A stretch of DNA of 50,497 bases from a virus: positions 1 through 50,497 of the IMG/VR virus record IMGVR_UViG_3300017963_000344; one strand, written 5' to 3'. Under the pieces are notes generated by a model, which saw nothing but the letters and a program-made list of their open reading frames with translations, made no database searches and was not told where the DNA came from. Position numbers and translations under genes: made by a program. Positions 1 to 50,497 of the stretch are shown piece after piece (position 1 is the first letter of the stretch; each line of letters starts with the position of its first letter).

Positions 1-546
1 CACTGGGGACCATTAGAGCATCCTCAAATTACTTTTTCTTGCTCCGGATTCGTTCATAATGTAATCGTTCAGGCAAGAACTCATCGTATTGGAACTTCTT
101 GGGACGTTCAATCACAAAGATATACCGGAAGGCGTGTCGTCAAGGTTTCCAAGAGGGAACTTGATGTTGAGGAGGTCTTCTATGTGCGCCCTGTGGGGTT
201 CTACACCAACCGTAAGGGCAAGAAGTATGAATGGACCGAAGAACACCGCCAACGCAAGTTAGGGAGGATTCTAAGCGAGTGTGACGAGTATGCTGAGTAC
301 TACGAGCAGGGTATGTGTGAGGAACATATACGAGATTATCTTCCGCAGGCAATTCGACAGAACTTCGTGGTTTCTTTTAATCTTCGTTCCGTTCTTCACT
401 TTATGGACCTTCGCTCAAAACTTGATGCTCAGCTTGAGATTCAAGCATTATGTGACGCATTTGTTCCCGAACTTAAATCTTGGTCTCCAAATGTCTGGGA
501 ATATTATGAGGAAAAAAGACTACATAAAGCACGATTAAGTCCCTGA
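1..546 (+). CDS. thyX: ThyX, flavin-dependent thymidylate synthase (5' end cut by window edge)
   Basis: The reading frame is open from base 1 and has no start inside the window, so this is the C-terminal part of the gene. ThyX makes dTMP from dUMP using FAD, NADPH and methylene-tetrahydrofolate, and feeds phage DNA synthesis. The ThyX signature (RHRxxxxxNExSxRY type) is seen at bases 76-123 as RTHR followed by SQRY; here the usual NE pair is replaced by DV. The C-terminal hallmark FNLRSVLHFMDLR with its following Ala-Gln-x-Glu-Ile segment is at about 382-450. A GTG at 184 is in frame but is not the true start, because the signature motif lies before it. Other T4-like cyanophages also carry thyX near their replication genes. 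The gene is complete at its 3' end. Confidence 0.9.
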   Translation, partial: HWGPLEHPQITFSCSGFVHNVIVQARTHRIGTSWDVQSQRYTGRRVVKVSKRELDVEEVFYVRPVGFYTNRKGKKYEWTEEHRQRKLGRILSECDEYAEYYEQGMCEEHIRDYLPQAIRQNFVVSFNLRSVLHFMDLRSKLDAQLEIQALCDAFVPELKSWSPNVWEYYEEKRLHKARLSP

Positions 547-552
547 AGTATT

Positions 553-711
553 ATGAAAACTTACTGTCTAAAAGATCATTTCACTGGTCTTATTTTTAAA
601 GTATTTGTTTCTGAAGAGGATTTACAAAAGTTTTTAAAAGGAAATCCTGATATTGATGAGTGTATTGATTGCATTGAGTGTGATGACGCACCTTCAATAA
701 CATTGGAATAA
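553..711 (+). CDS. Small acidic hypothetical protein (52 aa)
   Basis: An ATG-started frame of 52 residues begins six bases after the thyX stop and fills the gap before the next gene. The product is acidic, with a C-terminal cluster of cysteines and aspartates (DECIDCIECDDA). I do not recognise a family. The alternating CxxC-like spacing could suggest metal binding, but only four cysteines are seen and that reading is weak. There is no strong Shine-Dalgarno sequence. Its position in a tightly packed co-directional gene string and the absence of another explanation for the interval support it being real. Confidence 0.5.
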   Translation: MKTYCLKDHFTGLIFKVFVSEEDLQKFLKGNPDIDECIDCIECDDAPSITLE

Positions 712-714
712 ATA
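707..714 (+). promoter_or_regulatory. Possible T4-type late promoter (AATAAATA)
   Basis: The octamer AATAAATA matches the NATAAATA late-promoter core seen elsewhere in this window and lies about 27 bases upstream of the TTG start at 741. It overlaps the stop codon of the preceding gene. In an AT-rich genome one octamer can arise by chance, so confidence is low. Confidence 0.3.
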
Positions 715-740
715 ATAACAGCACAATAGAGGTGTAAATT

Positions 741-983
741 TTGGCGATATATCCAATAGTTCATAAAGAAACTGGTGAGAAAAAAGAAATTGAAATGAGT
801 GTTCATGATATTCAACAATGGTACATAGACAATCCTAAGTGGCAAAGAAATTGGTCGGAAGGATGCGCAAGTCCTGGAGAAGTTGGAGAGTGGCAATCAA
901 AACTTGTCAATAAACATCCAGGGTGGAATGAAATTTTAAAATCTGCCTCCAAGTCTCCAGGATCAAGAGTAAAACCTATTTAA
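741..983 (+). CDS. Conserved cyanophage hypothetical protein (80 aa)
   Basis: The frame starts at TTG with an AGAGGTG ribosome-binding site seven bases upstream (728-734), which supports this rare start. The 80-residue product begins MAIYPIVHKETGEKKE and contains WxxxNPxW and WSEGCASPGEVGEW segments rich in Trp, Gly and Pro, then ends in SPGSRVKPI. To my memory, short proteins with this opening and this ending occur in many T4-like cyanophages; no function is assigned that I can name. Five bases separate it from phoH, so the two are likely co-transcribed. The early part resembles an FmdB-like small beta-ribbon only superficially, and no CxxC pairs are present. Confidence 0.75.
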   Translation: MAIYPIVHKETGEKKEIEMSVHDIQQWYIDNPKWQRNWSEGCASPGEVGEWQSKLVNKHPGWNEILKSASKSPGSRVKPI

Positions 984-988
984 AATAT

Positions 989-1741
989 ATGGCACGAAGA
1001 AGAAGAGAGGAACAACCAATCGGTGTTGGACTTACTATAAAACAGACAAAACGTAGAAAACCAATCAATAGTGATTCATTGAGAGAAATTGAACCTCTCA
1101 CCGAAAATCAAAAACTGTTATTTAAGCATTATAGTGAGGAAAAAAATATTTTTGCTCATGGTGTTCCTGGTTCCGGAAAAACATTTATTTTACTTTATAA
1201 TGCACTTAGAGAAGTTCTTGATGAAAGAACACCTTATGAAAAAATTTATATTGTGAGATCTCTTGTTCAAACCAGAGAAATTGGTTTTCTTCCTGGATCA
1301 GAAGATGATAAAAAATCTTTATTTGAAATACCATATAAAAATATGGTAAGATATATGTTTGAGTTGCCAACAGATGCTGACTTTGAAATGCTTTATGGTA
1401 ATTTAAAAGCACAAGGAAGCATTAGTTTTTGGTGTACTTCTTTTATTCGTGGTGTTACTCTCGACAATGCGATTATTATTGTTGATGAAGCACAGAATTG
1501 CTCTGCACACGAATGTTTTTCTGTAATCTCTAGATGTGGTCTTAATACTAAAATTATGTTTTCGGGAGATATTGAACAAAGTGATTTAACGAGAATGAGT
1601 GAAAAAAATGGAATTATTGATTTTATTCGTGTGATAAATGTTATGCCTTCGTTTGAAAAAATTGAATTTGAGGTCAATGATATTGTCCGTTCACCACTCG
1701 TTAAAGAGTTTGTAATTGCTAAAAAATCTTTGGGACTATAG
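989..1741 (+). CDS. phoH: PhoH-like P-loop ATPase
   Basis: This 250-residue protein has a Walker A motif GVPGSGKT at about residues 59-66 and a Walker B IIIVDEAQN at about 162-170, followed by a sensor-type segment MFSGDIEQSD. This order and spacing are those of the PhoH family, a widespread auxiliary gene in marine phages related to RNA-helicase-type ATPases. Its exact role in phage is unproven; links to phosphate stress come from the bacterial Pho regulon. The N-terminus is very basic (MARRRREEQ). It sits in the replication-side gene string, seven bases before the exonuclease gene, and was probably part of the same transcript. Confidence 0.9.
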   Translation: MARRRREEQPIGVGLTIKQTKRRKPINSDSLREIEPLTENQKLLFKHYSEEKNIFAHGVPGSGKTFILLYNALREVLDERTPYEKIYIVRSLVQTREIGFLPGSEDDKKSLFEIPYKNMVRYMFELPTDADFEMLYGNLKAQGSISFWCTSFIRGVTLDNAIIIVDEAQNCSAHECFSVISRCGLNTKIMFSGDIEQSDLTRMSEKNGIIDFIRVINVMPSFEKIEFEVNDIVRSPLVKEFVIAKKSLGL

Positions 1742-1747
1742 TATAAA

Positions 1748-2428
1748 ATGTCATTTATTCATCATAATTATCTGGGTGATCTTGAATTAGATTGTAAGAC
1801 TACAGAGAGTATTCGTCTCTACAATCTACCCAGCGGACAATGGGTTCCTTCTATTACTTCTGTAACTTCTTTCTACAATCGTGAGATTTTTGTTAAATGG
1901 AGAAAGAGAGTTGGTCTTGAGGAAGCAAACCGTATTACTAAAAGAGCAACTGCAAGAGGCACTGATTTTCACCAAGTATGTCAAGATTATCTTGAAAATA
2001 AAGAGTTGGATTGGAATAATTATCAACCACTCTCAAAGTTTATGTTCTATCATGCAAAACCAGAATTAGATAAAATTAATAATATTCATGCGATTGAAAG
2101 AACTCTTTATTCTGAATATCTAGGACTTGCCGGTCGTGTTGATTGTATTGGGGAGTATGATGGTGAACTTGCAATAATTGACTTCAAGACTTCTGAAAAA
2201 ATTAAACCTGAAGAATGGCTTGAAAATTACTTCGTTCAAGAAATGTTCTATGCTGCTGCTTATTACGAATTAACGAAAATTCCTCCGGTAAAATTGATTA
2301 CTATTATGGTAACTCCGAGTGGAGAAATCAAAGTATTTGACAAAAGAAACAAAAGCGATTATATTAAATTATTAGTTCGATACATTAAAGAATTTGTACA
2401 TCACAATACTAGGCAAGATGGAAAATGA
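1748..2428 (+). CDS. PD-(D/E)XK superfamily exonuclease (Cas4/RecB-like)
   Basis: A 226-residue protein with the nuclease core GRVDCIGEYDGELAIIDFKTS at about residues 128-148: the Asp in GRVD, the second Asp and the Lys of IIDFKT form the metal-binding and catalytic triad of PD-(D/E)XK nucleases. A downstream QEMFYAAAY helix matches the motif IV (QxxxY) of RecB/Cas4-type exonucleases. Cyanomyoviruses often have a protein of this kind near phoH and gp33. Likely roles are DNA recombination or breakdown of host DNA. The gene overlaps the next start by 11 bases, pointing to translational coupling. Confidence 0.82.
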   Translation: MSFIHHNYLGDLELDCKTTESIRLYNLPSGQWVPSITSVTSFYNREIFVKWRKRVGLEEANRITKRATARGTDFHQVCQDYLENKELDWNNYQPLSKFMFYHAKPELDKINNIHAIERTLYSEYLGLAGRVDCIGEYDGELAIIDFKTSEKIKPEEWLENYFVQEMFYAAAYYELTKIPPVKLITIMVTPSGEIKVFDKRNKSDYIKLLVRYIKEFVHHNTRQDGK

Positions 2429-2672
2429 ATTAGAGAAAGTTTTAGAGAGTAAATTTTTCTGCCCATCAAGATTTGCTCAAGAAATTGAAAGTCTTGTATC
2501 GGAACAGAAAACTAGTTATATTGATGCTATAGTAAATTTTTGTGAGCAAAATAATATTGATTTAGAATCAGTTCCCAAACTAATCTCTAAACCACTTAAA
2601 GAAAAACTTAAGTGTGAAGCAACTGAACTTAACTTCTTGAAAAGGAGTTCTCGCGCAAAATTACCTCTTTAA
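2418..2672 (+). CDS. 33: gp33-like late transcription co-activator
   Basis: The most likely start is the ATG at 2418 (MENELEKVLE), giving 84 residues; an in-frame ATG at 2394 lies deeper inside the upstream gene and is less likely. T4 gp33 bridges host RNA polymerase and the sliding clamp (gp45) to switch on late promoters. The central pattern SYIDAIVNFCEQNNIDLESVPKLI parallels the SYLEATTAFLEENSI segment of T4 gp33 as I remember it, and the protein is short and acidic, then basic at the end (SSRAKLPL). This call agrees with the many NATAAATA late promoters in the window. Confidence 0.75.
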   Translation: MENELEKVLESKFFCPSRFAQEIESLVSEQKTSYIDAIVNFCEQNNIDLESVPKLISKPLKEKLKCEATELNFLKRSSRAKLPL

Positions 2673-2766
2673 TATGTGATATGTGGTATGTTTATTTGTA
2701 CTTAAGAAGAAATAAACCGGAAAAATAAAGAAAGATATTTAAATAAAAAAGGAGAAAATAAATCAA
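2673..2766 (+). other. Short AT-rich spacer before gp59
   Basis: This 94-base gap has no coding frame that I can support. It is strongly AT-rich and ends with a GGAG at 2751-2754, twelve bases before the GTG start of the next gene; that is a long but usable ribosome-binding spacing. No clear sigma-70 promoter or terminator hairpin is visible. Confidence 0.4.
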
Positions 2767-3363
2767 GTGTCACCTTTTGAAGTGTATAAAACATATCTAT
2801 CAATATCACGACATTTTACTACTGATACTTATGATTATCATAAATATTGTGGAAAGAGTAGATGTAGTTTAAAAAGTTTCTATTCTAATAGATCTAGATA
2901 TTTTTTTGAAAAACTTTCTAGAAAATATTCCGACGATGAGATATTGAAATTATTTGTTTCAAATTATGCTTATAGTGAAACATATGATAAATTGTGGATT
3001 GGTGATATAGTTAAAAGTGGAGAAGAAAGATATAAGAACTGGCAGAAAAAAGTTCAGTCTCTTTCTTATCTATTCAAAGAAGAATCGCAACTTTTGTTTG
3101 AAGAACATAAATTTGAAGAGGTTTTTGAATGTTCGAAAGGACATCCTCTATTATTAAAAAAATTTCTTTCTGGTAAAGTTAGTTTAGAGACTTTGGTAAT
3201 CTACGATAAAATCTTTATGTTTAGGAAAAACTTCGATAAGAAATTACGAGATCCAGTGTGGGAAACCGTAAGCCGTAGAATTAAAAAGTACTCACCCTTC
3301 ATACATATTGAGGTATTTCACTTTAGAAAAATCTTGAAAGAAATAGTTCTGGGGGAAAGATGA
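2767..3363 (+). CDS. 59: gp59-like loader of the gp41 replicative helicase
   Basis: A 198-residue protein close in length to T4 gp59 (217 residues). T4 gp59 binds fork DNA and gp32 and loads the gp41 helicase. The pattern RYFFEKLSRKYSDDEI then LFVSN and DKLWIGDI matches the order of the T4 protein (KYFFQKLSEKY, then LIFISN, then DAWIGDI, as I recall it). The start is GTG, preceded by GGAG. The 3' end overlaps the next gene as ATGA, and gp32, its physical partner, follows shortly. Confidence 0.85.
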   Translation: MSPFEVYKTYLSISRHFTTDTYDYHKYCGKSRCSLKSFYSNRSRYFFEKLSRKYSDDEILKLFVSNYAYSETYDKLWIGDIVKSGEERYKNWQKKVQSLSYLFKEESQLLFEEHKFEEVFECSKGHPLLLKKFLSGKVSLETLVIYDKIFMFRKNFDKKLRDPVWETVSRRIKKYSPFIHIEVFHFRKILKEIVLGER

Positions 3364-3704
3364 GTTTTTTCGATTCTGAAATGGTTAGAGCAGAGATGAC
3401 CGAAATTGCTGAACTTCAAGAAGAAGTTTATGGAAGTGTATTTAAGTTTCCTTCAATGACCAAGGAAGACAAGATACGACATGTTGATCTTTTGGAAAGA
3501 CTTTTATACAAACAAAAAGTCCTTTATACGAGAATGAGTTTATCTGATGACCCAGAAGCACAAGAAATGAAAGAAAAAATTACTCATTCTGCCGTAATGA
3601 TGGGTATGCCTCCTGGAACTGATATGAATATTATTTTGAATAATATGACAAAAATGCTTGAGATTATGAAAGAACAGATTGACAATACTGGTTTCGACCT
3701 GTAG
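3360..3704 (+). CDS. DUF1825 family protein
   Basis: A 114-residue protein starting MSFFDSEMVRAEM, with a dense GGGGGAAAG-like ribosome site just before the ATG. The sequence, including FPSMTKEDKIRHVDLLERLL and a methionine-rich MMGMPPGTDMN segment, matches DUF1825, a family known from cyanobacteria and their T4-like phages. Function is unknown; an alpha-helical fold is likely. Its presence is one of the better clues that the host is a cyanobacterium. It is coupled to gp59 by an ATGA overlap. Confidence 0.82.
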   Translation: MSFFDSEMVRAEMTEIAELQEEVYGSVFKFPSMTKEDKIRHVDLLERLLYKQKVLYTRMSLSDDPEAQEMKEKITHSAVMMGMPPGTDMNIILNNMTKMLEIMKEQIDNTGFDL

Positions 3705-3707
3705 GAT

Positions 3708-3776
3708 ATGTGTGGGCTGGACGATCCCTTAAGCAAAGTCGCAAAAGCCAAATCCTACAAATATAAGGTAATCTAA
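3708..3776 (+). CDS. Possible 22-residue peptide between DUF1825 and gp32
   Basis: An ATG-started frame of 22 residues (MCGLDDPLSKVAKAKSYKYK, then VI) begins four bases after the DUF1825 stop and its TAA abuts the gp32 ATG exactly. The interval is less AT-rich than its surroundings and keeps a sensible amino-acid make-up, so it may be a real mini-gene or a leader coupled to gp32 translation. The AAGGTAAT near its end is the likely gp32 ribosome site. I know of no family for it. Confidence 0.35.
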   Translation: MCGLDDPLSKVAKAKSYKYKVI

Positions 3777-4718
3777 ATGTCATTCGAAAATTTAAAAAAG
3801 CAATCTAGTATCGGTTCTTTGACTGCCAAACTAGTTAAAGAAGTAGAGAAGATGAGCACTACTTCTAGTGGTGCTGATGAGCGTCTCTGGCGGGCAGAGG
3901 TGGATAAAACTGGTAATGGTTTCGCAGTGCTTCGTTTTCTACCTGCTCCAGAAGGTGAAGAACTTCCCTGGGCAAAGATGTACTCACATGCCTTCCAAGG
4001 TGTTGGTGGGTGGTATATTGAAAACAGCCTCACTACTATTGGTGGTAAGGACCCACTTGGTGAACATAATCGTGAACTGTGGAACACGGGATCCGAAACA
4101 AATAAAGAAATTGTTCGTAAGCAAAAACGTAAATTAAACTATTATTCTAATATCTACGTCATAAAAGATCCTGCAAATCCTGAAAACGAAGGTAAAGTCT
4201 TCTTGTTTAAGTATGGCAAGAAAATCTTCGATAAGATTATGGAAGCAATGCAACCTGAATTTGAAGATGAGACTCCTATCAATCCCTTTGACTTCTGGCA
4301 AGGTGCAAACTTCAAACTGAAGATCGTAAAGAAAGATGGTTATTGGAACTATGATAAGTCAGAGTTTGATCGTGTAGCACCTCTGCTGGACGATGATGAT
4401 GCTCTGGAATCAGTATGGAAAAAGTGTTACTCTCTAACTGCCGTAACTGCTCCAGATCAATTCAAGTCTTATGAAGAACTTGAGCGTCGTATGAATATGG
4501 TGCTGGGGCAGAAAACTTCTCCTACCCAATCTCGCGCAGTTGTTGAGCAAGAAGACGAATATGAATCATATACCCAAATTCCTACTGTAGAAAGTCGTGT
4601 AGTAGAAGAACTAGAGCAGTCTTATGCTCGCTCTAAATCTCCTACACTTCCTGTAATTAATAGTGCAGATGATGATGAAGATGATGCGATTGCATATTTC
4701 TCCAAGTTGGCTGAATAA
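3777..4718 (+). CDS. 32: gp32-like single-stranded DNA-binding protein
   Basis: A 313-residue homologue of T4 gp32, which coats single-stranded DNA in replication, recombination and repair. The conserved run NYYSNIYVIKDPANPENEGK (about residues 121-140), then FLFKYGKKIFDKI and NYDKSEFD, follow the T4 core OB-fold order. The C-terminal tail is acidic (DDDEDDAIAYF), as expected for the tail that recruits partner proteins such as gp59. The Cys and His residues that hold zinc in T4 gp32 are not seen in the corresponding region (about residues 60-100), so the core fold probably lacks zinc. The stop codon abuts the stop of the convergent gp53 gene. Confidence 0.92.
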   Translation: MSFENLKKQSSIGSLTAKLVKEVEKMSTTSSGADERLWRAEVDKTGNGFAVLRFLPAPEGEELPWAKMYSHAFQGVGGWYIENSLTTIGGKDPLGEHNRELWNTGSETNKEIVRKQKRKLNYYSNIYVIKDPANPENEGKVFLFKYGKKIFDKIMEAMQPEFEDETPINPFDFWQGANFKLKIVKKDGYWNYDKSEFDRVAPLLDDDDALESVWKKCYSLTAVTAPDQFKSYEELERRMNMVLGQKTSPTQSRAVVEQEDEYESYTQIPTVESRVVEELEQSYARSKSPTLPVINSADDDEDDAIAYFSKLAE

Positions 4719-5393
4719 TTAAGAGTAAAGTCTTATATTATCTCCGCGTTTTAAGGTGTCGCTCAGATTTTGGGAGGCGCCTTCTTTATATGCCATAATA
4801 TCTTGCATATCGTCAAGAACAACATTTAAGTATCTTGGTTTCAGTAAAAATATATTTCTCTTATCGTTTTCAAGTTTCTCTTCATACTCATAATTTGTGA
4901 TTGGAAGTACTGCCGTTGTTGGCCCAATGTCTATTTGTTGATCAATAAAAAAGTCATAGAATGAGATTGAAAAATCGGATTGAACTTGCAATCCTGCAGG
5001 AACCATAGTGACCCCTTGACGGTTTTTAATTTCTTGAGTTTCGTAATGGTGAATTCCATTATAAAGAGTATCATAATCACCATACTTATCTAAAAGAAAT
5101 CTATCAAAATCATTTTGTGATAAAGGCCACTCTGTTTGGACATTGATAACATTATTACAGATGAGAACTAACCAATCTAAACTGGAATCTTGATACACTT
5201 CAAATGCAACATTATCTGGTCTATCATTACCTTTGATTTGATACTTGGTAAAGAATGCTAGATTTTGAAAAATGTCTTCACGTAACTTTCCTTTCTTAAA
5301 AAGATTTTTTACTATAGCATAGTCTCCAATTTTAGCATCCGGAAGTCTGCTTACATATTCAAAGTTGGGAATTCTACTGAAGTAATTTGACAT
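4719..5393 (-). CDS. 53: gp53-like baseplate wedge subunit
   Basis: A 224-residue protein on the minus strand. T4 gp53 is a baseplate wedge component with a LysM-like fold. The YQIKGNDRPDNVAFEVYQDS and LDWLVLICNNVINVQTEW segments (about residues 51-90) match the T4 pattern of YYIKGSPRPEELANAIYG and WVLLMCND. It starts one base after the gp48 stop, so the two are co-transcribed. It meets gp32 tail to tail with no base between stops. Confidence 0.88.
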   Translation of the reverse strand: MSNYFSRIPNFEYVSRLPDAKIGDYAIVKNLFKKGKLREDIFQNLAFFTKYQIKGNDRPDNVAFEVYQDSSLDWLVLICNNVINVQTEWPLSQNDFDRFLLDKYGDYDTLYNGIHHYETQEIKNRQGVTMVPAGLQVQSDFSISFYDFFIDQQIDIGPTTAVLPITNYEYEEKLENDKRNIFLLKPRYLNVVLDDMQDIMAYKEGASQNLSDTLKRGDNIRLYS

Positions 5394-5394
5394 T

Positions 5395-6723
5395 TTAGTA
5401 ACCTATTTCTGTATCTGCATTCTTATCCAATGCAGTGTAATCTTCATTGAAGATTGGTTCTAATTCACTAAACTGCATTGTGACTTGATATGAAGCCATT
5501 GCACCATCGGTAAAAGTTGCATACTGACCTTCAGGCGTATAATCTACAGAGAAAGATTGTAAAGCACATTCTTTAATTCTATTAATAAATTTATGTTCTT
5601 TATTTTGATGTAAATATCTAATTTTAAATGTATTAGGTGCTTTTAAAAATAAATTTGATGGTGATGTTTGTGGTGCCATTCCTTGTTTAAAAAATCTTAT
5701 AATAGAACGAATTGTTTCAGATTCTCTTTTACTTCTTGCACTTAACTTAAATGTAAAATTAAAAGGTCTAAGTTGAGGTCCATTAAATAAAAGTTCCATA
5801 TTTGGGTTTTGAACAGCACCTTGTGTTCTGGATAAAATTCCTCTTACATTCACTGCTTGTTCTGTAAAATATGCCGCTAAGCCAGTTTTAATTTCTCCTG
5901 CCGCTTGTGATCCAGCACCTATTTGATTTTCTGCAGTTTTTGCTGCTTTACCTCCACCACCAGTTATTCCTGCAGTTGCCAAATCTGCAAGTGCTTTTTG
6001 TGCGCTCGTTATATCTTCTGAACCCCAATTGACGTTGTTGAAATCTGATATTCCACTGGGTATTGGTAATGTTACTCTTCCAATTGTTCTGGAAGTATAA
6101 TTTGACCTTTGGCCAAAAGTCCCAAGATTTGAAGCACCACCTTCATTTGCTTTTCTTGGTTCGTATTTTAACATATTAAATTCAATAACATCCTGATTCT
6201 CTAACTTTAGTTGAAGAGGATATCGTAAATTATTGGGAAAAGATAATCTTGTTTCTGTTTTTGGAGTTGATAGGTCTGATATTAACGCTGCATTATTTGG
6301 ATCTCCACCTTCAGTTGTTGTTGCATTATTCTGAGTGCTTGGTGCTATCACTTTTTGTTCTTCTGGAGTAAGACCTCCCCCACCCAAAGGTCCTTTTTTT
6401 GTTGCGGATACAATTTGTTGTTGAGTATTAGTTTTTAATGCACCCTGTTCTAAAGATTTTTTGGCATCAGCACCAAGAATTTCTTTTCCACTAGAATCTT
6501 TTAAATATGCCCAAGTTTTTCCACCATCTGTAGTTGTTGCTGCCGGAGCATAATTTCCAGCAGTATCAGAATAATATAAAGTGGTTGTTCCTCCAGTTAC
6601 TTTTCCACTTGTATCTTTAGTAACTTTAGTTGATGTTGTTGTAAAAATATTTGTTTGATTAGTTCCAACTTTGGTTTGTATTGGTTTGCTATTAAATGCA
6701 TCTGGTGGTCCGACAAATGCCAT
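5395..6723 (-). CDS. 48: gp48-like baseplate tail-tube cap protein
   Basis: A 442-residue protein. T4 gp48 caps the baseplate hub and nucleates the tail tube. The conserved C-terminal part (from about residue 290) contains LSRTQGAVQNPNMELLFNG and a PFNFTFKLSARSKRES stretch followed by TIRSIIRFFKQGMAP, a tube-type beta-sandwich seen in gp48/gp54-like proteins of T4-like phages. The N-terminal 150 residues are Thr/Gly-rich and look disordered. A strong GGGAGGAAG ribosome site lies upstream of the start on the minus strand. A TATAAATG sequence at 6790-6783 (minus) is one base off the late-promoter core. Confidence 0.85.
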   Translation of the reverse strand: MAFVGPPDAFNSKPIQTKVGTNQTNIFTTTSTKVTKDTSGKVTGGTTTLYYSDTAGNYAPAATTTDGGKTWAYLKDSSGKEILGADAKKSLEQGALKTNTQQQIVSATKKGPLGGGGLTPEEQKVIAPSTQNNATTTEGGDPNNAALISDLSTPKTETRLSFPNNLRYPLQLKLENQDVIEFNMLKYEPRKANEGGASNLGTFGQRSNYTSRTIGRVTLPIPSGISDFNNVNWGSEDITSAQKALADLATAGITGGGGKAAKTAENQIGAGSQAAGEIKTGLAAYFTEQAVNVRGILSRTQGAVQNPNMELLFNGPQLRPFNFTFKLSARSKRESETIRSIIRFFKQGMAPQTSPSNLFLKAPNTFKIRYLHQNKEHKFINRIKECALQSFSVDYTPEGQYATFTDGAMASYQVTMQFSELEPIFNEDYTALDKNADTEIGY

Positions 6724-6798
6724 TAAAACTTCCTCCCACTTACAAGAAAGTTAAGCATCTCAATTTTTCGTAGAGTATGAGACATTTATAGAGAGTTT

Positions 6799-7185
6799 TT
6801 ATTTATTTAGACGAAATTTTTGATAAGGTATTGAAAGTAACTCATCCAACTCATTATATTTAATTACGTGAAGTTTTCCTGCAACTTCTTCCCAAGTATA
6901 ATTTCTTGACTGCCTCCAATGAAAATTGATTGCTTTAAATCCCCACCTTTCCAGTTCAGTACAAGCAATCAAAGGGTGTTGATCATATTCAATTTCTGGT
7001 GTCTTTGGATTATAAACGAAGGTATAAAACTTTCCTGGTTCTGGATATAATACTTCTTCCTTTAATGTCTCCATTATCATCAACATCAAATCTTCCGGAT
7101 CGCTGGTTCCACTTTGAGCAATTTTTCTTTTGAGTTTTCCGACTCTTGCTGTTGTTGATGTATACTTCCCAAAACCCTCTGCCAT
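6799..7185 (-). CDS. Unknown protein between gp48 and gp4 (128 aa)
   Basis: I do not recognise this 128-residue protein. Residues 50-110 are rich in aromatic residues (KFYTFVYNPKTPEIEYDQHP, then WGFKAINFHWRQSRNYTWEE), which looks like a compact structured domain. The N-terminus is basic. It overlaps or abuts the gp4 stop at 7185, so it is translated together with a head-completion gene and baseplate genes; a virion or assembly role is an inference from that context only. Confidence 0.7.
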   Translation of the reverse strand: MAEGFGKYTSTTARVGKLKRKIAQSGTSDPEDLMLMIMETLKEEVLYPEPGKFYTFVYNPKTPEIEYDQHPLIACTELERWGFKAINFHWRQSRNYTWEEVAGKLHVIKYNELDELLSIPYQKFRLNK

Positions 7186-7637
7186 TATTTAATTCCCAAT
7201 TCCTGCTCGGTGATCACGCTGAACTTAATTAAATGATCGTCACACCATTCTTGAATTGATTTCCATTTAGATTGATTCACTGCGTAAGTATTCACTTCAT
7301 TAATATAAGTTTTTGTCTTTTTATTTCCCTGCACAGGTGGTACTGTTTGTTTTTTTGGTTTTATTTCTATTACATACTTCTGAATTTTTCCATTACTCTC
7401 TAATACTTCAATAATAAAATCTGGGAAGTATCTACACACCTTTTGCTTCACTGGATTATAATAGGGTATGCAAAATTCTTCAGATCCATAACGAATAATA
7501 TTGGGAGATCTATCACACCACTGCATGAACTTAAGTTCCCAACTGCTACGATAAATTATATTTTGAACATCTCCAATATACTTCTTTGGATTCTGTGGAT
7601 GAAATCTTCCTTGATGATATTTTGAATCTCTTGGCAT
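7185..7637 (-). CDS. 4: gp4-like head completion protein (nuclease-like fold)
   Basis: A 150-residue protein, the same length as T4 gp4. T4 gp4 (gp50/gp4) completes DNA-filled heads before tail joining. Shared features are IIYRSSWELKFMQWCDRSPN, IIRYGSEEFCIPYYNP, RYFPDFIIEV and VIEIKPKKQTVPP. The Asp in PDF and the EIKPK form a PD-(D/E)XK/TnsA-type nuclease core. It is the first gene of the minus-strand block, with an exact TATAAATA late promoter 45 bases upstream. Confidence 0.9.
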   Translation of the reverse strand: MPRDSKYHQGRFHPQNPKKYIGDVQNIIYRSSWELKFMQWCDRSPNIIRYGSEEFCIPYYNPVKQKVCRYFPDFIIEVLESNGKIQKYVIEIKPKKQTVPPVQGNKKTKTYINEVNTYAVNQSKWKSIQEWCDDHLIKFSVITEQELGIK

Positions 7638-7681
7638 CTTTCTTTATTTTTTTGATTATACATAATATATAAGACTAAAAG

Positions 7682-7689
7682 TATTTATA
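7682..7689 (-). promoter_or_regulatory. T4-type late promoter for the minus-strand block
   Basis: The plus strand reads TATTTATA, so the minus strand reads TATAAATA, the exact T4 late-promoter core. It lies 45 bases upstream of the gp4 start and would drive gp4, the unknown gene, gp48 and gp53. Its other side is two bases from the start of the plus-strand gp54-like gene. Confidence 0.6.
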
Positions 7690-7690
7690 G

Positions 7691-8551
7691 ATGCCTAACA
7701 GAAAGAATGTATCTGACATAAAACTTAATTTATTAAGACCTGCTCTTACATCTCATTTTGAGGTAGAAATTGGACTTCCTAGTGGAGATTTTGGCATATT
7801 TTTGAAGAATAATAGTATTGAATTAAATCCTGCCACAGATCAGTCTAAATTACATCTATTGTGTTCTGAAGCAACGTTGCCAGGATCGAATTTGGCCACA
7901 TTTGAGATTAATAATGATTTTACTGGAGTTACAGAAAGACACGCATATAGAAGAATTTATGATGATCGTATTGATTTAACTTTTTATGTTGATGCTGAAA
8001 AATATTTACCAATTAGATTTTTTGAGGTTTGGATGAAATATATTGCTAATGAAAGTGTAGCAAAGCAACCAGACAAAGATGTTGGGTCTAGAGATACAAA
8101 TTATTTCTATAGAATGAGATATCCGGATGGTACTGATGGATATACTGCCCAGGGACTAAAAGTTATAAAATTTGAAAGAGATTATAAAAATTCTCTGGTT
8201 TATGAGTTTGTAAAGTCATATCCAATCAGTATTTCTTCTATGCCAGTATCTTATGACTCATCTTCTCTATTGAAGTGTACAGTTTCTATGACTTATATTA
8301 GATATCTTATGAGCGGAGATCGGACTAAAGATTCGTCCCCAGATCAAACAACAAATTCAAACTTTAATCTTACTGCAGATCAGTTAGCAGCATTGAATTC
8401 CTCTCAAGTATTTGGAAATCCTAATTTGAGCAATCTTAATTTTGGGGACTTTACTACAACGGGTGGAGTGAATTTTAGTCCTACTCAAGCGAGCGGGAAC
8501 GCTATAAACGTTAAGGATGCTTATTCTGGTAACTTCACTTTAAATGGTTGA
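7691..8551 (+). CDS. 54: gp54-like tail-tube initiator
   Basis: A 286-residue protein that I assign to gp54 or a gp19-like tube fold. T4 gp54 sits on gp48 and starts tail-tube growth. Features are the opening NLLRPALTSHFEVEI, the CSEATLPGSNLATFEI loop, a RRIYDDRIDLTFYVD strand pair, and KSYPISISSMPVSYDSSSLL near residue 177, all typical of tail-tube proteins in T4-like cyanophages. The Asn/Ser/Thr-rich C-terminal 70 residues look flexible. The context among gp48, gp4 and gp26 supports gp54 over the major tube protein gp19. Confidence 0.65.
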   Translation: MPNRKNVSDIKLNLLRPALTSHFEVEIGLPSGDFGIFLKNNSIELNPATDQSKLHLLCSEATLPGSNLATFEINNDFTGVTERHAYRRIYDDRIDLTFYVDAEKYLPIRFFEVWMKYIANESVAKQPDKDVGSRDTNYFYRMRYPDGTDGYTAQGLKVIKFERDYKNSLVYEFVKSYPISISSMPVSYDSSSLLKCTVSMTYIRYLMSGDRTKDSSPDQTTNSNFNLTADQLAALNSSQVFGNPNLSNLNFGDFTTTGGVNFSPTQASGNAINVKDAYSGNFTLNG

Positions 8552-8566
8552 CCATCAAATACTTCA

Positions 8567-8574
8567 TATAAATA
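8567..8574 (+). promoter_or_regulatory. T4-type late promoter before gp26
   Basis: TATAAATA, an exact match to the T4 late-promoter core, ends 26 bases before the gp26 start. It lies in the short gap between gp54-like and gp26-like genes and would drive the baseplate hub genes that follow. Confidence 0.65.
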
Positions 8575-8600
8575 ATCATACCTGAATTTATAAAAAGATT

Positions 8601-9317
8601 ATGCTGCCCAAAATTGTTGCGCCCACATATGAACTTGAATTGCCATCTACAGAAGAAACAATCCAATACAGACCTTTTCTGGTTAAAGAAGAAAAACTAT
8701 TAGTCATTGCTTTAGAAAGTGAAGATACAAAGCAAATTACAACAGCGATTAAAACTGTAATTAAAAACTGCATTCTTACCAAGAATATTAAAGTTGAGGC
8801 ACTTCCAACTTTTGATATTGAATATCTTTTCTTAAATATTCGTGGTAAGTCTGTTGGTGAAGAACTTGAAGTTAATATTATTTGTCCCGATGATGGAGAA
8901 ACTCAAGTTCCTGTAAAGATTAATTTGGATGATATTAAAGTTCAAAAGAACGAAGAGCACACTAATAAAATTAAAGTTGATAAAAGTATTATGATGGAAA
9001 TGAAGTATCCATCACTAGAACAGTTTATTAAAAACAACTTTGATTTTACAAACAAGAATGCAATGGATCAGTCATTTGATTTGATTGCTTCTTGTATTGA
9101 TAAAATCTTTACAGAAGATGAAGTATGGTCTACTGCAGATGTAACGAAAAAAGAACTAACTGACTTTTTGGAGTCAATGAATTCCTCACAGTTCAAAGAG
9201 ATTGAAAAGTTTTTTGAAACAATGCCTAAACTTTCTCATACTATTAAGGTTAAAAATCCAAAGACTGAAGTTGAAAGTGAAGTTATTTTAGAAGGGTTAG
9301 CATCTTTTTTCGCGTGA
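8601..9317 (+). CDS. 26: gp26-like baseplate hub subunit
   Basis: A 238-residue protein. T4 gp26 takes part in hub assembly. The N-terminus (MLPKIVAPTYELELPSTEET) and the YRPFLVKEEKLLVIALESED segment are the standard opening of the T4 gp26/base-plate family, also found in cyanophages. The C-terminal third has TMPKLSHTIKVKNP, another family feature. The next gene begins within its stop codon, as expected for the gp26-gp51 pair. Confidence 0.87.
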   Translation: MLPKIVAPTYELELPSTEETIQYRPFLVKEEKLLVIALESEDTKQITTAIKTVIKNCILTKNIKVEALPTFDIEYLFLNIRGKSVGEELEVNIICPDDGETQVPVKINLDDIKVQKNEEHTNKIKVDKSIMMEMKYPSLEQFIKNNFDFTNKNAMDQSFDLIASCIDKIFTEDEVWSTADVTKKELTDFLESMNSSQFKEIEKFFETMPKLSHTIKVKNPKTEVESEVILEGLASFFA

Positions 9318-9508
9318 TGATGGTTCATATGGACCTTGAGAATTATTTTCGTCTTAATTTTTCGTTAATTCAATATCACAAGTGGAGCCTAACCGAAATA
9401 GAAAATCTCATACCTTGGGAACGAGATGTTTATGTTGGATTACTGCAGCAACATCTTGTAGAAGAAGAATCAAAACAAAAACAACAGATGAGCAATGCCC
9501 AATTCTAA
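9317..9508 (+). CDS. 51: gp51-like baseplate hub assembly catalyst
   Basis: A short protein, 63 residues from the ATG at 9317, with other possible starts at GTG 9314 and ATG 9320 or 9329. The core LENYFRLNFSLIQYHKWSLTEIE followed by IPWERDVYVGLL is the pattern annotated as gp51 in T4-like cyanophages. It resembles the short second product of tail-assembly chaperones. It is coupled to gp26 at its start and overlaps the next gene by 14 bases. Confidence 0.75.
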   Translation: MMVHMDLENYFRLNFSLIQYHKWSLTEIENLIPWERDVYVGLLQQHLVEEESKQKQQMSNAQF

Positions 9509-11603
9509 TCAAAAAGAAGTCATTGATACTAGAATACTGAAGCTCATTGGGCTTGAAGATGTTTTTGATTTGGATTATGAAACTTATCTAACTCTTCTTA
9601 AGGAAGCAATGGTTAAAGGTAGGATGACGAAAACCTCAATTCCTACCGAAGAGGTTGAACTTTTAACGAATGAATATAAAAGAGTTAAGACGAAAAAGGA
9701 TAAAGGTAGATTTGAAGTAAAAGGAAAGAAAATAACTGCAGATTCTTTTTCTGTTGGAAGTATAAAAGCAAAACTAGGGACAACAAGACCAAAAGGACTT
9801 CTTCCTGCTGCCATAGGAAAGTCTCCAATTGCAAGTAGTTTAACTGATAGTATTGCTACAATTACTTCCGTAGTAACTTCAATTGCAGAAACACTTAAAG
9901 CACAGAAAAAATTAACTGATGATACTACTGCTTTTGATAAAAGAAAATCAGAGCAAGATAAAAGATCACTTGCAGAAAGTAAATTAGAGAAGAGATTTGA
10001 TAGGCTAAAGAAAGCAGCAGAAAAAATAATTGCACCCGTCAAATCTTTGCTTGATAGAGTATTAGAATTCTTTACGACAATTTTATTAGGAAGAGTTGTT
10101 TATAAACTGATTGAATGGTTGGGTAATCCCGAGAATGCAAATAAAGTCAAATCCATTATAAGGTTTTTAGGTGATTGGGGTCCTGCTCTTCTTGGTGGGT
10201 TTATTTTATTTGGAACAAGGTTTGGAAAGGGAATTAGAATATTAACAAGAATTGCATTATCGGGTATAGGAAAACTTGCAAAAGCAATTCCTGCTTTAAT
10301 GAGATTTGGTAAAAATAATCCCAAAACAGCACTTGCTCTTGCTAGTGGAACTTATGCTGCAACACAACTTTCCCAGAGAGCATTTAGTGGGGGAGATGAA
10401 AAAGTTCAAGGACTTGTTGGTGGTGGATTTGTTGTTCCAAGATTTAAATTACCTGCTTTTTCTGGAGGTGGGTTTAATTTTAGTAATATGTTTAATGGAT
10501 ATGTAAGTGGTCAAAAAGGGATAGATAAAGTTCCTGCAATGTTAAGTGATGGTGAGTTTGTAATGTCTCGCGGCGCAGTTCAAAAGTATGGGGTAGATAC
10601 TCTTGAAGGTATGAATGCTGCTGGTGGCGGAACAAATAAACCAAAGGTTGTATCTGGAACTACTTATGCTGCAGGTGGAGGGTTGGTTGGTTATGCTGGT
10701 AATATGATTAAACATCACGAAGCACTTTCATCTTTAAAACCAAATCAAAATTATTATGTTTCAATTAAAAGTCCAGAATATAAAAAAATAAACAACAGTA
10801 CAAAAATATACCCATACCTGGATAGCGTAAATGTTCCTACAATAGGATGGGGAGCGACTTATTATGATAAGATTTCAAATGGAAAAAAACCAGTAAAAAT
10901 GACAGATCCTCCAATTACAAAGAAAGTAGCGGATGATCTTTTGAATAAACATCTTGGAGAACTTATTCCTCGTGCTAAATCTCAACTTCCTTTATGGAAT
11001 AAGATGTCTCCACAACAACAAGGAACTGTTGTTTCTTTTATGTATAATGCTGGACCAAATTCAATTAATCCTACTGGGCCTTATCCGAAATTTTCTAAAG
11101 CTTTAATTGGCGGAAATATGAGAGAGGCTGCTGCACAGGTGAATAGAAGTGGTCCTCCTACATCTAGAATAAATGAAGAAAAAAGATTATTAGCATCTGG
11201 TCCTTTAGATCTAAAAAAGGCAGTTGCGACAAAACCAAAAGAAGAAAAAAAATCTCCAGGAATATTTGATAGAATATCTTCGGGATTTAATTCTCTTTTC
11301 GCTCCTTCTGCAATGGCAAAAGAATCGCGATATGCAAAAGGAGGAATGGTCAATTCTCCAGTAAATCCTATAAAAACACCAAAAACTCCTATTAAAGCAA
11401 ATATAGCACTGTCCAAACCAAATCAAAAGTCAATTGGCCCTGTTCCAAGACCAGCACCAAAACCACAAGTTCTTCCAACTGGAGGAATAAGTGGAAGAAG
11501 AAATATTAATGGTGGTGGAGCATCTTCTACAAAAACTCCAAGTTTTAATGCAACCACTAAAGGTATGAGATCAAAGCAAGAAACTCTTGGGTTGATGAGG
11601 TAA
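9495..11603 (+). CDS. Large tail protein with internal GH24-type lysozyme domain
   Basis: A 702-residue protein with a mosaic build. Residues 1-140 are charged and helical; about 180-270 holds two or three hydrophobic helices (LEFFTTILLGRVVYKLI, then LGDWGPALLGGFILFG). Around 335-375 is the tape-measure-like motif VPAMLSDGEFVMSRGAV. Residues about 402-565 look like a T4-type lysozyme: HHEALS with the likely catalytic Glu, YPYLDSVNVPTIGWGATYYD, and MSPQQQGTVVSFMYNAGPNS. The last 130 residues are Pro/Lys-rich and repetitive. The lysozyme part should cut host peptidoglycan at infection. The place among hub genes suggests a gp29-like or hub-associated role; no full-length homologue can be named. 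Confidence 0.75.
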   Translation: MPNSNQKEVIDTRILKLIGLEDVFDLDYETYLTLLKEAMVKGRMTKTSIPTEEVELLTNEYKRVKTKKDKGRFEVKGKKITADSFSVGSIKAKLGTTRPKGLLPAAIGKSPIASSLTDSIATITSVVTSIAETLKAQKKLTDDTTAFDKRKSEQDKRSLAESKLEKRFDRLKKAAEKIIAPVKSLLDRVLEFFTTILLGRVVYKLIEWLGNPENANKVKSIIRFLGDWGPALLGGFILFGTRFGKGIRILTRIALSGIGKLAKAIPALMRFGKNNPKTALALASGTYAATQLSQRAFSGGDEKVQGLVGGGFVVPRFKLPAFSGGGFNFSNMFNGYVSGQKGIDKVPAMLSDGEFVMSRGAVQKYGVDTLEGMNAAGGGTNKPKVVSGTTYAAGGGLVGYAGNMIKHHEALSSLKPNQNYYVSIKSPEYKKINNSTKIYPYLDSVNVPTIGWGATYYDKISNGKKPVKMTDPPITKKVADDLLNKHLGELIPRAKSQLPLWNKMSPQQQGTVVSFMYNAGPNSINPTGPYPKFSKALIGGNMREAAAQVNRSGPPTSRINEEKRLLASGPLDLKKAVATKPKEEKKSPGIFDRISSGFNSLFAPSAMAKESRYAKGGMVNSPVNPIKTPKTPIKANIALSKPNQKSIGPVPRPAPKPQVLPTGGISGRRNINGGGASSTKTPSFNATTKGMRSKQETLGLMR

Positions 11604-11608
11604 AATAA

Positions 11609-14479
11609 ATGGCGGTTAATATTGAAAAGTTTTTACCTTCAGCAGCATCAAAAAGTGTAGCACTTGCAAAGGTATCCCAAAGCATTGCTAAAGGAAGTTC
11701 TTCATTAGGAATTACAGAGTCTGCTCAAAAAAACATAGGTATTATTAGTGTTAAGGTTATTGAAATTGATAAAATTTTAAAAGGAACTCTTGCATCTCAA
11801 AAGAAACAACTTGACAATCAAAAAAGACAGCAGAGCAGTCAAAGAAGAGAAAAGCAAGAAGAAAAATTAGAAAAAAAACCAGATGCAGAAAAGGGTAAAA
11901 TAAAAATGCCTAAAGCCCCAAGATTGGGTATTTTTGATTGGATTAAAAACTTTATTGGAAATATTATTCTTGGATACTTTGCAGTTAGATTAGTAGACCA
12001 TCTTCCAAAAATTATTCCAATTGTAAAGTTTATTGGGAATGCAGCAGATTTAGTTATTGATATTGGAGGCAAACTATTAGATGGTCTAGTAACTTTTATT
12101 GATATTGGATATAAAGCAGTTGATTTTAGTCGTGGATTAGTTGGAAAAACTTTTGGTGAGGAAGCATTAAAGAATCTGGATAAACTTACGAGTGAATTTG
12201 AGAAGTTTATGAATCTTGCCATTATTGTTGGAATGGCAAGTGCTGACTTTGGAATGGAACGTCTTGCAACTAGGGGGGGAGCAAAGGCAGGACTTGCTGC
12301 CGGTCAAGCAATGTCAAAGTTGGGATTAAAGGCAGGTTCTATTGAAGCAAGGGCGATTACTTCCCAACAAAAAATATCGGCAAGAGCAACTGAAAAAGCA
12401 CAAAGAAGAATTGCTGGAGCACAAATAAGAGCTGGCGCAGCAGCTGGTGGAAAGGGTGCAGCAAAACTAACTTCTAAAATTGGATCTAAAGCACTAAAAG
12501 CAGTTCCATTTTTAGGTGCTGGACTTGCTATAGTTGAAGGTATAATGAGAATCAAAGATGGTGATTATGTTGGGGGATTGCTTTCCTTTGGTTCAGCAAT
12601 TCCTGTTGCTGGTTGGGCATTTTTAGCACTTGATATTGCTCGCGAATTTATGGGCGGGAAAGAATTTGATGAATCAGTTGGAAGATCTTTTGGGGGAAAA
12701 CCTGGACTAACTGATAAGCAAGTTCATAAAAGAACTCCGCATATGTCAGGACCTTCTTTTATGGGTCTTGCTGGTGGTGGACAGCCACCTGCCCGAGGTG
12801 GGAAACCTGTTAGTGGTCCATCTAGAAGAATTAAAAAAACCAAAACAAAAAGAGCAATTTCAGTTCAACCAACACCAATTAAACCTGGTGCAAATGTCGG
12901 TGGTGAAAAAAATATAGAGAAAGTATTTCCAAAATCAAAAGATAAGACGAAAACCAGTCCATTAGACTATATTGAGAGTTCTTATAAAAAAATAGGTGAA
13001 GAACAATTCTTTGGTCCATTGATGAGTATCTCAACCAAAGCATTAGTTGGACAAAAACCTGGTAAGGTTGATTATAAAAATGCAGCACAAGGTTTAAGCA
13101 ATTGGATGAATGATACTTTTAGTGATGAAATATTAAGAACTGGCGCTCTTTATGCTGCCGGTGGTGGTGAGATTGATATGAAATTATTAGAAAGTAAAAG
13201 TGGTGATATGACTGATGCAATTGCAAAGTCTCTTGAATATAATATTTCTAGGAGAGTTGATGATACTATTAATGATCTTATGAAGCAGATGATGTTGAAA
13301 AAAGAAGGTGATGGAACTCCTACAAAACCAGCATCAGATGAAGATGTCCCAGAAGGAACGGGTTCATTAACTGGAAATACAAATGCAGAAAAAGTCTTCA
13401 ACTACTTGATTGGATATGGATTTACTGAACAGGCCGCTGCTGGAGTTATTGGTAATCTTATGCAGGAGTCTAGCGTCAATCCACAATCGCGACAACTTGG
13501 TGGTGGTCCAGGAAGAGGTATTATGCAATGGGGAACTGGTCCGGGAAGTGGTGGAAGATGGGATGCATTAGTTGCTTGGGCAGCATCTTCTGGTAAAGAT
13601 CCTTGGAAATTAGATACTCAAGTAGAATGGATGATGAAAGAGATGAGATCTTACGGAACTCTTAATCGTTTGAAAGGAGTCACTAATGTAAAGAAAGCAG
13701 TTGAAATATTTGAAAGTGAAATGGAGAAAGCAGGAACTCCAAATTATCCACGAAGATATCAACTTGCTGCTGATGCCCTAGCAAGTTTTGGTAAAGGTAG
13801 GGCAGGAGGTGAGGGAGTTTCTCTTGGATCAATGCCCGGTAATCTTTCTTCTGTAAAACAACTTGCTTCGGAAATGGGATTAACGCTTACGAGTTCTCAA
13901 AGAGGTCCTCGTTATCCTGGAGATAAAAGTCTTCACATAAGCGGAAGAGCAATGGACTTTTCAAATGGTGTTGATACGCCACAACAAAAAGCATTTGCGA
14001 AAGAAATCATTAAAAGATATGGATCTTCTTTGTCTGAATTAATTTACACTCCTTTAGGTTTTGGAATTAAAAATGGAAAACAAGTCCCATTATCAACTTG
14101 GGGTAAAGAGACAAATGCAGGACATTATAATCACGTTCACGTAGCATTTGAAAAAGGCGGAAAGGTCAATGGATTTACGAGAGCAATTCTTGGAGAAAAG
14201 GGCCCCGAGTTTGTTATTGATGCCGACTCTACAAGAGCATTGGAGGATAATTTCCCAGGATTTTTGAGTGCATTAAACAAAGCAAATTATGAAGGTGCAT
14301 TAAAAGTTTTAAGAACTTATGCCGAATATGAAATGCCCTCTCCTGAAGTTGTTTATATTCCTGTTCCAATTACTATCAATACACCAGAAGATTATTCATC
14401 ACAGTCCTCTGGTGGTCTTGCAATGTTTGTTGGTGGAGAATCAGACGATCCATTTAAAACTTTATATCAAGGTACTTAA
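11609..14479 (+). CDS. Giant tail protein with two cell-wall hydrolase domains
   Basis: A 956-residue protein that shares its plan with the gene before it: a helical charged N-terminus with a coiled-coil stretch (about 50-100), hydrophobic helices at about 110-170 and 295-340, and a C-terminal tape-measure-like GEKGPEFVIDADSTRAL near residue 863. Between these lie two enzyme domains. Residues about 591-729 look like the phage tail lysozyme family (NAEKVFNYLIGYGFTEQAAAG, GNLMQESS, GIMQWG). Residues about 745-847 look like an M15/hedgehog-type zinc peptidase (LHISGRAMDFS and HYNHVHVAFE with the metal-binding His and Asp). It likely opens the cell wall during injection. Confidence 0.78.
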   Translation: MAVNIEKFLPSAASKSVALAKVSQSIAKGSSSLGITESAQKNIGIISVKVIEIDKILKGTLASQKKQLDNQKRQQSSQRREKQEEKLEKKPDAEKGKIKMPKAPRLGIFDWIKNFIGNIILGYFAVRLVDHLPKIIPIVKFIGNAADLVIDIGGKLLDGLVTFIDIGYKAVDFSRGLVGKTFGEEALKNLDKLTSEFEKFMNLAIIVGMASADFGMERLATRGGAKAGLAAGQAMSKLGLKAGSIEARAITSQQKISARATEKAQRRIAGAQIRAGAAAGGKGAAKLTSKIGSKALKAVPFLGAGLAIVEGIMRIKDGDYVGGLLSFGSAIPVAGWAFLALDIAREFMGGKEFDESVGRSFGGKPGLTDKQVHKRTPHMSGPSFMGLAGGGQPPARGGKPVSGPSRRIKKTKTKRAISVQPTPIKPGANVGGEKNIEKVFPKSKDKTKTSPLDYIESSYKKIGEEQFFGPLMSISTKALVGQKPGKVDYKNAAQGLSNWMNDTFSDEILRTGALYAAGGGEIDMKLLESKSGDMTDAIAKSLEYNISRRVDDTINDLMKQMMLKKEGDGTPTKPASDEDVPEGTGSLTGNTNAEKVFNYLIGYGFTEQAAAGVIGNLMQESSVNPQSRQLGGGPGRGIMQWGTGPGSGGRWDALVAWAASSGKDPWKLDTQVEWMMKEMRSYGTLNRLKGVTNVKKAVEIFESEMEKAGTPNYPRRYQLAADALASFGKGRAGGEGVSLGSMPGNLSSVKQLASEMGLTLTSSQRGPRYPGDKSLHISGRAMDFSNGVDTPQQKAFAKEIIKRYGSSLSELIYTPLGFGIKNGKQVPLSTWGKETNAGHYNHVHVAFEKGGKVNGFTRAILGEKGPEFVIDADSTRALEDNFPGFLSALNKANYEGALKVLRTYAEYEMPSPEVVYIPVPITINTPEDYSSQSSGGLAMFVGGESDDPFKTLYQGT

Positions 14480-14502
14480 ATAGAAGTAGGAGATAATAAC
14501 AA

Positions 14503-15840
14503 ATGGCAAATCAAATTGTTTCAAAAAGTGCAGAACCGTCTTTTATTGATAGAATTGATATCATCTCAAATAAGAATCAGAAAAGTGTAAGTGTTGCGAA
14601 TGGTACAATTCGTTTGATGTATTATGAAAGCATTCTACAGGACACAATTAGGGCAACAGTTACTTTTGCCGATACTGGTAATGCTATTAATAATAAAACT
14701 GCACTTGAAGGTTTACCAATTGTTGGACAAGAAAAAGTTCAAATTAAATTTAGAGATAATAATGAACAGACTTTAGATCTTGTTTTGTATGTTAACAAGG
14801 TTACTCCACTTTCTGATGATACAACTAAATCTATGGTCCAACTTGATTTGGTTTCAAGGGAATATATTTTAAATGAAAAGATTAGACTTAATACGAGATT
14901 TGATGGGAAGATTTCAGATCATATTCGTAAAATTTTAACAGATCAAAATTATCTTGCAACCAAAAAGAAACTTGATATTGAAGAGACGACAAATACATAT
15001 AATTTCATTGGTAATAATAAGAAACCGTATTATGCAATGAATTGGTTATCTAAAAAGTCTGTTCCCAACCTAACAAAAGCAAAGGGAAACACTGCCGGAT
15101 ATTTTTTCTACGAAACCGCTGAAGGATTTAAGTTCAAGTCTATTGATTCTATGTTAAGTCAGGAAAAAAAGAAATCAATCATTTATAATCAAACACCAGA
15201 TTCTAGAGGTTCTAATTTACCTTCGGGGTATGATGCAAAGGCACTGGATTATTCAAAAGATAATCGTGTTGATGTGCAAGAAAAATTACAGATGGGAGCA
15301 TTTTCAACTCGCACTGTCTTGTTTGATCCATTCACTTGCTATTATGAGGTTCTTACTCCAAATGCAAAAGAAAAAGAAAAGTCATTAAAACTTGGTGGTA
15401 AAGAGTTGCCAGTATTAAATCCAGAATTTAATAGAACTGGTCAGAATAAAGATTTTTCTAGAACCACATATATGTTACTTGATAAAGGATCTCTTCCTAC
15501 TGGTGATACAAAGCAACAAGTAGAAAAATCGAGAGAGGAAAACTTTGAACCAAAGGATATTTTAAATCAGGCGATTATGAGATATAATCAATTGTACTCA
15601 ATCAAAACTACAATTACAATCGCAGGCGATTTTTCTTTACACGCAGGTGATGCAATTTTTATGGATGCGCCAGAACTTGCGCCAGAAACGAAAGATGTAA
15701 GTAAAGAAAATGGGGGTCTATATATTATAGCAGATTTATGCCATTACGTTTCTGTAAAAGAAACATATACAAAACTTAATTTAGTGAGAGATTCTTTTGG
15801 ACGAATTGGCAATCACACTTCAGGCAAAATACCATTATGA
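14503..15840 (+). CDS. 27: gp27-like baseplate hub protein
   Basis: A 445-residue protein with a clear AGGAG ribosome site ten bases before the ATG. T4 gp27 forms the trimeric hub that holds gp5. The N-terminal domain (IDIISNKNQKSVSVANGTIR, then MYYESILQDTIRATVTFADTGN) is the usual opening of cyanophage gp27-type hub proteins; the middle part has the VQLDLVSREYILNEK strand set, and the C-terminal part the AGDFSLHAGDAIFMDAPE of hub beta-barrels. It is followed, after a four-base overlap and one small gene, by the gp5-like partner. Confidence 0.82.
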   Translation: MANQIVSKSAEPSFIDRIDIISNKNQKSVSVANGTIRLMYYESILQDTIRATVTFADTGNAINNKTALEGLPIVGQEKVQIKFRDNNEQTLDLVLYVNKVTPLSDDTTKSMVQLDLVSREYILNEKIRLNTRFDGKISDHIRKILTDQNYLATKKKLDIEETTNTYNFIGNNKKPYYAMNWLSKKSVPNLTKAKGNTAGYFFYETAEGFKFKSIDSMLSQEKKKSIIYNQTPDSRGSNLPSGYDAKALDYSKDNRVDVQEKLQMGAFSTRTVLFDPFTCYYEVLTPNAKEKEKSLKLGGKELPVLNPEFNRTGQNKDFSRTTYMLLDKGSLPTGDTKQQVEKSREENFEPKDILNQAIMRYNQLYSIKTTITIAGDFSLHAGDAIFMDAPELAPETKDVSKENGGLYIIADLCHYVSVKETYTKLNLVRDSFGRIGNHTSGKIPL

Positions 15841-16055
15841 TAAACAGAACAATTCAACAGCACATTGATGATGATCGTAACGAGTTGGATAATCCAAATC
15901 TAAACAGTCAAAGGCGCCGCCATATAGAAAGTGAATTAGAATCGTTGGAAAAATATAATCAATCTCATCCCGAAGACAGTTATAATCCTACACCACTAGA
16001 ACTTTATTGTAATGAAAATCCAGATGCTATTGAATGTAAAATATATGAGGTTTAA
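15837..16055 (+). CDS. Small conserved hypothetical protein between gp27 and gp5 (72 aa)
   Basis: A highly charged 72-residue helical protein (QHIDDDRNELDNPNLNSQRR) with a C-terminal PTPLELYCNENPDAIECKIY segment that holds two cysteines. I recall similar short proteins with a PLELYC motif at this place in T4-like cyanophages, but I know no function. It begins within the gp27 stop (ATGA overlap) and ends seven bases before gp5, so it is surely made together with the hub pair; an assembly role is a guess. Confidence 0.75.
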   Translation: MINRTIQQHIDDDRNELDNPNLNSQRRRHIESELESLEKYNQSHPEDSYNPTPLELYCNENPDAIECKIYEV

Positions 16056-16061
16056 CAATTA

Positions 16062-18011
16062 ATGGAAGGTGGATCTCTTTTTAACTCTGGGTTTCTTGGT
16101 GCAAGTTTTAATTGGTGGGTAGGTCAAATTGCCGATGATGCAACTTGGCGTGATAATATACTACCCGGAAAGTTTGAAAGTGCAGATCAAATTCCTGGAT
16201 GGGGAAGAAGGTATAAAGTTCGTATTATAGGTCTTCACGATCAAGGAGAAACTGAAATAGCATCAGATCAACTTCCTTGGGCACAGGTAATGTATCCTGT
16301 GACTGCTGGTGGTGGTCAAGGAGCTTCAGGTCAAACACCAAATCTCCGTCAAGGAAATATGGTGTTTGGATTCTTTTTAGATGGTCAGGAGCAACAAGTT
16401 CCTGTGATTATGGGAGTGCTTGGTAATAATGCTCAAACACAACTTGCAACAAAAATTGGTACTAATGAAGTAACCAATACACAACCAGGAAGTCTTGCAA
16501 CCAGTGGAAATGCTGTATCTGCGAGTGGAAATACTGATACAAATAGAAGAGTTCCTGATGATGATAAAGTATCAACAAAACCAAAACCACCAGGAACTCC
16601 ATCAGCATCACCAAAACCAGGTGTTGCACTTGATAAATTTGGTAGAGATCCATCAAGACCTCCAACAAAAGCAGAACTGAATGCGGCACAATCAGCAAGA
16701 GCAGAAGCAGATAGACTTGGTGAAACTGGGGCAGTAAGAGAAGCAAGAATTGCTAATGCGACTGTTGCAGCAACAAGACAAGAAGCAGAAGCAGCAGCAT
16801 CACCAGCATCACCAGCAGTACCGGGAGCAACTAAAGAAAGTGCTGATGCTGTTCACCAACAAAGTGCTGCTGATGTAAAAAGATTAGACTTATATCTCAA
16901 AAAAACTGTGATGTTAAGTCCCTGTGATCTTCCTGGATCTGCGATGAAAGGAATGCAGACTGATATTGAAAATCTCACTAAAGAGATTGATAAAATTTTA
17001 CAAACAGCATCATCTTATGTGGATGCTGTTTCTGAAGTTACTTCACAAATCAGCGGTATTGTAGGACAAGTAAGTGACGTAGCAGGACAAGTAACTAATG
17101 TGGTGGGGCAAGCAAGTGATATAACAGGAAGTATTGGTGGTATTGGTGATATAGCAGGAAGTGTTGGTGACATAGGAGGAAGTGTTAGTGGTATAGCAGG
17201 AAGTGTTAGTGATACACAGGAAAAAATACAGGCTTTATTAGAAAAATATGCTCCCAAGATCGCAAAGTATATGAAGATTGTTTTTAATAAAATTTCCGAA
17301 TACATATCAAAGAAAATTAATGCGGCAATGGGACCTTTAACTGATATAATGTTTCCAAATCAAAGATTTCAATTTCTTGATATAAAAATAGAAATCAATG
17401 AAAAAATTAAATGTCTTTTTAGTAAAATTACTCAGGGATTAGGTCCTCAAATATTAGGTGCTTTAGGGCAGATTTTAGATAAAAAAAATTCATCTACAAA
17501 TAAAACACCAACTTCTCCTGGTACTGCACCTTTTGTTCCAATTTGTTCTGTTGAAGAACTTACTGGAAATCTAATCGCTGCAAATATGGGAGATATAGAT
17601 AAAACTGTTGGAGACATAACTAAATCTGTAGAGACATTTTTAAACGATATTCAAGATGGACTTTCATTAGTAACTGGACTGACTAATTCTATAAAAATAC
17701 CCGATATTAATGGAAGTATTGCATCAGCACTTTCTTTTGTAAATATTGCTCTTGATATTTTTGGATGTGACTCTAAACCAAATTGTGCTGCATCAGATTT
17801 TTATACCTTACAAGAAGGTGCTGGTGCTGCAGAAGAAGCACAATTACCAAGACCTGCTGAAGTTAATGAGGCAGCAAAGGATCCTGGTCCAGTAACTCCA
17901 GCAACAACACAACCTTTTGCAACTCCAGCAAAAAATACTCCAGATTTTGACTCTCGTGCTGATGCAAGTACTCAAAGACAAATTGAACAACGAACCGCAG
18001 GACTTGCTTGA
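16062..18011 (+). CDS. 5: gp5-like baseplate hub protein with OB-fold, no lysozyme domain
   Basis: A 649-residue protein. Residues about 15-130 match the N-terminal OB-fold of T4 gp5: FNWWVGQIADD, YKVRIIGLHD, QLPWAQVMYPVT and VFGFFLDGQEQQVPVIMGVLG. T4 gp5 has a lysozyme domain and a C-terminal beta-helix; here neither is visible. Instead there is an Ala/Pro-rich linker (about 140-270), a repeat of V-S-x-V-A-G-x-V units at about 325-385, and a helical C-terminus with several cysteines. The lysozyme activity seems to have moved to the two large proteins upstream. Confidence 0.85.
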   Translation: MEGGSLFNSGFLGASFNWWVGQIADDATWRDNILPGKFESADQIPGWGRRYKVRIIGLHDQGETEIASDQLPWAQVMYPVTAGGGQGASGQTPNLRQGNMVFGFFLDGQEQQVPVIMGVLGNNAQTQLATKIGTNEVTNTQPGSLATSGNAVSASGNTDTNRRVPDDDKVSTKPKPPGTPSASPKPGVALDKFGRDPSRPPTKAELNAAQSARAEADRLGETGAVREARIANATVAATRQEAEAAASPASPAVPGATKESADAVHQQSAADVKRLDLYLKKTVMLSPCDLPGSAMKGMQTDIENLTKEIDKILQTASSYVDAVSEVTSQISGIVGQVSDVAGQVTNVVGQASDITGSIGGIGDIAGSVGDIGGSVSGIAGSVSDTQEKIQALLEKYAPKIAKYMKIVFNKISEYISKKINAAMGPLTDIMFPNQRFQFLDIKIEINEKIKCLFSKITQGLGPQILGALGQILDKKNSSTNKTPTSPGTAPFVPICSVEELTGNLIAANMGDIDKTVGDITKSVETFLNDIQDGLSLVTGLTNSIKIPDINGSIASALSFVNIALDIFGCDSKPNCAASDFYTLQEGAGAAEEAQLPRPAEVNEAAKDPGPVTPATTQPFATPAKNTPDFDSRADASTQRQIEQRTAGLA

Positions 18012-18017
18012 TAAATA
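18010..18017 (+). promoter_or_regulatory. T4-like late promoter (GATAAATA)
   Basis: GATAAATA overlaps the gp5 stop and is 38 bases upstream of the next start. It fits the NATAAATA core used in T4-like cyanophages and would drive the PA14-like structural gene. Confidence 0.45.
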
Positions 18018-18055
18018 CCATTACTATGACGAAAGTAGAAATATAAAATTTAACT

Positions 18056-21000
18056 ATGGCTCTTAACCTATTTGGACCACCGACAAAAGATGATATTAAA
18101 GTAGCGTATATTGACCCTATTTTAGGATTAGTTGAGGGTGTTTCAATCTGTGAAGCAAATGAGTATGCTAAAAAAGAACCTGGAACAACCTTTATTTTTA
18201 GAAATGGAAATCAAACACTTCAATATTTGAATGTTAATGAAATTAATCAGTTAGATCCTAATGTTTTAACTGCCACTGACGAGTGTGGTGGGATCAGTCA
18301 AAAGAAAGAGTGTGGTCCTCCAACTATTCAAATTTTTGGTGGTGGTGGTATTGGTGCTGCAGGAAATCCAATCGTAGGTAATGATGGTGCTATTCTTGCA
18401 GTAGATATTATTCGTGGTGGAAATGGTTATCAATATCCTCCATTAGTTTCTGCAAGAGATATTTGTAACTATGGAAGTGGTGCATCATTTACTACAATTA
18501 TTGGTGAAGTTACAGAAACAATTGAAACATATGAAAATGAAAGTGATTTTGAGGACTATGAACTATGTGAACCTACTGACGTTGGATATGGAAGAAACTA
18601 TGGTCCTGATGGAGAAGATTTGGGTTCTTGGGATCCTAAAGTTTATACAGAACCCGGTGAAGATCCAATTAAAAAGGAAGTTGAAGAGTTTGAAAAAATT
18701 GTAAGAAGACTTGCAAGAGCACCTTTCTGGACTACAAGAACTGCAAGACCAACTAAAATTACTTGTAGTGACCCAATAGTTATTCCTTCAAAGTATGATG
18801 TAACTGATGCAACATTTTTAGAAAAACAAAGAAGAGATGGTGTTAAAAATCCAGTAGGTTGGAATCAGTTTATGAACTCCTATGCAATATCACCAGTCTC
18901 ACCATCAAATGTGAGAGGCAGTGACTTTGCTGGAAGAGTATTTACATTTGAATGGACTGAAGATTTTCCTACGGATGGTGAATATATTTTTAGAGGATTA
19001 TGTGATAATAGAGCACAATTATATGTTGATAATTTAAAAGTTACTGATTTAGCGGGATTTAATGCCCCAGTAAGACCAATTCAAAAAACATTTAAAAAAG
19101 GACTTCACAATATTCGGGTTGACTTATTGAATGTTCCTATTTCAGAAACGGTTACTACACAACTACCACCACCACAATCTAATACTATTGATGTAAATTT
19201 TAAATTTTATGGGAACCCTTCTTCTACTCTTTCCCATAATTATAAAATAAATGGACTCGGTATTAATTTATTTAAACCAAGCAGAACTTCTCTTAATCAA
19301 AATGTAATAGGTAAATGTGAAAGTGGAACAGTATATGAGGTAGAATTTTATAAAAATGGAAGTCCTGGTGGTACTATAATACAAAGAAGTGATTCTTTTA
19401 TTGAATATGAAGATGCTGGAGTTGGTGGTCGTGATGCTTCTATTGGGATTGATAAGGGAAAATTCTTCAATTTTAGAGGAAATAGGTGTTCGTTTGTTGT
19501 TGGAGAACCAAAACCACCAACACCAACACCGCCACCATCATCAATCTCAATTATATCTCCAAAATCTTGGAATGAGAATCCAATGGGGATTTCCGTTACT
19601 ATTGATGCGCCAGAACCACCAATTCCCCAAGAACCAATACCAGAACAAGAAGGCAGATGTCCTAATAATCCAATTTGGACTACAAGATTTCCTGGAGCAA
19701 AAGAATTTTGGTATCCCGTTCAATTTAATGGATCAAAAAATCCACAAGGAAAACAAAATCCTTGGGGTAAGTTTTTTAATCGTTATGGCATATCTCCTGT
19801 TCGTCCATTAGATACTCCAGGAAGTGATGGTGGTGGGATTTTATTTAAAAATTCTTGGGAACTTGATATTCCTTATGATGGATTTTATCAATTTGCTGTG
19901 ATGCGAGATAATACTGCTCGTCTATATGTTGATGGAAATTTAGCATTTGATATTGGGACATCTGGTGATCGTAGATGGAAAGATATTGGAGAAAAACCAA
20001 AGTTTCAAAAAGTTTTTATTGCAAAAGGTCGTCATACAATTGGTGTTGAACTTGAGAATACTAAATCAGAATCCTTTGAACAAGTAAGTCAAAAAATCTT
20101 TAGAACAAAAGACTGGCAAGTAGGAACAAAGAAAGTAACACAAACTACAGATGTTAATTTTAATATTGTAACATCACAAAGATCCACTTTTGTAAGTTCT
20201 TTTAAAATTTCAGAACTCGGTGTTGATGTGTATAAACCATCTAAAACAGTAATTAAACAAACAATTCCAAAAAAAGTTGAAGTTGGAAAGGTATATACTG
20301 TAGAAGTTGTAGTTCCCCAAAGTGGAAATGTTAGTTTAGAAGTGAAAGGAAATACTTTAGAAATGGAAGAATTGGGAAAAAATACACCTAGGGATTTATT
20401 TTGTACTATAAGTAACGGTAGATTTTTTGATGTTAAAAATGGTGCAGGTAAAGCAACTTGTAAGTTTGTTGTAGATGATAATCAACCTGTATTGACTGGT
20501 CTTTCTGGTGGAACTGCAAAGGATGGTGTGACTTATGAAGGTCCTCCATTATTTGCATATAAGGATAACCGTTGGGGAACCTTTATGAATACTCATTCAG
20601 TTTCTCCACTTTTACCTCCACTTAATGCTGATAATCCACAAATTAACGGAGTTAAAAAATATTCTTGGAAGGGTGTTAATTTCCCAGAAAGTGGACAGTA
20701 TGATATTACATTTCAAGCAGATAATGACGCAAGTCTTATTATCAATGGAATTAAAGTATTATCATCACAGGGATTTGCAAATAGTCCACAAACCTTTAAA
20801 GTTAATATAACGCAAGGAAAGTATAATGTTGTAGTTGAATGTAATAATATCCCAGATACGACTAATATTTTTAATAATAATCCAACAGGATTTGCTTTAG
20901 TAATAAGAAAAAATGTATCTGTGAGAAGTAATATTGGAAAGTCTTGGGATGAGAATCCTGTGGGTGTTGGTGCGATTTTAATACCTCCACCTTGCCCAAG

Positions 21001-21892
21001 AAGAATTCGTGGTAAGGGTGTTGTAACTGATATTATTGTAAATGATCCTGGTAATGGATACTTACCACCAATACTACCTACAACAACTCCACCAAGTACA
21101 TTAGCACTAATACAGACAAATGTTCCTGGTGTTCCTGGTGGAGGTGCTGGTGCTGGTGCAGGAGGTGGTACAGGTGCTCCTAGTGTCCCTGGTGGTGCTC
21201 CTGGTGTCCCTGGTGGCGCCGCTGTCCCCCTCTCTATACCAAGTCCACCTTCAGGAGCACCAACAGGTATTAATGCATTGTTTAGACCACAATTTGAAGT
21301 AGTAAGAGACCCTGTTGTAGTAAACCCTCAAAAACTTTTACAAGTTACAGATCTTGTGGGACTTAAGCAAACTGGATATGTAAATGGAAGAGCTTATTAT
21401 GGTGCTGTTTATTATGATAATGGTATTCGTTATGCAGGTTTTTATGAAACTGTTGGAGAACCTATTCGCGTATATGATACTTTAAGAGAAAGTATTATTG
21501 CACAAGTTACCACTCCACCTTCTGCAATATTAAGACAAGGTACTGATATAAGAAGTAATGATCCACTACTAAATATTCCAGGTACAGTTCAGTCAACATT
21601 AAATAGTAATAGCATCGTTGGTGCTGGAGATATTTTTCCACCTTCAGTTCCCTTTGTTCAAGAACCACTTCAAGATCCAATCTATCCAGTATCTTTAAGA
21701 TTAAAACGGGTTCTTGTAGAAGATCCAGGAATCAATTATAATGTTACTGATCAAATCAGAGTCATTCCAAGTAATGGTGCTGTTCTTGAACCAGTTTTTG
21801 GATCCTTTGGGAGAGTGATTAAAGTTGCTGTTATTGATCCTGGATTTGGATTTACTGAATACCCAAGAATTGAAATGTTCACACCTTTATAA
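18056..21892 (+). CDS. Large structural protein with three PA14-like modules
   Basis: A 1278-residue protein. Three copies of a PA14-like beta-domain are seen at about residues 225-365, 541-680 and 836-935. Each has W/G-x-F-x-N-x-x-S/G-I-S-P, a D/F-P-x-x-G-x-Y strand, a D-N-x-A-x-L-Y-V-D segment and a final K-G-x-H-x-I-x-V-E strand. PA14 domains bind carbohydrates in many adhesins. A Gly/Ala/Pro-rich hinge lies at about 1022-1062. Four short D-x-G-x-G-Y-type motifs are at both ends (for example RGGNGYQYPP and VIDPGFGFTEYP). Placed next to the gp5-like spike, it is likely an exposed tail or adhesin-like component. No complete homologue can be named. Confidence 0.8.
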   Translation: MALNLFGPPTKDDIKVAYIDPILGLVEGVSICEANEYAKKEPGTTFIFRNGNQTLQYLNVNEINQLDPNVLTATDECGGISQKKECGPPTIQIFGGGGIGAAGNPIVGNDGAILAVDIIRGGNGYQYPPLVSARDICNYGSGASFTTIIGEVTETIETYENESDFEDYELCEPTDVGYGRNYGPDGEDLGSWDPKVYTEPGEDPIKKEVEEFEKIVRRLARAPFWTTRTARPTKITCSDPIVIPSKYDVTDATFLEKQRRDGVKNPVGWNQFMNSYAISPVSPSNVRGSDFAGRVFTFEWTEDFPTDGEYIFRGLCDNRAQLYVDNLKVTDLAGFNAPVRPIQKTFKKGLHNIRVDLLNVPISETVTTQLPPPQSNTIDVNFKFYGNPSSTLSHNYKINGLGINLFKPSRTSLNQNVIGKCESGTVYEVEFYKNGSPGGTIIQRSDSFIEYEDAGVGGRDASIGIDKGKFFNFRGNRCSFVVGEPKPPTPTPPPSSISIISPKSWNENPMGISVTIDAPEPPIPQEPIPEQEGRCPNNPIWTTRFPGAKEFWYPVQFNGSKNPQGKQNPWGKFFNRYGISPVRPLDTPGSDGGGILFKNSWELDIPYDGFYQFAVMRDNTARLYVDGNLAFDIGTSGDRRWKDIGEKPKFQKVFIAKGRHTIGVELENTKSESFEQVSQKIFRTKDWQVGTKKVTQTTDVNFNIVTSQRSTFVSSFKISELGVDVYKPSKTVIKQTIPKKVEVGKVYTVEVVVPQSGNVSLEVKGNTLEMEELGKNTPRDLFCTISNGRFFDVKNGAGKATCKFVVDDNQPVLTGLSGGTAKDGVTYEGPPLFAYKDNRWGTFMNTHSVSPLLPPLNADNPQINGVKKYSWKGVNFPESGQYDITFQADNDASLIINGIKVLSSQGFANSPQTFKVNITQGKYNVVVECNNIPDTTNIFNNNPTGFALVIRKNVSVRSNIGKSWDENPVGVGAILIPPPCPRRIRGKGVVTDIIVNDPGNGYLPPILPTTTPPSTLALIQTNVPGVPGGGAGAGAGGGTGAPSVPGGAPGVPGGAAVPLSIPSPPSGAPTGINALFRPQFEVVRDPVVVNPQKLLQVTDLVGLKQTGYVNGRAYYGAVYYDNGIRYAGFYETVGEPIRVYDTLRESIIAQVTTPPSAILRQGTDIRSNDPLLNIPGTVQSTLNSNSIVGAGDIFPPSVPFVQEPLQDPIYPVSLRLKRVLVEDPGINYNVTDQIRVIPSNGAVLEPVFGSFGRVIKVAVIDPGFGFTEYPRIEMFTPL

Positions 21893-21900
21893 GTAATCAT

Positions 21901-22515
21901 ATGGCATCTGCTCAAAATAGAAATCCAACTAGAGTTACTCCTACTGCAAAAAAGAACTATACTGCAACTCGTCAGGGAAATGATCACGGTTCAATATCTT
22001 TTGGCCACGTTGCTTCTGATGGTGCAGTCACTTCTGATATACAACTTCAGGCATCTGATGGAAGACATTCAATCATTCTAGATAAGGATGGTGCAAGAAA
22101 AGGGTGTACTCAAATCACTGCACCAGGAAGAATCTCAATTCAATCTGGAGAAGATAGACAAGAAGCAGAAGATACTCTGTTTATTAATGCATGGAATGGA
22201 AATATTGACATTATCGCATCTAATGGTAAAATAAGATTGCAAGGAACTGATATAGAACTGATTGCATTTGGAGAAAAAGGATCAAAAGGAAATATAAGAA
22301 TGGAAGCAAGTGAAAATATTCAACTCGATGCAGACAATAAAGTTCTTATTAATGCAGGTGCAATGTATAAACTTGCAACACCAGGAATAGCAGAAATCTG
22401 CGCAGATAGTGCTATGACGATTTATTCGGACTGTATTCGCGGAGTAACAGCTGGATGTTCAGTTAAAGACTCAAAAAATGGTGGTCAAAAGTTCTATAAA
22501 AAACAAAAAAAGTAA
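21901..22515 (+). CDS. Beta-helical spike-like structural protein
   Basis: A 204-residue protein with a run of short strand repeats from about residue 55 to 160: DIQLQASDGRHSIILDKDG, NGNIDIIASNGKIRLQG, NIRMEASENIQLDADNKVLI. This alternating pattern is like the triple-stranded beta-helix of T4 gp5C and similar membrane-piercing spikes. The C-terminus is Lys-rich. It follows the hub genes, so it could supply the needle that the gp5-like protein here lacks. The assignment is by pattern, not by a known family hit. Confidence 0.6.
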   Translation: MASAQNRNPTRVTPTAKKNYTATRQGNDHGSISFGHVASDGAVTSDIQLQASDGRHSIILDKDGARKGCTQITAPGRISIQSGEDRQEAEDTLFINAWNGNIDIIASNGKIRLQGTDIELIAFGEKGSKGNIRMEASENIQLDADNKVLINAGAMYKLATPGIAEICADSAMTIYSDCIRGVTAGCSVKDSKNGGQKFYKKQKK

Positions 22516-22527
22516 AGGAGGAAACTT

Positions 22528-23214
22528 ATGTCTTTTTTGATGGACGATGCAGCATTTGGCGGACAAGTAATGGTCGGCGCAGGACAACCAATAGCACTTG
22601 GAGTAGGACCAAAGAAAATTAGAGGTTCTGCATTTATAGAAGGTCCACTACAAATTGGACCAGGAGGTGCTTATGGGACTGTTCAAGCAACAGTAATGAT
22701 TGGAAAACTTGCAAATAGTGATGCAAGTAAACCACAATATAGTTTATGGGTAAAAGGAGATTCGAAATTTCAAAGTAATGTAAGAGTTGATAGTCTCTGT
22801 AAGGCAAAAAGACTAGAAAGTCAAACTGGTAAGATTGATTCTATTCGTGGGAACTCATTACGTTATGGTTCTAAAAGTTTCTTGATTGATCACCCAACCA
22901 AACCAGGAATGAAACTGGAGTATGGATGTCTTGAAGGTCCAGAGCACTCTGTTTATTGTCGTGGTAAGGTTCTCAATCGTGATTATATTGAACTTCCTTT
23001 AGAGTGGACAGGTCTTGTGGATGATACTACAATCACAGTATCATTAACACCAATCGGTGCTCATCAAGATATTATTGTAAAACGTATTGGAGAAAATAAG
23101 GTCTTCTTACAGTCCAAAGGTGGTATGCCAATTCACTGTTTTTATCATGTATATGGAACAAGAAAAGATATTCCAAAATTAGTCACAGAGTATTACGAGG
23201 AGGAGAATAACTGA
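22528..23214 (+). CDS. Tail-associated structural protein with auto-chaperone-like end
   Basis: A 228-residue protein with a strong AAAGGAGG ribosome site. The N-terminal half is Gly-rich and resembles a beta-prism or helix (GQVMVGAGQPIALGVGPKKI). The C-terminal half has KSFLIDHPTKPGMKLEYGCLEGPEHSVYCRGK, a motif common at the ends of phage tail proteins with a peptidase G2-like self-processing chaperone. The Cys in the GCLEGPE region may matter. It begins 12 bases after the spike-like gene and its stop overlaps the next gene. Confidence 0.7.
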   Translation: MSFLMDDAAFGGQVMVGAGQPIALGVGPKKIRGSAFIEGPLQIGPGGAYGTVQATVMIGKLANSDASKPQYSLWVKGDSKFQSNVRVDSLCKAKRLESQTGKIDSIRGNSLRYGSKSFLIDHPTKPGMKLEYGCLEGPEHSVYCRGKVLNRDYIELPLEWTGLVDDTTITVSLTPIGAHQDIIVKRIGENKVFLQSKGGMPIHCFYHVYGTRKDIPKLVTEYYEEENN

Positions 23215-23657
23215 TGGGAATCATTAATAATCAAGGAGTCTTTATTGCACCTCCTTTGGGTGAGGGTGAAGGAGTATCTCTTACAAGTTTTCGTGAGGAT
23301 GATGACTTTAGTACAGAACTATTTGATGAGTCTATTGTTCTTGCAGATTTACCAAATAATGTGGGGATTGCATTTATAAAAAGTAGCGATTCTCCTGCAG
23401 ATTATGCAACAATCGCATTACAGGGAACAAATACTTCTACGATTTATGTTGATAACACTGCAGGTTCTGCTAATCTCGCAATTAGTGGAAATTTAAATGT
23501 AAGTGGTATCTCAACATTTAAAGTTGCATCTCCTCCAAACCTCACAGTAAACTCCACACTATCATTTGAACTCACAAGCAACACAAACTTAACAGTTTAT
23601 GCTCGTGGGACCGATGGAGTTATAAGGTCTGCTAATATTACTCTTGACCCCCCTTGA
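23214..23657 (+). CDS. Small structural or fibre-like protein (147 aa)
   Basis: A 147-residue protein starting MGIINNQGVFIAPPLGEGEG. The C-terminal part has the NLNVSGISTFKVA motif, which recurs in the fibre proteins later in the window, and a Thr/Asn/Ser-rich beta-strand end. It is the last gene of the baseplate and hub string. The stop region holds an early-type promoter for the next gene. Function beyond virion or fibre-associated is not clear. Confidence 0.65.
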   Translation: MGIINNQGVFIAPPLGEGEGVSLTSFREDDDFSTELFDESIVLADLPNNVGIAFIKSSDSPADYATIALQGTNTSTIYVDNTAGSANLAISGNLNVSGISTFKVASPPNLTVNSTLSFELTSNTNLTVYARGTDGVIRSANITLDPP

Positions 23658-23682
23658 CGGGGAATTGAAAATGACCTATAAT
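23654..23682 (+). promoter_or_regulatory. Sigma-70 (early) promoter
   Basis: TTGACG at 23654-23659 and TATAAT at 23677-23682, separated by exactly 17 bases, form a near-perfect sigma-70 promoter. It overlaps the end of the preceding gene and lies 26 bases before the next start. In cyanomyoviruses host-type promoters drive early genes. Confidence 0.8.
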
Positions 23683-23707
23683 ACCTAGGTAATCAAAAAC
23701 AACCTGA

Positions 23708-23890
23708 ATGCAAGACGAGTTCCTAACCCGATGTGTGATTGACCCTATTAAGCGAACTGTGTACCTCTACTCCAGTGATGGTAATGAGAAGCAAGTATCC
23801 TGTGAGACTGTTCAAGAGTTTATGAATGTGCTAGAGTTTGTTCGTGCAACTGTGGATGAGGAAACAATCTCATACGCAAATCCACTTTAA
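23708..23890 (+). CDS. Small early conserved hypothetical protein (60 aa)
   Basis: A 60-residue protein (MQDEFLTRCVIDPIKRTVYL, then YSSDGNEKQVSCETVQEFMN) with a beta-hairpin-like start and a helical end. I cannot name a family. It is the first gene behind the sigma-70 promoter at 23654-23682 and so is likely made early. There is no strong ribosome site in the leader, but the frame and the amino-acid make-up look genuine. Confidence 0.65.
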   Translation: MQDEFLTRCVIDPIKRTVYLYSSDGNEKQVSCETVQEFMNVLEFVRATVDEETISYANPL

Positions 23891-23897
23891 AATCCAT

Positions 23898-23926
23898 TTT
23901 TGGTCGAAAAAATACCCCGGCCAAAA
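23898..23926 (+). other. Hairpin between two small genes
   Basis: TTTTGGTCG at 23898-23906 pairs with CGGCCAAAA at 23918-23926 (nine pairs, one G-T) around an 11-base loop. Only a short ATTT follows, so this is a weak terminator at best. It may shape the leader of the next gene. Confidence 0.4.
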
Positions 23927-23946
23927 TTTACACAAATACCCTTTTT

Positions 23947-24153
23947 ATGAATTCTTATCGCATTAACTATAAAGACCTTAAAGAAGTTCCTGTAAAGACA
24001 ACTCCACAAAATGTAGAAGAATCAAATCAGGCACTTTTTAAGTGTACGATGACTTTACCCGATGCTGCAAAAAACTGCGGAATGAGTCAAAAAGAAATGC
24101 GCTTAACTTTCTTTGAGTACTTAAAGTATCATCCAGGGACTTATTTGGGGTGA
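23947..24153 (+). CDS. Small hypothetical protein, possibly DNA-binding (68 aa)
   Basis: A 68-residue protein. The C-terminal half, LPDAAKNCGMSQKEMRLTFFEYL at about residues 37-59, has the spacing of a helix-turn-helix (AA-x3-G-x-S-x-x-E). This makes a small regulator possible, but it is a pattern guess. The gene sits between two early promoters in the small-gene island. Confidence 0.6.
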   Translation: MNSYRINYKDLKEVPVKTTPQNVEESNQALFKCTMTLPDAAKNCGMSQKEMRLTFFEYLKYHPGTYLG

Positions 24154-24158
24154 TACAT

Positions 24159-24187
24159 TTGACAATATGAGACAGAGGTCTTATAAT
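24159..24187 (+). promoter_or_regulatory. Perfect-consensus sigma-70 promoter for tRNA-Leu
   Basis: TTGACA at 24159-24164 and TATAAT at 24182-24187 with a 17-base spacer match the sigma-70 consensus at all twelve positions. The expected start point is only a few bases upstream of the tRNA-Leu 5' end at 24197, so this promoter makes the tRNA with almost no leader. Confidence 0.88.
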
Positions 24188-24196
24188 TGTCTTATA

Positions 24197-24278
24197 GCCC
24201 CCTTGGCGTAATTGGTAGCCGCTACGGATTTAAAATCCGTTGACGTTAGTCGTGCCGGATCGTACCCGGCAGGGGGTA
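24197..24278 (+). tRNA. trnL: tRNA-Leu (UAA)
   Basis: An 82-base class II tRNA. The acceptor arms GCCCCCT and AGGGGGT pair (one G-T at the end). The anticodon arm is ACGGA, loop TTTAAAA, TCCGT, with anticodon TAA that reads UUA. A long variable arm follows, as in leucine tRNAs, and the T arm is GCCGG, loop ATCGTAC, CCGGC. The CCA end is not encoded. UUA is a common codon in AT-rich phage genes but rarer in many hosts. Confidence 0.93.
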
Positions 24279-24302
24279 TTAAACTAAATAATCAAAAAAC
24301 CA

Positions 24303-24581
24303 ATGAAATATAAGATTACCTGTTCTTATAATTGGTATGTAACTGAAGATGATAAGTACATTATTAAGACATATTATATAAGTGGGATTGCTTTTACTTT
24401 TGATGAATTACCTTCAATCGTACAAGATGACCCAGAAATCATCAAGAGAGCAAATGAACATCTAACCTATGACCCAGAATTTTTCTATTTGAAATCATTC
24501 TATTTAATAGACGAACAATGTCATCCAATGTTATTTGAGATGGATCTTGAGAATCCAGAGGCACTTGACGAGATAAACTAA
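24303..24581 (+). CDS. Hypothetical protein (92 aa) between the two tRNAs
   Basis: A 92-residue protein rich in Tyr, Asp and Glu, starting MKYKITCSYNWYVTEDDKYI. I see no motif that I know. It lies between tRNA-Leu and tRNA-Thr, on the transcript from the perfect promoter at 24159. The 3' end of the gene contains the promoter of the following tRNA (24565-24593), so the last codons have a double task. Confidence 0.65.
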   Translation: MKYKITCSYNWYVTEDDKYIIKTYYISGIAFTFDELPSIVQDDPEIIKRANEHLTYDPEFFYLKSFYLIDEQCHPMLFEMDLENPEALDEIN

Positions 24582-24593
24582 ATAACCTATAGT
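24565..24593 (+). promoter_or_regulatory. Sigma-70 promoter for tRNA-Thr, inside a gene end
   Basis: TTGACG at 24565-24570 and TATAGT at 24588-24593 are separated by 17 bases. The -35 lies inside the coding region of the 92-residue gene, whose stop is between the two boxes. The predicted start point is only a few bases before tRNA-Thr at 24603. Confidence 0.78.
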
Positions 24594-24602
24594 ATTCTTG
24601 TT

Positions 24603-24674
24603 GCCCTATAAGCATTGAGGCGATGCAATGGTTTTGTAAACCATAGAGGATGGTTCAATTTCCATCATAGGGCT
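24603..24674 (+). tRNA. trnT: tRNA-Thr (UGU)
   Basis: A 72-base tRNA with perfect acceptor pairing GCCCTAT and ATAGGGC, D arm GCAT/ATGC, and anticodon arm ATGGT, loop TTTGTAA, ACCAT, giving anticodon TGT that reads ACA. The T arm is GATGG/CCATC around an eight-base loop, one more than usual, which is slightly odd. There is no encoded CCA. Threonine is plentiful in the fibre genes of this phage. Confidence 0.85.
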
Positions 24675-24697
24675 TTAACACTCATAAAAACTTCAAT

Positions 24698-24853
24698 ATG
24701 TCTCTAATATCACAAAAAGACCGCGATCTCACAATTGAAGCAATTGATTTTTATCTCTTTAGTAAAGGTATTGATATGACTAGAGAAAAAAGAGCAGAGT
24801 TGAATGCACTTCTCAATTGGATCAAACTAGAGCACTATAAGAATGATAATTAA
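24698..24853 (+). CDS. Small helical hypothetical protein (51 aa)
   Basis: A 51-residue frame starting at ATG 24698 (MSLISQKDRDLTIEAIDFYL), ending with LLNWIKLEHYKNDN. It is charged and looks all-helical. It lies just after tRNA-Thr and before another small gene, with the same style of amino-acid use as its neighbours. No family is known to me. Confidence 0.55.
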   Translation: MSLISQKDRDLTIEAIDFYLFSKGIDMTREKRAELNALLNWIKLEHYKNDN

Positions 24854-24872
24854 CCTCTGGCATAATAAAGAT

Positions 24873-25022
24873 ATGAATCAATGGAGATGGACTCTTACAG
24901 ATCCTAAGACATTTGATATGGAATCAGGACAGCAAGAAGATTTGAGAATGGCAATGACCGATATTGCAAATACTGTAGAATATCTTATCAGTAATAATAA
25001 AGACAATAAAATATCACTTTAA
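24873..25022 (+). CDS. Small acidic hypothetical protein (49 aa)
   Basis: A 49-residue frame from ATG 24873 (MNQWRWTLTDPKTFDMESGQ) followed by a helical part. The stop codon overlaps the start of a rho-independent terminator, which makes this the last gene of the early island and supports it being translated. The function is unknown. Confidence 0.55.
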   Translation: MNQWRWTLTDPKTFDMESGQQEDLRMAMTDIANTVEYLISNNKDNKISL

Positions 25023-25046
25023 AACCTTCTTCGTGGAGGTTTTTTT
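25021..25046 (+). terminator. Rho-independent terminator ending the small-gene island
   Basis: AAAACCTTC at 25021-25029 pairs with GTGGAGGTTTT-type bases at 25035-25043 (nine pairs, one G-T) around the loop TTCGT, followed by a run of seven T. It separates the early island from the late fibre genes. Confidence 0.8.
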
Positions 25047-25050
25047 GTAT

Positions 25051-25058
25051 GATAAATA
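25051..25058 (+). promoter_or_regulatory. T4-like late promoter (GATAAATA)
   Basis: GATAAATA lies directly after the terminator and 29 bases before the start of the largest fibre gene. The terminator-then-late-promoter arrangement marks an early-to-late boundary. Confidence 0.5.
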
Positions 25059-25087
25059 AATGATAAGGAACTTATAGTAGTAATAAA

Positions 25088-28000
25088 ATGGGTCTTTCAA
25101 GATTAGATAATTTTCTTAAATCTGTTCGTGGAAATATAATTTATGTAGATCCTAATAGTCTTGATTCAACAGACTCTATTGAAAATCAAGGTAATAGTCT
25201 CACAAGGCCATTTTCTTCAATTCAACGTGCTTTGGTCGAGTCTGCCAGATTTTCGTACCAAAAAGGTCTAAACAACGATAGATTTGGAAAGACCACAATT
25301 CTTGTATTTCCTGGCGATCATTTAATTGATAATAGACCTGGTTGGATTCCTGATTCTCGTTTAGGAACGAATATCTATAGACTTCGCAATGGATCAACAT
25401 CTAATGATTTCCCACCACTTGACCTCACTTCAAGATTTGATTTATCAAACTCTAATAACCAACTTTATAAATTTAATAGTGTTCACGGCGGAGTCATTAT
25501 TCCTCGTGGAACATCTATTATAGGTCTTGACTTGCGCAAGACAAAAATAAGACCACTATATGTTCCAAATCCAACTAACAATAACATAGAGAGATCCTGT
25601 ATCTTTAGGGTTACTGGAGGAAGTTATCTTTGGCAGTTCTCAATGCTTGATGCGGATCCAAATGGAATCTGCTACATTGATTACCTTAATAATACTTTTG
25701 TCCCTAACTTCTCACACCATAAACTAGCGTGTTTTGAATATGCTGATGGTGTAAATCCTGTTGTTATTAATGATACCTTTATTTCAGGAAGCAATGGGAT
25801 TTTTGATCGCACAGATCTTGAGATGTATTATGAGAAAATTGGACTTGCTTATGGTCAGGCATCAGGTCGTGCAATTGAACCTGATTATCCTTCATCAACA
25901 CTCGATATTCAACCAAAAATTGACGAATATCGTATTGTAGGTTCTACTGGAGAAACTACAGGTATCTCAAGTATTCGTGCGGGAAACGGTACAATATCCT
26001 CAAAAATTATTACAGTCACCACCACAACCGCAGTTCCTGGTTTAGATGTAGACACACCATTTAGAATTGAAGGAGTTTCTGGTATAGGGTATAATGGGCA
26101 GTTTGTGGTTAGTGAGAAGTTGAGTGATACTGAACTACAATATCAGGTTCAGAATCCACCAGCAAATCCACTTCCATTAGTTATTAGCGCATCACTTACT
26201 CTCACTAACGATACTGTAACTTCTGCATCACCATATATCTTCAACGTATCTCTGCGTTCTGTTTTTGGTATGTGTGGTCTTCTTGCTGATGGTGCAAAGG
26301 CAACTGGATTTAAGTCAATGGTAGTGGCACAATTTACTGGAATTGGTCTACAAAAAGATGATAATGCTTTTGTCGTTTATAATTCAAGAACTGGAATTTT
26401 TGAAGATAGAACTGTTGCTGGTAATGAGACCATCAGTACAAACTCTAAAGCAATCTTTAAACCAGAATATCGTAACTTTCATATTAAAGCAATCAATGAT
26501 GCGTTCATTCAAAACGTATCAGTGTTCGCAATTGGTTATGCAGAACACTTTTCTGTCGAAAGTGGTGGAGATATGTCCATCACAAACTCCAATTCTAATT
26601 TCGGCGCAAAAGCACTAGTCGCAACGGGATTTAGAAAAACTGCATTTCCTCAAGACGATCAAGGATATATCACTCATATTATTCCACCAAAAGAATTCTC
26701 AAAAGAAGAAACTACAATTGAATTCCATGCAATTGATGTAAATGCAACTGTTGGTGTTGCATCAACTGGAAATCTTTATCTTTATAACCAAACCAATCCT
26801 GATGTTGCTCCCCAGAATGTTATAGAAGGTTATAGAATTGGTGCAAGAGAAAATGATACTCTTAAGGTACTGATTTCATCCGGAGGAACTCCAGTTGAAT
26901 ATAGTGCAAGAATTGTAATGCCAGGTTCACAGACCAGCAGTGAAAAACAATTCTCTGTAGGAAGAAGCAATGTTGGTATCAATAGTATTACTGGTAATAC
27001 AATTACTCTCACTCAACCACATAATCTTGTAAATGGCGAAAGTATTCGTGTGATTAGTAGTAATGGACAACTTCCTGATGGTCTAACGCCAAATGTTGTT
27101 TATTATGCAATCACTTCAGGAATTGGGACAAATCAAGTTAGGATTGCAAAAACTAAAAATGATGCAATTAGTGTAAACCCAATTACTCTTAATAACAGAG
27201 GTGGTAGTTTAAGTATTGTTAGTCGTGTAAGCGATAAGAACCCCGGAGACATTGGAAACCCAGTTCAGTTTGATACTACGAAAGGGCAGTGGTTTATAAG
27301 AGTTGCAACCGCATCTACTGAAAATAATATTTACTCAACAATAGTAAGTCTTGGTTCTGGCGTAATTGGAGAAGCAACCCCAAGAACTTATGTTAATCGT
27401 CTTGCTGATAATCGTAATGCAGTGGATACAATCTATCGCGTTCGTTATGTAATTCCCTCCACATCAAGCGCAAGACCCCCAAGTGATGGATTTATTGTAC
27501 AAGAAAGTAGTACAACTATTGCACCAAATAATACTGAAGTTCAAATTTATTTTGGTACTGGAACACTTACAGATATCAATCAATTAAGAAATCCAAAGTT
27601 TATTGCGAATGCGACTTGGAGTACTAACACTGTAACTATTACATCTGAACTTCCTCACAATCTATCTGTAGGATCTCAAGTTGAAATACTGAATGTAAAG
27701 AGTAGTAATAACACTTCGGCATCAAAAGATGTTGGATTTAATGGAACCTTCACTGTTACATCGATCGCTCATTCGAAGCAATTTACTTATACCCTGACCA
27801 ATAATCCAGGAACATTTACGAGTGATATAACTGCAAGAACAACTGCACTTCCTCACTTTAGAAGAAAGAAATTTAATGATACTTATTACATCTATAAAAC
27901 AGAGGAAGTACAAAAATTTATTGCAGGTGAGCAAGATGGTGTTTACTATCTCACATTAGTCAATGCATCAAATTCTCCGAGTGTTATTCCATTTACTGTA

Positions 28001-30943
28001 GAAAAGTTCACACAGCCAGTCAAAGAACTTTATCCTCAAGTCAATCGTGATAATCCTGTAGCAGATCCAGAAGAAACTAAATCTTTTGCTTCTTCATCAC
28101 TCATTGGCGAAGTTCTAGTTAATGATGTTCGTAACAGCATTACAAAAGAAACAATCAATAAATCTTTTAAGGATAATGATATTGGTATTGGACTGACTGA
28201 TATTCGCTCAACATCCGCAACTAATCATACAATCTTTACTTCATTAGATCACGGATTAAATCGTATTACTCAAGTTTCCATCACAAATCCTGGTGTGGGT
28301 TATGGTCCTGGTGTTCCTGGTGATTACTTTAATGCAACACTGGTAGGTTTTGCAGGTTCAACTGTTGGGCAATATGCGACTGCAAAGGTCACATTAGATG
28401 GTGCAGGAAGCATTAGTGATATTAAGATTATGGATGGTGGTAGTGCTTATGGTATTGGTAATACTCTTACTGTTACTGGCATTGGAACCACATCCGGATT
28501 TAGTTCTGCAGTTATCACAGTTTCCAATGTTTATGATAATGTCGGAGATGTAATTAAGATTGCTGGTGTAACTTCTACCGCATATCAGGTTTATAATAAT
28601 CTCTATCGTATTACTGAAGTTGCTGTAGGATCTGCAAAGAGTTTTAGTGCAATTTCTGCAACTTCAGTTTCTGGCATTTCATCCGCAGTAGGCCCAACAT
28701 TTACTGCAAATGCAATTTCTTATCTAACTGGACAAGCACTTCACGTAAATACATTTAGTTATAATAATGTTACTGGAATTGCAACGATTACTACTCTCAA
28801 TAATCATGGACTAAAGGTAGATAATAAGGTTCGTATTACTGGTGCAAATCAATCTCTTTACAATGGGGAGTTTGTTGTTATCAAGAACATTAGTCTCAAC
28901 TCATTTAATGTAAGAATTGGAGTTTCTACAAGTTCTCCAACTGCAACAGGAACACTTTTTGTTTATCGTGAAGGTCTCACTTCAAATGATGGGATAATCA
29001 CAAGAGACAATGAAAACTTGAACGGTAGAATGATACCAATCTATGCAGGTATCACGACAACATTATCAGCATTAGTTTCTGATGCAATTACCGACCAAAT
29101 TAATGTTTCTAATTCACAAAATCTGGATATTAATGTTGGTGACTATTTAATCATTGATGATGAGATTGTAAGAGTAAAAACAAATACATCAAGTTCTCCA
29201 TCACCAATATTTGTTTTTAGGGGTGTATTAGGTACTCGTGCAACAAATCACATTGATAATAGTGTTGTAAGAAAAATTAGAGTAAATCCAATTGAGTTAA
29301 GAAGACATTCTATTATAAGAGCGTCCGGTCATACTTTTGAGTATGTTGGTTATGGTCCCGGTAATTATTCAACTGCATTTCCAGATAAACAAGATCGCCA
29401 AATTTCCGCACAGGAAAAACTTCTGGCACATTCTACTCGTCAAGAAGGTGGTATAAATTTCTTCACTGGTATGGATGATAGTGGTATTTCTTATGCTGGT
29501 AATAAGAAGTCAAACACTGTTACCGGACAAGAAGAAATTGTTGATATTCCAGTACAAACAGTTACTGGCGAAGATATTGGAAATCTTCCTGGATTAAATA
29601 TAATTACTCCTGTCGAAGGTGACTTTAGTAGATCCATTCGTGTTGGTGGTGGTCCTGATAATAAGGCACTCTCAAAATTCAATGGACCGGTAATCTTCTC
29701 TAATAAAGTTACATCAAATTCTCTGGAAGGAATTGAAGCAAACTCATTATTCTTACAAGGTGATGCATCAGTTTCAAGAAAGTTTACTGTAGGTACTTCA
29801 ATTCCATCTCTTGCAGGTAATCCAGGTGACGTTGTTTATAATGCAGAACCTGATGGCGGAGAAAGTGTTGGTTGGGTTTATACGAGAAACAATAAATGGG
29901 AAAGTTTTGGGCAAATTTCTGTAAATAATGTTCCCATATCTAATACTGTAGATATTCGTTCTGGTGGAACTCTTTTAGGGTCATCTAAAACTATTAACTT
30001 TGTTGGTACTGGTGGTATTACAGTTTCTGGTGCTTATAACTCAACTGCAGGAATTTCAACACTCACATTCAACGCATCCATTACAAGTCCAACACAAATA
30101 TCAGTTTCTGGAATTTCTACTTTTGATGGAGCAACTGTTTTCAATGCCCCAGTTACATTCAATAGTTCAATTAATGCAGGAACAATAAACGCAAGTTCAA
30201 TATTTGCAACTAATATAACATTCACAAATCTCATCGGTCCTTCTATTGGTATCGCAACATTCACTGCTACAAATGCGAATTTTGATGGTAATATTATTCT
30301 TGGAAATACTTCAAAGGCATCTAATACTTTTGTAAGAGTTCTTTCCGGTGATAATCATAATGCTGGATTGGAAGCATATGGTAATTCTCAAGGTACTGGA
30401 TATCTCTTCGTTGGTGAAAGTTCAACTGTAGGTGGTGGTGTATTTTATAACGGCAATGGAATTCCTGCATTTGCAACTGGAGAAACTGCAGATACTGTTG
30501 CATTCTATAGAAAAAACGCAGGAACAAATGAAGTTGTATTCTCCTATCCAAATAATAGTAATAATGTAACTTTTAGAGGTTCAGTTTCTGCATCAAGTTT
30601 TAGTACACCAGGTGGATTAAATGTTGTTGGTGTTATTACTTGTACTGACTTAAACTCAACATCGGACAAAAACTTAAAGTATGATATAAGAAAAGTTGAA
30701 AATTCTATTTCTCTTCTAAATGAGATTAATGGAGTAGAGTTTAAATGGAAATCAAACGATAAACCATCTATTGGTGTAATTGCACAAGAAGTTGAGAAAG
30801 TTCTTCCACAACTTATAAGTTCTGGAGAAGTTAAATCAGTAAACTATAATGGTCTCATTGGCGTACTGATTGAAGCAGTAAAAACCCAACAAACTCAAAT
30901 TGATGAGTTAAATGCCAGAATAGAGAGATTAGAAAACAACTAA
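25088..30943 (+). CDS. Giant fibre/structural protein with C-terminal S74 chaperone (1951 aa)
   Basis: The largest gene of the window. The N-terminal 300 residues (NIIYVDPNSLDSTDSIENQG, then RPFSSIQRALVESARFSYQ) resemble the pectate-lyase-like right-handed beta-helix opening of cyanophage structural proteins. The middle has long repeats of beta-rich 80-100-residue modules, including V-T-I-T-S-x-L-P-H-N-L-type strands and two G-x-G/A-Y motifs. Residues about 1858-1951 form an S74 intramolecular chaperone: SDKNLKYDIRKVEN, then GVIAQEVEKVLPQL, NYNGLIGVLIEAV and a final coiled coil. S74 domains trimerise fibres and then cut themselves off before the Ser. Likely a long tail fibre or a baseplate-attached appendage. 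Confidence 0.85.
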   Translation: MGLSRLDNFLKSVRGNIIYVDPNSLDSTDSIENQGNSLTRPFSSIQRALVESARFSYQKGLNNDRFGKTTILVFPGDHLIDNRPGWIPDSRLGTNIYRLRNGSTSNDFPPLDLTSRFDLSNSNNQLYKFNSVHGGVIIPRGTSIIGLDLRKTKIRPLYVPNPTNNNIERSCIFRVTGGSYLWQFSMLDADPNGICYIDYLNNTFVPNFSHHKLACFEYADGVNPVVINDTFISGSNGIFDRTDLEMYYEKIGLAYGQASGRAIEPDYPSSTLDIQPKIDEYRIVGSTGETTGISSIRAGNGTISSKIITVTTTTAVPGLDVDTPFRIEGVSGIGYNGQFVVSEKLSDTELQYQVQNPPANPLPLVISASLTLTNDTVTSASPYIFNVSLRSVFGMCGLLADGAKATGFKSMVVAQFTGIGLQKDDNAFVVYNSRTGIFEDRTVAGNETISTNSKAIFKPEYRNFHIKAINDAFIQNVSVFAIGYAEHFSVESGGDMSITNSNSNFGAKALVATGFRKTAFPQDDQGYITHIIPPKEFSKEETTIEFHAIDVNATVGVASTGNLYLYNQTNPDVAPQNVIEGYRIGARENDTLKVLISSGGTPVEYSARIVMPGSQTSSEKQFSVGRSNVGINSITGNTITLTQPHNLVNGESIRVISSNGQLPDGLTPNVVYYAITSGIGTNQVRIAKTKNDAISVNPITLNNRGGSLSIVSRVSDKNPGDIGNPVQFDTTKGQWFIRVATASTENNIYSTIVSLGSGVIGEATPRTYVNRLADNRNAVDTIYRVRYVIPSTSSARPPSDGFIVQESSTTIAPNNTEVQIYFGTGTLTDINQLRNPKFIANATWSTNTVTITSELPHNLSVGSQVEILNVKSSNNTSASKDVGFNGTFTVTSIAHSKQFTYTLTNNPGTFTSDITARTTALPHFRRKKFNDTYYIYKTEEVQKFIAGEQDGVYYLTLVNASNSPSVIPFTVEKFTQPVKELYPQVNRDNPVADPEETKSFASSSLIGEVLVNDVRNSITKETINKSFKDNDIGIGLTDIRSTSATNHTIFTSLDHGLNRITQVSITNPGVGYGPGVPGDYFNATLVGFAGSTVGQYATAKVTLDGAGSISDIKIMDGGSAYGIGNTLTVTGIGTTSGFSSAVITVSNVYDNVGDVIKIAGVTSTAYQVYNNLYRITEVAVGSAKSFSAISATSVSGISSAVGPTFTANAISYLTGQALHVNTFSYNNVTGIATITTLNNHGLKVDNKVRITGANQSLYNGEFVVIKNISLNSFNVRIGVSTSSPTATGTLFVYREGLTSNDGIITRDNENLNGRMIPIYAGITTTLSALVSDAITDQINVSNSQNLDINVGDYLIIDDEIVRVKTNTSSSPSPIFVFRGVLGTRATNHIDNSVVRKIRVNPIELRRHSIIRASGHTFEYVGYGPGNYSTAFPDKQDRQISAQEKLLAHSTRQEGGINFFTGMDDSGISYAGNKKSNTVTGQEEIVDIPVQTVTGEDIGNLPGLNIITPVEGDFSRSIRVGGGPDNKALSKFNGPVIFSNKVTSNSLEGIEANSLFLQGDASVSRKFTVGTSIPSLAGNPGDVVYNAEPDGGESVGWVYTRNNKWESFGQISVNNVPISNTVDIRSGGTLLGSSKTINFVGTGGITVSGAYNSTAGISTLTFNASITSPTQISVSGISTFDGATVFNAPVTFNSSINAGTINASSIFATNITFTNLIGPSIGIATFTATNANFDGNIILGNTSKASNTFVRVLSGDNHNAGLEAYGNSQGTGYLFVGESSTVGGGVFYNGNGIPAFATGETADTVAFYRKNAGTNEVVFSYPNNSNNVTFRGSVSASSFSTPGGLNVVGVITCTDLNSTSDKNLKYDIRKVENSISLLNEINGVEFKWKSNDKPSIGVIAQEVEKVLPQLISSGEVKSVNYNGLIGVLIEAVKTQQTQIDELNARIERLENN

Positions 30944-30974
30944 ATACTTAAAATTCTAACGGGGAAAGTGAACC

Positions 30975-33860
30975 GTGAGCATACAGAAAAATTTCGTCAT
31001 AAAACACGGACTTGAGGTATCTACTAACCTCATTGTTGCGGATGCAGATACAAGAAGTGTTGGTGTTGGTACGACAAATCCACAATATACATTAGAAGTT
31101 GTTGGTGGTATTGGTGCAGAAGATATTTTTATTTCTGGAGTAGGAACATTCACTACTCTTAATGCTGGTGATATTAATTTAGATAATGCATATATTAATA
31201 ATACATTTACCACTGCAATTGTTTCTACTAGTGGTACAATCACATCTTTAAGTGGAGAAAATTTAAATTATAGTGGAATTTCTACTCTTGGTATTGTTAC
31301 ATCCAATCAAATAACTTCTCAAGACATAGAAGTTCCTGGAATATCATATCTAAACAATGTAGTTCTTGATGGTTATTTAAGCATTGGTAATACTACAGGA
31401 CAACAAAATCAAGTACTTATTTCCACAGGAGTTGGAGTTACTTGGTCACTCTTATCAAAAAACTCACAGTTAATCATTGCTTCTCCCGAACAAGATACAT
31501 TTCTATTTTCATATGAAGTTGGTTCAGTAGAAGTTTATATTAATGGTGTAAGACTTTTTCCTACTGAATTTACTGCTAATGATGGAATATCTGTTGTACT
31601 AGTAGACCCTTGTTTTGGTGGTGAAACTGTAGAAATTATTGCAGCACAAACATTACCAATAGGAACTTCTATTATTGAATCGGGTATTACTGCTAAAAAA
31701 GATAGTGTAATTATAGGTGGTGAAGGTTCAACTTCATCTGTTAATTTTGTAGGTGCAGGAGTATCAGTAATAACTTCTGATCTCAATCAAGTTGATGTCT
31801 CTATTAATGCTGTTAGTAATCCACCAGGAAAAACAGTTTATGTTGCAATGAATGGAAATGATATTAATGATGGATTAACTTTAGACTTTGCTAAAAAAAC
31901 CATAAAAGCAGCAGTTGGAATTGCAAGTGCAGGAGATACTATAAAAGTTTCTGCAGGAACTTATGTGGAAAATAATCCTATTATACTTCCAGAAGATATT
32001 TCTATTGAGGGGGCAGAGTTAAGAAACTGCATTGTTGTTCCACAAAATTCCGGAAATGATTTATTTTGGGTTTCAAATGGAGACCACCTCACTGACTTAT
32101 CTTTTCAAGGACCTACTGCAACTGGAGGTGCTGCAGTTATTGCATTTAAACCTTTGGTTGGATTTGCATCAAATCGTTTCTTTGATGCTGCAAGAATTAT
32201 AAGATATAATCTAGACTTTATCGCAGCAGAAGCAGTTGGATATTTAACAAGTACTGATTATCGTAGTCCTGCATTTACATTAACTGGAGGAGATTATACT
32301 TCTTGTAAAGACGATATCAAGGACATCTTTAGAGCAGTAACTCATGATATTACGAGAGGTGGAAATTCTAAGTGTGTTGGTGCTGGTCTTTCGTATTATA
32401 CCGGATCAACACTTCAGCACATTGTGGGTGTAAAAACCGAAACTATTGATACAATTCGTTATGCTGCAGGAATTGCACAATCTTGTATTAATAATGTTCT
32501 GTGGACTGGAAATTATCAAACTCAATTTAGTCAGTTAAGAGATTTAAGTATTCAGGCAGACCCTTCAACTGGTTCTAATATTGATATTGATTCTTGTGCA
32601 AATGTGGTTTCTGCAATTTACTCTTGTGTTGGAGTTGTAACTAGTATTATTAATTCTGGTCCTAGTATTGTTGGAACTTCATTTAATCTTACATATCCGG
32701 GAGGAGGCACTAATCCAAATAACATTCCGTCACAAGGAGTTGGAAATGTAATTAAGGGACCTTATATTCGTAACTGTACCAACTTTATTCCTGGTAGTAT
32801 TGGAATGAAAGTTGATGGATTCCATGCCGATCCTGGTGATAAGGATGATATGGGAATTACTGGAATGATGAGTGTTGATTCTTATACCCAATACAATCAA
32901 GGTGGTGTTGGAGTAGAAGTTTCTAATGGTGCCTATGCACAGTTAGTTTCTATCTTTACGATTTGTACAGATAAAGCAATTGTAACTAAAGGTGGTGGAC
33001 AATGTGATATTACAAACTCCAACTCATCTTTTGGTACTGAAGGTTTAGTGAGTGATGGCGTAAGTGATCCAACTTCATTATCATCTTATCGTTATACCGG
33101 TGAAGTTGCATCAAATGCTCTTGAAGATGAATTAACTGTTGTTTTAAGTGGAATTGGTAATGAAAGACCATATTCTGGACAAGCAATATACTTTGATGAA
33201 CTATATTACGAAATTGAAAGTGTAACTGTTATAGATGGTGGGTCTGGATATACTAATGAACCCACTGTTGTATTTTTATGTGCTCCTACAGGTCCATCAG
33301 GAATCACAGCAGAAGCAATCGCTACTATTCAGGATGGAAGAGTTACTTCAATTAATATGATTGGTAATGGTAGAAATTATAAATTATCAGATATTGCATT
33401 TGGTGCAACTTTAAGTGGAGGCGGAGGATCGGGAATTAATATAGTTCCAAATGCAAGACCTCTTTATTATAAAGTTGTTTCTGCAACAGAACCAGTATCT
33501 GGAGTTTCTACAGTTACTCTTGCACAATCACTGAACAATGATGTTGGTATTGGAACTACTGCATATTTGTTTAGGCAGAGTTTGCAAATCGTATCCTCAC
33601 ATTCGTTTGAGTATATTGGAGCAGGAAATTCAATTGAGATCGCAAGACCATCAAAGGGTGGAGTAACTATACAGGAAAATGAAGTTATTAAGATTAATGG
33701 TGGGGAAATTGTGTATACAAGTACCGATCAAGATGGAAACTTTGCTATTGGTGATGATTTAGTGATAGACCAATCAACAGGAACAATTCGTGGAAGGTCG
33801 TTTGAAAGAAGTTTGCTAAATACAGTAACACCATTTATTATCGCATTAGGAGCAAAATAG
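30975..33860 (+). CDS. Fibre-type structural protein with beta-helix domain (961 aa)
   Basis: The GTG start at 30975 follows a GGGGAAAG ribosome site. The N-terminus (FVIKHGLEVSTNLIVADADT, then VGVGTTNPQYTLEVVGGI) is the usual opening of fibre proteins in this family. Around residues 288-345 is a right-handed beta-helix entry (VYVAMNGNDINDG, TIKAAVGIASAGDTIKVSAG, YVENNPIILPEDISIEGAEL), as in pectate-lyase-like tailspikes. The GGGQCDITNSNSSFG segment is shared with the 1951-residue protein. Two G-x-G-Y motifs lie near residues 755 and 795. There is no S74 end. The same beta-helix entry recurs in the cut gene at the window end. Confidence 0.8.
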   Translation: MSIQKNFVIKHGLEVSTNLIVADADTRSVGVGTTNPQYTLEVVGGIGAEDIFISGVGTFTTLNAGDINLDNAYINNTFTTAIVSTSGTITSLSGENLNYSGISTLGIVTSNQITSQDIEVPGISYLNNVVLDGYLSIGNTTGQQNQVLISTGVGVTWSLLSKNSQLIIASPEQDTFLFSYEVGSVEVYINGVRLFPTEFTANDGISVVLVDPCFGGETVEIIAAQTLPIGTSIIESGITAKKDSVIIGGEGSTSSVNFVGAGVSVITSDLNQVDVSINAVSNPPGKTVYVAMNGNDINDGLTLDFAKKTIKAAVGIASAGDTIKVSAGTYVENNPIILPEDISIEGAELRNCIVVPQNSGNDLFWVSNGDHLTDLSFQGPTATGGAAVIAFKPLVGFASNRFFDAARIIRYNLDFIAAEAVGYLTSTDYRSPAFTLTGGDYTSCKDDIKDIFRAVTHDITRGGNSKCVGAGLSYYTGSTLQHIVGVKTETIDTIRYAAGIAQSCINNVLWTGNYQTQFSQLRDLSIQADPSTGSNIDIDSCANVVSAIYSCVGVVTSIINSGPSIVGTSFNLTYPGGGTNPNNIPSQGVGNVIKGPYIRNCTNFIPGSIGMKVDGFHADPGDKDDMGITGMMSVDSYTQYNQGGVGVEVSNGAYAQLVSIFTICTDKAIVTKGGGQCDITNSNSSFGTEGLVSDGVSDPTSLSSYRYTGEVASNALEDELTVVLSGIGNERPYSGQAIYFDELYYEIESVTVIDGGSGYTNEPTVVFLCAPTGPSGITAEAIATIQDGRVTSINMIGNGRNYKLSDIAFGATLSGGGGSGINIVPNARPLYYKVVSATEPVSGVSTVTLAQSLNNDVGIGTTAYLFRQSLQIVSSHSFEYIGAGNSIEIARPSKGGVTIQENEVIKINGGEIVYTSTDQDGNFAIGDDLVIDQSTGTIRGRSFERSLLNTVTPFIIALGAK

Positions 33861-33861
33861 A

Positions 33862-34197
33862 ATGGCCGGCGCACTAGCACTTAATACATATAAAACAGTT
33901 AGAGCAAATGTAACTACAGGTATTACAACCGTATATACTGCTCCCAGTGGAGTTTCTTCAATTCATTTATTTTCTGCAGTATCTAATATTTCTTCCGGAA
34001 TTGCAACAGTAACTGTTTTTCACGAACGAAATGGTGATGCTTATGAACTAATTAAAAATTCAAAAATTCCTGCAACTGATGTATTAAATCCAATTGGGGG
34101 AAGTTTAGTATTAGAAGTTGGAGATAAAATTCAAGTACAAGGTAGTGCTAATAGTGCGATGAAATTTACATTAAGTATCTTGGAGTCTGCAAAGTAA
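33862..34197 (+). CDS. Small structural protein (111 aa)
   Basis: A 111-residue protein with a Thr/Val-rich beta-sandwich-like pattern (TTGITTVYTAPSGVSSIHLF, VTVFHERNGDAYELIKNSKI, LEVGDKIQVQGSANSAMKFT). It starts one base after the preceding stop and ends four bases before the collagen-like fibre gene. Such small beta proteins lie between fibre genes in cyanophages and could be a head-tail or fibre-attachment accessory; the exact role is not known. Confidence 0.7.
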   Translation: MAGALALNTYKTVRANVTTGITTVYTAPSGVSSIHLFSAVSNISSGIATVTVFHERNGDAYELIKNSKIPATDVLNPIGGSLVLEVGDKIQVQGSANSAMKFTLSILESAK

Positions 34198-34201
34198 GTA
34201 A

Positions 34202-36433
34202 ATGGCAACTTTAAATAGTGGACAAGTTATTGGTGCAGACGGACAGTTTATATCTCTTGAAAGTGTAGAGAGGTATCTTGGTGTTCCTGATGAGAATGGA
34301 AAGGTACTTGCATCTAATACTGATGGAACACGATATTGGGTCCCAGTAGGTGCTCAAGGTGCTCAAGGATTTCAGGGTGCCCAAGGATTTCAGGGAGTAC
34401 AAGGTGCTCAAGGTGCTCAAGGAGTTCAAGGTAGTGCAGGGACATCAGTTACTATTGTTGGTTCAGTTCCAAATGTAGGGGCCAATCCACAAACAGTATT
34501 AAATGCAGCATTTCCTACAGCAGTAGCAGGTAATGGTGTTATTGATATTGCAACTGGAAATCTATGGGTTTATGATGGTGCCCTTTGGAGTAATGTAGGA
34601 AAAATCGTAGGGCCTCAAGGACCTCAAGGACCTCAAGGAGTCCAGGGTGCTCAAGGAGTCCAGGGTGCTCAAGGTGCCCAAGGAGTTCAAGGTGGTTCTG
34701 GTTCTCAAGGTATTGTTGGATCTCAAGGTGCCCAAGGAGTCCAGGGTTCAGTAGGAGTCCAAGGAGTTCAAGGTGCTCAAGGAGTACAAGGTGCCCAAGG
34801 AGTTCAGGGTGCCCAAGGTGGTTCTGGTTCTCAAGGTATTGTTGGATCTCAAGGTGCCCAAGGAGTCCAGGGTTCAGTAGGAGTCCAAGGAGTTCAGGGT
34901 GCCCAAGGAGTTCAGGGTGCCCAAGGAGTTCAGGGTGCCCAAGGAGTTCAGGGTGCTGCCAGTACCGTTCCAGGACCTCAAGGTGCCCAAGGAGTTCAAG
35001 GTAGTGCAGGAACATCAGTTACCATTGTTGGTTCAGTTCCAAATGTAGGGGCCAATCCACAAACAGTATTAAATGCGGCATTTCCTACAGCTTCAACAGG
35101 TAATGGTGTTATTGATATTGCAACTGGAAATCTATGGGTTTATGATGGTGCCCTTTGGAGTAATGTAGGAAAAATCGTAGGGCCTCAAGGACCTCAAGGA
35201 GTTCAGGGTGCTCAAGGAGTCCAGGGTGCTCAAGGAGTTCAGGGTGCTCAAGGAGTCCAGGGAGCAACAGGTACTCAAGGCATCTTAGGCGCTCAAGGTT
35301 CCATTGGTTCTCAAGGTGCTCAAGGTGCTCAAGGAGTCCAGGGTGCTCAAGGAGTACAAGGTGCTGAAGGTGCTCAAGGAGTTCAAGGTGGTTCTGGTTC
35401 TCAAGGTATTGTTGGATCTCAAGGTGCCCAAGGAGTCCAAGGTTCTCAAGGAGTTCAGGGTGCCCAAGGAGTTCAGGGTGCCCAAGGAGTACAAGGTGCT
35501 CAAGGAGTTCAGGGTGCTCAAGGAGTTCAGGGTGCTCAAGGTTTTCAAGGTAGTACAGGAACATCAGTTACTATTATTGGTTCAGTTCCGAATGTAGGCG
35601 CCAATCCACAAACAACATTAAATGCTGCATTTCCTACAGCAGCAGCAGGTAATGGTGTTATTGATACTGAAACTGGAAATCTATGGGTTTATGATGGATC
35701 TTTTTGGGGCAATGTAGGGAAAATCGTAGGGCCTCAAGGACCTCAAGGACCTCAAGGAGTTCAAGGAGCTCAAGGAGCACAGGGAGTTCAGGGCGATCAA
35801 GGGGCTTCCAGCACCGTTCCAGGACCTCAAGGCGCTCAAGGTGTCCAAGGTGCTCAAGGTGTTCAAGGTTCTGTTGGTCTCAATGGTGGTACAGGACCAT
35901 CAGGAGCCCAGGGTGCTCCAGGACCTCAAGGTGCTCAAGGTGTTCAAGGTTCTAATGGTTCTCAAGGTGTACAAGGTGCCGTAGGTGCTGGTGGACCTGC
36001 AACAGTTATAAATGCAGCATCAATCACTACAGACGCAACATACTATCCAGTATTTGTTGCAGGAACCGGTGATCGAACACCAAGCATAAGAGATACAGCA
36101 ACTGCATTTAGTTTTAATCCTTCTACAGGAACTCTTACTGTTGGTGGTGATTTAAACTCTGGATCCGATAAGAGACTAAAAGAAAATATTGAAACTATTG
36201 AAAATGCTCTTGAGACTATTGAAAATCTTCGTGGTGTAAGATTTAACTGGAAGGAAAGTGGAAGACCATCTCTGGGTGTGATTGCACAAGAACTAGAAGA
36301 AGTAATTCCAGAACTTGTAAGTGGTGATGAGAATAAAACTGTAACTTATAATGGTTTGATTGCTGTTGTGATTGAAGCACTTAAAGAACTCAAAGAAAGA
36401 GTTGAAGTATTAGAACAAAATTCTAAATACTAA
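34202..36433 (+). CDS. Collagen-like tail fibre with S74 chaperone (743 aa)
   Basis: A short N-terminal attachment segment (about 1-50) is followed by Gly-x-Gln/Val collagen-type triplets, mostly GAQ and GVQ, in several blocks to about residue 600. Three near-identical globular modules of about 60 residues interrupt them (TSVTIVGSVPNVGANPQT, then GNGVIDIATGNLWVYDG). The C-terminal 90 residues are an S74 domain: SDKRLKENIETIEN, GVIAQELEEVIPEL, TYNGLIAVVIEAL and a coiled coil. Such triplets form triple helices without hydroxyproline in phage fibres. The DNA repeats are long and similar, so copy number may vary between strains. Confidence 0.9.
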   Translation: MATLNSGQVIGADGQFISLESVERYLGVPDENGKVLASNTDGTRYWVPVGAQGAQGFQGAQGFQGVQGAQGAQGVQGSAGTSVTIVGSVPNVGANPQTVLNAAFPTAVAGNGVIDIATGNLWVYDGALWSNVGKIVGPQGPQGPQGVQGAQGVQGAQGAQGVQGGSGSQGIVGSQGAQGVQGSVGVQGVQGAQGVQGAQGVQGAQGGSGSQGIVGSQGAQGVQGSVGVQGVQGAQGVQGAQGVQGAQGVQGAASTVPGPQGAQGVQGSAGTSVTIVGSVPNVGANPQTVLNAAFPTASTGNGVIDIATGNLWVYDGALWSNVGKIVGPQGPQGVQGAQGVQGAQGVQGAQGVQGATGTQGILGAQGSIGSQGAQGAQGVQGAQGVQGAEGAQGVQGGSGSQGIVGSQGAQGVQGSQGVQGAQGVQGAQGVQGAQGVQGAQGVQGAQGFQGSTGTSVTIIGSVPNVGANPQTTLNAAFPTAAAGNGVIDTETGNLWVYDGSFWGNVGKIVGPQGPQGPQGVQGAQGAQGVQGDQGASSTVPGPQGAQGVQGAQGVQGSVGLNGGTGPSGAQGAPGPQGAQGVQGSNGSQGVQGAVGAGGPATVINAASITTDATYYPVFVAGTGDRTPSIRDTATAFSFNPSTGTLTVGGDLNSGSDKRLKENIETIENALETIENLRGVRFNWKESGRPSLGVIAQELEEVIPELVSGDENKTVTYNGLIAVVIEALKELKERVEVLEQNSKY
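34340..35990 (+). repeat. Collagen-like triplet repeats and three ~190-base module repeats
   Basis: Units close to GGTGCCCAAGGAGTTCAG are repeated dozens of times. Embedded are three modules starting near 34431, 35001 and 35550, spaced 570 and about 550 bases, that are nearly identical in DNA. A larger segment with GGTTCTGGTTCTCAAGG is present near 34690, 34815 and 35387. The high DNA identity points to recent duplication or recombination. Confidence 0.88.
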
Positions 36434-36448
36434 TATAAGGAGAAATCA

Positions 36449-37741
36449 ATGTCTATAACAAGAAACCGAGAACTATCACAATTTGGGTCTTTCATTTACA
36501 TTGATAATACGACAGAAAGTATTGGTATTACATCTGGTACAATTCCTTTTGTTGGTATTGGAACTACAAATCCAACAGTAAAATTCCATGTTGTTGGCGA
36601 TACAAATCTTGAAGGTAATGTAAATATTACAAATGGAACTCTTGACGCATCTTCTTATAGTTTAAATGGAAATCCTTTAGTTGATGTAACAGTTCTTCAA
36701 TGGAACTATGCGTCTAATGGTACTGACATGTACTATTTACCAGGAAATGTAGCAATTGGAACATCAGTTATTTCGCAAAGACTGACTGTATTGGGTAATG
36801 TTTCTGCAGGTCAGTTTATCTCTACAGTTACCTCAGGAACTGCACCATTCGTTGTTCTATCGGACACACAAGTTACAAATCTCAATGCATCATTCTTAAG
36901 AGGTAAACTACCTCCTACTGGTGATATTATAGGAACCACAGATACTCAAACTCTTACCAATAAGACACTAACTTCTCCTACTATTAATGGAGGAAGTTTT
37001 AGTTCTTCAGGTATTACTCTTAACGGTTCAACATCAGGATCAACAGTACTTCAGGCATCTGCAGTTGCCTCCGGATCATTAATACTTCCCGCAACAACTG
37101 ATACAATAGTAGCAAGAAATACAACAGATACGCTTACTAATAAAACAATTTCTACAGGTTCTAATACTATTACAGGACTGACGAATACCAACCTATCGGG
37201 TACTGCTGGTATTACAAATGCAAATCTTGCAAACTCTACGATTTCTGGAGTTTCACTTGGTGGAAGTTTAAATGCACTCTCTTTCGGTTCTTATTTAACT
37301 TCTGCTGGTTCTTATAATGGTTCTACTGCAAGAACTGTTTCTGTTGCAGGAACAACAATCAATACTGGAAATACATTAGTTGCAAGAGATATTAGTGGAG
37401 ACTTCACTGCTGGTACGATTACTGTAACAAATCTTACCGCATCCCAAACAATTCAAGCACAAGATTTTAATTCTATCAGTGATATAAATCTTAAAGAAAA
37501 CATTCATACTATAGAAAACTCATTAGAAATTGTAAAAAATTTAAGAGGAGTTTCATTTGACTGGAAAGAAAACGGTAAAAGTTCTTATGGTGTGATTGCT
37601 CAAGAACTTGAAGAAATCCTACCAGACCTTGTGACAAATGGTGAAGTTAAATCAGTGAATTATAATGGTTTGATTGGAGTTCTTATAGAAGCAGTGAAAG
37701 AGTTGAGTGAAGAAGTTAAAGAACTTAAAAGATATAAATAA
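36449..37741 (+). CDS. Tail fibre protein with S74 chaperone (430 aa)
   Basis: A clear AAGGAG site precedes the ATG. The N-terminal part (RNRELSQFGSFIYIDNTTES, then VGIGTTNPTVKFHVVGD) is a fibre opening; the middle has T-L-T-N-K-T-L-T-S-P-T repeats, which are widespread in phage fibres, and a SLGGSLNALSFGSYLTSAGS beta-region. The C-terminal 90 residues are an S74 domain with SDINLKENIHTIEN, GVIAQELEEILPDL and NYNGLIGVLIEAV. The last codons overlap a TATAAATA late promoter for the next operon. It lies just before the DGR and may build the fibre that carries the diversified tip. Confidence 0.85.
   Translation: MSITRNRELSQFGSFIYIDNTTESIGITSGTIPFVGIGTTNPTVKFHVVGDTNLEGNVNITNGTLDASSYSLNGNPLVDVTVLQWNYASNGTDMYYLPGNVAIGTSVISQRLTVLGNVSAGQFISTVTSGTAPFVVLSDTQVTNLNASFLRGKLPPTGDIIGTTDTQTLTNKTLTSPTINGGSFSSSGITLNGSTSGSTVLQASAVASGSLILPATTDTIVARNTTDTLTNKTISTGSNTITGLTNTNLSGTAGITNANLANSTISGVSLGGSLNALSFGSYLTSAGSYNGSTARTVSVAGTTINTGNTLVARDISGDFTAGTITVTNLTASQTIQAQDFNSISDINLKENIHTIENSLEIVKNLRGVSFDWKENGKSSYGVIAQELEEILPDLVTNGEVKSVNYNGLIGVLIEAVKELSEEVKELKRYK
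37733..37740 (+). promoter_or_regulatory. Exact T4 late promoter in front of the DGR operon
   Basis: TATAAATA, an exact late-promoter core, overlaps the end and stop of the preceding fibre gene and lies about 73 bases upstream of the first gene of the DGR operon. It suggests that target, avd and perhaps TR and RT are made late, with tail proteins. Confidence 0.6.
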
Positions 37742-37813
37742 CTTATAGTTATACCGAGTGGAGACACGAAGATGGTAAAGGAGAAAGTCTTTTACATTAT
37801 GAGGGAGTGGTAA

Positions 37814-38167
37814 ATGGCCATTCAAATTTCAGGAACTACTGTTATTGATAATGATAGAAATTTAGTGAATGCCGGTAGGATTTATACGACTGTTACTAAT
37901 AATCAAACCACAAGTAGGACATCACTTAATCCATTAACTAATCGTGAGTTTGTGAGTGTGACCACTGCAGGTCTTACAATGACTCTTCCTGCATCACCAG
38001 CAGCAGGATGGGAAGTTGCAATACAAGTTGGAAACTTTACGAATACCGTGATTGGAAGAAATGGACAGAATATTATGTCTGATCCAACAGATATGACGAT
38101 TGATGTTGCGAACAGAACAGTAAATTTAGTTTTCACAGACGCCACTAGAGGCTGGAGAGTAGTATGA
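37814..38167 (+). CDS. Small fibre-like protein coupled to the DGR target (117 aa)
   Basis: A 117-residue protein starting MAIQISGTTVIDNDRNLVNA, an opening found in many cyanophage fibre proteins. The rest is beta-rich (TTAGLTMTLPASPAAGWEVA, then NRTVNLVFTDATRGWRVV) and resembles a phage fibre-tip or neck domain. The stop overlaps the ATG of the diversified target gene (ATGA), so the two proteins are translated together, likely in equal amounts. It may be the scaffold that anchors the variable lectin-type protein to the tail. This is an inference from the overlap. Confidence 0.75.
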   Translation: MAIQISGTTVIDNDRNLVNAGRIYTTVTNNQTTSRTSLNPLTNREFVSVTTAGLTMTLPASPAAGWEVAIQVGNFTNTVIGRNGQNIMSDPTDMTIDVANRTVNLVFTDATRGWRVV

Positions 38168-38583
38168 GTACCTTAAGTCAGTTTTTTCTTTCAAGACCAA
38201 CAGTAGCAGATAATACGCCAGATGGTAGAATTAGTATTGAAGGTGGGTGGTATATTTGTAGAGGTCCTGTAGGAACTGCATGGATTGTTGCGTCCTTAAA
38301 CACAGAGGTCTCAAGAACCTGGTACTGTAGAAACGATGCAACCACAACAGCAAATGCATGTACAGGATGTACCGGATGGTTTGTACCTACAAGAGTACAA
38401 CTCCAGAATCCAGGATACACTTGTAGGCAATATTGGGACTCATTCTCCCCCCCTTACTACTGGAGTAGTACAGAGGCCAATGCTTTTCTCGCTTGCTTCG
38501 TGTACTTTACTTCTGGTAGCGCGAACAACGCCGCCAAGAATGGCACGTACTGTGTTCGTGCCTTCAGGTGTGTGACTTATTGA
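38164..38583 (+). CDS. DGR target: variable C-type-lectin/DUF1566-like protein (139 aa)
   Basis: A 139-residue protein whose C-terminal third is the variable repeat. The order GGWYICRGPVGTAWIVA, GWFVPTRVQLQNPG, YYWSSTE, then CVRAFRCV is that of the DUF1566/formylglycine-enzyme-like CLec fold, a common target fold of diversity-generating retroelements. Variable residues lie between YWSSTE (about residue 99-104) and VRAFR (about 131-135), where the ligand-binding loops of this fold are. Several Cys residues may form disulfides. The VR ends nine bases before the stop codon. As a tail protein, it most likely binds a host surface receptor. Confidence 0.9.
   Translation: MSTLSQFFLSRPTVADNTPDGRISIEGGWYICRGPVGTAWIVASLNTEVSRTWYCRNDATTTANACTGCTGWFVPTRVQLQNPGYTCRQYWDSFSPPYYWSSTEANAFLACFVYFTSGSANNAAKNGTYCVRAFRCVTY
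38439..38572 (+). repeat. DGR variable repeat (VR)
   Basis: This 134-base segment aligns without gaps to 39123-39256 at an offset of exactly 684 bases (divisible by three, so reading frames agree). By hand I count 24 differences: 22 lie at template adenines and two do not (VR 38449 C for template T; VR 38486 T for template C). All four bases are found at changed positions. The last 18 bases before the variable end (38551-38568) are identical and match the expected initiation site for retrohoming. Confidence 0.95.
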
Positions 38584-38586
38584 ATT

Positions 38587-38612
38587 TTGTACTTTGTAAC
38601 TTGTACTTTGTA
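38587..38612 (+). repeat. 12-base direct repeat just downstream of the DGR target
   Basis: TTGTACTTTGTA occurs at 38587-38598 and again at 38601-38612, two bases apart. In the Bordetella DGR a structured element just behind the VR improves retrohoming; here a direct repeat rather than a clear inverted repeat is seen, so any such role is a guess. Confidence 0.6.
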
Positions 38613-38633
38613 CCCGATTTTTTTTAAAGTATT

Positions 38634-38966
38634 ATGGTAGAAGAACTTCAAATATACCGAGATGCAAGTGAACTTATCAAACGAGTATTCATCATCGTCA
38701 AACAATTCCCTAGAGATTATAAGTTTACTATAGGAACAAGAATACAAAACACTGCTCTTGATTGCATAGACCTGATATATAAAGCATCAAGACACAAAAA
38801 CAAAAGAGAAGACTTGGATAATCTTGTTGCATCTCTAGATTTTCTTTCGTATCTCATTCGTATTTCTAAAGATATGAATATAGTAACAGAAAAACAATAT
38901 GGTCTTTTTATTGAGAAAAGTGTTCCTTGCGTCAAACAAGCATCAGGATGGTTAAAAGCAGCATAA
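38634..38966 (+). CDS. avd: Avd, DGR accessory protein (110 aa)
   Basis: A 110-residue basic all-helical protein of the size and pattern of Avd: YRDASELIKRVFIIVKQFPR, YKFTIGTRIQNTALDCIDLI, then SLDFLSYLIRISKDMNIV and a final SVPCVKQASGWLKA. The sequence follows the four-helix-bundle (S23/Avd) pattern of F/P-x-x-x-K/R-x-T-x-G-x-R-x-x-x. Avd forms a barrel-like pentamer that binds the reverse transcriptase and TR RNA and is needed for mutagenic retrohoming. Its place between target and TR is the classical order. The ribosome site is weak (AAAG). Confidence 0.88.
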   Translation: MVEELQIYRDASELIKRVFIIVKQFPRDYKFTIGTRIQNTALDCIDLIYKASRHKNKREDLDNLVASLDFLSYLIRISKDMNIVTEKQYGLFIEKSVPCVKQASGWLKAA

Positions 38967-38969
38967 ATA
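38962..38969 (+). promoter_or_regulatory. Possible late promoter for the template RNA (CATAAATA)
   Basis: CATAAATA overlaps the avd stop and lies about 154 bases upstream of the TR. It matches NATAAATA and could give the template RNA and RT their own late transcript. One octamer is weak evidence. Confidence 0.4.
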
Positions 38970-38972
38970 ATA

Positions 38973-39113
38973 ATGTCGTTCATAATGAGCAGAATATTGT
39001 TTCTTTACGAGACAGTAGCGAACTCAATCCACGCGATTTCTATGCCTTATAAAGGTAGAAGTTCTAGATTTACTCCAGAACACTCTTTCCCTAAAAGAAA
39101 GACTTGTGATTAG
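38973..39113 (+). CDS. Possible small frame in the TR leader (46 aa)
   Basis: An ATG-started frame of 46 residues (MSFIMSRILFLYETVANSIH, then basic, ending KRKTCD) lies between avd and TR and stops ten bases before it. It has no recognisable family and no good ribosome site. The stretch may simply be the non-coding leader of the TR RNA. I list it with low confidence so that the 297-base gap is described. Confidence 0.22.
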   Translation: MSFIMSRILFLYETVANSIHAISMPYKGRSSRFTPEHSFPKRKTCD

Positions 39114-39122
39114 AAATCAGTC

Positions 39123-39256
39123 CTCATTCTCCTCCACTAACTACTGGAGTAGTACAGAGACCAATGCTACTAACGCTTACAACGTGAACTTTAATAATGG
39201 TAACGCGAACAACAACAACAAGAATAACACGAACTGTGTTCGTGCCTTCAGGAGTG
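39123..39256 (+). repeat. DGR template repeat (TR)
   Basis: A non-coding copy of the VR with 46 adenines by my count in 134 bases. Read in the target frame it has 15 Asn codons (AAC/AAT), the codon that gives the most amino-acid choices when adenines are changed; 11 of these 15 codons differ in the VR. It is placed 156 bases after avd and just before the RT, the usual order. The TR would be transcribed, copied with random changes at A, and used to overwrite the VR. Confidence 0.95.
39250..39254 (+). promoter_or_regulatory. Ribosome-binding site of the RT, located inside the TR end
   Basis: AGGAG at 39250-39254 lies nine bases upstream of the GTG start of the RT and inside the 3' end of the TR. 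The matching VR site reads AGGTG because one adenine was changed. Confidence 0.6.
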
Positions 39257-39263
39257 GAAAGTT

Positions 39264-40295
39264 GTGAACGACATCACATTTGAGGAAGTCATAATTGCTT
39301 ATTATGACTGCAGAAGAAATAAAAGAAATACAAGTCAGCAATTAAAATTTGAGTTTCATTTAGAGAATAATCTCTGGAACTTATATGAAGAACTTAAGAA
39401 CGAAACATTTACTCCAAGTTCTCATTTATTTTTTATTATTACCAAACCAAAACCGAGAGAAGTCTGGGCAGCAGAGTTTAGGGACAGAATAGTTCGCCAT
39501 TTGATTTACAACAGAACTTATTATATTGAAAAAGATTATATCTCAACAACTTATGCCTGCTTAAGAAATCGTGGAACTCTTCAGTGTGCAAGAGACGTAC
39601 AAAAGTCCTTAAGAAACTTATGGAAATATAAGGATGATTATCGTATTCTTCACGTAGATATAGCAAACTTCTTTGTTTCTATTGATAAGAACCAGATTAA
39701 AAAAGATTTATATCCAAAGATTAACAATGAAACTACTATTAAACTTTTAGAACTCTTCATCAATCAAAATCCAACAGAGAAATATTACTATAAAGGAAGA
39801 CCAAAATTAAGAAAACTCATACCAGATAGAAAGTCTTTGTTTGATAAACCATCAGGATTACCCATTGGAAATCTTACATCTCAAATCTTCGCAAATCATT
39901 ACCTCAACAACTTTGATTGGTACTGCAAGAATGAGATTACTGAACACTATTTTAGATATATGGATGATATGTTGTTTCTGGTTCATAAAGACCAGAAGAT
40001 TTCTCAAGTAATACAGAAGGTAAATGATTATCTGGAAACTCTAAATATGAAACTCAACCCTTGCAAAACAACTCACAACAAGTTAGGATATGGTAGGAAC
40101 TTCTGTGGTTATATCATTAAACCATTCTCAATATACATAAGAAACTCAACTAAACAAAGAGCAAAGTTTGCAACAGAACCACAATCCATCAACTCTTATT
40201 ATGGAATGATGAGACATATCAACTGCTACAACTTAAGAAAATCTATTGCTTTGAGAAATGATCTAAATATGGTAAAATATGAGAAACTTGCTTGA
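39264..40295 (+). CDS. DGR reverse transcriptase (343 aa)
   Basis: A 343-residue RT, a usual length for DGR enzymes. Motif A is VDIANFFVSID (catalytic Asp near residue 132), motif B GLPIGNLTSQIFANHYLNNFD (about 198-218) with the IGxxxSQ form that marks DGR RTs, unlike QGxxxSP of retroviral enzymes, and motif C RYMDDML with the catalytic YMDD at 232-235. A C-terminal thumb part follows (NPCKTTHNKLGYGRNFCGYI). The start is GTG, overlapping as GTGA the stop of the TR reading frame. It copies TR RNA with errors at adenine. Group II intron and retron features are not seen. Confidence 0.96.
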   Translation: MNDITFEEVIIAYYDCRRNKRNTSQQLKFEFHLENNLWNLYEELKNETFTPSSHLFFIITKPKPREVWAAEFRDRIVRHLIYNRTYYIEKDYISTTYACLRNRGTLQCARDVQKSLRNLWKYKDDYRILHVDIANFFVSIDKNQIKKDLYPKINNETTIKLLELFINQNPTEKYYYKGRPKLRKLIPDRKSLFDKPSGLPIGNLTSQIFANHYLNNFDWYCKNEITEHYFRYMDDMLFLVHKDQKISQVIQKVNDYLETLNMKLNPCKTTHNKLGYGRNFCGYIIKPFSIYIRNSTKQRAKFATEPQSINSYYGMMRHINCYNLRKSIALRNDLNMVKYEKLA

Positions 40296-40302
40296 ATAAA
40301 CT

Positions 40303-40926
40303 ATGAACTTAATGCCGATCTATTCAGTTCCTCTCTGGCAGAGTGAATATCCAGAGTTTGATGAACACAAAGAAATCTTCCTGAATGCGATAAGAACTTA
40401 TAAGGACCAAAATCCTTCTATTCAAAAATCAAATATTGCTGGTTATCATTCTCCAGAAACACTTCAAGGAGTAGAAGAACTACGACCACTCTTTGAATAC
40501 ATATGCCAGCTTGGATTTAAGGTAGTTGCAGACCTTGATTTTATTGATTGTGATATTGCTCTTACATCGGCATGGATGAATATCAATGATACTCGTCAGT
40601 GTATGAATAGTGAACATGTACACAAAGATATATTCTCTGGGGTTTTCTATCTTCAGGCACAAGAAGGAAGTGGAAAGTTAGTACTCCAAAATCCAGCAAT
40701 CAATCGTATGTGGAATGGTTGTGCCCTGACTTCACAAAAGAACCAGTTTACAGGAGAAAGTATTCGTATTGAACCGGTAGAAGGAAACATCATTCTCTTT
40801 CCTTCATATCTTCCTCATTCAGTAGAAACCAATAATCATGATGAAGAACGCATCTCAATCTCATTTAATTTGATTGCACTTCCTAAAGGTTCTATTCCTT
40901 ATCCAACACAGACTGAAGAAACCTGA
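40303..40926 (+). CDS. 2OG-Fe(II) oxygenase-like protein (207 aa)
   Basis: A 207-residue protein with the double-stranded beta-helix iron-site pattern: HKD (the H-x-D) in EHVHKDIFSGVFYLQAQ near residues 105-110, the distal His in PSYLPHSVETNN near 170, and the cosubstrate Arg in ERISISFNLIAL. The opening MPIYSVPLWQSEYPEFDEHK is typical of the family TIGR02466/2OG-FeII_Oxy_5, common in T4-like cyanophages. Targets are unknown; protein or glycan hydroxylation is likely. It starts seven bases after the RT stop, as the first gene of the modification island. Confidence 0.8.
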   Translation: MNLMPIYSVPLWQSEYPEFDEHKEIFLNAIRTYKDQNPSIQKSNIAGYHSPETLQGVEELRPLFEYICQLGFKVVADLDFIDCDIALTSAWMNINDTRQCMNSEHVHKDIFSGVFYLQAQEGSGKLVLQNPAINRMWNGCALTSQKNQFTGESIRIEPVEGNIILFPSYLPHSVETNNHDEERISISFNLIALPKGSIPYPTQTEET

Positions 40927-40929
40927 AAT

Positions 40930-41901
40930 ATGATTGAGTTTGATGATTTTTCCAAACCCTCAATGGGTGGAACTGAAATAATAAAACACGGATTACAAAA
41001 TAGATTACCACAAGAACTTTTGAGTAAGTTCCAGATTATTTGTGACCGGATTATTATGATTGATGAAACCAAGATAAGATTATTCTGGGCACATAATACT
41101 CCTTATCAACTCAACAACTCTCATTTAGAAAATGGTGGTTGGAAAAAGTTTCATAAGATGATTTTTATTTCTCATCATCAAATGGAAGAGTATGTAAGAG
41201 AATATAACATTTCTTATTCTCATTGTGTGGTAATGAAATACGCACTGGAACCTATAAAACCACAGAAGAAACCAGAGAATAAGATTTCACTGATTTATAC
41301 CTCTACTCCTCATCGTGGTCTGGATATTCTTGTAAATGTCTTTGATAAACTTTGTGAAGAGTATGATAATATAGAACTCAAAATTCACTCTTCTTATAAC
41401 ATCTATGCAATGAAAGAAAGACAAGAGAACTATGAGAAAACACCTTTGTATCAAAGAATGGAGAAACATCCAAACATCAAAAATATTGGTTATGTTTCTA
41501 ATGAAGAACTCAAGAAATCATTAGCATCATCTCATATCTTTCCTTATCCTTCTACATATCGGGAGACCTTTTGTTTAGCACTTTTAGAAGCAATGAGTGC
41601 TGGTCTCTTATGTGTTCATCCAAACTATGCTTGTTTACCAGAAACTGCATCAAACTGGACAATGATGTATGATTATCACGAGAACAAAGAAGTTCACGAA
41701 GAAATCTTTTATGAGCATCTTAAAAAAGCAATAGATAGTGTAAATGATAAAAAAGTTCAAAGAAAACTTAAGTATCAATCAAAGTATGTAAATAATTTTT
41801 ATAGTTGGGAAACAAAAACTCAAGAATGGATTGATTTGTTAAAGTCATTAGAACACTTAAATCCCAAAATTCCAAAAAATATTTCTTTTAGTTATTCATA
41901 A
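40930..41901 (+). CDS. GT4-type (GT-B) glycosyltransferase (323 aa)
   Basis: A 323-residue GT-B fold enzyme. Features are an N-terminal acceptor domain with MGGTEIIKHGLQNRLP, a linker with ISLIYTSTPHRGLDILVNVF, and the donor-binding GT4 pattern IGYVSNEELKKSLASSHIFP followed by YPSTYRETFCLALLEAMSAG with the E-x7-E of this family near 205-215. It would transfer a sugar from a nucleotide-sugar to a host or phage glycan. It lies three bases after the oxygenase gene. Confidence 0.85.
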   Translation: MIEFDDFSKPSMGGTEIIKHGLQNRLPQELLSKFQIICDRIIMIDETKIRLFWAHNTPYQLNNSHLENGGWKKFHKMIFISHHQMEEYVREYNISYSHCVVMKYALEPIKPQKKPENKISLIYTSTPHRGLDILVNVFDKLCEEYDNIELKIHSSYNIYAMKERQENYEKTPLYQRMEKHPNIKNIGYVSNEELKKSLASSHIFPYPSTYRETFCLALLEAMSAGLLCVHPNYACLPETASNWTMMYDYHENKEVHEEIFYEHLKKAIDSVNDKKVQRKLKYQSKYVNNFYSWETKTQEWIDLLKSLEHLNPKIPKNISFSYS

Positions 41902-41902
41902 T

Positions 41903-42736
41903 ATGAAATCCTACTACTTCATCTCCGGACTTCCAAGGTCAGGTTCTACATTACTTTCTGGTATTCTTAAACAAAACCCAGACTTCTATGCTGATATTGC
42001 ATCACCAGTAGAAGCACTCACAGGAACCTCAATAGATTTGATTACAAGTACTGAAAGCAACCTCAATATCGCAGAAGACCAAAGAAAAAATATAATGTAT
42101 GGGATTTTTGATGGTTACTATAAACACATAGAGAAACCAGTCATCTTTGATAGTTCAAGAGGTTGGACAAAGAAAACAAACTTTCTAAAAGCACTCTTTC
42201 CTGATACAAAAATTTTATGTCCGGTAAGAGATATTGTTTCTATTCTTAACTCCTTTGAGGTGATTACATCTAAAAATCCATTTCATACCAAGACACTTAC
42301 AGAACATAAGGATAATGTGTTTTCAAGATGTGATGGTATGATGGATAGAAATGGTGGTATTGTTGCAGGACCTTGGATACTACTTCAAGAAGGTTATGCA
42401 CTTAATCCAAAAATGATTATGTTGATTGAGTATGAGAACCTATGCAAAACTCCAGAGAAGACAATGAGAGAAGTGTATGAGTTTCTGGAGAGACCTTATT
42501 ATTCTCACGACTTTGAGAATGTAGAATACTCCAATGAGAACTTTGATAAGGCTTGTAATCTCAAAGACCTTCATACAGTCAAGAAAAAAGTGGAGTATAA
42601 CCCTCCAAGATGTATTCTACCTCCAGAAATCGTCAAGAAATATAAAGAAATGAATATGGAGTTCTGGAAAGAAGGGCACAAAATTGATGCTGATATTATT
42701 GAAAAATTAGATAAGAAGTTTATTGAATACAAATGA
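41903..42736 (+). CDS. Sulfotransferase (277 aa)
   Basis: A 277-residue protein with the PAPS-binding P-loop-like motif SGLPRSGSTLLSGIL at about residues 8-22 and the 3'-phosphate site KILCPVRDIVSILNSFE near 104-120, both hallmarks of the sulfotransferase superfamily. It would move sulfate from PAPS to a sugar or to a protein tyrosine. A sulfotransferase in a phage, between glycosyltransferases, suggests sulfated glycans. The 3' end overlaps the next gene by four bases. Confidence 0.87.
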   Translation: MKSYYFISGLPRSGSTLLSGILKQNPDFYADIASPVEALTGTSIDLITSTESNLNIAEDQRKNIMYGIFDGYYKHIEKPVIFDSSRGWTKKTNFLKALFPDTKILCPVRDIVSILNSFEVITSKNPFHTKTLTEHKDNVFSRCDGMMDRNGGIVAGPWILLQEGYALNPKMIMLIEYENLCKTPEKTMREVYEFLERPYYSHDFENVEYSNENFDKACNLKDLHTVKKKVEYNPPRCILPPEIVKKYKEMNMEFWKEGHKIDADIIEKLDKKFIEYK

Positions 42737-43548
42737 AACTAGAAATCATCTTAAGAATACACGATGAGCAAAATATACACGGAGACAAACCAAGATATAT
42801 TGATGTTCCCAAAAAAGACTTGATACTTGGTTGTTTATCTTCTTTGATTAACTCTGCAAATGTTGTTACAAATGCAGAGATTTCTTTTATTGTTCTCAAT
42901 GACCACTGCACGAATGATTGTATTTCTAAAGTGCATAAAATCTTTAATCACTCAAAACACCCATATCAACTTATAGATTTAGAAGTTCCTGGATTTCGCC
43001 ATAGTGGTCTTAAGCAGTTTGAGTATTGTAAGAACTCAACTGCTGATTTAGTATACTCTGTAGAAGATGATTACCTTCATTGTACAGAAGCAATCCAAGA
43101 AATGTTATTTACTTATGAATACTTAAAGTCTTATTATCATCTACAAAAAGAACTTTGTTTATTTCCTTTTGATAATACAGAAGACTATGAACTACAAAAT
43201 ATGTTTCCCGGAAGATTGTTTAGAACTCCAATAAGACACTGGAAAGAAGGAATATGGACTACTTTTACAATGATGACGACACCTAAAGTTTTCCAAGACC
43301 ACTGGAAAGTCTTTGAGAAACTTGCATCTCAATATACTCCTTGGGATGGAATAGACCCAATAAAAGAACTGGTTCATGAAGGAAATACCATCTCAAATAT
43401 CTGGGAACATTATGTAACTCGTGTAAATCCTGTACCTTCTCTTGCTCTTCACATTCAGTTTGAGAAGCAACGAGACCCTCATATTCACCACCTGGACTGG
43501 TGGAATAAATACTCAAAACTCAAATCATTTGGAGTGACTTATGACTGA
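42733..43548 (+). CDS. GT-A type glycosyltransferase-like protein (271 aa)
   Basis: A 271-residue protein with a GT-A fold pattern: N-terminal ISFIVLNDHCTNDCISKVHK, and the metal-binding acidic cluster LVYSVEDDYLHCTEAIQEML near residues 107-126, which stands for the DxD motif of inverting family 2-like enzymes. It resembles the gene at 43797 (both have EDDYLH). It is coupled to the sulfotransferase by an ATGA overlap. Substrate unknown. Confidence 0.7.
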   Translation: MKLEIILRIHDEQNIHGDKPRYIDVPKKDLILGCLSSLINSANVVTNAEISFIVLNDHCTNDCISKVHKIFNHSKHPYQLIDLEVPGFRHSGLKQFEYCKNSTADLVYSVEDDYLHCTEAIQEMLFTYEYLKSYYHLQKELCLFPFDNTEDYELQNMFPGRLFRTPIRHWKEGIWTTFTMMTTPKVFQDHWKVFEKLASQYTPWDGIDPIKELVHEGNTISNIWEHYVTRVNPVPSLALHIQFEKQRDPHIHHLDWWNKYSKLKSFGVTYD

Positions 43549-43813
43549 AAAACCTGTAAGAAGATATGAACTTTGTACTGAAAGACTTGAAACACTTGAA
43601 GATGTAAAGAAAGTCCTAAAAGCACTAAAAATAAGAATAGATACTGATAATCCACTTTATGAAGAACTTGAGTACTATTTCTCAACAGAAGTGGTTCCTC
43701 TGGGATATTTAAAAGTATATGAAAAAGTTGGTGATAAAATTTATGAAATGAGTATGGAAGAAATCGCACAACTGGGAAGTGAACTTTTAAATCAAAATGA
43801 AGAAACCAATTGA
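43541..43813 (+). CDS. Hypothetical protein between the two GT-A genes (90 aa)
   Basis: A 90-residue charged helical protein (RRYELCTERLETLEDVKKVL, then LYEELEYYFSTEVVPLGYLK). It overlaps both neighbours, by eight bases upstream and 17 downstream, and so is firmly within the glycan operon. No motif is known to me. Small helical proteins of this kind can act as a partner subunit, but there is no direct sign of that. Confidence 0.65.
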   Translation: MTEKPVRRYELCTERLETLEDVKKVLKALKIRIDTDNPLYEELEYYFSTEVVPLGYLKVYEKVGDKIYEMSMEEIAQLGSELLNQNEETN

Positions 43814-44561
43814 AGTATTTTTAAGACATTGTTATTACTCAAAGTTACAAGAACTTCCAGACAGAACAAGACCACAATGGTTCAATAAGATTAAAGTCTT
43901 TGAGAACTTTAAGAATACACTTAACCCAGACCTTGTAAACTATACGATTGTTTATGATGAGTTTTATGGTAGTATTGATAAGACCTTTCTATCACAAGAA
44001 AAGAATGTAGAAATTATCAAATGCGGAAGTGAGACTGATAGTTTTCTTTCCACATTAGACATCATTCAATCAAAAAACTTAAGTGATGATACGATTGTTT
44101 ATTTGTTAGAAGATGATTATCTACACCGCCCAAGATGGTTTGAGATAATGTTAGAAGGATTTAGCATTAACTCTCATTACCTCACTCTATATGACTTTGA
44201 TTTCTTTATTGCGAAAGGATACTTATGTGAAATCTTTGCAACTCCAAGTTCTCATTGGAGAGCAGTACCAGCAACAACCAATACCTTTGCTTGTAAATAT
44301 AAGACTTTATTAGAAGACTTGGAAATACATCAAAAATATTCTGTAGATGGGGTAAAAGAAGAAGAGGGGTTTCATTATTCTAAAGATTATGATAAGTTCT
44401 GGGAACTTCAGCAACAACATAAGTATCTTATTTCGCCAATGCCTGGTTGGAGTACTCATTGTGATGCAAATCACATTAGTCCTGTGATAGACTGGAGACA
44501 AGTTATGAATAATGAAAATATTAAAGAACAATCAAAATCATTTGAACTAAACTATAAATGA
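43797..44561 (+). CDS. Second GT-A type glycosyltransferase-like protein (254 aa)
   Basis: A 254-residue protein that shares with the 42733 gene the VYLLEDDYLHRPRWFEIMLE cluster near residues 101-120, the likely metal site of a GT-A glycosyltransferase, and a C-terminal domain with ATPSSHWRAVPATTNTFAC. The two may be old paralogues or successive enzymes in one glycan. Its stop overlaps the next gene (ATGA). Confidence 0.68.
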   Translation: MKKPIEVFLRHCYYSKLQELPDRTRPQWFNKIKVFENFKNTLNPDLVNYTIVYDEFYGSIDKTFLSQEKNVEIIKCGSETDSFLSTLDIIQSKNLSDDTIVYLLEDDYLHRPRWFEIMLEGFSINSHYLTLYDFDFFIAKGYLCEIFATPSSHWRAVPATTNTFACKYKTLLEDLEIHQKYSVDGVKEEEGFHYSKDYDKFWELQQQHKYLISPMPGWSTHCDANHISPVIDWRQVMNNENIKEQSKSFELNYK

Positions 44562-45517
44562 CTACAATTATCTCATTAGACGGTGGACTTGGAAGAATAA
44601 TCACAGCAATTCCAGCACTTCTCAAATATTCCAAGAATCATCCAGACGAAGAATGGTACATAATGATTCCTGGATGGGACTTTGTAACCTGGGGACTTCC
44701 AGAACTACAAGAAAAAACCTTTAATCCTGATGCAAAAGGTTCATTTGATTTATTCTGGAAAGCATACCAAGTAATCTCACCAGAACCTTATCGTCTTCCT
44801 GCATATTATCGTAATGAGATTTCATTAAGAGAGGCATTTGATGTCTGTATCAATAACTCAACAGACCATCAAGACCTTCCTCCAATGAAACTGAACATCT
44901 CAACTCCAGAGAAGAGAAAAGCATTTGAAATCATAGAGAAAGCAAAATCAAAACATAAGAAATCAAAGACGATTGTAATACAACCTTATGGTTCTACTGC
45001 AACTCCACATCCTTCTGGTATTTTTGATGATAGTTTAAGGTCTATTCCAAAACCAATGTTGGATTACTTTATCAAAGAACTCTCAAAGGATTATAATTTA
45101 ATCTTTATGGGAGCAAAGGAGTTTCACGACATAAGAACTTATAAACCAGATCCAGATCCAAACTTAAGAGAATGGTCTGCAATTATAGGTGCTGCCGATT
45201 ACTTTGTTGGTTGTGATAGTTGCGGTCAACATATCTGTAAGGCACTGAATAAAAAGGCATCAGTTGTGATTGCAGGAACTCATCGGGTCAATGTGACTTA
45301 TGATGGTTTTCATATTATTGAGAGGGATGTAAAGTTTTATCCGGATTCAATGAGAATATCAGGTTTCCAAGCACATATGTCTTCACGACTGAATGAACCA
45401 AGAATTGAGTTTACACAAGAAGAAATAGAAACTTCATATCAAGACATCATCAAAAACATAGAAGGAGATAAGAAACCAGAAGTAATAGAAAAACCAAAAA
45501 ATATTAACTATGGTTGA
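44558..45517 (+). CDS. GT9-like (heptosyltransferase-type) glycosyltransferase (319 aa)
   Basis: A 319-residue protein. The N-terminus LDGGLGRIITAIPALLKYSK is the GLGDxxxxxP-type opening of the GT9 family of LPS heptosyltransferases. Near residue 217 lies ADYFVGCDSCGQHICKALNK followed by VVIAGTH, which corresponds to the GT9 motif D-S-G-x-x-H-x-x-x-A-L. The known enzymes add heptose or other sugars to LPS core. It supports an outer-membrane glycan as a target of the island. Confidence 0.78.
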   Translation: MTTIISLDGGLGRIITAIPALLKYSKNHPDEEWYIMIPGWDFVTWGLPELQEKTFNPDAKGSFDLFWKAYQVISPEPYRLPAYYRNEISLREAFDVCINNSTDHQDLPPMKLNISTPEKRKAFEIIEKAKSKHKKSKTIVIQPYGSTATPHPSGIFDDSLRSIPKPMLDYFIKELSKDYNLIFMGAKEFHDIRTYKPDPDPNLREWSAIIGAADYFVGCDSCGQHICKALNKKASVVIAGTHRVNVTYDGFHIIERDVKFYPDSMRISGFQAHMSSRLNEPRIEFTQEEIETSYQDIIKNIEGDKKPEVIEKPKNINYG

Positions 45518-45872
45518 AATACAAGTACCAATATCAGTAGGAGAACTATTAGATAAGATTTCTATTCTCTCAATCAAATCTCAATATACAACAAGTGAAT
45601 ATGTAACAAAAGAACTCCAAGACCTCATCAAAATTGCAAAAGAACATCAGGTCTATGATGCACCTTATGTTTCACAACTACTCTCAATCAATCGCAAACT
45701 CTGGAAAATAGAAGATGACTTAAGAGTTCTTGAAAAATCACAAGACTTTAATCAAGATTTTATAGAACTTGCAAGAAGTGTTTATATTACTAATGACCAG
45801 AGAGCACTCATCAAAAAAGAAATCAATGAGAAATATAAGTCATCTTATCAGGAAATAAAGGTACATAAATAA
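45510..45872 (+). CDS. DUF6165 family protein (120 aa)
   Basis: A 120-residue helical protein. The opening VPISVGELLDKISILSIKSQ is the typical signature of DUF6165, a family often found among cell-surface polysaccharide genes in bacteria. Function unknown. It overlaps the GT9 gene by eight bases and closes the first part of the island; a CATAAATA late promoter overlaps its stop. Confidence 0.72.
   Translation: MVEIQVPISVGELLDKISILSIKSQYTTSEYVTKELQDLIKIAKEHQVYDAPYVSQLLSINRKLWKIEDDLRVLEKSQDFNQDFIELARSVYITNDQRALIKKEINEKYKSSYQEIKVHK
45864..45871 (+). promoter_or_regulatory. T4-like late promoter (CATAAATA)
   Basis: CATAAATA overlaps the DUF6165 gene end and lies 24 bases before the next start. 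It fits the NATAAATA core and would make the following genes late. Confidence 0.45.
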
Positions 45873-45894
45873 CTCTAAAGTAAAAGTATAAAAA

Positions 45895-46407
45895 ATGGAA
45901 CCAGATTACAGCGTCTCAAGAGCATACACCAATAACGGAAACTATCCAGAAGAACTTTCACATAACATTAAAATTAATGGAGAGTGGTTGAATCTTCGTG
46001 AGATGACTGATGAAGCACTTGCAGAAATTGGTTGGTTTCCTGCTCCACCAAGACCAAATCCTGTAAATGACTTTCAAGAAGTAATCTGGGATGGAAGTCT
46101 TAAAGAATACAGACTAGAATTCAAAAAAAATGGTGCAGTTTATAAGACTTTCTGGAATGAACTAATGACTTCAGGTGCTTATGCAACTCTTAAAGCAGCA
46201 GCATCCACCAATCTTACAATCAATACATTATGTACGGAGTTTATTGCATTAATTGCTGATGCTAAATTTGGAGAACCAAATGTACCAGCAATTCAAACTA
46301 GTCTTACACAAATTATTTCTTCTGTTGAGTTTTCCATTGAAGACCTTGCAGAAATCCAAGCATTGTTTACAGTTACTGGACTGAATCAAATTTATACACT
46401 TGGTTAA
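45895..46407 (+). CDS. Hypothetical, possibly fibre-associated protein (170 aa)
   Basis: A 170-residue protein. The N-terminal half (YTNNGNYPEELSHNIKINGE, LREMTDEALAEIGWFPAPPR) resembles the short proteins that follow fibre genes in many phages, and the C-terminal half is helical. I do not recognise a definite family. It has its own late promoter, which fits a virion or assembly role rather than membership of the glycan pathway. Confidence 0.6.
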   Translation: MEPDYSVSRAYTNNGNYPEELSHNIKINGEWLNLREMTDEALAEIGWFPAPPRPNPVNDFQEVIWDGSLKEYRLEFKKNGAVYKTFWNELMTSGAYATLKAAASTNLTINTLCTEFIALIADAKFGEPNVPAIQTSLTQIISSVEFSIEDLAEIQALFTVTGLNQIYTLG

Positions 46408-46411
46408 TTAA

Positions 46412-46903
46412 ATGACTTATGAGATTATAGATAATGCTCTTCCACAAGAAGAGTTTGAAAATATTAAGAATTTTATGTTAAATCCAGGGTTTCCTTGGAA
46501 TCTAACACCAGTCGTTACAAACGAAAAAGAAAATCTACCCATTACAGCATCTTATTACTTCACTCATCAGTTCTGGAGTGGTTTTCATACTGAACCACAA
46601 ACACAAGTCTTTGCACCTATTCTCAATCTTTTAGAGTGTAGAGCAATGATGAGAATCAAAGGAAATCTATATCCATCTACAGAAACTATAGTACATCACG
46701 ATAATCATACAGATTATGATTTCTCTCATCGTGGTGCTATTTTTTATCTGAACACCAATAATGGTCTTACAGTATTAGAAGACACAATAGAAATCAAATC
46801 AATAGAAAATCGTTTATTAATTTTTGATGCATCAGTACCTCATCACAGCACAACTTGTAGCGATGATAAGTGTAGAGTAAATATAAACCTTAACTTTTTT
46901 TGA
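46412..46903 (+). CDS. Second 2OG-Fe(II) oxygenase-like protein (163 aa)
   Basis: A 163-residue protein with VHHDNHTDYDFSHRGAIFYL near residues 92-110, where HxD supplies two iron ligands, the distal His in ASVPHHSTTCSDD near 143, and the cosubstrate Arg in KCRVNINLNFF at the end. This is a compact prolyl-hydroxylase-type 2OG oxygenase, many of which are in T4-like cyanophages. It may hydroxylate a tail protein or a sugar; nothing in the sequence tells which. Confidence 0.78.
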   Translation: MTYEIIDNALPQEEFENIKNFMLNPGFPWNLTPVVTNEKENLPITASYYFTHQFWSGFHTEPQTQVFAPILNLLECRAMMRIKGNLYPSTETIVHHDNHTDYDFSHRGAIFYLNTNNGLTVLEDTIEIKSIENRLLIFDASVPHHSTTCSDDKCRVNINLNFF

Positions 46904-46905
46904 TT

Positions 46906-46913
46906 GATAAATA
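46906..46913 (+). promoter_or_regulatory. T4-like late promoter (GATAAATA)
   Basis: GATAAATA lies just after the oxygenase gene and 20 bases before the ATG at 46933. It favours that ATG as the true start over the in-frame ATT/TTG-like upstream extension at 46900. Confidence 0.45.
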
Positions 46914-46932
46914 CTTAAAAGTCTTCAAAAAA

Positions 46933-47493
46933 ATGGCCGTATACGCCGCCAATTATACACTAGAAAAAGGAACTGACTTTGAGACAGAAATAGATCTCAC
47001 AGAGGATGACGGGTCTCCACTTAATTTAGCGAATTATCTTGGTTCAGCAAAAATAAGAAAGTATCCAACTTCACCAAAATTTAAAGCATTTGTAATTACT
47101 TTTATTGATAGGCAACAAGGAAGAATAAAAATATCATTAAGTAATACTCAAACATCTGGACTTGAGGCAGGTAGAAATTATTATGATATGTTTCTTACTG
47201 ATGGAAATGGTAAAATTAAAAAAGTAATTGAAGGAAATATTATTGTTAATGAAAGTGCAACTCTAGGTGAAACTGGTAGTGATAATATAGATGGTATTGG
47301 TAATATTGATTATAGCAATGTTCAAGATGGTTATATTCTTATGTATGATTCACAATTACAGAAATATGTCTTTGTTGATCCTGATGTGGTTCTAAGTAAG
47401 GCAGTTGCTGATAATTATCTTCCACAGGATTTCCTTGATAAACTTGATATAGATTTAGATGATCGCATTGACGTAGATTCTGGAGAATTCTAA
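46933..47493 (+). CDS. Structural protein with shared C-terminal module (186 aa)
   Basis: The ATG at 46933 (MAVYAANYTLEKGTDFETEI) is taken as the start because the late promoter lies just upstream; an upstream in-frame start at 46900 would cross it. The N-terminal part (about 1-115) is a beta-sandwich-like domain known at the head of small cyanophage structural proteins. The last 60 residues (NVQDGYILMYDSQLQKYVFV, then DLDDRIDVDSGEF) are nearly the same as the end of the next gene. The start codon of the next gene overlaps its stop (TAATG). Confidence 0.7.
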   Translation: MAVYAANYTLEKGTDFETEIDLTEDDGSPLNLANYLGSAKIRKYPTSPKFKAFVITFIDRQQGRIKISLSNTQTSGLEAGRNYYDMFLTDGNGKIKKVIEGNIIVNESATLGETGSDNIDGIGNIDYSNVQDGYILMYDSQLQKYVFVDPDVVLSKAVADNYLPQDFLDKLDIDLDDRIDVDSGEF

Positions 47494-47771
47494 TGGCGAT
47501 TCAAGTTAAACTGCCAAAAACTCCTAAATTAAAAGTAAGAACACAAATTGTAGTACCAGATAATATCAGTATACTTAATGATGTGGATGTTTCTAATGTC
47601 CAAGATGGTTATGTTTTAATGTATAATAATACATTACAGCAATATACATTTGTTGACCCAGATGTCTTGTTAAGTAAGTCAGTTGCAGATAATTTTCTAC
47701 CACCAGAATTTATCAATAAACTTGATACTGATTTGGATGATAGAATTGATGTTGATGCTGGTCAGTTTTAA
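47493..47771 (+). CDS. Small structural protein, paralogue of the preceding C-terminus (92 aa)
   Basis: A 92-residue protein with a short Lys/Pro-rich start (MAIQVKLPKTPKLKVRTQIV) and then the module NVQDGYVLMYNNTLQQYTFV, DPDVLLSKSVADNFLPPEF and DLDDRIDVDAGQF, which repeats the end of the upstream protein. The shared module may bind the same virion partner or trimerise. It lies just before a fibre gene. Confidence 0.7.
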   Translation: MAIQVKLPKTPKLKVRTQIVVPDNISILNDVDVSNVQDGYVLMYNNTLQQYTFVDPDVLLSKSVADNFLPPEFINKLDTDLDDRIDVDAGQF

Positions 47772-47880
47772 TTTTAAATAAATAAATGTAATGGATATTT
47801 TATTTTTTTATATTATTTTTTTTTTTGATTTGATTTTGTACTACTAGTAGACAAATTAACCCTTTAAGGACAAATCAAAT
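47772..47880 (+). other. AT-rich leader of the long fibre gene
   Basis: The gap contains AATAAATA at 47777-47784, a possible late promoter, then a run of 11 or more T near 47810-47825, the small palindrome CTACTAGTAG at about 47841-47850, and an AAGGA ribosome site nine bases before the ATG. No stable terminator stem precedes the T-run. The long T-run may mark a strong, unwinding-prone leader. Confidence 0.4.
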
Positions 47881-49458
47881 ATGGCATCTCCAACACTTCA
47901 ATTTAAGAGAGGTTCTGCCGCTGCTGGAGTAGGAACAGTTCCTGCTTTAAGACCCGGCGAACCTGCATTTTCAACAAACTTTTTTGACCTTTTCGTAGGT
48001 TTTGATACCTCTGTAAACGGAAATAAGTTCTTCGGTTCTCATCGTTATTGGAAGAGAGAAGATGGAACCAATTCACTTCATCTCAAACTTGTTGATAAAG
48101 ACGGAACAAATTCAATTGGTTTAAAAGCACCTGACACTCTTGCAGGTATCACAACTTATACCTTACCTGCTACACCATCTGATGGATATTTCCTAAAGAC
48201 TAATGCAACTGGTGAACTTGAGTGGGCAAGTGTAACTGGAAGTGCAACTTTCGATAATGCTTCACTGACTGGTATCACCACCATCACTAATGTTACTATT
48301 CAGGGTGGATCAATCAATAGTACAACTATTGGTTTAACAACTGCTGCTGCTGGTGCGTTTACCACACTTTCTGCAGATTCCCTGAATGTCTCCGGTATTG
48401 CTACCGTTGGTTCAGTCAGCATCGGCGCAACTCAAGTTGTAAGCAGTGCTTTTGAACTTCAGAACATTGCGTCTCTTGATGCAACAACAACTGCAACAAT
48501 TGAAGCTGCAATTGCTAATGCTCCCAATACCTTCACTGATCTCAATGTTTCTGGTATCTCAACCATTGGTGGTCTTCTTAATGCAAACGCTGGTTTAGAT
48601 GTAACCGGACATACCGAACTTGATAACCTCAATGTTTCTGGTATTGCAACCTTCACTAGTGCAATTGATGCAGATTTACTAGGAAATGCTGGTACTGCAA
48701 CCTCACTTGCTACTGGAAGAAATATTGCTGTTAGTGGAATTGTAACTGGTACTGCATATTTTGATGGTACTTCAGATATTACAATTTCTACCACAATTCA
48801 AAATGATGTAATCGGACTTGGCACTCACACTTATGGTGATTATGTTAAGGATGTAACTGGTACTGCAAATCAAATTGCAGTTACAGGTTCAGGCGAAGGT
48901 GCTTCTGTTGTTCTAAGTCTTCCTAATGATGTTGTAGTAGGAACTTCACTTTCAGTTTCTACCCTTAAGACTGCTACTATTCAGCATTCAAATGGTACTG
49001 AGGCAATCACAATTGATGTTGGCGGTAATGTTGGTGTTTCCACAAACTTAACTGTTACTGGAAATCTTGTTGTTAATGGATCTACAACCACCATAGAAAC
49101 AGAAACACTTCTCGTTAAGGATTCTCTAATTGAAGTTGGTCTTGTTGATAATGGTAGTGGGGGACTTATTGCCCCTAGTTCTGATGCCAACATTGATGTA
49201 GGTATGCTATTCCACTATTATAGTGGTACTGCTAAGAAAGCAGCAGTTTACTGGGATGATAGCACCTCAAGAATCACTTTTGCTGATGATGTAAGCGAAG
49301 CTAACAATGTATTGACTGCTACTGCCTACGCAACAGTTCTTGCTGGTGGATTAGAAATTAATAATGCTTGCACTGGAGGTACTGATGAAGTTATCTCTTG
49401 TGCCAATGGCGAACTCACTCTCAGCAACATTGTTGTTGACGGCGGTTTCTTTGCTTGA
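47881..49458 (+). CDS. Tail fibre protein with Mtd-N-like head (525 aa)
   Basis: A 525-residue protein. The N-terminus MASPTLQFKRGSAAAGVGTV followed by LRPGEPAFSTNFFDLFVG is the 'R-G-x-A-A, G-E-P-A-F' opening common to phage fibre and Mtd-type proteins. The shaft has repeats of L-N-V-S-G-I-S/A-T-x-G/F-type units at about residues 155-260, and beta-rich segments to the end. No S74 domain is seen. Its leader and following terminator show it to be a single-gene transcript, so it is perhaps an abundant fibre or fibre-like capsid decoration. Confidence 0.8.
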   Translation: MASPTLQFKRGSAAAGVGTVPALRPGEPAFSTNFFDLFVGFDTSVNGNKFFGSHRYWKREDGTNSLHLKLVDKDGTNSIGLKAPDTLAGITTYTLPATPSDGYFLKTNATGELEWASVTGSATFDNASLTGITTITNVTIQGGSINSTTIGLTTAAAGAFTTLSADSLNVSGIATVGSVSIGATQVVSSAFELQNIASLDATTTATIEAAIANAPNTFTDLNVSGISTIGGLLNANAGLDVTGHTELDNLNVSGIATFTSAIDADLLGNAGTATSLATGRNIAVSGIVTGTAYFDGTSDITISTTIQNDVIGLGTHTYGDYVKDVTGTANQIAVTGSGEGASVVLSLPNDVVVGTSLSVSTLKTATIQHSNGTEAITIDVGGNVGVSTNLTVTGNLVVNGSTTTIETETLLVKDSLIEVGLVDNGSGGLIAPSSDANIDVGMLFHYYSGTAKKAAVYWDDSTSRITFADDVSEANNVLTATAYATVLAGGLEINNACTGGTDEVISCANGELTLSNIVVDGGFFA

Positions 49459-49481
49459 TAATTAACTCATAATACTATAAC

Positions 49482-49510
49482 GGAGTGAGAGAAATCTCAC
49501 TCCTTTTTTT
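49482..49510 (+). terminator. Strong rho-independent terminator
   Basis: GGAGTGAGA at 49482-49490 pairs perfectly with TCTCACTCC at 49495-49503 around the tetraloop GAAA, and seven T follow. This is the best terminator in the window and ends the fibre gene transcript. Confidence 0.93.
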
Positions 49511-49515
49511 ATGTT

Positions 49516-49523
49516 TATAAATA
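49516..49523 (+). promoter_or_regulatory. Exact T4 late promoter (TATAAATA)
   Basis: TATAAATA lies six bases after the terminator T-run and 21 bases before the ATG at 49545. It starts a new late transcript. Confidence 0.58.
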
Positions 49524-49544
49524 AAACAGCAAAATTAATTGAAA

Positions 49545-49766
49545 ATGAATGAGCAGGAAATTAAGAACTTACTTACAATATATCAACAAAAAGTAAGTGA
49601 TTTGACTACACAAACAATTGCACTTGAAGCAAGATTAATGAACTCAAATCAACTTATTGAGGCATTGAATAAAAAAGTAAATGAATTGAATGCAGAAAAT
49701 GAGAAACTGAATTTATCAAAATCAAAAAGGTCTTCTAAAGAAATTGTAGAGCAAGATTTTTCATAA
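49545..49766 (+). CDS. Small coiled-coil protein (73 aa)
   Basis: The ATG at 49545 (MNEQEIKNLLTIYQQKVSDL) is preferred to a TTG at 49539. Residues about 5-55 form a continuous coiled coil with heptad Leu/Ile/Val (LLxxYQQKVxxLTxxxIALEARL, then LIEALNKKVNEL), and the end is Lys/Ser-rich. Such short coiled-coil proteins are found near fibre genes in cyanophages; a role as fibre-assembly helper is possible. It lies between two late promoters. Confidence 0.65.
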   Translation: MNEQEIKNLLTIYQQKVSDLTTQTIALEARLMNSNQLIEALNKKVNELNAENEKLNLSKSKRSSKEIVEQDFS

Positions 49767-49769
49767 ATA
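49762..49769 (+). promoter_or_regulatory. T4-like late promoter (CATAAATA)
   Basis: CATAAATA overlaps the stop of the coiled-coil gene and is 54 bases upstream of the next ATG. It fits the pattern of one late promoter per structural unit in this part. Confidence 0.45.
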
Positions 49770-49823
49770 ATAAAAACTCTTATATAAGAGTTTATACGGT
49801 TAATACCACCAATGAGAGGTTGA

Positions 49824-50497
49824 ATGGCAGCACCCATAATTAGAATTAAAAGGTCATCAGTTCCTGGAAAGAGACCAACGGTAGATCAATTACCTTTGGG
49901 GGAACTGGCACTTAACACAGCAGAGGGAGAACTTTTTGTTCGTAGAGAAAGAGAAAGTGCTGTAGGAGTTTCAACTGACATTGTTTCGGTTGGTATTGGC
50001 GCAAAAGTAACTAATGTTTTATATGTCACAGAAGATGGAAACGATACCAATACCGGAAGAAAACTTGGAGACGCAAAGGCAACAATTGGAGGAGCAATCG
50101 CAGAAGCAACAACAGGAACAGTTATTAAAGTTAGTGCTGGATCTTATTTAGAAAATAATCCATTAGTTATTCCAGAACAAGTCTCAATCGTTGGTGATAG
50201 TTTAAGAGAAGTATCAGTATCACCACTGAATGCAGATCAAGATTTGTTCTATACTTCAAATGGAAACTATATTGCAGAAATGTCTTATACTGGAACTTTG
50301 AATTCAGGTAAGGCAATTTTTGCATTTAATCCAAATCAAATTGGATACTTCAATCAATCACCTTATATTCAAAATTGTACAAATTTTATTCCAAATAGTA
50401 TTGGACTAAAAATTGATGGATCAAAAGCAATTGGGCCATTAAAATCAATGGTAGTTGATTCTTATACTCAATACAATCAAGGTGGTATTGGAGTTTC
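49824..50497 (+). CDS. Fibre protein with beta-helix domain (3' end cut by window edge)
   Basis: An AGAGGT ribosome site precedes the ATG at 49824; the frame runs open to the window end (224 codons seen). The N-terminus has IKRSSVPGKRPTVDQLPLGE followed by LALNTAEGELFVRRE, the standard virion-attachment head of cyanophage fibres. From about residue 70 comes the beta-helix entry LYVTEDGNDTNTGRK, TGTVIKVSAGSYLENNPLVI and DSYTQYNQGGIGV, which closely parallels the middle of the 30975 gene. The rest of the gene, and whether it ends in S74, is outside the window. Confidence 0.85.
   Translation, partial: MAAPIIRIKRSSVPGKRPTVDQLPLGELALNTAEGELFVRRERESAVGVSTDIVSVGIGAKVTNVLYVTEDGNDTNTGRKLGDAKATIGGAIAEATTGTVIKVSAGSYLENNPLVIPEQVSIVGDSLREVSVSPLNADQDLFYTSNGNYIAEMSYTGTLNSGKAIFAFNPNQIGYFNQSPYIQNCTNFIPNSIGLKIDGSKAIGPLKSMVVDSYTQYNQGGIGV

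Follow-up and report, generated by a model that had tools for sequence, protein, structure and literature searches.

A complete diversity-generating retroelement (DGR) was identified in the tail fiber region of a phage contig, consisting of a target gene with a variable repeat (VR), avd, a template repeat (TR) and a reverse transcriptase (RT). The element very probably lies between the tail fiber and 2OG-Fe(II) oxygenase genes of a T4-like cyanophage and carries out TR-templated mutagenesis of the VR of a lectin-like, likely receptor-binding target. The DNA analyzed, referred to here as the window, is the linear virus contig of IMG/VR record IMGVR_UViG_3300017963_000344 (50,497 bases).

The DGR cassette

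The features of the cassette and the gene preceding it are as follows.

36449-37741, tail fiber ORF preceding the cassette
37814-38167, + strand, 117-aa ORF, probable tail fiber-type partner or attachment piece (phrog_31104, 2.9e-11; tail fiber phrog_892, 4e-4)
38164-38583, + strand, DGR target gene, 139 aa, lectin-like (Lcl C-terminal type; Pfam Lcl_C 4.3e-5, below cut-off)
38439-38572, + strand, VR, 134 nt, ungapped against the TR
38551-38583, + strand, IMH-like conserved 3' end of VR and gene, 33 nt, shared with the targets of contig L206
38634-38966, + strand, avd, accessory variability determinant (Pfam bAvd 2.5e-18; PHROG "Avd protein of DGR" 9.5e-24)
38971-39122, + strand, predicted structured RNA domain 5' of the TR
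39123-39256, + strand, TR, 46 adenines, approximately 15 AAC/AAT codons in the target frame
39264-40295, + strand, DGR RT, 343 aa, GTG start 7 nt after the TR (RVT_1 2.8e-12; phrog_1423 2e-79)

A preliminary description of this DNA had already proposed a complete DGR, and its parts are recognized by Pfam, PHROGs and repeat alignment. The RT has the motifs that were then reported as IGxxxSQ and YMDD (IGNLTSQ and YMDD), and every ORF of the cassette and all of the RT motifs are intact. The start of the cassette was however misplaced at 37733, which falls in the last codons of the fiber ORF; the true start is 37814 or 38164, the 117-aa ORF and the target ORF overlapping by 4 nt. The matches of the avd and RT products to NCBIfam are below cut-off, that of the avd product to DivGenRetAVD scoring 9.3e-18. 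The best solved relative of the RT is that of phage BPP-1 (8ub7, 5e-28), with the next structure at 1e-8.

A single offset (684) brings the TR and VR into a gap-free alignment of 134 nt with 24 mismatches, 22 of which are at TR adenines, with all three other bases used as replacements (T 9, G 7, C 6), in agreement with the earlier hand count. With 46 adenines among the 134 bases of the TR, the hypergeometric probability of such a bias is 1.5e-10. The repeat pair is unique in the region, offset 684 scoring 86 and the runner-up offset 10. Each of the 24 differences affects the first or second position of a target codon, and two of them are at non-adenine template positions. At position 38569 (A/T), one of the 22, the VR is unlike the TR in nearly all relatives and usually has T, for which reason it is probably a fixed IMH/IMH* marker and not a mutation. 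The VR stops 11 nt short of the end of the target gene, and the 33-nt end spanning both is identical in two of the L206 targets, with a single change in the third. This end, which differs from that of the TR in the window, is a candidate for the IMH role.

Going by the known DGR mechanism, RT and Avd would bind the TR transcript, with the RT misincorporating opposite template adenines. With the conserved IMH-like end as its guide, the mutated cDNA would then take the place of the VR at the target's 3' end, and the TR would stay unchanged. Since the template adenines are mostly in AAC/AAT codons, the outcome would be amino-acid changes in the lectin-like fold, from which new adsorption specificities could arise.

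Host phage and genomic setting

The window phage appears to be a relative of T4-like viruses that infect marine cyanobacteria, and its assignment as a T4-like cyanophage is supported by fiber homology, gene order and tRNA order, as had been proposed at the outset. Its large tail fiber (25088-30943) shares approximately 60% identity over 83% of its length with those of Synechococcus phages S-SM2, Bellamy and SynMITS9220M01, and a 1278-aa virion protein also matches S-SM2. A tRNA-Leu and a tRNA-Thr occur upstream of the large fiber, as in S-SM2 and Bellamy, and the tail module of the window is homologous and syntenic with that of Kyanoviridae. Neither psbA nor a T4-like portal was found within the 50-kb fragment. 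psbA is present in the 125-kb record of relative L004 (88% identity to cyanophage S-CAM8), and a T4 portal, with Synechococcus phages as its nearest matches, in the record of relative L049. A pelagiphage origin, suggested by the top blastn hit of the window, was ruled out by the fiber, psbA and portal comparisons.

In the window, the fiber genes extend to 37741, the DGR occupies 37814-40295 and the 2OG-Fe(II) oxygenase begins at 40303. In S-SM2, which also has a 2OG-Fe(II) oxygenase gene immediately 3' of its fibers, the tail fiber (34045-36804) is followed directly by the oxygenase (36881-37501) with no cassette at the junction, thus making this phage the cassette-free counterpart of the window. 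S-SM2, Bellamy and SynMITS9220M01, all Kyanoviridae, share the tail fiber module and the tRNA-Leu/tRNA-Thr arrangement with the window but, unlike it, are without a DGR.

Among the neighboring genes, 34202-36433 encodes a 743-aa fiber protein that consists mainly of GXQ repeats of collagen type and ends in an S74 intramolecular chaperone. A run of genes 3' of the oxygenase (40930-45517), mostly retained in relatives, includes a glycosyltransferase and a sulfotransferase-like protein (the latter recognized by eye). The products of this run may modify virion or host sugars.

Related loci and the RT tree

Relatives were gathered by scans of IMG/VR. L001 belongs to the same population as the window, with 3 differences in 13.5 kb. 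RT identity to the window is 90% for L002 and 87% for L003, 73-74% for the pairs L004/L008 (identical to each other) and L005/L006 (one difference in 11.6 kb), 66% for L048, 64% for L007 and 63% for L049, then falling to approximately 40%. In a tree of 55 RTs, constructed without a non-DGR outgroup, the cyanophage RTs form a clade (support 100/100) nested in one of 41 members (100/99) together with those of Burkholderia phage Magia and Shewanella phage QDWS, while the RT of BPP-1 lies on the other side. The window RT is placed among loci that carry TR/VR pairs, so that it groups with DGR enzymes as the preliminary description had anticipated. A search for a close bacterial donor found none, the best matches having 37-42% identity and being mostly Patescibacteria, and the Patescibacteria loci tested yielded no TR/VR pair.

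The target protein

Lcl_C of Pfam, which we take to be the former DUF1566, was recovered in nine of ten members of the target family, with the matches of single members below cut-off. DUF1566 has reportedly been treated in connection with DGRs in two earlier papers (PMC4159848 and PMC6642488). A profile of the family matched the C-terminal domain of Legionella Lcl (PDB 8q4e) at 2.6e-13. The AlphaFold model of the window target was poor (pLDDT 49), and its Foldseek ranking gives a faint hint of a lectin-type fold. No match to the target was found among sequenced phage records. The N-termini of the targets vary among relatives: those of L004 and L005 have a MAIxIS..TVIDN start fused to the lectin, and in the window a similar start sits on the separate 117-aa ORF.

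From the neighboring genes, the product of the target gene would be attached to the tail, most likely as its receptor-binding tip. It is nevertheless conceivable, though unlikely, that a working DGR acts here on a decoy or another surface protein of the virion or infected cell. The target is short with no recognizable tail domain, and the targets of L007, L048 and L206 are found among glycosyltransferase genes rather than beside fibers. Against this, the window target immediately follows tail fiber genes, its counterparts in L004 and L005 are fused to the fiber-like start described above, and tail proteins make up most of the DGR targets in phages (PMC8144416).

Diversification across related genomes

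When the TR/VR differences of seven genomes were pooled (L003 excluded), 181 of the 187 were at template adenines, which account for 388 of the 1174 template bases. L004 and L005, whose RT genes share 92% identity, have TRs identical at 122 of 124 positions and VRs that agree at 98 of 124. Adenines common to both templates account for 24 of the 26 sites at which the VRs differ, and the other 2 occur where the TRs themselves differ. This pattern of adenine-matched VR variants with a near-constant TR, put forward earlier as the sign of activity to be sought in metagenomic reads, was thus found here by comparison of related genomes instead of reads. The VRs of the window and L002 differ at 36 positions, 24 of which match adenines common to both templates. 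Several non-adenine differences between the two TRs also reappear in the VR belonging to the respective genome, as would be expected if each VR is rewritten from its own TR.

A single TR in L048 is associated with three targets, a tandem pair upstream of avd (777-1247 and 1343-1813) and a third 5.5 kb beyond the TR (7654-8142), with all differences at adenines (20/20, 15/15 and 18/18; 53/53). The tandem targets differ from one another at 22 of 134 VR positions, all of them template adenines, versus 27 of 386 positions outside. L007 has a target 3' of its RT (2079-2561) with 13 of 13 differences at adenines. The distal L048 target and that of L007 follow a glycosyltransferase-like gene, in about the same place as two of the L206 targets, which suggests a second conserved target site.

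The L206 contig (20.3 kb) has three Lcl-type targets (7585-8004, 8053-8508 and 14205-14621, the third being L281), one of which occupies the site of the window DGR, directly before the 2OG-Fe(II) oxygenase. No avd, TR or RT was found on this contig; either loss of the DGR or its action from another genomic location would account for this. In L003, 9 of 21 TR/VR differences are at template adenines; its TR (7860-7992) is adenine-poor (33/133) with many non-adenine differences from the VR, the RT is intact, and the template looks to have decayed or been rewritten.

Slightly less probable than a target outside the receptor-binding tip is that the DGR, although intact in appearance, is inactive, its VR having been diversified in the past and now being fixed. 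Such a reading could draw on the VRs being identical within each near-identical pair of contigs (window/L001, L004/L008 and L005/L006), on the two non-adenine mismatches of the window and on the decay of L003. However, each of these pairs may be one population, with minority variants hidden by assembly, all of the ORFs and RT motifs are intact, and the TRs are far better conserved than the VRs, as seen for L004 and L005. The DGR of the window is regarded as probably working, and we infer its present activity and its effect on host range, the latter corresponding to the "host-range system" of the preliminary description. Chance, or ordinary gene duplication with unrelated mutation, has a negligible probability and is refuted by the adenine bias being seen in independent genomes, with p of 1.5e-10 for the window and values as low as 1e-14 for its relatives. 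The constant linkage of avd, TR and RT and the place of the RT among DGR enzymes also speak against it.

A structured RNA between avd and TR

For the approximately 150 nt between avd and the TR, a consensus fold was obtained in which 15 of the 35 pairs show compensatory changes and a helix immediately 5' of the TR (39035-39043 with 39110-39118) closes the structure. In this fold, 97.1% of the cells are paired, compared to 86.3% when shuffled and 35-51% with the partners slid. No match to this RNA was present in Rfam, and its covariance model finds members of the clade only (7). A scan for the conserved CATAATGAGCAGAAT block returned 52 loci, near a rough chance estimate, among which the covariance model gave no new copy. 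We do not claim an RNA element 3' of the TR within the RT gene, the excess of identical codons at the start of the gene being slight (O/E 1.12, p ~0.04-0.1) and the covariation term being -0.05.

The TR-RT gap of the window is 7 nt, so that a structured spacer of the BPP-1 type between TR and RT is absent. Members of the wider RT side-clade have the TR 0-81 nt upstream of the RT, in most cases <30 nt, and a long avd-TR spacer, whereas loci tested on the BPP-1 side of the tree have TR-RT distances of 124-277 nt or a TR 3' of the RT. Three sets of avd-TR spacers from the side-clade gave 23, 5 and 15 compensatory pairs versus 8.9, 1.5 and 8.0 in shuffles, values that kinship can inflate. Loci L050-L116 comprise three more DGR groups in which the avd-TR spacer looks structured and the TR abuts the RT; it is possible that these spacers represent a family of DGR RNAs outside Rfam.

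The 5' position of the RNA, the reverse of that in BPP-1, was unexpected and, as far as the predicted folds indicate, is shared by several other DGR groups; a structured RNA 5' rather than 3' of the TR is probably special to this RT side-clade. The TR-RT spacer of BPP-1 recruits and primes the RT (PMC12875486), a function that the 5' domain would take over. We propose tentatively, with somewhat less than even confidence, a DGR lineage made up of the cyanophage clade and Pseudomonas-, Burkholderia- and Shewanella-type phages, in which a 5' RNA domain closed by a helix before the TR replaces the RT-recruiting and priming 3' spacer, and in which one TR serves one to three receptor-type genes in cyanophages.

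Comparison with known DGRs

DGRs of phages are well known in general. That of BPP-1 (mtd, avd, TR, brt) has the same order of target, avd, TR and RT as the window, adenine-specific TR/VR differences, 134-nt repeats, a VR at the 3' end of a gene beside tail fibers, and Avd with a related RT. It differs in that the RTs share 31% identity and lie on opposite sides of the tree, and in that its TR directly follows avd and is separated from brt by a 144-nt spacer, while the window has a 152-nt structured spacer before the TR and a 7-nt gap to the RT. The window target is kin to the Legionella Lcl domain and was not found through similarity to BPP-1 Mtd.

The nearest isolates are Magia, QDWS and Pseudomonas phages (RT 36-39%, Avd 27-35%), whose DGRs belong to the same RT side-clade with the TR abutting the RT. 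Unlike the window phage, these have siphovirus-size genomes (40-56 kb), infect heterotrophs and possess an unrelated backbone, and their avd-TR RNA does not match the cyanophage RNA model. Across all sequenced phage records, including 512 with a psbA match, no member of the window clade was found, the best RT identity being 38.7%, and no cyanophage was among the 23 Avd matches.

No report of a cyanophage DGR was found in the literature searched (freely accessible papers, without their supplements). The main text of a large survey using thousands of DGRs names neither a cyanophage nor a myovirus and describes DGRs as rarely detected in open-ocean samples (PMC8144416), although contigs of the window clade may already be in the tables of that survey. 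While DGRs as such are known in phages, the isolate collections and literature searched support, short of proof, the earlier suggestion that their occurrence in T4-like cyanophages is new.

If the reading of the 5' domain is true, the assembly and priming of these DGRs would differ from the solved BPP-1 system, and the layout would provide a second RNA organization for DGRs to be compared with it. T4-like cyanophages rank with the best-studied of environmental viruses. With regard to how their host range shifts, a targeted hypermutation system next to the tail fibers would be a specific and testable source of adsorption variants, and would account for the much faster variation of some tip genes relative to the remaining genome.
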